Of a DNA stretch of 38,161 bases, positions 1 through 38,161 are shown in pieces. A model generated the notes under the pieces. That model saw only the letters and a program-made list of their open reading frames with translations. It was not told where the DNA came from and did not search any database. A program made the translations under genes and the position numbers. Positions within the stretch are counted from its first letter, which is position 1. Every line of letters starts with the position of its first letter. Location: positions 1 through 38,161 of the forward strand of contig JASEGZ010000015.1 of the NCBI GenBank assembly GCA_030018935.1, in the 5' to 3' direction. The stretch comes from Syntrophales bacterium. Its GTDB lineage: Bacteria > Desulfobacterota > Syntrophia > Syntrophales > CG2-30-49-12.

Positions 1-350
1 ATGCAGTGGTGGTGTGGGAGGAGGGGAGTCGTGAGGCTCCCCCCTATCCCGATTATCTGTCCTGAGACAATCTTTGTCCTCACGGCAAAGATATATTTTG
101 AAGAAATTGGCAGGGTATTAGGGTTGTTTCTCGATTGTCATGACAATTATTTTTGCCAGGCCAGGGACAGAAAAGTTGGAAAACTGGGACTGGATATTAA
201 ATTAAAGAAATTGAGCGTTTGATTGAGGAAAGACGGGCGGCAAGAGCGGCTAAGGACTGGGAGAAAGCCGATGAGATCAGACGTCTCCTTGCAGAAAAAG
301 GGGTGAGCCTCAAAGATACCCCTGCCGGCGCCACGTGGGAAATCGAATAA
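1..350 (+). pseudogene. cysS: C-terminal end of cysteinyl-tRNA synthetase, frameshifted
   Basis: The last ~48 codons (207-350) read IERLIEERRAARAAKDW, then KADEIRRLLAEKG and a closing TWEIE, the typical C-terminal anticodon-side tail of bacterial CysS. The upstream stretch in another frame (about 85-206) reads FEEIGRVLGLF, which is the CysS segment normally found just before it. The two frames join at the A-run around 204-206, where one A appears to be missing (LKEIERL would be restored by one extra base). The first ~60 bases are not recognisable as CysS. The gene would normally be ~480 aa and runs off the left edge. This is either a genuine frameshift mutation or a sequencing/assembly error in a homopolymer-like stretch. 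CysS is normally essential, so an error, or a second intact copy elsewhere, is plausible. It is convergent with the next gene. Confidence 0.7.
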
Positions 351-353
351 AGA

Positions 354-860
354 TTAAGATTCCTTCAATATCATGCATAGCGCTGTGGTGAGCTTAATCG
401 TATCTTCATCGGCCTTTCTCAGCCTTGCACTAATGATCCTGGCCAGGTTCAGCAGCATCCGGTAACCAAGCTCGTGGTCTTTCTCGGCAAGCCTTAAAAA
501 ATCATCCCTTTTAATCTTATATACGAGACAGTTCGTCAATGCCTTGACCGTGGCTGTCCTCTTTTGTTTTTCCAGAAGAGCAATTTCACCAAATACGGCA
601 TGATGCTTGGCATCCAATCTTGTAAAAACCTTACTCTTTTCCCTATCCTCCTCATCCATGTCACTTATGATCAGACTCTTCACCACCTCCACGGTTCCCT
701 CCATGATGATGTACATGGAATCACCGGCATCTCCCTCTCTCATGATGATCTCATTTTCGGGAAATTTGACAGGATGTAAGATATCTGAGACCTTACTGAT
801 CTGTTCGGGAGTGAGGTTTCGGAAAAGTTCTATCTCTCGCAAGAGCAAGTCATCTTTCAT
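354..860 (-). CDS. Cyclic-nucleotide-binding (CRP-type) domain protein without DNA-binding domain
   Basis: About 168 aa, consisting almost entirely of one cNMP-binding beta-roll: ELFRNLTPEQISKVSDIL, then a REGDAGDSMYIIMEG turn, the phosphate-binding-cassette-like FGEIALLEKQKRTATVKA, and a C-terminal helix. No helix-turn-helix follows, so it is not a transcription factor of the CRP class. It more likely acts as a sensor module for a partner protein. It lies 24 nt downstream of a K+ channel gene on the same strand, so the two are probably one transcript and the protein may gate or regulate the channel (inference). A TTG three bases upstream (863) is an alternative start, but the ATG at 860 has a GGGG ribosome-binding stretch at good spacing. 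The bound ligand cannot be told from sequence. Confidence 0.8.
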   Translation of the reverse strand: MKDDLLLREIELFRNLTPEQISKVSDILHPVKFPENEIIMREGDAGDSMYIIMEGTVEVVKSLIISDMDEEDREKSKVFTRLDAKHHAVFGEIALLEKQKRTATVKALTNCLVYKIKRDDFLRLAEKDHELGYRMLLNLARIISARLRKADEDTIKLTTALCMILKES

Positions 861-884
861 CAAAGATCCCCTGAGTTATGACGG

Positions 885-2105
885 TTACATTTTGTGGGGT
901 ATCGTCCTGGAAAGCGCCACGGCAAAGTCTTCTCCACCAACGATGTACTCGTCCTCGGGATTTATCATAACTCTCATTTCGTCTTTTTTGTAAGAAAGGT
1001 CTTTTTTCGACTCTCTTATCCGCTCCTTAATGAAGGTGTCAATAACGGATGTGTCGTCTGAAAGAAGGTCTTCCAATTTCATCGCCCTTTTTTCCCTGAG
1101 GAGGCCGAGGAGAATCGCATGTTTACCCCGATAGTATGCCGACAACTCCTTGAATGTCCTGCCAACAAAATGGCGAGGAATTTCGATTCTCCACAATTTA
1201 TTGGTATCACCGAGGGATAGGATACCGGATAATATCTTCGGCAGACCGGGGGAGTTTATAGCGCTGGCTAAGAAGGACCCGACATGTTCTCCCCTGACAA
1301 TGATTTCGTCAACACTGGCCCTCTGGAGATGCGGTCTGTTTTCACTGTCTAAGAGCTCGGCAACGATTCTGACCACGGGGGCAATTGACTTGATCGTCAA
1401 GGCCGCAAGGGTTGTTCTTTCATCAATTCTATCCTTCGCATGGCTCCCAGAGGTATCCGCCATAATTAAGGCAAATCTCGCCCTGGTAATATTGGCTCTT
1501 AAGAGCACGTCCTCATGGACATAATTCCCTCTCAAGAATCTCAGATTATATTTACTGTACTTGAGTCTTAGAGAGTCTATCTCGTCAACGGAAAGTTCAT
1601 TGATCAGGACGATGGATGTATCCCCCATGGAACCATACGTGGTAAGGCCCAGGAGAACATCCTCGGTATACTGATTCCAGCCACATATAATAATATGGTC
1701 TCTTTCTCTAACTGATTCCAAGCCCTTTTCCTCCCTTATCTTTTTTTCTACAAACATGGAAGCAATGGTGGCTGTTAATAGAGACATCAGACCGACACCA
1801 GAAAAAATCAGTAACAATCCGACGATTTTTCCACCGAGCGTTATGGGATACTTGTCACCGTAACCGACGGTGCCCATGGTCACGACAGCCCACCAGATGC
1901 CGTCCCAGATGGAGCGGATGTTAGCTTCCCCCCTCGCCTGTTCAAAGTAGTAAATACCCATTGAACTCAGGAAGATAACGCCTACCGTGATGGTTGCAAT
2001 CTGCAAGAGGCGTTTCCTGGACAACCATCCAGCAATCTTTACGAATCTTCCCGATAAAGGCCCTATTTTCATTGACCTCATTGGAATTCGAGTTTCAAGT
2101 TTCAA
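885..2105 (-). CDS. Two-TM potassium channel with RCK (TrkA-N) domain
   Basis: Up to 406 aa. TM1 lies at ~33-56, then a pore helix and the K+ selectivity filter TVGYGD at 79-84, TM2 at ~91-118, and a cytoplasmic RCK/TrkA-N Rossmann domain from ~136 (HIIICGWNQYTEDVL) followed by a C-terminal RCK-C-like region. This is the MthK-like ligand-gated K+ channel architecture. The first ~11 residues are encoded within low-complexity repeat-like DNA (2087-2155). The TTG at 2105 is therefore a doubtful start, and ATG at 2081 or 2072 is equally possible. It is followed at 24 nt by a stand-alone cNMP-binding protein. MthK channels gate by Ca2+ at the RCK ring; the ligand here is unknown. It acts in the inner membrane in K+ efflux or membrane-potential control. 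Confidence 0.85.
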   Translation of the reverse strand: MKLETRIPMRSMKIGPLSGRFVKIAGWLSRKRLLQIATITVGVIFLSSMGIYYFEQARGEANIRSIWDGIWWAVVTMGTVGYGDKYPITLGGKIVGLLLIFSGVGLMSLLTATIASMFVEKKIREEKGLESVRERDHIIICGWNQYTEDVLLGLTTYGSMGDTSIVLINELSVDEIDSLRLKYSKYNLRFLRGNYVHEDVLLRANITRARFALIMADTSGSHAKDRIDERTTLAALTIKSIAPVVRIVAELLDSENRPHLQRASVDEIIVRGEHVGSFLASAINSPGLPKILSGILSLGDTNKLWRIEIPRHFVGRTFKELSAYYRGKHAILLGLLREKRAMKLEDLLSDDTSVIDTFIKERIRESKKDLSYKKDEMRVMINPEDEYIVGGEDFAVALSRTIPHKM

Positions 2106-2126
2106 AACTCAAGTTTTAAATTTCAA

Positions 2127-2153
2127 GACTTATGACTTATGACTTACGACTTG
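2127..2153. repeat. Heptamer tandem repeat array 1 (TTATGAC)
   Basis: Three to four copies of a 7-bp unit (TTATGAC/TTACGAC) lie between the EF-G stop and the K+ channel start. The same unit recurs at 16172, 31184 and 33021. Purely intergenic. Confidence 0.75.
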
Positions 2154-2159
2154 CACTTT

Positions 2160-4196
2160 TCACCGGTGGTCGTATGCGGAAAAATGCATGGTAAAGACGG
2201 CCCTGCCCTGGGTAGCGGATCGAAGGTCGGTAGAATACCCAAACATCGCTTTCAGGGGAACTTTTGCCTTGATCTCACTGATAGTCCCTTTTGGTGTTAT
2301 CGCCTGTATTTCACCCTTCCTCGCATTGATGTCTCCAACGACCTCTCCCGTGAATCCACCAGGTGTAATGATATTAACCATCATGATCGGCTCAAGGAGA
2401 ATGGGAGCGGCCTGTAAGCATCCGTCCTTAAAGGCCGATGAGGCTGCTACCTTATAACCCAGCACCGTGGATTCCCCCTCTCTGAAGGAACCACCGATGA
2501 TACTGATTCGGCAATCCACGACGGGATACCCCTCCACAACGCCCATCTGAGTTGACTCCAGGATACCTTCTTCTATGGCAGGATGAAATTCCTCGGGAAT
2601 CAAATGCGCATCTACCTGTTTTATAATCTCGATGCCCCTTCCCCGTTCCAGAGGTTCTAAAGACAGACGGACATGACCAAAATGTTTCTTTTCGCCGAGC
2701 TCCTTTGCAAAACGTCCCTCCACTTCCACCTTTTTTTGAATCGTTTCCTTGTAGATGACCCGGGGTTTCCCCGTATTAATATGGGCATTAAATTCCCTTG
2801 TAAGTCTGTCAAACAGGATCTCGAGGTGGAGTTCTCCCATGCCTGAAACAATGGTCTGGGCAGTCTGCTCCTCATATTTTACCTTAATCGTGGGATCCTC
2901 TTCCATCAACCTGGATAATGCTATGGATAACCGTTCCTGGTCCGCTGGTGTCTTGGCCTCAACCGCCTGACTGATTACAGGCTCATAAAACTCTATTGGT
3001 TCCAGAAGAATCGGGTGGGATTCGTTACAGATGGTGTCTCCTGTGGTAGTGTCCTTAAGGCCAATCACGGCAATGATCTCTCCCGCTTCACATTGTTCAA
3101 CCCTCTCACGTTTATTTGCATGCATCTTCAGGAGCCTGGCAACTTTTTCTCTCTTCCCGATACTTGCATTGTAGACATCTTCCCCGGTATGTATCTGTCC
3201 TGAATAGATTCTCAGGTAGGTCAGTTTCCTGCCACCCTCCTCCTGCATGATCTTGAACGCCAGGGTGGCAAGGGGCTCCTTATTGCTGCTGTGTCGTGTT
3301 TCCTCCTTTCCTGTCAGATGATTGATACCCCTGATCGGTGAGACATCTTCCGGTGAGGGAAGAAAACGAACAACAGCGTCAAGGATGGGTTGAATTCCCT
3401 TGTTTTTCAAGGCAGCGCCACACATCACGGGTACTACTTTCAGGGAAAGGGTGGCCTTTCGGATAGCGTTTATGATCTCATCCGCGGGAATATCCACCCC
3501 TTCCAGATACTTGTCCGCAATACAATCGTCCGCCTCGGCAAGTGTTTCCATCAGCTTTTCCCTCTGCTCCCTGGCTTGGGGAAGGATATCGGACGGGATA
3601 TCTGAAAGGCCATAACACAATCCCCGGGTACTGTCATCCCAGGTTATGATCTTCTCCCTGATCAGGTCCACCACCCCCTTGAATTGTTCCTCCTGACCGA
3701 GGGGCATCTGGATGGCAAGAGGCACAGAGTTGAACCGTTCCCCCATCATCTTTATAGTCCCGAAAAAATCGGCTCCCACCCTGTCCATCTTGTTGATAAA
3801 GGCAATCTTGGGAACACCATACTTGTCCGCTTGGTACCAGACAGTTTCTGACTGTGGTTCCACACCTCCAACAGCACAAAAGACAATCACCGCCCCATCC
3901 AGGACCCTGAGAGAACGCTCAACCTCTATGGTAAAATCAACATGACCGGGGGTATCAATGATATGGATCTCGTGATTTTCCCAGTTACAGGTAGTTACGG
4001 CTGATGTAATCGTTATTCCCCTCTCCTGCTCCTGGGGCATCCAGTCCATGACAGCCTCTCCATTATGCACCTCGCCCATCTTGTATGACTTCCCCGTATA
4101 GAACAGGATCCTCTCTGTTACGGTGGTCTTACCGGCATCTATGTGGGCCACGATCCCGATATTTCTTGTTCGGGAAAGTTTTGTTTTTGCAGCCAT
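2160..4196 (-). CDS. fusA: Translation elongation factor G (paralogue outside the str operon)
   Basis: 678 aa, slightly shorter than the usual ~690-700. GTPase motifs are all present: G1 AHIDAGKT (17-24), G2 RGITIT (59-64), G3 DTPGH (81-85), G4 NKMD (135-138). Domains II-V follow, including GMGELHLEI in domain III and the domain [15 protein letters not shown] and [14 protein letters not shown] segments. It catalyses GTP-dependent ribosomal translocation and/or ribosome recycling. No rpsL, rpsG or tuf flank it; the neighbours are a K+ channel and a GerMN protein. It may therefore be a second EF-G of the EF-G2 kind found in many Deltaproteobacteria and spirochaetes (inference). The start is ATG 4196 and reads [20 protein letters not shown]. 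Confidence 0.93.
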
Positions 4197-4280
4197 GGGC
4201 TTATATCCGGTCCTCTAGATTGCGTTTGAGATGAACACATCCCGAAATTGAGTTATTGTACTTGCCTTTTAACCTCTCTC

Positions 4281-4907
4281 TTACCCTTCCCTTGAATCGG
4301 GGGCCAACAACTCCCTATTCATGGTAAAGGGATACCTTAAGTCAATATGTCCTTTTATTGATTCCGCCTCTTTCCCCTCTATGAGGATCTTTACCTTTTT
4401 AATAGCCGGGATATTTGACGTCAGGGTGTTGGTCAGGGAATATACGGTAGATATTTCACTGGTACTTCCACCCGGGTGGTATTTGACAAGGTTTTTGCCG
4501 AAACTGACATAAGCCGTTCCGCCTCCCTCAATTTTAATACTTTGCAAGTTCACATTTTCAGGAAATGTATTCACCAGCCCCTTCTTGGAACCTTCCAGCA
4601 GTGCATTCACCAATTCCATTGCCTTCTCAACGTCATCCCTTCCCCTTGGAATATATCTCTTTTCCGGGACCAGGAATCGTTCGTTGGCATCCGAGAAATA
4701 GAGGACTACCGCCTGTTTCTCCCTTTTCTTGGGGAGGACGCCCTTTCCAGTAATTGGTGGGTATAAGTAATCGAAGAGAGCTACAAAGAAGATGACGAGG
4801 GAGACAAAGCCTGCCGTAATGATGAGCAGAAGAAAAAGTATCCTCCTGCTTTTCTTTTTTTTCCTGTTCTTTACCTTGCTGATTTTCCTCTGTTTCCCTG
4901 TAGGCAT
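4281..4907 (-). CDS. GerMN-domain membrane-anchored protein
   Basis: 208 aa. A very basic N-terminus (KQRKISKVKNRKKKKSRR) precedes a single membrane-spanning segment (~22-46, ILFLLLIITAGFVSLVIFFVALF). An extracytoplasmic GerMN-type domain (~65-195) follows, with VVLYFSDANERFLVPEKR, a LVNALLEGS helix and AYVSFGKNLV. GerMN domains occur in the spore germination/sporulation protein GerM, but also widely in non-sporulating bacteria, where they are thought to bind cell-envelope components. No sporulation gene is nearby, so a general envelope role is more likely. It is on the same strand as the genes either side, with 25 nt to the HD-domain gene upstream. Confidence 0.75.
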   Translation of the reverse strand: MPTGKQRKISKVKNRKKKKSRRILFLLLIITAGFVSLVIFFVALFDYLYPPITGKGVLPKKREKQAVVLYFSDANERFLVPEKRYIPRGRDDVEKAMELVNALLEGSKKGLVNTFPENVNLQSIKIEGGGTAYVSFGKNLVKYHPGGSTSEISTVYSLTNTLTSNIPAIKKVKILIEGKEAESIKGHIDLRYPFTMNRELLAPDSREG

Positions 4908-4932
4908 GTTCGCTCCTTATGAAAAAAACCTG

Positions 4933-5520
4933 TCACCTTTCACTATTGGTTCTATTGCCGTTTACCCACCAGTCACTTTTATCCTTGAACCACCATTGAG
5001 AGGAATCTGTCTCCAGGATACTGTCAGCTATTTTTTTTGCGTTTTCCGTACAGAGCCGTTTGACGGCAAATTCGATCCATTCCTTGCTGTACCTGTTTCC
5101 CAGGTCTCCATATTCCTTCAACTGAAGGATCAAGGCAAGTTGGTCGGCGTCATGGGCAAGCAGGGATTCCTTTGTTTTTCTTTCATTAAATTCATCAATG
5201 GCGGATTTGATTTCCTCTCCAAAGAAGAGGGTCTCTGTCAGTTCTCTGATGGCCTTCTCCTCGTGGACGGTCACATATTTCTTGCTCACGTAGTTCATAT
5301 CCCCTGTCCTTGCCTCGGGAAGGTCATGGACAAGGCATATCTTGAGGACCTTCAATTCATCAACCTCAGCTTCTAATTTACACAAGGTATAGCCGATGAA
5401 GACTGTCATTAAGGTATGTTCGGCCACTGATTCACTCCCGGAACCGAGAAACTGGTAACCCGTGCGCGGGGTTTTCTTTAACATGCCAACCTCAAACAGA
5501 AAATTTGCGATATCCCGCAT
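4933..5520 (-). CDS. HD-domain phosphohydrolase (YfbR/HDDC2-like 5'-deoxynucleotidase)
   Basis: 195 aa. The metal-binding HD signature is visible as SVAEHT (His35), the LVHDLPEA pair His65-Asp66 with Glu69, and a later AHDAD (Asp124/Asp126). Size and spacing fit the YfbR/HDDC2 family, which removes phosphate from deoxynucleoside 5'-monophosphates, or related nucleotide phosphohydrolases. The C-terminal tail is tryptophan-rich (SSQWWFKDKSDWW). The ATG start lies one base past the stop of the 72-aa gene upstream, so the two are almost certainly translationally coupled. Substrate preference cannot be told from sequence. Confidence 0.82.
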   Translation of the reverse strand: MRDIANFLFEVGMLKKTPRTGYQFLGSGSESVAEHTLMTVFIGYTLCKLEAEVDELKVLKICLVHDLPEARTGDMNYVSKKYVTVHEEKAIRELTETLFFGEEIKSAIDEFNERKTKESLLAHDADQLALILQLKEYGDLGNRYSKEWIEFAVKRLCTENAKKIADSILETDSSQWWFKDKSDWWVNGNRTNSER

Positions 5521-5521
5521 A

Positions 5522-5740
5522 TTACCCCTTCTTTAGGACTTTGATCCTGTTTGCCATCATCTCGGAAATTCTTTTCATCTGCATCTGAAGCGCCGCTATC
5601 CCTTCCGGTTTCATGGTTACCAATTTATCCAACTGCCCTTTCCAGTATTCCAACACAGATATTTCATTTTCTCTCAACTTCTTTTCAAATCTTGACTGGA
5701 ATTCTCTTATAAAGACTGCCTGGTTATCCATCTCAGCCAT
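5522..5740 (-). CDS. Small helical protein of unknown function
   Basis: 72 aa, predicted wholly alpha-helical and amphipathic (FIREFQSRFEKKLRENEISVLEYWKGQLDKL, then MQMKRISEMMANRIKVLKKG in two halves). No Cys, no signal peptide. Its stop is immediately followed by the start of the HD phosphohydrolase, which is the main reason to accept it as a real gene. I do not recognise the family. Confidence 0.5.
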   Translation of the reverse strand: MAEMDNQAVFIREFQSRFEKKLRENEISVLEYWKGQLDKLVTMKPEGIAALQMQMKRISEMMANRIKVLKKG

Positions 5741-6014
5741 AATTTATCCTCCCCTGAGAAACAAAGTCATTATATCATTTAAGTTCTTTCTTGCAACCAT
5801 GAAATTTGCGGCAATTGAGCCCCGCCGTAAATCGGAAGATTGAGCCCGTATGCCTGATAACGATGGAGAAAACCGACGAGACCTCTTAAGCGGGAAAAAT
5901 TTGATGGTATCGCCAGTATTACTTGATGGACATTTTTCAAACTTTATTGTATAAAAATATACTGTAGGAAATGCCATGCGGCAAGGGGCTTGAGATCAGG
6001 AGGAAAGGTAGGTC

Positions 6015-7211
6015 GTGGCTATGTCGTTGAATTTTGAATTTTCTCAGGAACAGAAGATGATCGAAGAAAACGTGTGGCGATGGGCATCGTCATGGCTTGA
6101 ACCGCAGATGGAAACACTATACGAAAAAGATGAAATGCCACCGGACCTTTTCAGGGAGTTAGGGAAACTTGGGTTAAACGGGATCGTATTTGAAGAGGAG
6201 TATGGCGGGGCTGGACTGGGTTATGTGGAAGCCCTGATCGTTCATGAGAACATTGCCCGGGTAAGTAATGCCCTTGCCATGACCGCTTGTTCAAGTCAGA
6301 TACTCTGTTTCGACAATTTCCGCAGAAATGCCACGGAAGGGCAGAAAAGGGAAATACTACCCAAGGTCTGCAGCGGTGAGTACATAGGTTGCCTTGGGAT
6401 TACCGAACCCAATGCTGGTTCCGATGCCATGAGCATGTCAACGAGAGCTACAAAGCAGGGCAATAAATACATCATCGTCGGCAGCAAGACGTTCATCACC
6501 AACGGCCCTGTAGCCGATGTCATGCTGTTTTATGCCAAGACAGATCCAGAAAAGGGATCTCGCGGTATTTCCGCCTTCTTTTTTCATACCAAAGGTAAGG
6601 AAGGTTTCTCGTGTCAAAAGATCAAAAAGTGGGGGATGAGGACGTCGCCGACGGGATTGATCACCTTTGACAACATGGAACTTCCTGAAGAAAATCTCAT
6701 CGGCGGCTTGAACAGGGGGGTCGTTGCCCTGACAAACGGACTATGCACGGAGAGAATTTCCCTGAGTGCCTGCAGCATTGGCTCACAGAGGGCATGTCTC
6801 GAACTCAGTTTAAGGTATGCCAAAGAAAGGGTCCAGTTTGGGAGGCCTATCGCCTCCTTTCAATTCATTCAGGGGAAACTTGCCGACATGTATACAAGTT
6901 ATATGTCTTCCAAGTGGATGGCTTACAGTGCTGCCGCCTACTGTGATTCGCTGGAGGACAAGAGAGGAGGAAAAGGCACGGATCTCGATCGCATGGCGGC
7001 CGCTTCCCTTCTTGTCTGTGGCCAAATGGGCACCAGGGTGGCCATGGACGCTATTCAGATTCATGGCGGTTATGGATACAGTCAGGAATTTGCCGTTTCC
7101 CGACATTACCTGGATCAGAAATTCTGGGATATCGGGGCGGGTACCTCGGAGATCCGGAGAATGATCATTGCAAGAGAACTCCTGAGGGATGAGTTCAAGA
7201 GCGGTCGTTAA
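6015..7211 (+). CDS. Acyl-CoA dehydrogenase (isovaleryl-CoA dehydrogenase type)
   Basis: 398 aa FAD enzyme that introduces a 2,3-double bond into an acyl-CoA and hands the electrons to ETF. Seen: the FAD/substrate motif GITEPNAGSDAMSMSTRA, YAKERVQFGRPIASFQ, and C-terminal IHGGYGYSQEFAVSRHYLD plus DIGAGTSEIRRMIIARELL. The usual catalytic Glu of the GEGTSEI motif is Ala here, while a Glu (Glu246, in LCTERIS) sits where isovaleryl-CoA dehydrogenase has its base (human Glu254, LDLERLV). The enzyme is therefore probably active and of the IVD/branched-chain type. The GTG start at 6015 is favoured because AGGAGG at ~5999-6004 gives better spacing than the ATG at 6021. It stands alone; the downstream gene is unrelated. 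Confidence 0.9.
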   Translation: MAMSLNFEFSQEQKMIEENVWRWASSWLEPQMETLYEKDEMPPDLFRELGKLGLNGIVFEEEYGGAGLGYVEALIVHENIARVSNALAMTACSSQILCFDNFRRNATEGQKREILPKVCSGEYIGCLGITEPNAGSDAMSMSTRATKQGNKYIIVGSKTFITNGPVADVMLFYAKTDPEKGSRGISAFFFHTKGKEGFSCQKIKKWGMRTSPTGLITFDNMELPEENLIGGLNRGVVALTNGLCTERISLSACSIGSQRACLELSLRYAKERVQFGRPIASFQFIQGKLADMYTSYMSSKWMAYSAAAYCDSLEDKRGGKGTDLDRMAAASLLVCGQMGTRVAMDAIQIHGGYGYSQEFAVSRHYLDQKFWDIGAGTSEIRRMIIARELLRDEFKSGR

Positions 7212-7265
7212 GATGGCTCCTGCCAGCATACACAGGACACGGGCGAGTCGGTATTATTTTTTAAT

Positions 7266-7294
7266 TTGACATTTCTCCGTGAGTTAAGTACCAT
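7266..7294 (+). promoter_or_regulatory. Candidate sigma70-type promoter for the LysM protein gene
   Basis: A perfect -35 box TTGACA (7266-7271), a 17-nt spacer and a -10-like TACCAT (7289-7294), 83 nt upstream of the next start codon. The region between also lacks any open frame. Identified by eye only. Confidence 0.45.
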
Positions 7295-7376
7295 TTTTTG
7301 TATTGGTAGAAATTACATTCAGGTGCTTTGAATTTTCCCAAGGGCAAAGCTTTTTTCATTTGGCTGGAGGATTTTC

Positions 7377-8834
7377 ATGGTCAATTGGCATTTACAGGTT
7401 TGTCGTCTGGTAATCCTTTGTCTGGTAATGATTCTTATTTCCTCACAGTTACTCTTTGCAAAGAGAGATACGGTGCTGCTTACATTTCAAAAGGTTGCCG
7501 TTCCCAAAGAGAGGACACAAACCTATATGGTTAAAAAAGGGGATTGGATAATAGATATTATTCGCAGGCAATTAAATGTGAAGGGAATAGAGGCCTTCAA
7601 GACGGTGAGACTTGTGAAGCAACTCAATCCTCGTATCCGTAACTTGAACAGGATATATCCGGGACAGGTACTGAAACTTCCTGGTGGTGATATCCCTGTT
7701 GCCAATCAAGAGGTCGGACTTTCAAAAGCCGGGATCTCCGCCACAAAAGAGTACACCAGAGAAAAACCTGTCATACCACAGGAAATCCGTCTTGCCATCA
7801 TCAGGCATGTAATCAGTCGGATGAATGGATCCATTATGACAACAGGAAATTATTATATCCCTCTTTCCCCCATGGGGCAGACGACCATCGCCTGTTCCAA
7901 AATACCGCTGGTCGAACTTGACGATGGAAGCGTGATTCTCCTGGATTTTAGCAATCGAATACCGGAGTACCTTGGTAAAATGATCCGGGCAAGCTGGAAA
8001 AACTATCATTTGGTCAAAGCCACAAGCCATGATGACATCGCCTATATTCTTCAGAAAATTATCAATGTCTCTAGTTTATACACCATGAATAAAAGGTTAC
8101 AACCTTTCATCATGGGGGGAAACCCCCAGATCCGTTTATTATTTGACTGGATGATTACAAAGAGTACACCACCGGGGAGTAAGCCTTATCTACAAGGGAT
8201 TTCCTTTGTTACAGAAGAATCTCATTTACTACCTAAGTCGCTGATAACATATGCGGAAAAAAAAGGCTTGATCATCACTGAAATCATGGATGGAAGCTCT
8301 GTGATAAATGTACCTGATGTAACATACACAATCCCGGAGATACCCATCATAGGCAAGACCACCCAAGGGGATATGGTCTGTAATCTCCTTACAACTCTCG
8401 GTTACCTGCCGGTTAGAGATGCTGATGTCAAGATATTCGACATGGTAAACGACGGTTTTAATCTTTCCATTAAAGCTGATCTAATTGTGAAAAATGGGGA
8501 TAAGCAGGTCATGATCCACTCGAAAAAACTACCCCAGCAATTCATCAATATTTTAAGAGACGGGGGAACGGAAGTCGCCTTTATCGAGGAAGGGGACGTG
8601 AAAAGATCGGCTGTCGAGAAGACCCTCCATACCATGAATATCCCCTTTTCTTATCAAAGCTTCTCCTTTTCAATTCCTGAAAAAACTGATAAGGCAAGAG
8701 CTACCATTACCTTTCCCGCCATTAAAATAACAACAGAGGACAAAGGCGATCTGTACATGCTTGACTTCGATATGGATCGGGAAATCTACGGTTTACTTCA
8801 TGATAAATGGGAGGTGAATGCTGTAAGATATTGA
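7377..8834 (+). CDS. Exported LysM-domain protein of unknown function
   Basis: 485 aa. An N-terminal signal/anchor segment (LVILCLVMILISSQLLFA, ~11-28) precedes a LysM-like module (~48-103: TYMVKKGDWIIDIIRRQL at the start and QLNPRIRNLNRIYPGQVLKL at the end), which usually binds peptidoglycan. The remaining ~370 residues show no motif I recognise. The gene has a GGAGG ribosome-binding site 8 nt before ATG 7377, and its end overlaps the start of the PP-loop gene by up to 28 nt, so the pair is likely co-transcribed. Expected in the periplasm or attached to the inner membrane. Confidence 0.75.
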   Translation: MVNWHLQVCRLVILCLVMILISSQLLFAKRDTVLLTFQKVAVPKERTQTYMVKKGDWIIDIIRRQLNVKGIEAFKTVRLVKQLNPRIRNLNRIYPGQVLKLPGGDIPVANQEVGLSKAGISATKEYTREKPVIPQEIRLAIIRHVISRMNGSIMTTGNYYIPLSPMGQTTIACSKIPLVELDDGSVILLDFSNRIPEYLGKMIRASWKNYHLVKATSHDDIAYILQKIINVSSLYTMNKRLQPFIMGGNPQIRLLFDWMITKSTPPGSKPYLQGISFVTEESHLLPKSLITYAEKKGLIITEIMDGSSVINVPDVTYTIPEIPIIGKTTQGDMVCNLLTTLGYLPVRDADVKIFDMVNDGFNLSIKADLIVKNGDKQVMIHSKKLPQQFINILRDGGTEVAFIEEGDVKRSAVEKTLHTMNIPFSYQSFSFSIPEKTDKARATITFPAIKITTEDKGDLYMLDFDMDREIYGLLHDKWEVNAVRY

Positions 8835-9808
8835 AGATAAAGGCAATTGCACTACTCTCAGGGGGACTGGACAGCATCCTGGCCGCAAAGCTCATCCTCG
8901 AGCAGGGTATCGAGGTAGAGGGGGTTACCTTTGAAACCCCCTTTTTTGGCGCCCGGAAGGCCCGGACAGCAGCTCAAAATATCGGTCTCCCTTTGTTCAT
9001 CATAGATATTACGGAAGAATATCTTGAGATGCTCAAGGCACCAAGGTACGGATACGGGAAAAATATGAATCCCTGTATTGATTGTCATATTTTAATGTTG
9101 AAGATCGCGGGGAAGAGAATGAAGGAGACCGGCGCTGATTTTGTTTTCACAGGAGAAGTCTTGGGTCAGCGGCCCATGTCCCAGGGCAGACAATCCCTTG
9201 ATGTGGTGGCAAAAAAATCAGGCTATCAGGGATACATCCTTCGGCCGTTAAGCGCAAAGCTACTGCCGGAAACAAAACCGGAAATGGAAGGTAAGGTTGA
9301 TCGGCAAAAACTCCTTGATCTTCAGGGAAGAAGCAGAAAACGCCAGATGGAGATGGCGAGACGCTATGGCATAACCGATTATTCCACGCCTGCCGGGGGA
9401 TGCCTGCTTACCGATCCCATGTTTTCTAAAAGACTCAAAGACCTTTTTGAATACCACAGGGATTTCAGGATAAGGGACATGGAACTCCTTAAGTTTGGCC
9501 GGCATTTTAGAATCAACAATACAACCAGGGTCGTTGTTGGAAGGAACAGCTCTGATAATAAGGCTATCCAGCGTTTGTACGAAGAGGGGGATATCATGAT
9601 CCACATGACACACTTTCCGGGGCCGACCGTTCTCGTCCCTGATGGAGGTGACGAAGAAATATGTTACCAGGCAGCCGCTATCTGTGCGTATTACAGCGAT
9701 GCTCCGAAAGATGTCGAAAATATCGCCACATGTACAGTGGGGGGAAACGTTACCCTGATAACGACAAAGGCTTTCTCCAGAGGGGATATTGAACAGTGGA
9801 TGATTTGA
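8807..9808 (+). CDS. PP-loop ATPase with C-terminal NFACT-R-like domain (tRNA thiolation-type)
   Basis: 333 aa. The ATP pyrophosphatase signature SGGLDS (18-23) opens an adenylating domain of the ThiI/MnmA kind. A CIDC pair (Cys90/Cys93) and a PAGGCLLTDP segment follow, which are candidate sulfur-relay or metal-binding cysteines. The C-terminal third (FRINNTTRVVVGRNSSDNKA, then EGDIMIHMTHFPGPTVLV) resembles the NFACT-R/DUF814 RNA-binding module. This suggests thiolation, or another sulfur/selenium modification, of tRNA. It lies 86 nt upstream of selD, so a selenium connection is possible but only inferred. ATG 8807 overlaps the previous gene; TTG 8831 (MKIKAIALLSGG) preceded by GGAGGTG is an alternative start. 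Confidence 0.75.
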   Translation: MGGECCKILKIKAIALLSGGLDSILAAKLILEQGIEVEGVTFETPFFGARKARTAAQNIGLPLFIIDITEEYLEMLKAPRYGYGKNMNPCIDCHILMLKIAGKRMKETGADFVFTGEVLGQRPMSQGRQSLDVVAKKSGYQGYILRPLSAKLLPETKPEMEGKVDRQKLLDLQGRSRKRQMEMARRYGITDYSTPAGGCLLTDPMFSKRLKDLFEYHRDFRIRDMELLKFGRHFRINNTTRVVVGRNSSDNKAIQRLYEEGDIMIHMTHFPGPTVLVPDGGDEEICYQAAAICAYYSDAPKDVENIATCTVGGNVTLITTKAFSRGDIEQWMI

Positions 9809-9814
9809 TCACTA

Positions 9815-9831
9815 CCTGCCCGAGTGGCAGG
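9815..9831 (+). other. Short hairpin upstream of selD
   Basis: CCTGCC and GGCAGG form a 6-bp stem around a 5-nt loop, just after the PP-loop gene stop. No U-tract follows, so it is not a classical terminator. Confidence 0.35.
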
Positions 9832-9894
9832 CCGCGGTTTGTTCGGGCCTCGCATTGCCTGACGATGGGTTCCTTAGACCCTTGATTAGATAAT

Positions 9895-10947
9895 ATGAAC
9901 AGCGAAGTAAAGATACGTCTTACAGAAACGGTTCATGGAGCCGGCTGAGCCTGCAAGATAGGTCCGGGAGACCTGAATGAGGCATTGCGTGATTTACCTC
10001 TCATCGCTGATCCAAACCTGATCGTGGGGATGGAACATGCGGAGGATGCTGGTGTCTATAAACTGAGGGATAATCTGGCTATCATTCAGACCCTTGATTT
10101 TTTTACCCCTATCGTGGACGATCCCTATATTTTTGGCCAGATCGCTGCTGTGAATGCATTATCCGATGTCTACGCCATGGGGGGGAGACCCCTGACGGCA
10201 ATGAATATCATCTGCTTTCCTATTGGCAAAATGGATATTGCCATCCTCCGTCAGATTCTTAAGGGGGGCCTGGATAAGATGCGGGAAGCTGGTGTCCTCC
10301 TTGTCGGAGGGCACAGTGTGGAGGATAGTGAATTGAAGTACGGGCTGTCCGTGACGGGGGTCATCCATCCCGAAAAAGTCCTGCTGAATAAAAATGCCAG
10401 GGTGGGGGATAAGTTGATCCTCACCAAGCCTCTCGGTACCGGCATTGTCAGCACGGCATTAAAGGGGGGGGTAGCCGATGAGGGGCTGGTAGCCCGGTCG
10501 GTAAAATCCATGACCACCTTGAACAAAAGGGCTATGGAGCTTATGACAGAAATGGAGGATGTTCATGCCTGTACCGATATCACCGGTTTTGGTTTTCTCG
10601 GTCATGCCTGCGAGATGGTGGAAGGAAGCGATGTGGGGATGCAGATTTACGCCTCTTCCGTTCCTTATTTTCTGGGCATCCGGGAGCTTGTCGAGATAGG
10701 CGTTGTACCGGGTGGCTTGCACCGGAACAGGACGTTCCGCAGGAATATGATCGAAATTGATTCCCCCTGTCCTGACTGGATGATAGACATCTTCTTTGAT
10801 CCACAGACCGCTGGAGGGTTACTCATTTCCCTCTCCACGGGGCAGGCAGAGGTGTTAATTAAAAAAATGCGGGCAGAAGGTATGGATGGAGCGGCCATCG
10901 TGGGAGAAGTCGTACCGGAACCGAAGGGAAAGATCCGTGTTACTTAA
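9895..10947 (+). CDS. selD: Selenide, water dikinase (selenophosphate synthetase), selenocysteine-containing
   Basis: Makes selenophosphate from selenide and ATP for Sec and selenouridine synthesis. The true start is ATG 9895: the frame reads TETVHGAG, then an in-frame TGA at 9946-9948, then ACKIGPGDL. This is the SelD N-terminal catalytic loop (GxGUxCKI), with the TGA at the catalytic Cys/Sec position (residue 18) and Lys21 the conserved Lys. Reading from the next Met would give only 320 aa and lose the active site; the full product is 350 aa, the family norm. Later motifs include VDDPYIFGQIAAVNALSDVYAMGG, TDITGFGFLGHACEM and FDPQTAGGLL. Having Sec here means the organism decodes UGA as Sec. 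The last 4 nt overlap the convergent fmdB-like gene. Confidence 0.95.
9949..9983 (+). promoter_or_regulatory. Bacterial SECIS-like hairpin directly after the SelD Sec codon
   Basis: Immediately 3' of the TGA, AGGTC (9960-9964) and GACCT (9970-9974) pair perfectly around the loop CGGGA. An outer GCCT (9949-9952)/AGGC (9980-9983) pair encloses them. Position and size fit the bacterial SECIS recognised by SelB, which recruits Sec-tRNA. The hairpin lies inside the coding sequence, as in bacterial selenoprotein genes generally. Confidence 0.7.
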
Positions 10948-11228
10948 TCTTCGCCACCCGCTCTGGAAGGAGATTTTCCCTTACCGGATTCAGCCGATGA
11001 GGATGGTTCTGTTGTTTCTTCTTTTTTTCCCTCAGTAGATGATACCTTCTTTCCGCTATAGTCGGTGACATACCAGCCAGAACCCTTCAGATGGAAGGAA
11101 GAAAGAGAAACCAGCTTTTCGACTGGACCATGACAGAATTTGCAGGCATTTACTGCCGGATCGGTAATTCTTTGCAATACCTCATATTCTTTACCACATT
11201 TCCTGCACCTATATTCGTAAATTGGCAT
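10944..11228 (-). CDS. FmdB-family zinc ribbon protein
   Basis: 94 aa. Starts with the family hallmark MPIYEYRCRKCGKEYEVLQR and has a second CxxC pair (CKFC), giving a zinc ribbon of two CxxC knuckles (9/12 and 33/36). The conserved GSGWYVTDY tail segment follows, then a low-complexity Ser/Glu/Lys C-terminus. FmdB-type proteins are putative regulators and often lie near amidase, formamidase or housekeeping genes; the precise role is unknown. It is convergent with selD, overlapping by 4 nt at the stops. Confidence 0.88.
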   Translation of the reverse strand: MPIYEYRCRKCGKEYEVLQRITDPAVNACKFCHGPVEKLVSLSSFHLKGSGWYVTDYSGKKVSSTEGKKEETTEPSSSAESGKGKSPSRAGGED

Positions 11229-11248
11229 ACTAAACCCTCTGGAATTCT

Positions 11249-11776
11249 TTATATATCATTAAATAGGTCACCTATTTTGTAACGATTGCTGAAACAATCA
11301 AGAACCAATGTTAAATCGGGGTAAACTATAGACTGAAGCATGCTTCTCGTAATGTCGTGGGCCTTTTTTTCTTCCTTTTCTTTTTCTTCCCGAGGTGCGT
11401 CGAAATTACCCTCCCCGCATTCAAACCGGATTACGTGGACGAGCTCATGTGTGGCGATGTATAACATCAGAGGGCTCAATTTAACGAAAGAATTCGCCCT
11501 CTCCACAGCATCGAGGATCCGGTTATCTTGAAGACAGATTCTATAAAAATGAAAACTGTTCTCGTTATTTACCTCCTCACCTTTTTGATAATAGTACTTG
11601 CAAAGATGCGCAAATGCCCTTTCGTTCACCTCATGATCTTCAAGGTAGGCGAGAGTTTTTACATCATACCGATGAGCCAACTCCTCGTGACTGATGCGAA
11701 AATACTGCGTTGCCAGTTTTTCGGCATGTGCGAACGCCCCCTTTGTTAGAGAAGTCTGTGCCGCATTAAAGTACAT
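11249..11776 (-). CDS. Putative zinc-metalloprotease-like protein with HExxH motif
   Basis: 175 aa, soluble, no signal peptide. Carries HELVH at 110-114 within a helix (LMLYIATHELVHVIRFE), the gluzincin-type zinc site, followed by acidic residues (Glu119 and Glu122) that could supply a third ligand. A charged KEKEEKK linker follows. N-terminal helices with KLATQYFRISHEELAHRYDV are unrecognised. It is divided from the FmdB-like gene on the same strand by 20 nt, so they may share a transcript. Peptidase activity is inferred from the motif only. Confidence 0.6.
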   Translation of the reverse strand: MYFNAAQTSLTKGAFAHAEKLATQYFRISHEELAHRYDVKTLAYLEDHEVNERAFAHLCKYYYQKGEEVNNENSFHFYRICLQDNRILDAVERANSFVKLSPLMLYIATHELVHVIRFECGEGNFDAPREEKEKEEKKAHDITRSMLQSIVYPDLTLVLDCFSNRYKIGDLFNDI

Positions 11777-11937
11777 AGCCTATAACCGGGGCACTACCCC
11801 CCGAACCCCCATCTTTTTAAGCCCCCTCCGATGGGGAAGGGTTAAACAAGAGCAAGAAGGATACCACAACAATTTATCTTAATATATACATCCCTTTGTT
11901 TCTGTCAATAACCTTTGAAACCACGGTTTCCCTATGT

Positions 11938-12837
11938 TCACCGGGGTGATGTGAGGATATCCCAGGCTGCTTCATAGAACTGTACTGCTTGATCTTCACC
12001 AATGGGCAGTCCGGACCTTACACTCCTCTCAAAAAAGGGCATGGAACCACGGTATTGGTACAAACCTCCGGCAATAGTCTTCATGTTGACGTGGCTCATG
12101 GGCAACTGAGTAGCATACACTACAAAACTTTCGGTCCCAAAAGGCTGAGACGCCTGGAGGTCAAACCGGTCCCCTTCATCCGGAATTTTATACGTCTTTC
12201 CCTTTTTGAAAAAAGATATCTGGCGGTAATTATTGGGAAGGAGTTGGCAAATACCTTTAGCACCAACTTTGACGATCCTGGCATTGAAATCCCTGTTACC
12301 CTCCACATAAACATTGACGTGTTCTCCTTCTTTGTATCGTTTTTTATCTGTCCATATCCTGACCGTAAGTATATCCGCTGTATCCATTGATTCAGAAAGC
12401 TGCTGTGCCCTGCCATTCCCGGTGTCCTTCAGGGCGTATACCACTTCCGCTTCAATCAACACATGGTAACGACCGTTATCCTCCATACCAAGATATTTCT
12501 GATTCAGTATCTTTACAAAACCATGGGGGTGTATCTTGATGATCTCATATTCCAGGCCGACTTCTCTAATCTTTGTCTTTTTTAGGAACCGTTTAGCCTG
12601 CTCCAGGGCCTGGCGTTTGGCCATTTTCAAGGCCTCTGCCCGGAGTTGTTTTAATGTCTTGTTACCGGCATGGTCCACATAGCCATCGGCTACCTGAATG
12701 ATTGAACGTTTTTCGCGATCTGCCAACACCGGAGAAGGAGTATCAGTAGCAGGGGAGACAACTTCCGGCATCAAAAGGGGAAAAATTATGAGAATAAACA
12801 ACATGAAAAGCACCTTTAAATGGCATAAAAAATTCAT
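11938..12837 (-). CDS. Exported DUF4384-domain protein
   Basis: 299-300 aa. A hydrophobic N-terminal signal (VLFMLFILIIFPLLMPEVVS) is followed by a helical domain (LKQLRAEALKMAKRQALEQA) of the kind found in envelope lipoproteins that handle surface-exposed or assembly functions. From ~155 there is a DUF4384 domain (TVRIWTDKKRYKEGEHVNVY, CQLLPNNYRQISFFKKGKTY, then PFGTESFVVYATQLP). The function of DUF4384 proteins is not established; many are periplasmic. Two ATGs are adjacent, and GGAGGAC (reverse of 12841-12847) gives better spacing for the second (12837). Confidence 0.75.
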   Translation of the reverse strand: MNFLCHLKVLFMLFILIIFPLLMPEVVSPATDTPSPVLADREKRSIIQVADGYVDHAGNKTLKQLRAEALKMAKRQALEQAKRFLKKTKIREVGLEYEIIKIHPHGFVKILNQKYLGMEDNGRYHVLIEAEVVYALKDTGNGRAQQLSESMDTADILTVRIWTDKKRYKEGEHVNVYVEGNRDFNARIVKVGAKGICQLLPNNYRQISFFKKGKTYKIPDEGDRFDLQASQPFGTESFVVYATQLPMSHVNMKTIAGGLYQYRGSMPFFERSVRSGLPIGEDQAVQFYEAAWDILTSPR

Positions 12838-12876
12838 CATGTCCTCCTTCTTTGGGGTTATTCAACAAGATGCAGC

Positions 12877-12990
12877 TTATCTGCCTACCTCTACACCAGC
12901 AATCTGGACTGAGGCATCCTTGTCGAGACCCGCTGCATTGTCAAAAACAACGTTGATAAGATACCCTACAAACTTGCACCGTGTCATTAT
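12877..12990 (-). pseudogene. Relic of an MlaD/MCE-domain gene
   Basis: On the minus strand about 30 codons read GYLINVVFDNAAGLDKDASV and then QIAGVEVGR before a stop. That is the conserved MCE-domain core of MlaD (normally FDNxGGLKxGAPVxIAGVxVGxV), the periplasmic lipid-transport component of the Mla pathway. No MlaD-like sequence continues on either side, and no mlaE/mlaF is present. It is a decayed fragment, not a working gene. Confidence 0.6.
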
Positions 12991-13201
12991 CCGGAGTTTA
13001 TCTCTACATTCGATGGCTCGATAGAGGAGGGTAAAGAAGCTCAATAAAATTTGCCGATCGGTGAAATCTTCTGATGGCATGTACGTAGAGAATAAACAAC
13101 TCAGCGTAACTCGATCCTATCCTGCCATTTCCCAAGTTTGGATCACAAGTAACACAATCAGAAACACCTGTCAATTTTTTACGATTCAGATATGATGACT
13201 T

Positions 13202-13318
13202 CGTAAAAAGTCGTCATTCCCGCGAAGGCGGGAATCCAGAGAGCATGTAACTATCTTAAAACACTGGATTCCCATCTTCATGGGAATAACAAACAGAGGT
13301 GAAATTCGACTTTTTACG
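13202..13318. mobile_element. MITE-like palindromic element 1
   Basis: 117 bp bounded by perfect 12-bp terminal inverted repeats, CGTAAAAAGTCG and CGACTTTTTACG. Inside are shorter palindromes (ATTCCCGCG/CGCGGGAAT-like, and TTCCCATCTTCATGGGAA). The internal ATTCCCGCGAAGGCGGGAAT type of sequence is a common dispersed repeat in bacterial chromosomes. There is no coding potential, so any movement would need a transposase in trans. Confidence 0.7.
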
Positions 13319-13503
13319 GGAACATCATTATTGCAACGTAGAAATATCACCCCTTGGGATGAAAAAGTTGAGGTAAGCCCAGTAATGTCCGGTTAAGTCT
13401 TTGCATGTGATTGTCCTGGGGATAGCGGTTAAAAGGGTAGAACGTCCCGGCATTTTCTGGAAATTTTGGGTTTCGATACCCTAACATTTATGGTAGTATT
13501 TTA
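13319..13503. other. Intergenic spacer between two MITE-like elements
   Basis: Part of a 630-bp gene-free stretch before lpxH. I see no convincing open frame, RNA or promoter in this portion. Confidence 0.5.
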
Positions 13504-13637
13504 GTAACTATTCAGGTAGGCACAGAGGGGCAAAGTTTAGCAGTTTAATCAGGAAGTTAAGCAGCAAATAGACGTGGGGACAGATTTCAAATCTGTCCCC
13601 AATATGTGCCTTTGTGCCTATTAACCTGAGTAGTTAC
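13504..13637. mobile_element. MITE-like palindromic element 2
   Basis: 134 bp with imperfect terminal inverted repeats of ~27 bp (GTAACTATTCAGGTAGGCAC against GTAACTACTCAGGT followed by AGGCACA on the other strand). The centre holds a near-perfect hairpin: TGGGGACAGATTT (13575-13587), one C, then its exact complement (13589-13601). The gggacagatttcaaatctgtccc core resembles REP-type sequences seen in many bacteria. Non-coding. Confidence 0.7.
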
Positions 13638-13708
13638 GTATTCTATTATCCACATTAGGACATGGAAGAGATTCAAGAGATGTTTAACCCTGTTCGACAT
13701 AACATGAA

Positions 13709-14497
13709 ATGAAAGCCATATTTTTGTCTGATGCCCATCTGAAGCGGGAAAACGACATGGGTTATCGTTACCTCATGCGTTTCTTCGACCTTCTTGAGGG
13801 CAATACGGTTAAAATTGGTGAACAACAGACCGAGCAGCCATACGACGAGATGGTAGGCTATTCGATCGGCATTGATGACCTTTTCATTGCAGGAGATCTT
13901 TTTGATTTCTGGTTCTGCAGGAATAACCACATCTACCCGGAATTCAGGGCGATAATCGGTAAACTGACAGAACTGAAAAAGCGAGGAGTTCGTATCCACC
14001 TCTGCGAGGGAAACCATGACTTCTTCTTAGAAAACTATTTCTCAAAGACCCTCGAGATGACCGTCTTTACCGAGTGGGCTGTCATTGATTCTGATGGCCA
14101 GCGGATTCTTGTTTCCCATGGCGACACGATAGACAGAGCAAATATAAAGTACCTATTGTTGAGAAAGATACTGAGAAGTATTATTTTTTACCGGATACAG
14201 CAAGGCATCCCTTCTTCTATCCTCTGGGGTCTTGCCCGGATAAGTTCAAATATGAGTAAAGAACTTTCCAGTGAATCTGAGGACAGGCTTGTCGAGAAAA
14301 TGCACGCATTTTCCCTGGAAAAGTTCAAAGAGGGCTTTGACGCCATTATCCTGGGGCATTGTCACAAGCCCTTCTTAAAAGAATATATGATCGAGGACAG
14401 AAGGAAAACATTTGCCACCCTCGGTGACTGGATCAAACGTTACTCTTACCTTTATTATGAAGACGGCCGCTTTACACTCTCTTATTATAGGCCTTAG
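13709..14497 (+). CDS. lpxH: UDP-2,3-diacylglucosamine diphosphatase-like metallophosphoesterase
   Basis: 262 aa. Calcineurin-type phosphoesterase motifs are in order: DAH (Asp8/His10), GDLFDFW (Asp63), GNHD (101-104), VSHGDTID and GHCHKP. The GDLFDFW and the spacing are typical of LpxH, which hydrolyses UDP-2,3-diacylglucosamine to lipid X in lipid A synthesis. It acts at the cytoplasmic face of the inner membrane. Lipid A synthesis implies an outer membrane. The start is ATG 13709, with only a weak ribosome-binding site. It lies ~70 nt downstream of the second MITE-like element. A UDP-sugar or other phosphoesterase of the same superfamily cannot be excluded. Confidence 0.82.
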   Translation: MKAIFLSDAHLKRENDMGYRYLMRFFDLLEGNTVKIGEQQTEQPYDEMVGYSIGIDDLFIAGDLFDFWFCRNNHIYPEFRAIIGKLTELKKRGVRIHLCEGNHDFFLENYFSKTLEMTVFTEWAVIDSDGQRILVSHGDTIDRANIKYLLLRKILRSIIFYRIQQGIPSSILWGLARISSNMSKELSSESEDRLVEKMHAFSLEKFKEGFDAIILGHCHKPFLKEYMIEDRRKTFATLGDWIKRYSYLYYEDGRFTLSYYRP

Positions 14498-14607
14498 CTT
14501 GGCCTTAAAATGTTTGCCATAATAATGTTTCAGCAAAAACTGGACAAACTGAGATAAATGTGTCAAATTTTTTCGAATCTGGTAACTACCTTGTAAGAGG
14601 CATCTTG

Positions 14608-15462
14608 ATGAATTTCGGCGGGATTGACCCAGTATTTTCTTCTTTTGAAAAGGCGGCTTTTGTTATCGTTCCCGTTCCTTATGACCTTACGTCAACCTAT
14701 CGGCCGGGGTCAAGAAATGGGCCTTTAGCTATCTTAGGCGCCTCACACCATATGGAACTCTATGATGAGGAGGTGGGCAAAGAAACCTATCTCGCCGGTA
14801 TCCATACCCTTCCCCTTCTTGAAGTGAATGCCCGGGGACCGGCGGAGATGATAACAACTATACACCAAAAGATGCTTGAAATCATCTCGTTTGATAAAAC
14901 TCCGGTTATCCTGGGAGGCGAACACAGCGTATCATTGGGGGCCGTTCGGGCAATGAGGGAGAAATACCCTGAAATATCGGTGCTTCAACTGGATGCCCAT
15001 GCCGATCTAAGAGATTCCTATCAGAGCAGCCCCTATAGCCATGCCTGTGTAGGCCGTCGCATATGGGAATTGTGCCCCCTTGTCCAGGCAGGAATAAGGA
15101 GCATGAGCGCGGAAGAGGCTTCCTTCATGGCAAAAAACAAGATGAAGACATTTTCCGCAGATTTCATACTTGAAGAAAGCCGGTGGTGGGAGGCGATTTG
15201 CGAAAACATGCAGGGTGATCTCTATATAACGATTGATCTGGATGTCCTTGATCCTGCCATCATGCCTTCGACCTGCACACCAGAGCCAGGTGGCATTTAC
15301 TGGAAGGATCTCTTACGTTTGGTAAGGGAAACAGCTAACCGGTGCCGGATACGGGGGTTTGATGTTGTTGAACTTGCACCCATTGCCGGGATGGTTGCCC
15401 CTGATTTCTTAGCGGCAAAACTCATCTATCGCATTATGGGTTATCTGCTGACAAATGATTGA
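14608..15462 (+). CDS. speB: Agmatinase (ureohydrolase family)
   Basis: 284 aa from ATG 14608, which has AAGAGG 8 nt upstream; a GTG at 14560 would add 16 unlikely residues. Dimanganese-binding motifs of the arginase/agmatinase family are clear: GGEHSVSLG, LDAHADLRD and ITIDLDVLDPA. The family hydrolyses agmatine to putrescine and urea. The next gene is a pyruvoyl arginine decarboxylase that would make the agmatine, so together they form a two-step route from arginine to putrescine. This supports agmatinase rather than arginase, formimidoylglutamase or guanidinobutyrase. Confidence 0.9.
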   Translation: MNFGGIDPVFSSFEKAAFVIVPVPYDLTSTYRPGSRNGPLAILGASHHMELYDEEVGKETYLAGIHTLPLLEVNARGPAEMITTIHQKMLEIISFDKTPVILGGEHSVSLGAVRAMREKYPEISVLQLDAHADLRDSYQSSPYSHACVGRRIWELCPLVQAGIRSMSAEEASFMAKNKMKTFSADFILEESRWWEAICENMQGDLYITIDLDVLDPAIMPSTCTPEPGGIYWKDLLRLVRETANRCRIRGFDVVELAPIAGMVAPDFLAAKLIYRIMGYLLTND

Positions 15463-15586
15463 TGTTCAGCCATAGGTATCCACAAGAGAGACTCATTTGA
15501 TTTTGTCTTACAAGAACAAATTGAGTAATAACGTTGTTACTGGGCACAGGTGGGATGGTTGTCTTGAGTAGTCTACGATAAAATTT

Positions 15587-15595
15587 AAGGAGGGG
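15587..15595 (+). promoter_or_regulatory. Ribosome-binding site fixing a TTG start
   Basis: AAGGAGGGG ends 4 nt before TTG 15600. No in-frame ATG lies near, so TTG is the probable start of the arginine decarboxylase. Confidence 0.6.
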
Positions 15596-15599
15596 AAAA

Positions 15600-16148
15600 T
15601 TGAATGCTTATGTTCCTAAGAGGATATTTTTTACAAAGGGTGTGGGTACTCACAGGGAAGAACTACATTCCTTTGAACTGGCCCTTCGGGATGCCGGTAT
15701 CGAGAAATTTAACCTGGTTCAGGTCTCAAGCATTTTACCACCTGGTTGCAAGGTGATTTCCAAGACTCAGGGTTTAAAAGAGTTGAAACCCGGCGCATTA
15801 GTTTATTGCGTAATGAGTCGGTGCTGCAGTAATGAACCAAGGAGGTTACTTGCGGCATCAGTAGGTTGTGCCATACCTGCCGACAAAAACGCTTACGGCT
15901 ACATCAGTGAACATCATACCTTTGGTCAAACGGAAAAACAGGCTGGGGATTACGCGGAAGATCTAGCCGCGGCGATGCTGGCCTCAACTCTCGGTATTGA
16001 TTTCAATATTGACGAAAGCTGGGATGAAAAAAAAGAAATCTTCAAGATCAGCGGTAAAATTGTCAGCACCCGGAATATTACCCAATCCGCTATCGTGAAG
16101 CATCAGGGATATACAACCGTCCTGGCTACCGCAGTTTTCGTTTTTTAA
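15600..16148 (+). CDS. pdaD: Pyruvoyl-dependent arginine decarboxylase
   Basis: 182 aa, starting at TTG with a strong Shine-Dalgarno. The self-cleavage region VQVSSILPPGC places the serinolysis site between Ser43 and Ser44; the new N-terminal Ser becomes the pyruvoyl cofactor of the alpha chain. The downstream FTKGVGTHREELHSFELALR-like N-terminal part, SRCCSNEPRR and GYISEHHTFGQTEKQAGDYA segments match the PvlArgDC family (archaea and some anaerobic bacteria). It decarboxylates arginine to agmatine. With the upstream agmatinase it makes putrescine, which may feed spermidine synthesis elsewhere. Intergenic distance is 137 nt, so co-transcription is possible but not certain. Confidence 0.92.
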   Translation: MNAYVPKRIFFTKGVGTHREELHSFELALRDAGIEKFNLVQVSSILPPGCKVISKTQGLKELKPGALVYCVMSRCCSNEPRRLLAASVGCAIPADKNAYGYISEHHTFGQTEKQAGDYAEDLAAAMLASTLGIDFNIDESWDEKKEIFKISGKIVSTRNITQSAIVKHQGYTTVLATAVFVF

Positions 16149-16171
16149 ATCTGTTTCTTTCAGTCATATCA

Positions 16172-16230
16172 AGTCGTATGTCGTATGTCGTAGACAAAAG
16201 ACGTATGACGTATGACGTATGACGTATGAC
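16172..16230. repeat. Heptamer tandem repeat array 2 (GTCGTAT / GACGTAT)
   Basis: Two short blocks: three copies of GTCGTAT, a 9-bp gap, and four copies of GACGTAT. It falls in an otherwise empty gap after pdaD and is related in unit size to the arrays at 2127, 31184 and 33021. Confidence 0.75.
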
Positions 16231-16580
16231 TGATGTTTTAGACCCGTTTGAATCGGTCATGATGACCGATGTGACAATCTTGTCCGAAGAGTCAGGAATA
16301 CAACAAAGCATAGGAGTTATACCTAATAAGGGTTATAATTGTCCGATGCATATCATCTTTGAAAGCCTTCTTCTCCCTGGCCAAATAGTCTGGTGCACGA
16401 ATAACACGTTAATATTATTACTGTTTAAAACGGGTGCCGGTAAAAATAATAATGGCATGAATCATGAGTAATTAGATAGGCAAGTATGGAAACGATTCTT
16501 AAATGTGGTCGAATCTCTGGTTTTGTTAATTAACATTTCACAAACACTACTTTCCCTTGCAGATTCAAGGACTTGTTTAC
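16231..16580. other. Gene-free stretch upstream of the glycyl radical enzyme locus
   Basis: About 350 bp with no supported gene, AT-rich near its centre. Short frames exist but start inside the repeat array or lack a ribosome-binding site. It presumably contains the promoter of the downstream genes, but I could not pick one confidently. Confidence 0.4.
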
Positions 16581-16778
16581 ATGAGCTGTCTCTTGTTGCC
16601 AACACTGTATAAGAACTGTTACCACCACAGGACGTCAAGCCTATTTTCGGAGTGGACGTTGCGGTTTTGTCAGAGTAATTACAAGGAATGTCCTGTATAT
16701 CAAGAGTGGAAAAAAAGGATCCCCCTGGGAGAAGAGATAGTGGACAATATTTTGTCCAAGACAGGCATGAAGAAATAG
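16581..16778 (+). CDS. Small Cys-containing protein of unknown function
   Basis: 65 aa from ATG 16581 (AAGGA 9 nt upstream). Four cysteines at 3, 13, 30 and 37: an MSCLLLP start, then FCQSNYKECPVYQEW and a charged C-terminus. The C-terminal YC/FC-x6-CxxY pattern resembles a group of small uncharacterised Cys proteins common in Desulfobacterota (family resemblance from memory, not searched). It lies 85 nt upstream of the first glycyl radical enzyme on the same strand and could be co-transcribed. Whether it is an accessory Fe-S or zinc protein for that enzyme is speculative. Confidence 0.5.
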   Translation: MSCLLLPTLYKNCYHHRTSSLFSEWTLRFCQSNYKECPVYQEWKKRIPLGEEIVDNILSKTGMKK

Positions 16779-16863
16779 TAGTAGCTAACAAGTATCTCTA
16801 GCAAATAAAAGCTAAAAAGGAAAAGTAAATCATAAAATGCATTGATCAAAAAAGGATGATATC

Positions 16864-19356
16864 ATGGAAACGATGGCAAAGGAAAAGGAAATTAAGGAAT
16901 TGGCAGAGAAACGGGAGTGGTGGCGGGTGGCCGAGAAGACCCGCTCCAAACGTCTTAACTATCTTCGCAAGACAGTCTGGAAAAAAGGAGCCCTCGGGGG
17001 GAACTATGCCCCTGGTATAAAAATTGACCTGATCTTTCCCCAGCTTTTTATTGGAGCATGGAAGGAACACGATGGTAAGCCCATTATGCTCAGGAAGGCT
17101 CATGCCCTGGCCGATGTGCTGGACAAAACACCCATATTCATTACTGACCATGCGCAACTTGTGGGCTACGTGGGGAGCGCTCCTCATGAGTTGGTCTGGC
17201 ACTGGCAATCGGCAAGTATAATAAACGAGGAGCTCTATAACGAACCGGGGATCATCCCGGAACCGGAAAAAGAGTCTTTGAACATTATAGCCAAGCTGAA
17301 TGATTACTGGGGAGGTCAGACAGCTCTCGACAGCCTGGCCAAAGCCCTGGATCCTGAAGATGCAGTGAAGTTTATGAGCGGCGCCATCGGGTGGGGGATT
17401 CCCTCATCTGCCGGTACTTATTCCACCAAGGACTTTGGGTTCATTTTTAAAGGCTTTGAAGCGATAATTGATGAAATTGACCGGCATATCGAGGAAGCTG
17501 AAAAGAAAACCCAGGGCAATCCCTCACCTGAAATTATTCCCCTGTACGACAAGTTTCACAGGTGGGAGGCCATGCAGACGCTGCTGGAGGCTGGTATCCG
17601 ATATGCAAAGCGGTACGCCAGGTTGGCCAGGATTGTGGCGGAAAATTTTGAGAGCGATCCGCAACGCAAGGAAGAGTTGTTGCGTATTGCCGAGACCTGT
17701 GAACGCGTTCCGGCAAAGCCACCCAGGAACCTTCAGGAATCATTGCAGTTTGATCACTTCGTTCAGGTACTTCTAAGATATGAGACCTTTGAGGGAGCCT
17801 GGCCACACCGACCTGATTATATCCATGGTCCTTATTATGATAAGGACGTGAATATAGAAAGGAGACTTACCAAAGAAGAGGCCATTGACCTTGTGGGTGA
17901 GCACATGATCCGCACCTATGAAGTGGGTATCTTCGCACCACGGTGGGGCAAAGAAGGGCTCCAGGGTATTACTGGTACCTGGGTATGGACCATGGGAGGG
18001 GTTAATCCTGACGGAACTGACGCCTGCAACGACCTGACCATCGCCTATATGCAGGCCGCACGGTTGGTGCGAGTTTCCAACCCTACCTTTGCTTTCAGAT
18101 GGCATCCGAGGGTAGCCGATGATGTAATGAGGGAGGTTTTTGAGTGCGTACGCCATGGTCTCGGTTATCCTTCCATACGCAACGATCCTGTGCTGATCGC
18201 CAATGGGATGTACTGGCATGGGCATCCCCTGGAGGAGATGAGAACATGGGTGCATCAGGCCTGTATGTCACCCTGTCCCACCACCAAATATGGATGCCAG
18301 CCCTTCAGGATGGCATCGGCCACAGCCAATCTTGCCAAGGTTATAGAATACGTACTCCATAACGGATATGATCCCGTAATAAACATGCAGATGGGCCCAA
18401 AGACGGGCGACCCTTGCAAGTTCAAGGACTTTGAGGAATTATTCCAGGCCTGGGTCAAGCAGGTGGAGTGGCTAATGAACATTCTGGTGCGTACGGTTAA
18501 TCTGGGAAGAACCAAAGATCCGGAGTTCTTTGGGAGACCAATGCTATCTGCCATTTACGAGCGTGCTGTGGAGACAGGAACGGATGCGGTTGACCCGACC
18601 AATGGTGAGCGCGGCAACGCTTGGGTAACCGGCTTTACCTTTGTAGAAAATGCCGACAGCTTGGCTGCCATAAAGAAGCTTGTCTATGAGGAAAAGAAAT
18701 ACACGATGGAACAGTTGATAGAGGCCATTAAGACTAACTGGGAAGGTTATGAGGAGATGCGTCTTGACTTTGTCAGAGGCGCTCCCAAGTGGGGCAATGA
18801 CGATGATTATGTGGATCAAATACTGTTGCGCTGTCTGAGAGAAATGGCCAGGCACGGGAAAGAGATAAAGTGCACTGCGGGGAATAATATACCGGTTCTA
18901 CCGGAGAACGTAAGTGGCAACATCCACTATGCCAATATCGTTGGCGCTCTGCCCAACGGCCGCAGGTTGGGTGATGCTCTTTATGACGGTGGCATTTCCC
19001 CCGGTCCGGGTCTTGACAGGAAAGGCCCTACAGCAGTTCTTAAGTCCTGTGGAAAAATCGACCATATCACCGATGGACGGGCCTTTTTGCTAAACCAGCG
19101 GTTATCTCCAACCCAGCTTGCAGGTGAGAAGGGCTATCAGTTATGGAAGTCCTATATGAGGACCTGGGCTGATTTAGGGCTTGATCATGTGCAATTCAAT
19201 ATGGTGGATGACGCTACCCTACGCGCTGCCCAGAGGGAGCCTGAGAAGTATCAGGAGGTAATTGTCCGGGTTGCCGGTTACAGTGCGCACTTTGTGGATA
19301 TCAGCCGTAAGACCCAGGACAATATTATCCAGAGGACCATTCAGGGACTGGTCTAA
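16864..19356 (+). CDS. Glycyl radical enzyme 1, X-succinate synthase (BssA/AssA)-like catalytic subunit
   Basis: 830 aa. Carries the C-terminal glycyl loop RVAGYSAHFVDIS with the radical Gly at 805, and the catalytic thiyl Cys467 in VHQACMSPCPTTKYG. Arg482 lies exactly 15 residues after the Cys, matching BssA Cys493/Arg508, whose Arg binds fumarate. Other shared segments are GLGYPSIRNDPVLI, ERGNAWVTGFTFVENADSLA and NEGYEEMR-like NWEGYEEMRLDF. The PTTKYGCQPFRMASATAN stretch is closest, as I recall it, to the alkylsuccinate-synthase AssA/MasD branch. Predicted reaction: C-H activation of a hydrocarbon or aromatic and addition to fumarate, in the anaerobic cytoplasm, after radical installation by an activase. 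No activase lies beside it; two are at 35.6-37.5 kb. PFL- or choline-lyase-type function is much less likely. Confidence 0.9.
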   Translation: METMAKEKEIKELAEKREWWRVAEKTRSKRLNYLRKTVWKKGALGGNYAPGIKIDLIFPQLFIGAWKEHDGKPIMLRKAHALADVLDKTPIFITDHAQLVGYVGSAPHELVWHWQSASIINEELYNEPGIIPEPEKESLNIIAKLNDYWGGQTALDSLAKALDPEDAVKFMSGAIGWGIPSSAGTYSTKDFGFIFKGFEAIIDEIDRHIEEAEKKTQGNPSPEIIPLYDKFHRWEAMQTLLEAGIRYAKRYARLARIVAENFESDPQRKEELLRIAETCERVPAKPPRNLQESLQFDHFVQVLLRYETFEGAWPHRPDYIHGPYYDKDVNIERRLTKEEAIDLVGEHMIRTYEVGIFAPRWGKEGLQGITGTWVWTMGGVNPDGTDACNDLTIAYMQAARLVRVSNPTFAFRWHPRVADDVMREVFECVRHGLGYPSIRNDPVLIANGMYWHGHPLEEMRTWVHQACMSPCPTTKYGCQPFRMASATANLAKVIEYVLHNGYDPVINMQMGPKTGDPCKFKDFEELFQAWVKQVEWLMNILVRTVNLGRTKDPEFFGRPMLSAIYERAVETGTDAVDPTNGERGNAWVTGFTFVENADSLAAIKKLVYEEKKYTMEQLIEAIKTNWEGYEEMRLDFVRGAPKWGNDDDYVDQILLRCLREMARHGKEIKCTAGNNIPVLPENVSGNIHYANIVGALPNGRRLGDALYDGGISPGPGLDRKGPTAVLKSCGKIDHITDGRAFLLNQRLSPTQLAGEKGYQLWKSYMRTWADLGLDHVQFNMVDDATLRAAQREPEKYQEVIVRVAGYSAHFVDISRKTQDNIIQRTIQGLV

Positions 19357-19364
19357 AGTTACCA

Positions 19365-19394
19365 TGCCCCGAGTTCTGTGAGAGGCTCGGGGCA
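19365..19394 (+). other. Hairpin between the two glycyl radical enzyme genes
   Basis: TGCCCCGAG and CTCGGGGCA form a perfect 9-bp stem with a 12-nt loop, starting 8 nt after the first enzyme's stop. AAAA, not a U-tract, follows, so it is more likely an mRNA-stability or partial-attenuation element than a full terminator. Confidence 0.5.
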
Positions 19395-19405
19395 AAAGTA
19401 AGCGT

Positions 19406-19570
19406 CCAGCAGTCAGCAATCAGCGGTCAGGAAGAAACCGAACGCTGATAGGTGAACACTTACATTGGTAGAAGGGAGGGGTTGTGGATACGGATACCGT
19501 CTTAGGTAGTAAACATTTAAGAGGTAAGACTTTGTTTTTACCGAAAGCTGTCGGCTGATGGCTGAAAGCT
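19406..19570. repeat. Inverted pair of CAGC/TCAGC-rich repeats
   Basis: Left arm 19406-19431 (cagcagtcagcaatcagcgg...) and right arm 19543-19570 are imperfect inverted copies of the same CAGC-ATCAGC-GTCAG motif. They bracket ~110 bp just upstream of the second enzyme's ribosome-binding site. A related pair lies at 29615-29777. Confidence 0.5.
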
Positions 19571-19593
19571 TATGAAGAAAGGAGGTTATTAAA

Positions 19594-22095
19594 ATGGCAC
19601 AGGTTGAAGAACAGAAAGAAGAAGTGGTAAAAAAAGCGGAGGAATTGTATGACGCTCGCCAATTCTGGTGGTGGGCGGAGAAGAAGAGGCCGTCTCGGCT
19701 CAACTACCTGAGGAAGGCGGTTTGGTCCAAGGCTGCCAAAGGATCAGCCTGGTTACCCGGGGTTCAGATGGACCTGGAGAATATCCGCTGGTACACGAAG
19801 ACATTCAAAGAGGCCCCTCCCTCGGAGCCCTTTATTATCACGAGAGCAAGAGCCCTTACAGCTCTCCTTGATAATATGCCCGTATTTATTACCGATCACT
19901 CCCGAATCGTGGGGTATCCGGGTTCCGCTCCCCATCTCATCTCCTGGATTCCCACCGCTTCTTCCACGCTTAACGACGATATGATAAACGATCGGACCGG
20001 TATCATTCCCGAGGAGAATCTGGAAGAGGTAAAGGAGATGGCCAATTTCTGGAAGGGGAGGACCTATGAGGACAAATGTCGTCAGTATCAGACCCGTAGG
20101 GAAAGGGTACTGGGAACCATGGCCGATTTTCTGGCACCGGGGAGAGACATCATCGGATCTGATTACGTTAACCCCCAGCCTGACTGGATGTACCAGGGAT
20201 TTGCCTCGATAATTAAAACGATTGAGGGGAAGCTAACCGAGGCGGAGAAGAAGATACGAGGGGCCGCCACTGCGGAGGAGCAGGTTTCACACCTCCAGAA
20301 GATGGACACCTGGAAGGCGATGAAAATGTGCCTGGAGGCAGCGATCAGATATGCGAGACGCTTAAGCCGTCTGGCGAAGATCATTGCCGAGAACTTTGAG
20401 ACCGATCCAAAGAGGAAGGAAGAACTCTTGCGGATCAGCGAGACCTGCTATAAGGTGCCGGCACAACCTCCGGAGCATCTCTGGGAGGCCATGCAATTCG
20501 ATCACCTTGTGCAGGTAGCATACAGGCTTGAGTGGATCAACAATGCCTGGCCATGGCGTCAGGATTACTGGCACTGGCCCTTCTATAAAAAAGACGTCCT
20601 CGAGGAGAAGAACCTGACAAGGGATGAGGTAGTGGAGTACTGTGCGGAGTGGATGATTGCCGCCTTTGGATTTGGCAGGGCATACCTTAGGTTTGGCAGG
20701 GAAGCCCTCCAGGGGAGTCCCGGCCCCTATGTATGGACCATTGGCGGAGTGGACGAGGACGGCAACGATGCCTGCAATGACCTGACCGATTGCTACCTGG
20801 AGGCAGCCCTTATAAGCAGGGTAAGCGATCCCACCTTTGGTTTCCGTTACAGTTCCAAGACCCGCACCGAGACCCTCCGGCGGGTATTTGAATGCATCCG
20901 CCACGGTCTGGGATATCCTTCCATCAGGAATGATGACGTCCTGATCCCCAATCTGATGCACTGGTTTGGTCATCCGTTGAAGGAGGCAAGGCGCTGGCAG
21001 CACCAGGCGTGCATGGCACCCGCCCCTGATACGAAATGGGGTGCGCCAGCCCTAAGATACCCGTCAGCCTCGATAGCAAGCGGATCAAAAACAATAAGTT
21101 TCGTTATGTTTGACGGTTTTGATCCGATAACGGGGATGCAGACAGGCATTAAGACGGGGGACTGTACAAAATTTGAAACATTTGATGAATTCTACAATGC
21201 ATGGTACGAGCAATACAAAGCCGGTTTCAGGCTGGCGACGACCATGGAGCATAAGAACAGGTATGTGGAGGCCCATCATCATCCTAAACCGATGATCTCC
21301 GCCCTCTTCGAGCGCTGCATAGAGACAGGTGAGAACAGTGCCCTCTGTAAGGAGAGGAGCAGTTTATGGTTTACCCTCTTTGCCTTCAGCGAAATAGGCG
21401 ACTGTATGGCGGCGGTGAAGAAGCTGATCTATGATGAAAAGAAGTACACAATGGCCCAGTTGAGGGATGCCCTCCTGGCGAACTGGGAAGGTTACGAGGA
21501 GATGAGACAGGCATTTGTCCGGGCGCCCAAGTGGGGCAACGACGACGACTATGTGGATCAGATATGGGTAAGGGTGCATGAGGACCTGGGTAAGGCATCC
21601 TGGTCTGTCCGTGATATCAATGGTCAACCCTGGGCTACTCTGCCGGAGAATGTGGCGCTGAACATCGTCCAGGCCCCGAAGATCGGTGCCCTGCCCAATG
21701 GTAGGAGACAGGGTGATCCGTTGTACGATGGCGGCTGTTCTCCCGGCGCCGGATTTGACAAGAAGGGACCTACGGCGGTGCTGAAATCGGTGAGCAAACT
21801 TGATCATGTGGGTTCGGTAAGGGCAACACTCCTCAACCAGAGGTTATCCCCCTCCCAGCTTCAGGGAGAGAAGGGTTTTGCCATGTGGCGGGACTACATG
21901 AAGACCTGGCATGACTTAGGGATCAACCATGTGCAGTTCAACATGGTTGACAACGAGACCCTTTATGCCGCCCAGAAGGAACCGGAGCAGTACAACGAGC
22001 TGTTAGTGAGGATTGCCGGTTACAGCGCCCACTTTGTTGACATGAATAAGATAACGCAGGACGGCATCATTGCCCGTTCTGTGCAGAGGTTTTAG
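19594..22095 (+). CDS. Glycyl radical enzyme 2, divergent X-succinate synthase-like catalytic subunit
   Basis: 833 aa, full-length paralogue of the preceding enzyme. Glycyl loop RIAGYSAHFVDMN (Gly809), catalytic Cys473 in QHQACMAPAPDTKWG, and Arg488 at Cys+15, as in BssA for fumarate binding. It differs from enzyme 1 near the active site: PTTK becomes PDTK (Asp479), and a candidate substrate-pocket segment is aromatic-rich (Trp319-Pro-Trp-Arg-Gln-Asp-Tyr-Trp-His-Trp) where enzyme 1 has WPHRPDYIHGP. Such changes suggest a different hydrocarbon or a bulkier/aromatic substrate. The GGAGG ribosome-binding site is 8 nt before ATG 19594. The 237-nt gap to enzyme 1 contains a hairpin and repeats, so separate expression control is possible. 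Confidence 0.88.
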   Translation: MAQVEEQKEEVVKKAEELYDARQFWWWAEKKRPSRLNYLRKAVWSKAAKGSAWLPGVQMDLENIRWYTKTFKEAPPSEPFIITRARALTALLDNMPVFITDHSRIVGYPGSAPHLISWIPTASSTLNDDMINDRTGIIPEENLEEVKEMANFWKGRTYEDKCRQYQTRRERVLGTMADFLAPGRDIIGSDYVNPQPDWMYQGFASIIKTIEGKLTEAEKKIRGAATAEEQVSHLQKMDTWKAMKMCLEAAIRYARRLSRLAKIIAENFETDPKRKEELLRISETCYKVPAQPPEHLWEAMQFDHLVQVAYRLEWINNAWPWRQDYWHWPFYKKDVLEEKNLTRDEVVEYCAEWMIAAFGFGRAYLRFGREALQGSPGPYVWTIGGVDEDGNDACNDLTDCYLEAALISRVSDPTFGFRYSSKTRTETLRRVFECIRHGLGYPSIRNDDVLIPNLMHWFGHPLKEARRWQHQACMAPAPDTKWGAPALRYPSASIASGSKTISFVMFDGFDPITGMQTGIKTGDCTKFETFDEFYNAWYEQYKAGFRLATTMEHKNRYVEAHHHPKPMISALFERCIETGENSALCKERSSLWFTLFAFSEIGDCMAAVKKLIYDEKKYTMAQLRDALLANWEGYEEMRQAFVRAPKWGNDDDYVDQIWVRVHEDLGKASWSVRDINGQPWATLPENVALNIVQAPKIGALPNGRRQGDPLYDGGCSPGAGFDKKGPTAVLKSVSKLDHVGSVRATLLNQRLSPSQLQGEKGFAMWRDYMKTWHDLGINHVQFNMVDNETLYAAQKEPEQYNELLVRIAGYSAHFVDMNKITQDGIIARSVQRF

Positions 22096-22100
22096 TTTTA

Positions 22101-22113
22101 GTAGGGGCGTATT
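22101..22113. repeat. Half copy of the 28-bp palindrome GTAGGGGCGTATTG
   Basis: GTAGGGGCGTATT immediately after the second enzyme's stop equals one arm of the perfect palindrome at 29670-29697; the other arm is degenerate here. Confidence 0.6.
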
Positions 22114-22163
22114 CAAAATATACCCCGGAATAACCCCCCTACCAGAGGAACACCTACATTATT

Positions 22164-22193
22164 TAGAGGCAGTCGTAAACACGACTGCCTCTA
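22164..22193 (+). other. Strong hairpin downstream of glycyl radical enzyme 2
   Basis: TAGAGGCAGTCGT and its exact complement form a 13-bp stem with the loop AAAC, 69 nt after the stop. No U-tract follows. It could stabilise the 3' end of the mRNA or act as a Rho-independent-like terminator of reduced efficiency. Confidence 0.6.
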
Positions 22194-22200
22194 TGGCCTC

Positions 22201-22866
22201 GTGAAGAGTATTATTCAAGGTCTGATAAAAGTAATGAGACGCTTATTCTTAATTGTTGGCGTTGTTATCATCACGGCATCTATCTCTACCCTCGCGGTTG
22301 TTTATCAGCGCCACCACCCCTCATCAAGATGTTACCTTGACGGTAGTAACATCGTCCACCTTTACGAAGTAATAATTATTCAGAAAGATAAGTTACCAAG
22401 AAACTTCTCCTGTGTTTTCAGTGCCCGGATGTGGTTGAGCAGGAACAGTAAGGAGGTTTCCTCTATCCTTGTTACCGATGAGGCTACCGGGAAAAAGATA
22501 AAGGCAGGGGAGGCTTATTATGTGGTAAGTGAGGTTATCACTACCCCTTACACCGGAAATCGAGTCCACGTCTTTGGGGAAAGATCATCAGCCATGTTAC
22601 ATGCCCGAAAGTTCAAGGGGAAGATGGTGGAAAACCCTTTTCAGGCACAGGAAGAGAAACCGATGCCGGCAAAATACAGAACAAACTCTCCTTATCCTAC
22701 CGGCCCTGACCTTTTCTTCCCCTCTTACCAGCACCCTCTCTGCTTGCCAACGGAAACTCCTTTGCTGAAAGGAGATAATTGTTGGCGACTCCTTTATAGA
22801 TACCCTCTTCCACATGCCGACGGGTATCTAAATCCCCCCGAAAAGATACCCATAACTATCATTTAA
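22201..22866 (+). CDS. NosL-like copper-chaperone-type membrane-anchored protein
   Basis: 221 aa. N-terminal TM/signal segment (RLFLIVGVVIITASISTLAVV, ~14-34). The core (ILVTDEATGKKIKAGEAYYV, VHVFGERSSAMLHARKFKG) matches the NosL pattern of a DYxTG turn, an AxxAYYV strand and a final AxxFxxxHGG-like helix. NosL is a periplasmic Cu(I) chaperone of nitrous oxide reductase maturation; related proteins occur without nosZ. A Cys near the membrane anchor (SSRCYLDG) may be a metal ligand or lipidation site. The proline-rich C-terminal tail is unusual. No nosZ is in the window. GTG 22201 or ATG 22234 could be the start. Followed by a membrane protein and a copper-type TonB receptor. Confidence 0.6.
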   Translation: MKSIIQGLIKVMRRLFLIVGVVIITASISTLAVVYQRHHPSSRCYLDGSNIVHLYEVIIIQKDKLPRNFSCVFSARMWLSRNSKEVSSILVTDEATGKKIKAGEAYYVVSEVITTPYTGNRVHVFGERSSAMLHARKFKGKMVENPFQAQEEKPMPAKYRTNSPYPTGPDLFFPSYQHPLCLPTETPLLKGDNCWRLLYRYPLPHADGYLNPPEKIPITII

Positions 22867-23001
22867 CCCCCCTCAAAAACCAGAGAGAATTTTGCCTCTC
22901 ATATATCCGAGAAGGTTGCATGCGGCGTGTAAGGGGAAATTATCCCCTTAAACAGCCGATGTGTCGTGGTCAGTCCTTTTTTCTGCAAAGAAAAATAAAC
23001 A

Positions 23002-24039
23002 ATGATCCTGAACCCATTTTCCATCGTCATGCTTCTTGTCGCCTCGATATCCATTATTCTGGGGCTGTACGGAAGTATTCTGCTTCTCAAAGTAATTATT
23101 GCCGGGAAAAGATATCCCCACACATCGGAGAAGCATACCGGATATGAAACAGGGACCAACCGCGTTATTTCCCTTGCCGCGATAGTTTTAGCGCTCAGGT
23201 TGTTCTCTTACCCCTTGTTTTACGCAACCCTCCAGAGTTTTGTTAAAGATATTGAGGGGGCGATGTGTATCTATAGTGTGACCCAGGTCTTACCACGCCT
23301 CTGCGGGTTTCTCGAAATTATCAAACTGCTAATCTTTTTTTCCATCGGCCAGTGGCTCATCCTCCATTTTCTGACCAGACAGAACAAAACTGCCGGATCA
23401 TTAACATCCCGAAAGTTGAAGCTTCTCCTGGGTGTAAGTATCGGCATCGTGGCTGAGAGTATGGGAGAACTAATCTTTTTTCTGAGCCTACCAGCGGGAT
23501 CCCACATCCCTGTTACCTGCTGCACGTCAAAGATTGATTCCCCGGAGAGAATATCCGCCATCCTGTCCGGGTATCTCTTAGGACATCAGTACGAACAACC
23601 TCTTTTACTCTTTTATTACCTCAGCAATTTGTTTCTCCTCGGGATGATCGGGTATTTTCTGCGAAGGAGAAGATTGGCTGTCAGGGGGGCAGTCAGGAGG
23701 CGTTCTGTCGGCCTGGTCTTCTCTATATCACTGATGAACCTTTTTTTGACTGTGCTTGCCTTACCAGAGGTCATCGGCCCCAGGTTAATGAATCTGCCCT
23801 ACCATCACTGTCCCTACTGCCTTCTCCAGTATGTGCCCGATAGCTTTCTGATGATCGCTCTCTTCATCCTGGGCACATGCGGGATCGGCTGGGCGTTTGG
23901 ACTGGAGATGATCACCCGGGACAAAGAGACGCCAAGAAATCTGCCTGGTTACCTGGATAAACTTTACCGGTTCTCGTTTTGCTGTTTGAGCCTCTCCCTC
24001 GCGATGGTAAGTATCCATCTCATAGGGAGGGCCCTGTGA
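23002..24039 (+). CDS. Polytopic inner-membrane protein of unknown function
   Basis: 345 aa with about seven or eight hydrophobic segments (the first IVMLLVASISIILGLYGSILL, later FSISLMNLFLTVLALP and FLMIALFILGTCGIGWAFGL). A CPYC pair (Cys270/Cys273) follows a His-His, and a CCTSKID motif sits in another loop. These are candidate metal- or thiol-redox sites facing the periplasm. It lies between a NosL-like gene and a copper-type TonB receptor, with 33 nt to the receptor's start, so it may move or hold copper (inference). I do not recognise a named family. Confidence 0.6.
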   Translation: MILNPFSIVMLLVASISIILGLYGSILLLKVIIAGKRYPHTSEKHTGYETGTNRVISLAAIVLALRLFSYPLFYATLQSFVKDIEGAMCIYSVTQVLPRLCGFLEIIKLLIFFSIGQWLILHFLTRQNKTAGSLTSRKLKLLLGVSIGIVAESMGELIFFLSLPAGSHIPVTCCTSKIDSPERISAILSGYLLGHQYEQPLLLFYYLSNLFLLGMIGYFLRRRRLAVRGAVRRRSVGLVFSISLMNLFLTVLALPEVIGPRLMNLPYHHCPYCLLQYVPDSFLMIALFILGTCGIGWAFGLEMITRDKETPRNLPGYLDKLYRFSFCCLSLSLAMVSIHLIGRAL

Positions 24040-24072
24040 TTGGCAACTAACTTATTATGAAAGGAGAAAAAA

Positions 24073-26103
24073 ATGAAAAAGTATCTTGTGTTTATCGGCC
24101 TCTGCATGGCCTTGATGATATTTCACGTCTATTCATTCGCAGAAACCATTAACCTCGAGGAGATTATCGTTAGGGGTGAGAGAGAGGTAGGTCCGGAAGA
24201 GTCTCTCGATATCAGGGAAGTTAGAGAGACACCCGCCCGGGATGTGGGGGAAGCCTTGAAAGGTATCGAGGGGATAAGTTCGATCAGAAAAGGCGCCATC
24301 GCCAATGACATTGTCCTGCGGGGATTCCAGAAGGACAACCTCAATGTCCTTGTTGACGGGACGAGGATCTACGGGGCATGTCCGAACCGGATGGACCCGC
24401 ATTCGTTTCATGTTGATTTTGCCGAGATTGAGGAGGTCTCCGTTCTAAAGGGACCGTTCGATGTGAAAAATCCGGGGAGTCTGGGGGGACTGATCGAAAT
24501 CAAGACGATAAAACCCCCAAAAGGATTAGGGGGCAGTATAAATGCCTCTGCGGGTTCCTACGAAAATATCGCCACCTCTGCCAATGCCACCTATGGGGGT
24601 AAGGGCCTGGATTTCCTTTTCGGATATGCTTACAAATACTCCCTTCCCTTCAAGGATGGGGATGGCAAAAGGATCACGGAACAGTACCCCCCTTCATCAG
24701 GCAATAGGTATAAAAGCGGGGATGAGGATAACAAGGCATATTCCATTAACACCTACTGGACCAGATGGGGCTTTAATCTCCCGTCCAATCAGAGGATGGA
24801 GATCGCCTACACCCGTCAGGAGGCCGACGATGTCATTTATCCCTACCTTCTGATGGACGCTGTTTTCGATAATACGGACCGCCTGCAGGTAAAATACGAG
24901 GTCACAGACCCCTCTGAAAGTGTAAAGAAACTGAAGGCTCAATTTTACTGGAACCAGGTAAAACATGATATGACCGACTGGAAGAGGGTATCATCCTCAG
25001 GATCCTCATCAGGTTATTCGATGAAGACCTACGCCGAGGCGGGAACTTCCGGAGGCAAAGTGGAGGGGGATTTTCCGCTCCATAACGGTGTTTTGACCGT
25101 GGGGATTGACTACTACCTCCGTAACTGGGATAGCGATACTACCTTAAAAACCGGTACCCAGGATTCTATCCCCGATGTTGATACGGAAGATATGGGGACC
25201 TACTTAGAGTATAGCCGGCCCCTTACGGAAAAGGGAGGTCTGACAGTGGGTGCCAGGTTCGACCATGTAAGGACAGAAGCCCACGCTGATCGCACCGACC
25301 TGTACCGCCAATACCATGGAACGACAGAGAGAGAAAAAACCGATTCCTATGGGAGTGGTAATATCCAGGTCTTCTACTCCCCGGTGAAGAGGATCGAACT
25401 CTCCGCCGGATGCGGACAGGCAACCAGGCCACCGGATGCCGTGGAGAGGTACTTCGCCCTGGAAAAACCCATGGAGATGCCAAACTGGGTGGGCAATCCC
25501 GAACTCGATCCGGTAAAAAACAGGGAGCTTGATCTGGGCATTAAATACTCAGGGGAGCGCCTTCACGCTAAGGCAACTTTTTTTTACTCCCGTGTAAAAG
25601 ACTTCATCACCATCTTCAATCTCCAGAAGCCGGGCCTTAAAAATGCGAGGAGCTACAGAAATGTAGACGCCATTCTGTATGGCGGCGAGATCAGCCTGAA
25701 TATATTTCTCCCCCTCCATCTCAACCTTCAAGGTGGCATCTCCTACAGCCGGGGTGATGATGACACCTATGACAAACCCCTCTCAGAGATGCCTCCGCTG
25801 AAGGGAAGAGTTGCCATGAGGCACGAGACAAACGGATATTTCACGGAGATCGAGGGTATCTTCGCCGATGACCAGAACAGGGTTGATCCCGCCCTTCGGG
25901 AGGAAGAGACTTCCGGATGGGGGGTGATGAATTTCAAGGCGGGGATGAAATACAAAGGGCTTAGTATCTCTGCTGGTGTTGACAACATTTTTGACAGGCT
26001 CTACCTTGAGCACCTCTCCTACCAGCGGGATCCCTTCAGTTCGGGTGTCAAGATCCCGGAGATAGGACGAAACCTTTACTTGAATCTTGCCTGGACCTTT
26101 TGA
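24073..26103 (+). CDS. TonB-dependent outer-membrane receptor, OprC/NosA copper type
   Basis: 676 aa. A signal peptide (MKKYLVFIGLCMALMIFHVY then SFA) is followed by a plug domain with the TonB-box-like region (LEEIIVRGERE) and a 22-strand-type barrel ending in an aromatic (NLAWTF). The plug has GACPNRMDPH: Cys103-x3-Met107 is the CxxxM Cu(I) motif of OprC (Cys143/Met147 there). HDM (His298-x-Met300) is the second, HxM, site (His323/Met325 there). Similar spacing to OprC strongly supports copper uptake across the outer membrane. A strong GGAGA ribosome-binding site precedes the start. It forms a trio with the two upstream genes. Confidence 0.85.
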   Translation: MKKYLVFIGLCMALMIFHVYSFAETINLEEIIVRGEREVGPEESLDIREVRETPARDVGEALKGIEGISSIRKGAIANDIVLRGFQKDNLNVLVDGTRIYGACPNRMDPHSFHVDFAEIEEVSVLKGPFDVKNPGSLGGLIEIKTIKPPKGLGGSINASAGSYENIATSANATYGGKGLDFLFGYAYKYSLPFKDGDGKRITEQYPPSSGNRYKSGDEDNKAYSINTYWTRWGFNLPSNQRMEIAYTRQEADDVIYPYLLMDAVFDNTDRLQVKYEVTDPSESVKKLKAQFYWNQVKHDMTDWKRVSSSGSSSGYSMKTYAEAGTSGGKVEGDFPLHNGVLTVGIDYYLRNWDSDTTLKTGTQDSIPDVDTEDMGTYLEYSRPLTEKGGLTVGARFDHVRTEAHADRTDLYRQYHGTTEREKTDSYGSGNIQVFYSPVKRIELSAGCGQATRPPDAVERYFALEKPMEMPNWVGNPELDPVKNRELDLGIKYSGERLHAKATFFYSRVKDFITIFNLQKPGLKNARSYRNVDAILYGGEISLNIFLPLHLNLQGGISYSRGDDDTYDKPLSEMPPLKGRVAMRHETNGYFTEIEGIFADDQNRVDPALREEETSGWGVMNFKAGMKYKGLSISAGVDNIFDRLYLEHLSYQRDPFSSGVKIPEIGRNLYLNLAWTF

Positions 26104-26228
26104 TTGGAGATGGGCTAAAATTCACAGGAAAAATCTTTGACTTTTTTTCAGGGCTGGGGTAGTTTTAAGCGATTATGGATCTCCTCATGTAAGGAAAGTC
26201 CAATACTTTTCGGAAGGAGGTATTTAAC

Positions 26229-27026
26229 ATGAACTGGGGAATGAAAAACCGTTTATCACAGCTTATTCAACCGGATGGTCATTGCTTTTTCCTGCCCATA
26301 GACCACGGCTATTTTCAAGGTCCCACAACCTGTCTGGAGAGGCCCGGGGAAACCATCAGACCGCTTCTTCCCTACTGCGATGCCCTCTTTGTCACGAGAG
26401 GCGTTTTGCGTGCCGCGGTGGACCCCGAAAATACTAAACCTGTTATCCTCCGGGTATCCGGGGGCACCAGCGTAATCGGCAAGGATCTGGCAAATGAGGC
26501 GATCACCACTTCCATAGAAGAGATCATCCGTCTCAATGCAATGGCGGTCGGCATTTCCATCTTTGTAGGCAGCGATTACGAGCATGAATCCCTGACAAAT
26601 CTTGCAGGGCTCGTCAATAGATGTGAAGATTACAGTATCCCCGTTATGGCTGTCACGGCTGTGGGCAAAGAACTGGAAAAGCGAAACGCCAGATACCTCG
26701 CCCTATGCTGTCGTATCGCCGCTGAATTAGGGGCCCGGGTAGTAAAAACTTACTGGTGTGAAGACTTTGACCGGGTTACAAACGGCTGTCCCGTTCCGGT
26801 GGTGATGGCAGGCGGTCCCAAATGCGAAACAGAACTCGAGGTCTTTGAGTTCGTCCATGATGGGATGCAAAAAGGCGCCGTGGGTATAAATCTTGGGAGG
26901 AACGTCTGGCAGAATCCTCATCCTGTAGCCATGATCAGGGCCCTGCGGTCTGTTATTCACGAGAATTACACCCCGGAAGAGGCCAACGATTTATTCAATA
27001 GTCTTAAGCACGATGAACAACGGTAA
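26229..27026 (+). CDS. LsrF-like class I aldolase/thiolase
   Basis: 265 aa, DhnA/FbaB-type (beta/alpha)8 barrel. Near-identical to LsrF in key segments: FFLPIDHGYFQGPTTCLERP, VGSDYEHESL, and ARVVKTYWCEDFDRV. Lys173 corresponds to LsrF Lys203, the Schiff-base residue. LsrF cleaves 3-hydroxy-2,4-pentadione-5-phosphate with CoA in autoinducer-2 breakdown. No lsrK, lsrG or Lsr transporter lies here, so its substrate may be another phosphorylated ketose or dione. Followed after 62 nt by an MDR dehydrogenase on the same strand, possibly one pathway. The ribosome-binding site AAGGAGG is well placed. Confidence 0.85.
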   Translation: MNWGMKNRLSQLIQPDGHCFFLPIDHGYFQGPTTCLERPGETIRPLLPYCDALFVTRGVLRAAVDPENTKPVILRVSGGTSVIGKDLANEAITTSIEEIIRLNAMAVGISIFVGSDYEHESLTNLAGLVNRCEDYSIPVMAVTAVGKELEKRNARYLALCCRIAAELGARVVKTYWCEDFDRVTNGCPVPVVMAGGPKCETELEVFEFVHDGMQKGAVGINLGRNVWQNPHPVAMIRALRSVIHENYTPEEANDLFNSLKHDEQR

Positions 27027-27041
27027 CCGTGAAATGGTAAA

Positions 27042-27098
27042 ATGCGCGTAGCAGTGTGCTATAATCTGAACGGACCGGACAGACCAATATGCGTGTAG
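27042..27098 (+). other. Duplicated gene-start stub before the MDR dehydrogenase
   Basis: ATGCGCGTAGCAGTGTGCTA is an imperfect copy of the next gene's start (ATGCGTGTAGCAATGTACTA at 27089). It encodes an 18-aa frame (MRVAVCYNLN then GPDRPICV) ending 10 nt inside the true gene. Most likely a relic of a deleted tandem copy; a leader peptide is possible but less likely. Confidence 0.5.
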
Positions 27099-28114
27099 CA
27101 ATGTACTACAACAACAGGGACGTTCGCCTGGAGGAGATGCCAACACCGCGGATTGGCCCTGGCGAGATACTGGTGAAGGTAATAACCAGTGGTATCTGCG
27201 GCAGTGATGTCATGGAGTGGTACCGCATCAAAAAGGCCCCCCTCGTTCTCGGTCATGAAATTGCAGGAGAAATCGTTGAGACAGGAAGGGATGTAAAGCG
27301 TTACAAGGTTGGTGACAGAGCCTTCGTCTCTCACCACATACCCTGCAATACCTGTTACTACTGCCTAAGAGGTCACCATACCGCCTGTGAGACGCTGCAC
27401 ACCACAAACTATGATCCCGGTGGTTTTGCGGAGTATGTGCGGGTTCCCGAACTGAATGTTGACCGGGGGGTCTTTCTCCTGCCTGATGAGGTCTCTTTTG
27501 ATGAGGGTACGTTCATCGAACCGCTGGCCTGTGTTATTCGCGGGCAGAGAGTTGCAAATCTTCAACCGGGGCAGGCGATACTTATCCTCGGCAGCGGCAT
27601 CTCCGGGATGCTCCACCTGTTACTGGCACGCACCCTCGGCGCGGGCCGGATAATCACGACAGACATCGGCGAATACCGCCTGAGGATGGCGAGACAATTC
27701 GGGGCGGATGCGGCGATCCATGCCCATGAAGATGTCCCTGGTATCTTCCGTCGGCTCAACGACAACCGCCTCGCCGATCTTGTCATCATCTGCAATGGCG
27801 CCCCCTCTTCCTTCTCTCAGGCGCTGCAATCGGTGGATCGCGGCGGTACCGTTCTCTTTTTTGCCCCCACAGAGCCGGGCGTTGATATCCCTGTACCGGT
27901 TAATGACTTCTGGCGCAATGAGATAAAATTGATGCCTTCTTACGGCAGCAGTCCTTCCGATACCATCGTGGCGATGGAAATCATCCGCGCCGGTCGCATG
28001 CCCGTAAGAGAGTTGATTACCCACAGGTTAAGCTTGGAAGAAACGGGGCTTGGTTTTCGGCTTGTCGCCGAGGCGGGGGAATCTCTCAAAGTAATTATCG
28101 AACCTCAGAGATGA
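27089..28114 (+). CDS. Zinc-dependent medium-chain alcohol/polyol dehydrogenase
   Basis: 341 aa MDR enzyme. Catalytic-zinc segment TSGICGSDVMEW and GHEIAGEIVETG. The structural zinc site CNTCYYC...C (Cys-x2-Cys-x2-Cys-x7-Cys) is intact, and the Rossmann turn LGSGISGMLHLL follows. Closest in style to sorbitol/threonine dehydrogenase-type members that oxidise a secondary alcohol of a sugar or amino-alcohol with NAD(P)+. It follows the LsrF-like aldolase and may act on a product or precursor of it (inference). The start has a duplicated imperfect copy 47 nt upstream and no clear ribosome-binding site. Exact substrate unknown. Confidence 0.85.
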   Translation: MRVAMYYNNRDVRLEEMPTPRIGPGEILVKVITSGICGSDVMEWYRIKKAPLVLGHEIAGEIVETGRDVKRYKVGDRAFVSHHIPCNTCYYCLRGHHTACETLHTTNYDPGGFAEYVRVPELNVDRGVFLLPDEVSFDEGTFIEPLACVIRGQRVANLQPGQAILILGSGISGMLHLLLARTLGAGRIITTDIGEYRLRMARQFGADAAIHAHEDVPGIFRRLNDNRLADLVIICNGAPSSFSQALQSVDRGGTVLFFAPTEPGVDIPVPVNDFWRNEIKLMPSYGSSPSDTIVAMEIIRAGRMPVRELITHRLSLEETGLGFRLVAEAGESLKVIIEPQR

Positions 28115-28210
28115 TCTAAAAAAACACCTCGGGAATTCAGATCAACCACGATTAAGAGATGATATTCCTCTCATGCCTCTGGGGGGAAGACAGAGGTGCA
28201 GGAATCTATA

Positions 28211-29599
28211 ATGGAAGCGCAAGACGTTAAGTTTTTCTTCGAGCCCAAAAGTGTCGCCATCGTGGGGGCCTCAAGTACACCGGGCCGTCCTGGATATATG
28301 ATAATCGAGAATCTCTTAGAATGGGGGTTTAAGGGTAGTGTTTATCCCGTCAACCCCACAGCCGATGAGATTTTGGGCTTGAAAGCTTACGCTGACCTCA
28401 GGGAAATCCCAGCTTCCGTGGAACTGGTAATTTCCCTTACCCCGGCGGAGGAAACGCTTGAAGTAATAGAACAGTGCCGGGAGAAGGGAATCAGGGGGAT
28501 CGTCATTGTATCCGGTGGCTTTTCAGAGATAAACCCCAGGGGTACCGAGCTTGAGAAAGAAATAGTCGTCCGGGCACGGCAGAGCGGGATAAGGGTAATG
28601 GGGCCCAATGTCATAGGCCCCATTAATACCTCAAATAACTTCGTACTGTCCTTCTACTCACCGAGTCGTCTGAAAAAAGGTAATATCGCCTTCGTTGCTC
28701 AGAGTGGGCAGTTTTGTTCCCCGGTGATGGATTGGATGGCCTCGCACTTACGATTGGGGGTGAGCAAGTCCATTGACCTGGGCAATAAATGTGATCTTAA
28801 TGAAGCAGACATTCTGGAGTACCTGGAGAACGACGTTGATTCCAGAGCCATAGCCCTTTATATAGAGGGGTTCAAGGAAGGCAGGAGGTTCCTCCGCGTT
28901 GCGGAAAGGGTCTCCCGGAAGAAGCCTATAATTGTTTTTAAGACAGGAAGAACCTCTGCTGGAGCCAGGGCAACAGCTTCACATACGGGAGCTATGGCCG
29001 GTGATGATCGGATTGCTGATGCTCTCATTCGCCAGGTCAAGCTAATACGAGCTAAGGATCTCGAGGAATTTCTTGATTTAGCGAAGGCTTTTCAGTATCT
29101 TTCTCTCCCCCGCGGTAAGAGGGTGGGCATAATCACCTATAGTGGCGGTATAGCGGCGATGGCAGCCGACGCCGCTACCGACTGGGGACTTGAGCTGGCC
29201 ACACTTTCTCCACAAACAGTAGAGCAACTGGGGCAACTGGATCCGGTGATAAAGCCATCTAATCCCTTAGACCTTTTCACGGTAGCACCGCCTTCCCGGG
29301 ACCTCTTTGAACTGTACCGGGCAGCAACGGAGGTGATGTTGGCTGACAATGGAGTTGACTGCCTGCTCGTCTGCTTCATGGTCTCGAGGCGCATGTGGTG
29401 GTCCAATTTGGACTTGCTGGCAAGGACGGCGAAGATAAGCAAGAAAAAGCCCACAGTAGCCTGGGTGATAGGGGATGAAGATGACGTCATTGAGGTGACG
29501 CAGGTGTTAGAAGAAGACGGGATGCCTGTTTTTCCCTCTCCGGAAAGGGCAATGAGAGCTCTGGGTGTCCTCTATACCTACCAGTGCCTCAAGGCCTGA
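28211..29599 (+). CDS. ADP-forming acyl-CoA synthetase, alpha-subunit-type
   Basis: 462 aa from ATG 28211 (AGGA 7-8 nt upstream; GTG 28196 is an alternative adding 5 residues). CoA-binding Rossmann domain (KSVAIVGASSTPGRPGYMI), then two succinyl-CoA-ligase-like domains. The catalytic phospho-His is His258 in ATASHTGAMAG, near-identical in place to archaeal ACD alpha subunits (~460 aa). The ATP-grasp beta half is absent from the polypeptide and from the window, so a partner must be encoded elsewhere. The reaction interconverts acyl-CoA + ADP + Pi with acid + ATP. Neighbouring ACAD and ETF genes suggest thioester activation or release in the same degradation pathway. Confidence 0.85.
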   Translation: MEAQDVKFFFEPKSVAIVGASSTPGRPGYMIIENLLEWGFKGSVYPVNPTADEILGLKAYADLREIPASVELVISLTPAEETLEVIEQCREKGIRGIVIVSGGFSEINPRGTELEKEIVVRARQSGIRVMGPNVIGPINTSNNFVLSFYSPSRLKKGNIAFVAQSGQFCSPVMDWMASHLRLGVSKSIDLGNKCDLNEADILEYLENDVDSRAIALYIEGFKEGRRFLRVAERVSRKKPIIVFKTGRTSAGARATASHTGAMAGDDRIADALIRQVKLIRAKDLEEFLDLAKAFQYLSLPRGKRVGIITYSGGIAAMAADAATDWGLELATLSPQTVEQLGQLDPVIKPSNPLDLFTVAPPSRDLFELYRAATEVMLADNGVDCLLVCFMVSRRMWWSNLDLLARTAKISKKKPTVAWVIGDEDDVIEVTQVLEEDGMPVFPSPERAMRALGVLYTYQCLKA

Positions 29600-29614
29600 G
29601 GGCTCAGCCACTTC

Positions 29615-29777
29615 GTAAGCGTTCAGCTATCAGCCTTCAGTTTTCAGCGAAAGCAGAAAGATACCAGGGGTAGGGGCGTATTGCAATACGCCCCTACTTC
29701 CAGGACGAATTTTTATACGTATGTTTTTGCCTTGACTTGTTTTACTGATTACTGATCGCTGACGGCTGAACACTTAC
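29615..29777. repeat. Inverted-repeat element with TAAGYGTTCAGC ends
   Basis: Left end TAAGCGTTCAGC (29616) and right end complementary to TAAGTGTTCAGC flank ~163 bp with further CAGC/TCAG repeats in each arm (29619-29648 and 29744-29773). The centre contains the 28-bp perfect palindrome. Same family as the pair at 19406-19570. Non-coding, MITE-like. Confidence 0.55.
29670..29697. repeat. 28-bp perfect palindrome
   Basis: GTAGGGGCGTATTG joined to its exact reverse complement, with no loop. Half copy at 22101. Typical of a widely dispersed bacterial repeat. Confidence 0.85.
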
Positions 29778-29778
29778 T

Positions 29779-29919
29779 CTAGAGGTAATTGCAAAAGTCT
29801 TGAAATTAAAATGTAGTCGCAAACTTTAGTTTGCGTGTTTTCTTTGTTTTCAATATGTTACAAAACGCAGGCTAAAGCCTGCGGCTACCAGAATTGGACT
29901 TTTGCAAGAGCCTCTCTAG
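29779..29919. mobile_element. MITE-like palindromic element 3
   Basis: 141 bp with terminal inverted repeats based on CTAGAG...TTGCAAAAGTC at both ends. Two 7-bp hairpins lie inside: CGCAAAC/GTTTGCG (loop TTTA) and CGCAGGC/GCCTGCG (loop TAAA), themselves flanked by GTAG/CTAC. Non-coding, just upstream of the second ACAD. Confidence 0.7.
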
Positions 29920-30008
29920 TATAATATTATAGATCAGGAAACCTTCATCACTCAGTCATCTATAGATGGTCAATGGTCTTTACACTTTAAAGAGAGGAGA
30001 TTTAGAAA

Positions 30009-31175
30009 ATGGATTTTTCCTATACGAAGGAACAAGAGGTCTTGAGAAATGTAGTTCGGGAATTCTGCGACAGGGAGATAGCCCCAAGGGCGGCGGAATT
30101 TGACAGAACGGCAGAGTTTGACTATGGCATTATCGAAAAGCTCTCCAGACAGAAACTCCTGGGTGTGATCATGCCCAAAGAATACGGAGGTATGGGGGGC
30201 AGCCATATTGACCAGGCGATAATCTGTGAAGAGATCGCCCGGGATTCCCTGGTGGCTGCCGTAGCGACGAATATGGCCTGGTATCTGGCCTATGAGGTAT
30301 GGAGGGTAGGAACGGATGAAAATAAAAAAAGATGGATTTCCTACCTCTTTGATGGAAAAAAGTTGGGGGCCCATGCGGGTTCTGAGGCCGATGCGGGGAC
30401 TGATGCGGCATCGGTTAGAACCTGGGCCAGATTAGAGGGGGATGAATGGATCATCAATGGAACAAAATGGTTTGTCTCCAATCTCGGCAAGGCAGATTTT
30501 TACTTTATTACCCTGCGTACGGCTGAGGATCGCTACGGTGGCATAAGCACCATCCTGGTGGAAAAAGACACCCCCGGTATGACTATCGGCAGGAGAGTGG
30601 AGCTGATAAGCAACCGGGCGATCAGTAATGGCGAATTGATATTCGAGAACTGCCGGGTACCCAGGGAGAATTTGATCGGCAAACTGAACAGGGGATTTAT
30701 GGACATGATGATCCTCTATGATGTGATAAGGCTTTACCTGGCGATAGGAGCGGTTGGGGTGGCAAGGGCGGCGCTGGAGGCCTCGATAAAATTTGCCAAG
30801 GAACGTCACCAGTTCGGCAAGCCCATTGGAGACTTCCAGATCATCAGGGCGATGCTTGTGGATATGGCTACGGAGATTGATGCGGCAAGACTCTTAACTT
30901 ACAGGGCTTTGCATATGGAAGAGAAAGGTCTCAAGCATACAAAAGAGACCTCCATGGCAAAGCTGTACGCTTCCGAGATGGCCGACCGGGTCACCTATAA
31001 AGCGATCCAGATACACGGAGGATACGGACTTACTACGGACTTTCCCGTGGAACGTTACTGGAGAGATGCGAGGCTCTGTACCATAGGTGAGGGTACCAGC
31101 GAGATCCAGCGGCTGATAATCGCCGCCGAGATGCTCAAGAGTGAGAAAATCGTCCTCGATTCGGCCCTTGATTAA
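30009..31175 (+). CDS. Acyl-CoA dehydrogenase, probable partner of the adjacent ETF
   Basis: 388 aa. Catalytic base Glu361 in the canonical TIGEGTSEIQRLIIA motif. FKFAKERHQFGKPIGDFQ-like helix (KFAKERHQFGKPI) and IHGGYGLTTDFPVERYWRDA also typical. The FAD-binding TEPNAGSD motif is replaced by GSEADAGTDAAS, a moderate departure. It is followed by EtfB and EtfA in the same direction (81-nt gap holding a repeat array), so it probably passes electrons straight to them. A role like benzylsuccinyl-CoA or alkylsuccinyl-CoA dehydrogenation is suggested by the nearby X-succinate synthase-like enzymes, but it cannot be told apart from ordinary beta-oxidation by sequence. The ribosome-binding site GAGGAG precedes ATG 30009. 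Confidence 0.9.
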   Translation: MDFSYTKEQEVLRNVVREFCDREIAPRAAEFDRTAEFDYGIIEKLSRQKLLGVIMPKEYGGMGGSHIDQAIICEEIARDSLVAAVATNMAWYLAYEVWRVGTDENKKRWISYLFDGKKLGAHAGSEADAGTDAASVRTWARLEGDEWIINGTKWFVSNLGKADFYFITLRTAEDRYGGISTILVEKDTPGMTIGRRVELISNRAISNGELIFENCRVPRENLIGKLNRGFMDMMILYDVIRLYLAIGAVGVARAALEASIKFAKERHQFGKPIGDFQIIRAMLVDMATEIDAARLLTYRALHMEEKGLKHTKETSMAKLYASEMADRVTYKAIQIHGGYGLTTDFPVERYWRDARLCTIGEGTSEIQRLIIAAEMLKSEKIVLDSALD

Positions 31176-31183
31176 ATAAAAAC

Positions 31184-31230
31184 CAGTCGTAAGTCATCAG
31201 TCGTAAGTCATCAGTCGTAAGTCGTAAGTC
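31184..31230. repeat. Heptamer repeat array 3 (CAGTCGTAAGTCAT units)
   Basis: Three near-exact copies of a 14-bp unit (last one variant) composed of the GTCGTAA and GTCATCA heptamers, between the ACAD and etfB. The ribosome-binding site of etfB lies just after it. Confidence 0.8.
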
Positions 31231-31256
31231 AACAACCTTGATTAAAGGGGACTACT

Positions 31257-32021
31257 ATGAACATCGTAGTTTGTGTAAAACAGGTGCCGGAAGAAATCCG
31301 GATAAACAAGAAAACGGGGGACCTGATCAGAGAAGGTATAAAGGGGATCATGAATCCCTGTGACAAGAATGCCCTGGAGCTGGCGGTTACTTTAAAAGAA
31401 AAGCATGGCGGTAAGGTAACACTGGTTTCCATGGGGCCTCAGGATGTGGAAAGCACCCTGACGCACGGGCTGGCCATGGGTGCGGATCAGGCAGTCCTTT
31501 TATGTGACCGTAGATTTGCCGGCGCTGATACCCTTGTAACCTCGTTTGTCCTCTCAGAGGCCATAAAAAAATTAGGCGCATTTCAACTGGTGCTCTGCGG
31601 CAGGGAAACCGCCGACAGCGGCACACAACACGTGGGCCCCCAGGTTGCCCATTATCTTAAGATACCACAGATCACATACGTTATTGACCTGACAGTCAAC
31701 AATGGTAACTTACGGGCAAAAAGGCAACTGAAGGATGAGTATGAGACCGTGGAAGCTGGATTGCCGGCTCTGGTCACTGTTCTGAAAGGGATAAACGAGC
31801 CGAGAATGCCGACCTATCTTGACATCTACGAGGCTGCGAAGAAGGATACCCATAAATGGTGTATGGAAGATCTCGGTCTCAGAGAGGAACTGGTCTCTCC
31901 GACCAAGATTATCAATGTCTTTACACCTGAGGCGAAACGAAAGTGTAAAATGCTTAAGGGTTCCGTGGAGGAGGTGTCTCACAGCCTGGTCCAGGAATTG
32001 AAAAGTAAGGAACTGGTATGA
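31257..32021 (+). CDS. etfB: Electron transfer flavoprotein beta subunit
   Basis: 254 aa. Family features: MNIVVCVKQVPEE start, NPCDKNALELAVTLKE, VTLVSMGPQDVE, and GRETADSGTQHVGPQ (the ETF-beta signature region, AMP/FAD side). The C-terminal KSKELV tail overlaps the start of etfA by 4 nt (ATGA), so the pair is translationally coupled. With EtfA it carries electrons from acyl-CoA dehydrogenases to a membrane quinone oxidoreductase. Adjacent to the second acyl-CoA dehydrogenase, its likely donor. Which ETF group (ordinary or bifurcating) it belongs to is not clear by eye. Confidence 0.93.
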   Translation: MNIVVCVKQVPEEIRINKKTGDLIREGIKGIMNPCDKNALELAVTLKEKHGGKVTLVSMGPQDVESTLTHGLAMGADQAVLLCDRRFAGADTLVTSFVLSEAIKKLGAFQLVLCGRETADSGTQHVGPQVAHYLKIPQITYVIDLTVNNGNLRAKRQLKDEYETVEAGLPALVTVLKGINEPRMPTYLDIYEAAKKDTHKWCMEDLGLREELVSPTKIINVFTPEAKRKCKMLKGSVEEVSHSLVQELKSKELV

Positions 32022-32995
32022 AAGAAGCGAATCAATACAGAGGTGTCTGGATATTTGCAGAGTACAGAGAAAACCGGATAATAAAGGGCAGTCTGGAACT
32101 GGTGTCCTTGGGGCGCAGACTTGCCAATGAGCTTCAGGTGGAACTGTCGGCCCTGCTAATAGGGGATCGTCTGGGCAGACTACCGGAGGAACTGATATGC
32201 TACGGGGCGGATGTCGTCTATCTGGTAGAAGAAAAGGCGCTTGAAAGGTACATCACATACCCCTACCAGAGGGTCGTCTGTGATTTGATCCAGGAAAATA
32301 AACCGGAGGTAGTGCTTTTTAGCTGTACAGATACCGGTATGGATCTGGCCCCGAGGGTTGCCTGTGAATTAAGGACAGGCCTTTCTGCCCACTGTGTTGA
32401 TTTAAAGGTAGACAAGGATAAGAGACAGTTACTGCAAATCTGCCCTTATTTTGACTATATGGCGACTATCGTGACGGATACGAGACCGCAGATGGCCACC
32501 GTTCAATCGGGTATAGTTCCCCTACCTGAGCGGGACGTTACGAGGCAGGGCAAGACAGTAAGGATCAAATTAGGGATCGCCCCCGGGGATGTTGAAATCG
32601 TTGCCGTGGAGGCAAGAAAAGAGAAGGATACCGAGAGGATTGAAGATGCTCAGGTCATTGTCGCCGTGGGCCGGGGGGTGAAAAATCTTAAATTGGTTCA
32701 GGAGTTGGCTTCTGTTCTCAAGGGGGTGCTCGGTGCAACCCAGCCCGTTACCGATGCCGGGCTATTGCCGCCGTGGCGTATGATTGGCCAAACAGGAAAG
32801 GCTGTTCAGCCAAAACTGTATATTGCCTGTGGAATTTCGGGAGCAGGTCAGCACATTGTAGGAATGCAAAACTCAGGTACCATCGTCGCCATCAATACCG
32901 ACGAAAAGGCCCCTATCTTCAAAGTAGCCGACTACGGTATTGTGGGGGATGTTTCTAAAGTAATACCGGCACTGATCGCCTCTTTAACGACTTAG
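32018..32995 (+). CDS. etfA: Electron transfer flavoprotein alpha subunit
   Basis: 325 aa, a usual EtfA length. N-terminal adenine-nucleotide-fold domain (YRGVWIFAEYRENRI) and C-terminal FAD-binding domain with IVAVGRGVKN, CGISGAGQHIVGMQNSGTIVA and the final INTDEKAPIFKVADYGIVGD, the EtfA signature. No extra ferredoxin motif at the N-terminus, so it is the plain rather than the ferredoxin-fused form. Overlaps etfB by 4 nt. Convergent with the VWA gene 64 bp away. Confidence 0.94.
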   Translation: MKEANQYRGVWIFAEYRENRIIKGSLELVSLGRRLANELQVELSALLIGDRLGRLPEELICYGADVVYLVEEKALERYITYPYQRVVCDLIQENKPEVVLFSCTDTGMDLAPRVACELRTGLSAHCVDLKVDKDKRQLLQICPYFDYMATIVTDTRPQMATVQSGIVPLPERDVTRQGKTVRIKLGIAPGDVEIVAVEARKEKDTERIEDAQVIVAVGRGVKNLKLVQELASVLKGVLGATQPVTDAGLLPPWRMIGQTGKAVQPKLYIACGISGAGQHIVGMQNSGTIVAINTDEKAPIFKVADYGIVGDVSKVIPALIASLTT

Positions 32996-33014
32996 GCCAC
33001 GACAAAGCGTGGCC
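32995..33014. terminator. Hairpin in the convergent etfA/VWA intergenic region
   Basis: GGCCACG (starting at the last base of the etfA stop) and CGTGGCC form a 7-bp stem with a 6-nt loop, followed by CTCCTCTTA on the + strand. Possibly a shared terminator; no long U-tract. Confidence 0.4.
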
Positions 33015-33020
33015 CTCCTC

Positions 33021-33059
33021 TTACGACTTATGACTTACGACTTATGACTTATGACTTAT
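33021..33059. repeat. Heptamer tandem repeat array 4 (TTATGAC/TTACGAC)
   Basis: Five copies of the 7-bp unit between etfA and the VWA gene stop, same unit as the array at 2127. Confidence 0.8.
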
Positions 33060-34775
33060 TTACTTTCGCAACCCGTAGATGATGATCCATCTAAGCAGTT
33101 TTTCCATGGCACTCGGTAATTGGTCGAAATGGTCGAGAAACTGAATCGCCTTACCGTACTGCTTCAACATTACCTCGCGGTTCTTGTAACCACAACCCAA
33201 CGTTACAAGGTGTATATTTCTCCGCTTACAGTAGTCAATGCCATAGTGAACATCGCAACCAAGATTTGACTCACCATCAGTGACATGGATAATAAAACTC
33301 CTTCCTCCCATGCGGGGCATAAAATATGCTGCGGCGATAATAGCCTGGCCGGTGGCTGTTTTACCAGCAGGAGGAATGGAGAGTAAATTACTACCCTTCC
33401 TAAGTTTAGAAATCAAACAAACCCCTTCCACCTCAAAGTAACCATAGGCCTGCAACCGATTTCCAAAACCCCTGAAAGCTCTATGAATGGTTCCTACCAC
33501 ATTCTCCACCATTCTCCACTTCGGCCCTGCCATGGAACCGCTGGCATCCATGAGGAGACATATATTCCAGTCCATCTTGGGCAGAGACTGTTTCTCAAAA
33601 AAACAGCGGCCATTGATGGGCGCCCTGTACAACCTCCGCCTGTCCACCTTCCCGCTTACAAGTCCCCGACTCGGAAGGATCTCCCGATCGGCGTAAGTCT
33701 CAAATATCAGCTTCAGGCGGGCTGCCAGGTGGTGGTCCACCACGGGATGGGCCGGCATATTGAAATCCCACCTCGAGATAGGAACGATGTCTACGTCATC
33801 ACCTACAATAGAGCGGATAATGGGTGTAATGTCCGTTGAATCATAGGCAAGTTTTGTTTCTATCTGCTGGACTTCAGCGTCAGACAGGGCAGCCTTTGGG
33901 GGGGGCTTCTTGGGACGCACTTCCGCCTCTTCTGTCGGCGCAGACCACAATAATGACCTATCCATTATCTGCCAGGAAGCGATAATATCCTTAATGTTTT
34001 CCCATGTTTCCCGGTACAGATGATACCGCTCTACGCAACGGTCGGTTACGCTCTTTTTCTGTTGATGAACCTCCTTCAGCCTGTCCGTAAGACCCTGCAG
34101 AATGGCAAGCGGTCCTTGATAGACCGGCAATATTTCCGTCTCCTCGAACTCCTTCCATACACTGACCCACCAGAGATAGATCAGTTCTTCCACTGTTACA
34201 GCTTTAGACTTTAAAAGAAGGCGGGCTTCCTCCATGGCTATACTTCGGGCTGCCCGGGTATAGAGGCTGAGGATGGATTTATCGGAGATGCAGTCAACAT
34301 AAATATCCTCCCCCGTGTATACGATCTTCTGAAGGATGATCTTATGGGTGAGCCCCATATTTTTGGAGGCCTCCTCAATTTTTTTCCACACCAGCTCGGT
34401 CCACTCGGTCCTGTGCAGGGCCTCATGGGTTACGATTCCCACCAGGTAATCAATCCTTCTAAACGGGACCGGGTAACATCCCAGAACTACATCGGGATCG
34501 AGGACAATAGCCTCCTCCCCGGCATGTGACATACCGGCCCACTCGATTCTCCCTACATTCTGACCGATATGACCGGCAACCTTGCGCAGGGCGCGCAGAA
34601 TGTTGGCCAATTCTGTAGCCTCGATAAAGGAAACATTCTTCCGCCAGAACGCTGATATACCCTCAAATTCAAATCCAGGAAGGATGCTTAGGGTGTCCTC
34701 ATGCTCTTCATACTTGCCCCTCTTTTTAACCTCCGGAGGAGGGAGGGGGCTAATACATTCTGTAGCGATAGCCAT
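33060..34775 (-). CDS. VWA-domain protein, partner of a MoxR-type AAA+ ATPase
   Basis: 571 aa. N-terminal ~400 residues are unrecognised, with helical content and a THEALHRTEWTELVWK segment. A C-terminal von Willebrand factor A domain begins near residue 400, with the metal-ion-dependent adhesion site DASGS (Asp410, Ser412, Ser414) and TDGE further on. Architecture and pairing (start overlaps the end of the AAA+ gene by 26 nt) are those of NorD/CbbO/CoxE proteins, which together with an AAA+ partner remodel or activate another enzyme. The natural target here would be the glycyl radical synthases or their subunits (inference). Confidence 0.85.
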   Translation of the reverse strand: MAIATECISPLPPPEVKKRGKYEEHEDTLSILPGFEFEGISAFWRKNVSFIEATELANILRALRKVAGHIGQNVGRIEWAGMSHAGEEAIVLDPDVVLGCYPVPFRRIDYLVGIVTHEALHRTEWTELVWKKIEEASKNMGLTHKIILQKIVYTGEDIYVDCISDKSILSLYTRAARSIAMEEARLLLKSKAVTVEELIYLWWVSVWKEFEETEILPVYQGPLAILQGLTDRLKEVHQQKKSVTDRCVERYHLYRETWENIKDIIASWQIMDRSLLWSAPTEEAEVRPKKPPPKAALSDAEVQQIETKLAYDSTDITPIIRSIVGDDVDIVPISRWDFNMPAHPVVDHHLAARLKLIFETYADREILPSRGLVSGKVDRRRLYRAPINGRCFFEKQSLPKMDWNICLLMDASGSMAGPKWRMVENVVGTIHRAFRGFGNRLQAYGYFEVEGVCLISKLRKGSNLLSIPPAGKTATGQAIIAAAYFMPRMGGRSFIIHVTDGESNLGCDVHYGIDYCKRRNIHLVTLGCGYKNREVMLKQYGKAIQFLDHFDQLPSAMEKLLRWIIIYGLRK

Positions 34776-35598
34776 TTTCTCTCTCTTTCAAACCGAGTCT
34801 AATATGTAACGATAAAAGAATTGATTCAAGCACATCCTTACTCACCTGCAGACTGTTTATAAATGCTTCATTGACTGTAGCCCCGATAGCCACCATTTCG
34901 GCAATCATAAGCGTATGACGTGTCGAAACCACTATCGGTTCCTGTGCATTTCCCCGCAACTGGTTGGCAATGTTGACTATCGTCAAGGCGTCGGCGCTGC
35001 TGATATCGCATTTGAGCTCAAGGACCTTTGTTTCCACCTCAGCAGGGAGGTAATTCAGAACAATCGTATAAAAACGGTCCCGTAAAGCCGCATCGAGCAT
35101 CTCTGTCCCGATAAACTCCTCCCCTTCGTTCAGGGTGGCAAAAAAAACCGCCTCAGGAGCCACCTTTATTAAACCGAGTTCATCGGTCCATACCCTGCGA
35201 TCCTCTGCCAGGACGGAAAACAACATGTTCAGTGCCTTGGGATGTTCGGGACGGTTAATCTCCTCCAGATGAATCACGCAGCCGGGGGTCTGGATAGCTT
35301 CAGGAAAGAGAAATTTCTGATAATAGGTTTCCCCATCCTTTAGTTTGTACTCACCGAACAACTGTCCCGGCTCGGAGAGGATACCTACCTGGAACGTGGC
35401 AAACGGTCTTTTATTCCGTGCCGCGAATTGTCTTACCAGTGTGGATTTGCCACAGCCCTGTTTCCCCGCGACAAGTACATTCACCGGATGTTTTTGGGAC
35501 AGCTTCTCTATCCTTTCTAAGTTCGTAATTTCATACTCCGGCAGAAAGAAGTTTTTCTCCGCCTCCGGAATCGCGCCTGAAATATCAAATTCTGTCAT
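34750..35598 (-). CDS. MoxR-family AAA+ ATPase (BssE/NorQ/CbbQ-like)
   Basis: 282 aa. Walker A GKQGCGKST (45-53), Walker B region CVIHLEEINRPE (107-118), sensor segment FFATLNEGEEFIGTEMLDAALRDRF. Small AAA+ proteins of this kind serve as enzyme-activating chaperones: NorQ for NO reductase, CbbQ for Rubisco. BssE in the toluene bss operon, an AAA+ protein of the same size, is thought to assist benzylsuccinate synthase. Position directly after two activase genes, and the strong AAGGAG ribosome-binding site, support the same role here. It overlaps the VWA gene by 26 nt. Confidence 0.87.
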   Translation of the reverse strand: MTEFDISGAIPEAEKNFFLPEYEITNLERIEKLSQKHPVNVLVAGKQGCGKSTLVRQFAARNKRPFATFQVGILSEPGQLFGEYKLKDGETYYQKFLFPEAIQTPGCVIHLEEINRPEHPKALNMLFSVLAEDRRVWTDELGLIKVAPEAVFFATLNEGEEFIGTEMLDAALRDRFYTIVLNYLPAEVETKVLELKCDISSADALTIVNIANQLRGNAQEPIVVSTRHTLMIAEMVAIGATVNEAFINSLQVSKDVLESILLSLHIRLGLKERENGYRYRMY

Positions 35599-35647
35599 AA
35601 TTATTAACTCCTTAATTAGTTTTGATTTTCTTCACAGATCAGGGCTG

Positions 35648-36574
35648 CTAACCGCCGACCGTTACCTCCTCCACATAGTTCAGGAAAAGATCTATCACCG
35701 GTTTTACCAGTTCATCATCCAGTCCTTCCCCTGCCGGAAAACCGTAATCCATACCGAAAGTCTTATACTTGGCTCCCGCATAGGGGTGATACGTCAAAAG
35801 GTCTGCCCCCAATACCACATCTCCCAGGCTTTGAACAAACTTTGCCGTTTCTTCAAGGCTTTCCCTGGAATCATTCCTGCCGGGAATAATCGGGACACGG
35901 ATACGCATCTTGATGCCCTTCTCAGCAATACGCTTTGCATTCTCAAGGATCAGCTCATTTCCCTGTCCAGAGTATTCCCTGTGCTGCCGGGAATCCATAT
36001 TTTTAATATCGAACAGCACCAGGTCTGTGAATTCGAGGACGCGCTCAAGATCGCCCCACGGTGCATGACCACAGGTATCAATGGCCGTCTTGATCCCCCG
36101 ATTTTTAGCCTCTTTCATCAGGTGATAGGTAAACTCCGGCTGAGCCATCGGTTCTCCCCCGGAGAGGGTCATCCCTCCCCCTGAATGATCATAAAATTGT
36201 TTGTCCTGTTCCACCTCGGCGATGACCTCGGTTACCGTCAAAATTCTCCCCCACCATACCAGCGCATTTTCCTTACAGGCCTCGACACACTGAAGGCACG
36301 TAGTGCACAAACTCTTGTCAATCCACGGCACTTTTTCCTCCTTCATGGCAAGGGCGCCTGTGGGACAAACGTCCAGACATTTCTTACAGCCTGTACAGTT
36401 ATTAAGATATGGTATCACCTCCGGGTACCGTCTCTTCCCCTCTGGATTGTGACACCATTCACAGTTCAGGTAACAACCCTTAAGAAAAACGGTTGTTCTG
36501 ATCCCCGGACCATCACAGGTAGACATTCTCTGAATATCGTATACAACCCCCGAAGCTCCACTCTCTTCTATCAT
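35648..36574 (-). CDS. Glycyl radical enzyme activase 2 (radical SAM)
   Basis: 308 aa. Radical SAM CxxxCxxC in GCYLNCEWCHNPE (Cys34/38/41), followed by two ferredoxin-type [4Fe-4S] motifs (Cys60/63/66/70 and Cys90/93/96/100). It also has the SAM-binding GGGMTLSGGEP loop. Two extra Fe-S clusters are the mark of activases of the BssD/AssD-type and other non-PFL glycyl radical enzymes. It abstracts the Gly hydrogen using a 5'-deoxyadenosyl radical, installing the radical in one of the two synthase-like enzymes. Separated by 9 nt from activase 1. Its target (enzyme 1 or 2) is unknown. Confidence 0.92.
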   Translation of the reverse strand: MIEESGASGVVYDIQRMSTCDGPGIRTTVFLKGCYLNCEWCHNPEGKRRYPEVIPYLNNCTGCKKCLDVCPTGALAMKEEKVPWIDKSLCTTCLQCVEACKENALVWWGRILTVTEVIAEVEQDKQFYDHSGGGMTLSGGEPMAQPEFTYHLMKEAKNRGIKTAIDTCGHAPWGDLERVLEFTDLVLFDIKNMDSRQHREYSGQGNELILENAKRIAEKGIKMRIRVPIIPGRNDSRESLEETAKFVQSLGDVVLGADLLTYHPYAGAKYKTFGMDYGFPAGEGLDDELVKPVIDLFLNYVEEVTVGG

Positions 36575-36583
36575 AGTTAACCT

Positions 36584-37546
36584 CTATTCCCTTCCTTCAA
36601 AACCAGATCCACCAATCGTGGCCGGGATACCAGCATCCATGTAAATATCGAGGAGCGGGTTCAAAAACGATGGTTCTATGGCCTCCATACCAGTGTATCC
36701 CCAATCTATCCCCAGCCAGCGGTACTTGTCCTGGCACCAATTGTGGAAAGGCAGTAGATCTATCCTCTCTACCGGCTTTGGCAAGGACTTTAGAAAATCT
36801 ACAACTCGCAAGTGGTAGTCTAACTGATCGTTATAATCGGGTATCACGGGGATGCGAATCCATATCGCCTGCCCGTTTTCGGAAATTTTTTTCAGATTCT
36901 CCAGGATCAACTCGTTTCCTACACCGGTCATCCTTTTATGTTCGGCAGAATCGAGGTGCTTTAGATCATATAAGATAAGATCCACATTCTTCAGGATCGG
37001 TTCCAAAACCTCCCAGGAACAGTGTCCACTGGTATCCATACAGGTATGCAGCCCCTTTGCTTTTGCCCTTGCTAAAAGTTCCCGGACAAAATCGGGACAA
37101 ATAGTCGGCTCACCGCCACTTAATGTCATTCCACCACCAGAATTGACATAAAAAGGCTCATCCTTCTGTACCTCTTTCAACACCTCGTCTAGGGAATATT
37201 CTTGCCCCACAATCGTAAGAGCATTGTACTTACAGGCATCTATACATTTCATGCAACGAGTGCAACGCTCCCGGATGATCTTATGATAGGTTGATCCTTC
37301 GCTCCGGGCTTCTTCAGGGGGTATAGGCGGGTTAATGGCATTTTCAGGACAGGCCTCGAGACAGGCGCCGCACTGTACACACAACAAGGTCCTCCAATAG
37401 ATCTCATGGTATGGAGCCTGTGTCTCCGGGTTGTGACACCAGGCGCACTTCATGTTACAACCCTTGATGAAGACATTGGTCCGGAAACCAGGACCATCAT
37501 TGACCATAAAGTGCTGGATATCGGTTATTAACACACCTTCACTCAT
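36584..37546 (-). CDS. Glycyl radical enzyme activase 1 (radical SAM)
   Basis: 320 aa, distinct paralogue of the next activase. Radical SAM Cys30/34/37 (KGCNMKCAWCHNPE), ferredoxin motifs Cys56/59/62/66 and Cys95/98/101/105, with a longer insert between them (EEARSEGSTY). GGGMTLSGGEPT SAM loop present. The two activases differ enough that one per glycyl radical enzyme is the simplest reading. Transcribed with the small Cys protein genes upstream and activase 2 downstream. It works in the cytoplasm and needs reduced ferredoxin or flavodoxin. Confidence 0.92.
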   Translation of the reverse strand: MSEGVLITDIQHFMVNDGPGFRTNVFIKGCNMKCAWCHNPETQAPYHEIYWRTLLCVQCGACLEACPENAINPPIPPEEARSEGSTYHKIIRERCTRCMKCIDACKYNALTIVGQEYSLDEVLKEVQKDEPFYVNSGGGMTLSGGEPTICPDFVRELLARAKAKGLHTCMDTSGHCSWEVLEPILKNVDLILYDLKHLDSAEHKRMTGVGNELILENLKKISENGQAIWIRIPVIPDYNDQLDYHLRVVDFLKSLPKPVERIDLLPFHNWCQDKYRWLGIDWGYTGMEAIEPSFLNPLLDIYMDAGIPATIGGSGFEGRE

Positions 37547-37584
37547 TGCCTGTCTCCTTCCACCTTAAGTTGCTGTTATCACCG

Positions 37585-37821
37585 TTACCCTTCTTTTGTG
37601 TCTTTCTTCTCCCGTCTGAAAACCTGCCCCCGGAGAGAACTTAATCCCCAGACTTTCAAGGGAGAAGATTGTTCATCCAGCTCCAGCTCATCGCTGTAGA
37701 TGGCACATTTACACTTAGGACACTGGCGATACATGTCCGGTGCCGGGTCTCTCGCGCGGCCCAGGATACGGAACTCACTTCTCAGTCCCTCATAACCACA
37801 ATTATCACATTTAATGGCCAT
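37585..37821 (-). CDS. Small zinc-ribbon/rubredoxin-like protein
   Basis: 78 aa from ATG 37821 (GAGG 9 nt upstream; a TTG at 37830 is less likely). CDNC (Cys5/8) and CPKC (Cys34/37, plus Cys39) give a rubredoxin- or zinc-ribbon-type pair of knuckles 25 residues apart: KCDNCGYEGLRSEF, and MYRQCPKCKCAIYSDELE. An acidic C-terminus follows. Lies between the 77-aa Cys protein and activase 1, so it belongs to the radical-enzyme cluster. Could bind Zn or Fe; the role is unknown. Confidence 0.75.
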   Translation of the reverse strand: MAIKCDNCGYEGLRSEFRILGRARDPAPDMYRQCPKCKCAIYSDELELDEQSSPLKVWGLSSLRGQVFRREKKDTKEG

Positions 37822-37845
37822 TGATGTCAACCTCTCATGTTCCCG

Positions 37846-38079
37846 TTACTTCTCATCAAACCCTCTTGCCGTCCGCAGGTTGGGGTTCCACATAAATTCA
37901 GAGACATTCGTCCTTACCCGATCTAAGGCAGCGAATTTTGGACACTTACTCGCATCCATGTAAATGTCCTTCTCCGTGCCCAATCCGTCCGCGTCCAAAA
38001 AAACCTTGCAAAGTCCAATATTTGCCGCAGAATTCGCCCCCTGGACGAGAAAATTGCTACAATCACCACATCTGACCAT
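37846..38079 (-). CDS. Putative small Fe-S subunit of the X-succinate synthase-like enzyme
   Basis: 77 aa from ATG 38079. Four cysteines spaced C-x2-C-x16-C-x21-C: VRCGDCSNF, GLCKV, and SKCPKF. This spacing and the CGDC...C...C-P-x-F pattern resemble the HiPIP-like [4Fe-4S] small subunits (BssB/BssC, MasB/C/E, NmsB) that bind the large subunit of X-succinate synthases and help shield the radical. Gene context (two activases, AAA+/VWA, two synthase-like subunits nearby) supports it. A longer reading from 38106 would overrun the ribosome-binding site GGAGGTG at 38086-38092, so the short start is preferred. Identity is by pattern only. Confidence 0.65.
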   Translation of the reverse strand: MVRCGDCSNFLVQGANSAANIGLCKVFLDADGLGTEKDIYMDASKCPKFAALDRVRTNVSEFMWNPNLRTARGFDEK

Positions 38080-38085
38080 TTCTCT

Positions 38086-38092
38086 CACCTCC
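38086..38092 (-). promoter_or_regulatory. Ribosome-binding site for the 77-aa Cys protein
   Basis: GGAGGTG, 6 nt before ATG 38079. It decides this start against the upstream ATG at 38106. Confidence 0.65.
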
Positions 38093-38105
38093 TCATCTTT
38101 TATCA

Positions 38106-38161
38106 TTACGCGAGCCTCGCACCTGGATTGGTCAGAGAGGCGCTGTAGACCTCCTCAACCG
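38106..38161 (-). CDS. C-terminal end of an unidentified protein (runs off the edge)
   Basis: An open frame entering from the right edge reads VEEVYSASLTNPGARLA and stops at TAA (38106-38108), 26 nt before the 77-aa protein start. Too short to identify. The close spacing suggests the cluster continues beyond the window. Confidence 0.35.
   Translation of the reverse strand, partial: VEEVYSASLTNPGARLA

Follow-up and report, generated by a model that had tools for sequence, protein, structure and literature searches.

Two different catalytic subunits of X-succinate synthases (XSS) are encoded in tandem in the window, the whole stretch of 38,161 nucleotides analysed here, which is the entire contig C15 of MAG G000 (2.07 Mb, 96% complete). 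Judged by its sequence, ORF1 is an ordinary, conventional AssA, and ORF2 is a real, conserved and uncharacterised X-succinate synthase variant with a testable gating difference. We consider it likely, with a probability of about 0.65, that ORF1 acts as a conventional n-alkane AssA and that ORF2 represents a second alkane-side subclass with a different hydrocarbon, the pair widening the substrate range.

Results

Two full-length glycyl radical enzymes are encoded in tandem

ORF1 (16864..19356, + strand, 830 aa) was assigned as an alkylsuccinate synthase catalytic (alpha) subunit of the AssA/MasD type, and ORF2 (19594..22095, + strand, 833 aa) as the alpha subunit of an X-succinate synthase from an uncharacterised branch on the alkane side. 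The two proteins are 49% identical over 825 columns, and both matched the Pfam PFL-like and Gly_radical families well over the cut-off. Each presented a glycyl loop (RVAGYSAHF with Gly805 in ORF1 and RIAGYSAHF with Gly809 in ORF2), a thiyl cysteine (Cys467 and Cys473, respectively) and an arginine at Cys+15 (Arg482 and Arg488), the spacing found in BssA (Cys493/Arg508) and in MASS (Cys477/Arg492). The coordinates, lengths and residues given in the original prediction for two full-length glycyl radical enzyme (GRE) paralogues carrying these three elements were all confirmed. Comparison with relatives yielded dN/dS values of 0.07–0.15 for ORF1 and ORF2, indicating purifying selection.

The two genes are separated by 237 bases, with no terminator-like site found between them on the + strand, and the same order recurred in another species of this genus (L026, with the downstream neighbours in L056). 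The ORF1 copies of the two species differ with a dS of 0.79, compared with 0.11 for the neighbouring mem221 gene and 0.27 for the alpha gene of contig C9, a hint that ORF1 was exchanged with a paralogue or has changed fast. Downstream of the pair, the + strand carries genes for a TonB receptor, a zinc alcohol dehydrogenase, a CoA-ligase alpha subunit, an acyl-CoA dehydrogenase and EtfBA (24073-32995), possibly serving as downstream or uptake functions for the pair; an inverted pair of 28-base repeats with short TAAGTC-type repeats (31204-31231 and 33031-33058) lies on either side of the EtfBA genes.

The premise that such operons usually hold a single catalytic subunit proved weak. Tandem alphas were present in L022 (three AssA), in L181 (two AssA and one beta) and in L175 and L177 (at least two of the ORF2 type each), and two or three AssA per organism have been published for cultured or enriched alkane degraders (PMC7180275, PMC10811727), with two near-identical sets kept in Desulfoglaeba (PMC7180275). 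Tandem alphas as such are therefore widespread and unremarkable, and the remarkable part is the pairing of two different branches.

ORF1 and ORF2 belong to different branches of the alkane-side enzymes

In phmmer searches ORF1 matched MasD of Azoarcus HxN1 (PDB 9o8u_A) with 1375 bits and 70% identity, as against ~510 bits for BssA, while ORF2 reached 833 bits and 47% identity with MasD and 517 bits with BssA. In three trees ORF1 was nested in the AssA/MasD clade with a support of 100/100, and ORF2 fell among the alkane-side X-succinate synthases, on a branch of its own outside AssA and outside the Geothermincola-type group. Both proteins fell within the fumarate-adding clade and were separated from CutC, isethionate-lyase-like and other GREs (SH-aLRT 100), and both scored far under the cut-offs of the NCBIfam equivalogs for PFL, CutC and other PFL2-type eliminases. 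Placement of either protein outside this clade had been set beforehand as the refuting outcome for the original prediction, and neither grouped with the PFL/CutC families; the expectation of two separate, unlabelled branches was borne out for ORF2 but not for ORF1, which sits in the labelled AssA/MasD branch (100/100). Since the named references were MasD, BssA and outgroups, taken from the PDB and one genome-contig scan, with no certain NmsA, IbsA or HbsA among them, the branches of the latter three are unlabelled in these trees.

AssA and the Geothermincola-type group together formed the sister clade of the ORF2 branch (100/99), and an AU test rejected joining the ORF2 branch to AssA without the Geothermincola group (p=0.0008). 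Monophyly was supported at 91/90 for the whole ORF2 branch and at 100/99 for the subset of seven rows closest to ORF2. The branch was found in six MAGs, namely that of the window, G001 of the same genus, G338, G534, G535 and G536, with several copies each in G535 and G536, the XSS alphas of G536 being apparently of the ORF2 type only. Copies occurred in L175, L177 (G535), L178-L180 and L156 (G536), some of them in tandem and separated by another, unrelated GRE. The AlphaFold model of ORF2 (pLDDT 92.7) had 9o8u_A as its best PDB match (TM 0.94), with a TM of 0.86 to CutC.

Among known systems, ORF1 is a plain member of the group represented by MASS (MasBCDE of Azoarcus HxN1; PDB 9o8u; PMC12358834), and ORF2 shares with MASS its fold, the Cys/Gly/Arg set and the fumarate and pocket residues, but differs in its separate branch and in the gate changes described below. 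The uncharacterised AssA-like alphas of the Geothermincola/Solincola type are the nearest other deep alkane-side branch; unlike ORF2, they keep Trp185 and the N-terminal extension of beta and group with AssA (100/99). BssA (PDB 4pkc, 5bwe) is likewise a fumarate-adding GRE with the Cys/Arg spacing of ORF2, but the tree places it opposite ORF2 (100/100). MasD amplicon clusters II and III, by their published description, comprise uncultured or rare marine-seep lineages <60% identical to cluster I (PMC4703814), and in the same amplicon region ORF2 and MasD share 56% identity. We found no description of the ORF2 branch in the openly licensed literature searched.

ORF2 keeps the fumarate site but has an apparently altered substrate gate

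Active-site residues of MASS were taken from the structure paper (PMC12358834). ORF2 keeps the whole fumarate-site set, Y191, C473, R488, T594, F596, E685 and G809, equivalent to Tyr194, Cys477, Arg492, Thr598, Phe600, Glu690 and Gly814 of MASS. The BSS-specific Ser199, Asn615, Ile617 and Gln707 were absent, both ORFs reading Y, T, F and E at those positions. The substrate-gate residue Trp185 of MASS corresponds to Pro182 in ORF2, and two more changes lie near the site (Gly375 to Ala371 and Thr382 to Pro378, MASS to ORF2), while ORF1 presented all the listed MASS residues, including the Trp185 equivalent.

All ORF2-branch alphas examined carried P, T, A or G at position 185, against Trp in all Geothermincola-type rows and in most AssA. 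Because several AssA of one uncultured family have also lost this residue, its loss alone is not diagnostic, and we rejected it as a mark of the branch. That family (L022 and L140-L150; G360, G381) has as many as roughly nine AssA copies, and Trp185 is lacking in many of them.

A short beta subunit lies near several ORF2-branch alphas

An 86-aa MasB-like beta subunit with four cysteines and without the N-terminal helix extension is encoded at 37846..38106 (- strand), 15 kb from ORF2 and on the opposite strand. A profile of the short and Geothermincola betas matched MasB (9o8u_B; E 1.4e-10), hhalign gave 98.7% for short against long betas, and Cys13/16/33/55 were invariant across 18 betas; the identity of the short beta rests on these profiles, its AlphaFold model having a pLDDT of only 48. 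The C-terminal motif RxRTxxSEF is common to the window beta and those of the Geothermincola/Solincola type.

The window beta has 12 residues ahead of its first CxxC, compared with at least 27 in long betas. Outside the window, ORF2-branch alphas lay near a beta with 2–6 such residues in L013, L173, L175 and L193, while about 37 AssA or Geothermincola alpha–beta pairs had at least 27 (one-sided Fisher p 1e-5 for beta length against alpha type, a rough value from hand-entered counts that ignores relatedness). No short beta was found in three other MAGs carrying ORF2-type alphas. This distribution suggests that the 86-aa beta pairs with ORF2. In MASS, the N-terminal helix of beta rests on the element carrying Trp185 (PMC12358834); since this is the helix missing from the short beta, alpha and beta may have changed together, altering the gate on both sides.

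Accessory genes lie on the opposite strand

The original prediction had overlooked the activases, small subunits and MoxR/VWA pair on the opposite strand (33060-38106). A MasE-like, rubredoxin-type delta subunit with two CxxC motifs (37585..37830, - strand) matched 9o8u_D (MasE) by phmmer with an E of 1.5e-4, so that, as in MASS, both MasB- and MasE-type accessory subunits are found in the locus. It is followed by GRE activase 1 (36584..37546, - strand; TIGR02494 336 bits, rSAM_BssD 273 bits) and activase 2 (35648..36574, - strand; TIGR02494 334 bits, rSAM_BssD 248 bits), a BssE-like accessory MoxR-type AAA ATPase (34750..35598, - strand; AAA_5) and its paired VWA-domain protein (33060..34775, - strand; VWA). 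An activase adjacent to the catalytic subunit had been expected; none adjoins the pair, but two are encoded in the same window on the other strand (35648-37546), and together with beta and delta (35648-38106) they share the contig of ORF1 and ORF2.

Orthologues of activase 1 adjoin XSS alphas, and activase 2 lies beside activase 1 in several related clusters. MoxR homologues 58–75% identical were found next to Bss- and Ass-type alphas, and the MoxR–VWA pair recurs in both kinds of locus. A gamma subunit was sought in the window genome and none was found, whereas in L013 an ORF2-type alpha gene and a gamma gene precede the beta gene. The third XSS alpha of this genome, of the AssA type, lies on contig C9 (L004:1342-4247) with a delta gene upstream and a long MasB-type beta gene downstream, and no activase or gamma was found beside it on that contig. 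Because this third AssA has no activase on its contig, the activases are probably common to several alphas. An arrangement of one activase per alpha was rejected, as Geothermincola-type loci and L053 combine the same two activases with a single alpha. An in-frame TAA was present in two otherwise intact GRE genes, at L013:1160-1162 (G001) and L003:2872-2874 (G000), reflecting assembly error or decay.

ORF2-type relatives lie beside alkylsuccinate-pathway genes

CoA-transferase, methylmalonyl-CoA mutase and decarboxylase belong to the known alkylsuccinate route. In L175, genes for the first two and for a decarboxylase subunit lie upstream of ORF2-type alphas. Full-length genes of the methylmalonyl-CoA-mutase family number 13 in the window genome (contigs C5, C13, C19, C16, C2 and others), which looks unusually many for 2.07 Mb and fits many branched or alkyl-succinyl-CoA substrates.

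Discussion

By analogy with MASS, ORF2 would add a hydrocarbon to fumarate. An activase would generate a glycyl radical at Gly809, which would pass to Cys473 as a thiyl radical; this would cleave a C–H bond of the hydrocarbon, and the resulting carbon radical would join fumarate held by Arg488, the oxyanion hole of the Cys loop and Glu685, in a site shaped by Tyr191 and Thr594. The succinyl radical would then regain its hydrogen from Cys473. On its fumarate side the site is MASS-like; the hydrocarbon half and its gate differ (Pro182, Ala371, Pro378 and a putative partner beta without the helix). ORF1, for its part, would add n-alkanes to fumarate. The altered gate, the pocket residues and the helix-less partner beta therefore suggest that ORF2 acts on a hydrocarbon different from that of ORF1, and with a different hydrocarbon for each enzyme the pair would cover a wider range of substrates. 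That two alphas serve two substrates, as originally proposed, remains the best reading of the gate and pocket changes and the distinct beta, and is what we infer from them.

The intact MASS-type fumarate site would also suit an isoenzyme taking essentially the n-alkanes of ORF1, for use under other expression conditions or with a modest shift in chain length. AssA is commonly present in multiple copies, the two near-identical Desulfoglaeba sets included (PMC7180275), but the deep separate branch, the distinct beta and the gate and pocket changes kept across MAGs of different groups make this reading unlikely. Much less probable is a mixed dimer of ORF1 and ORF2 with common accessory subunits and activases, the hetero-oligomer of the original prediction. 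GREs are dimers, that of MASS being asymmetric (PMC12358834), the tandem order is conserved in a second species, and in L014 an AssA-type delta and the shared activases are encoded upstream of an ORF2-type alpha. However, G536 apparently has ORF2-type alphas only, L175 has them in tandem without an AssA alongside, each alpha type occurs with its own beta type wherever neighbours are readable, and both alphas hold a full catalytic set, neither resembling a purely structural partner; we found no positive evidence for this idea. Equally hard to credit, if not slightly more so, is that ORF2 no longer adds fumarate or is decaying. The in-frame TAA of the relative in L013 would point that way, but ORF2 itself is intact in the window, all fumarate and radical residues are conserved under strong purifying selection, and alkylsuccinate-pathway genes lie beside ORF2-type relatives.

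A bolder and tentative extension, to which we give well under even odds, is that the ORF2 branch forms a functionally separate subclass in which the gate Trp disappeared along with the beta helix, leaving a differently regulated channel for hydrocarbons that AssA does not serve, e.g. branched, cyclic or bulkier ones, and that this subclass has expanded to multiple copies in certain bacteria of seeps and the subsurface.

Fumarate addition is a main anoxic route for opening hydrocarbons, and to our knowledge the solved structures are those of BSS and MASS only. The 2025 structure of MASS (PMC12358834) left open the way in which MASS-beta and Trp185 control the channel, and a natural variant that lacks the Trp as well as the beta helix would make that gating model directly testable. 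The ORF2 branch is also a candidate for acting on hydrocarbons with no known anaerobic degrader, and surveys of assA that presume one enzyme type would misread it.
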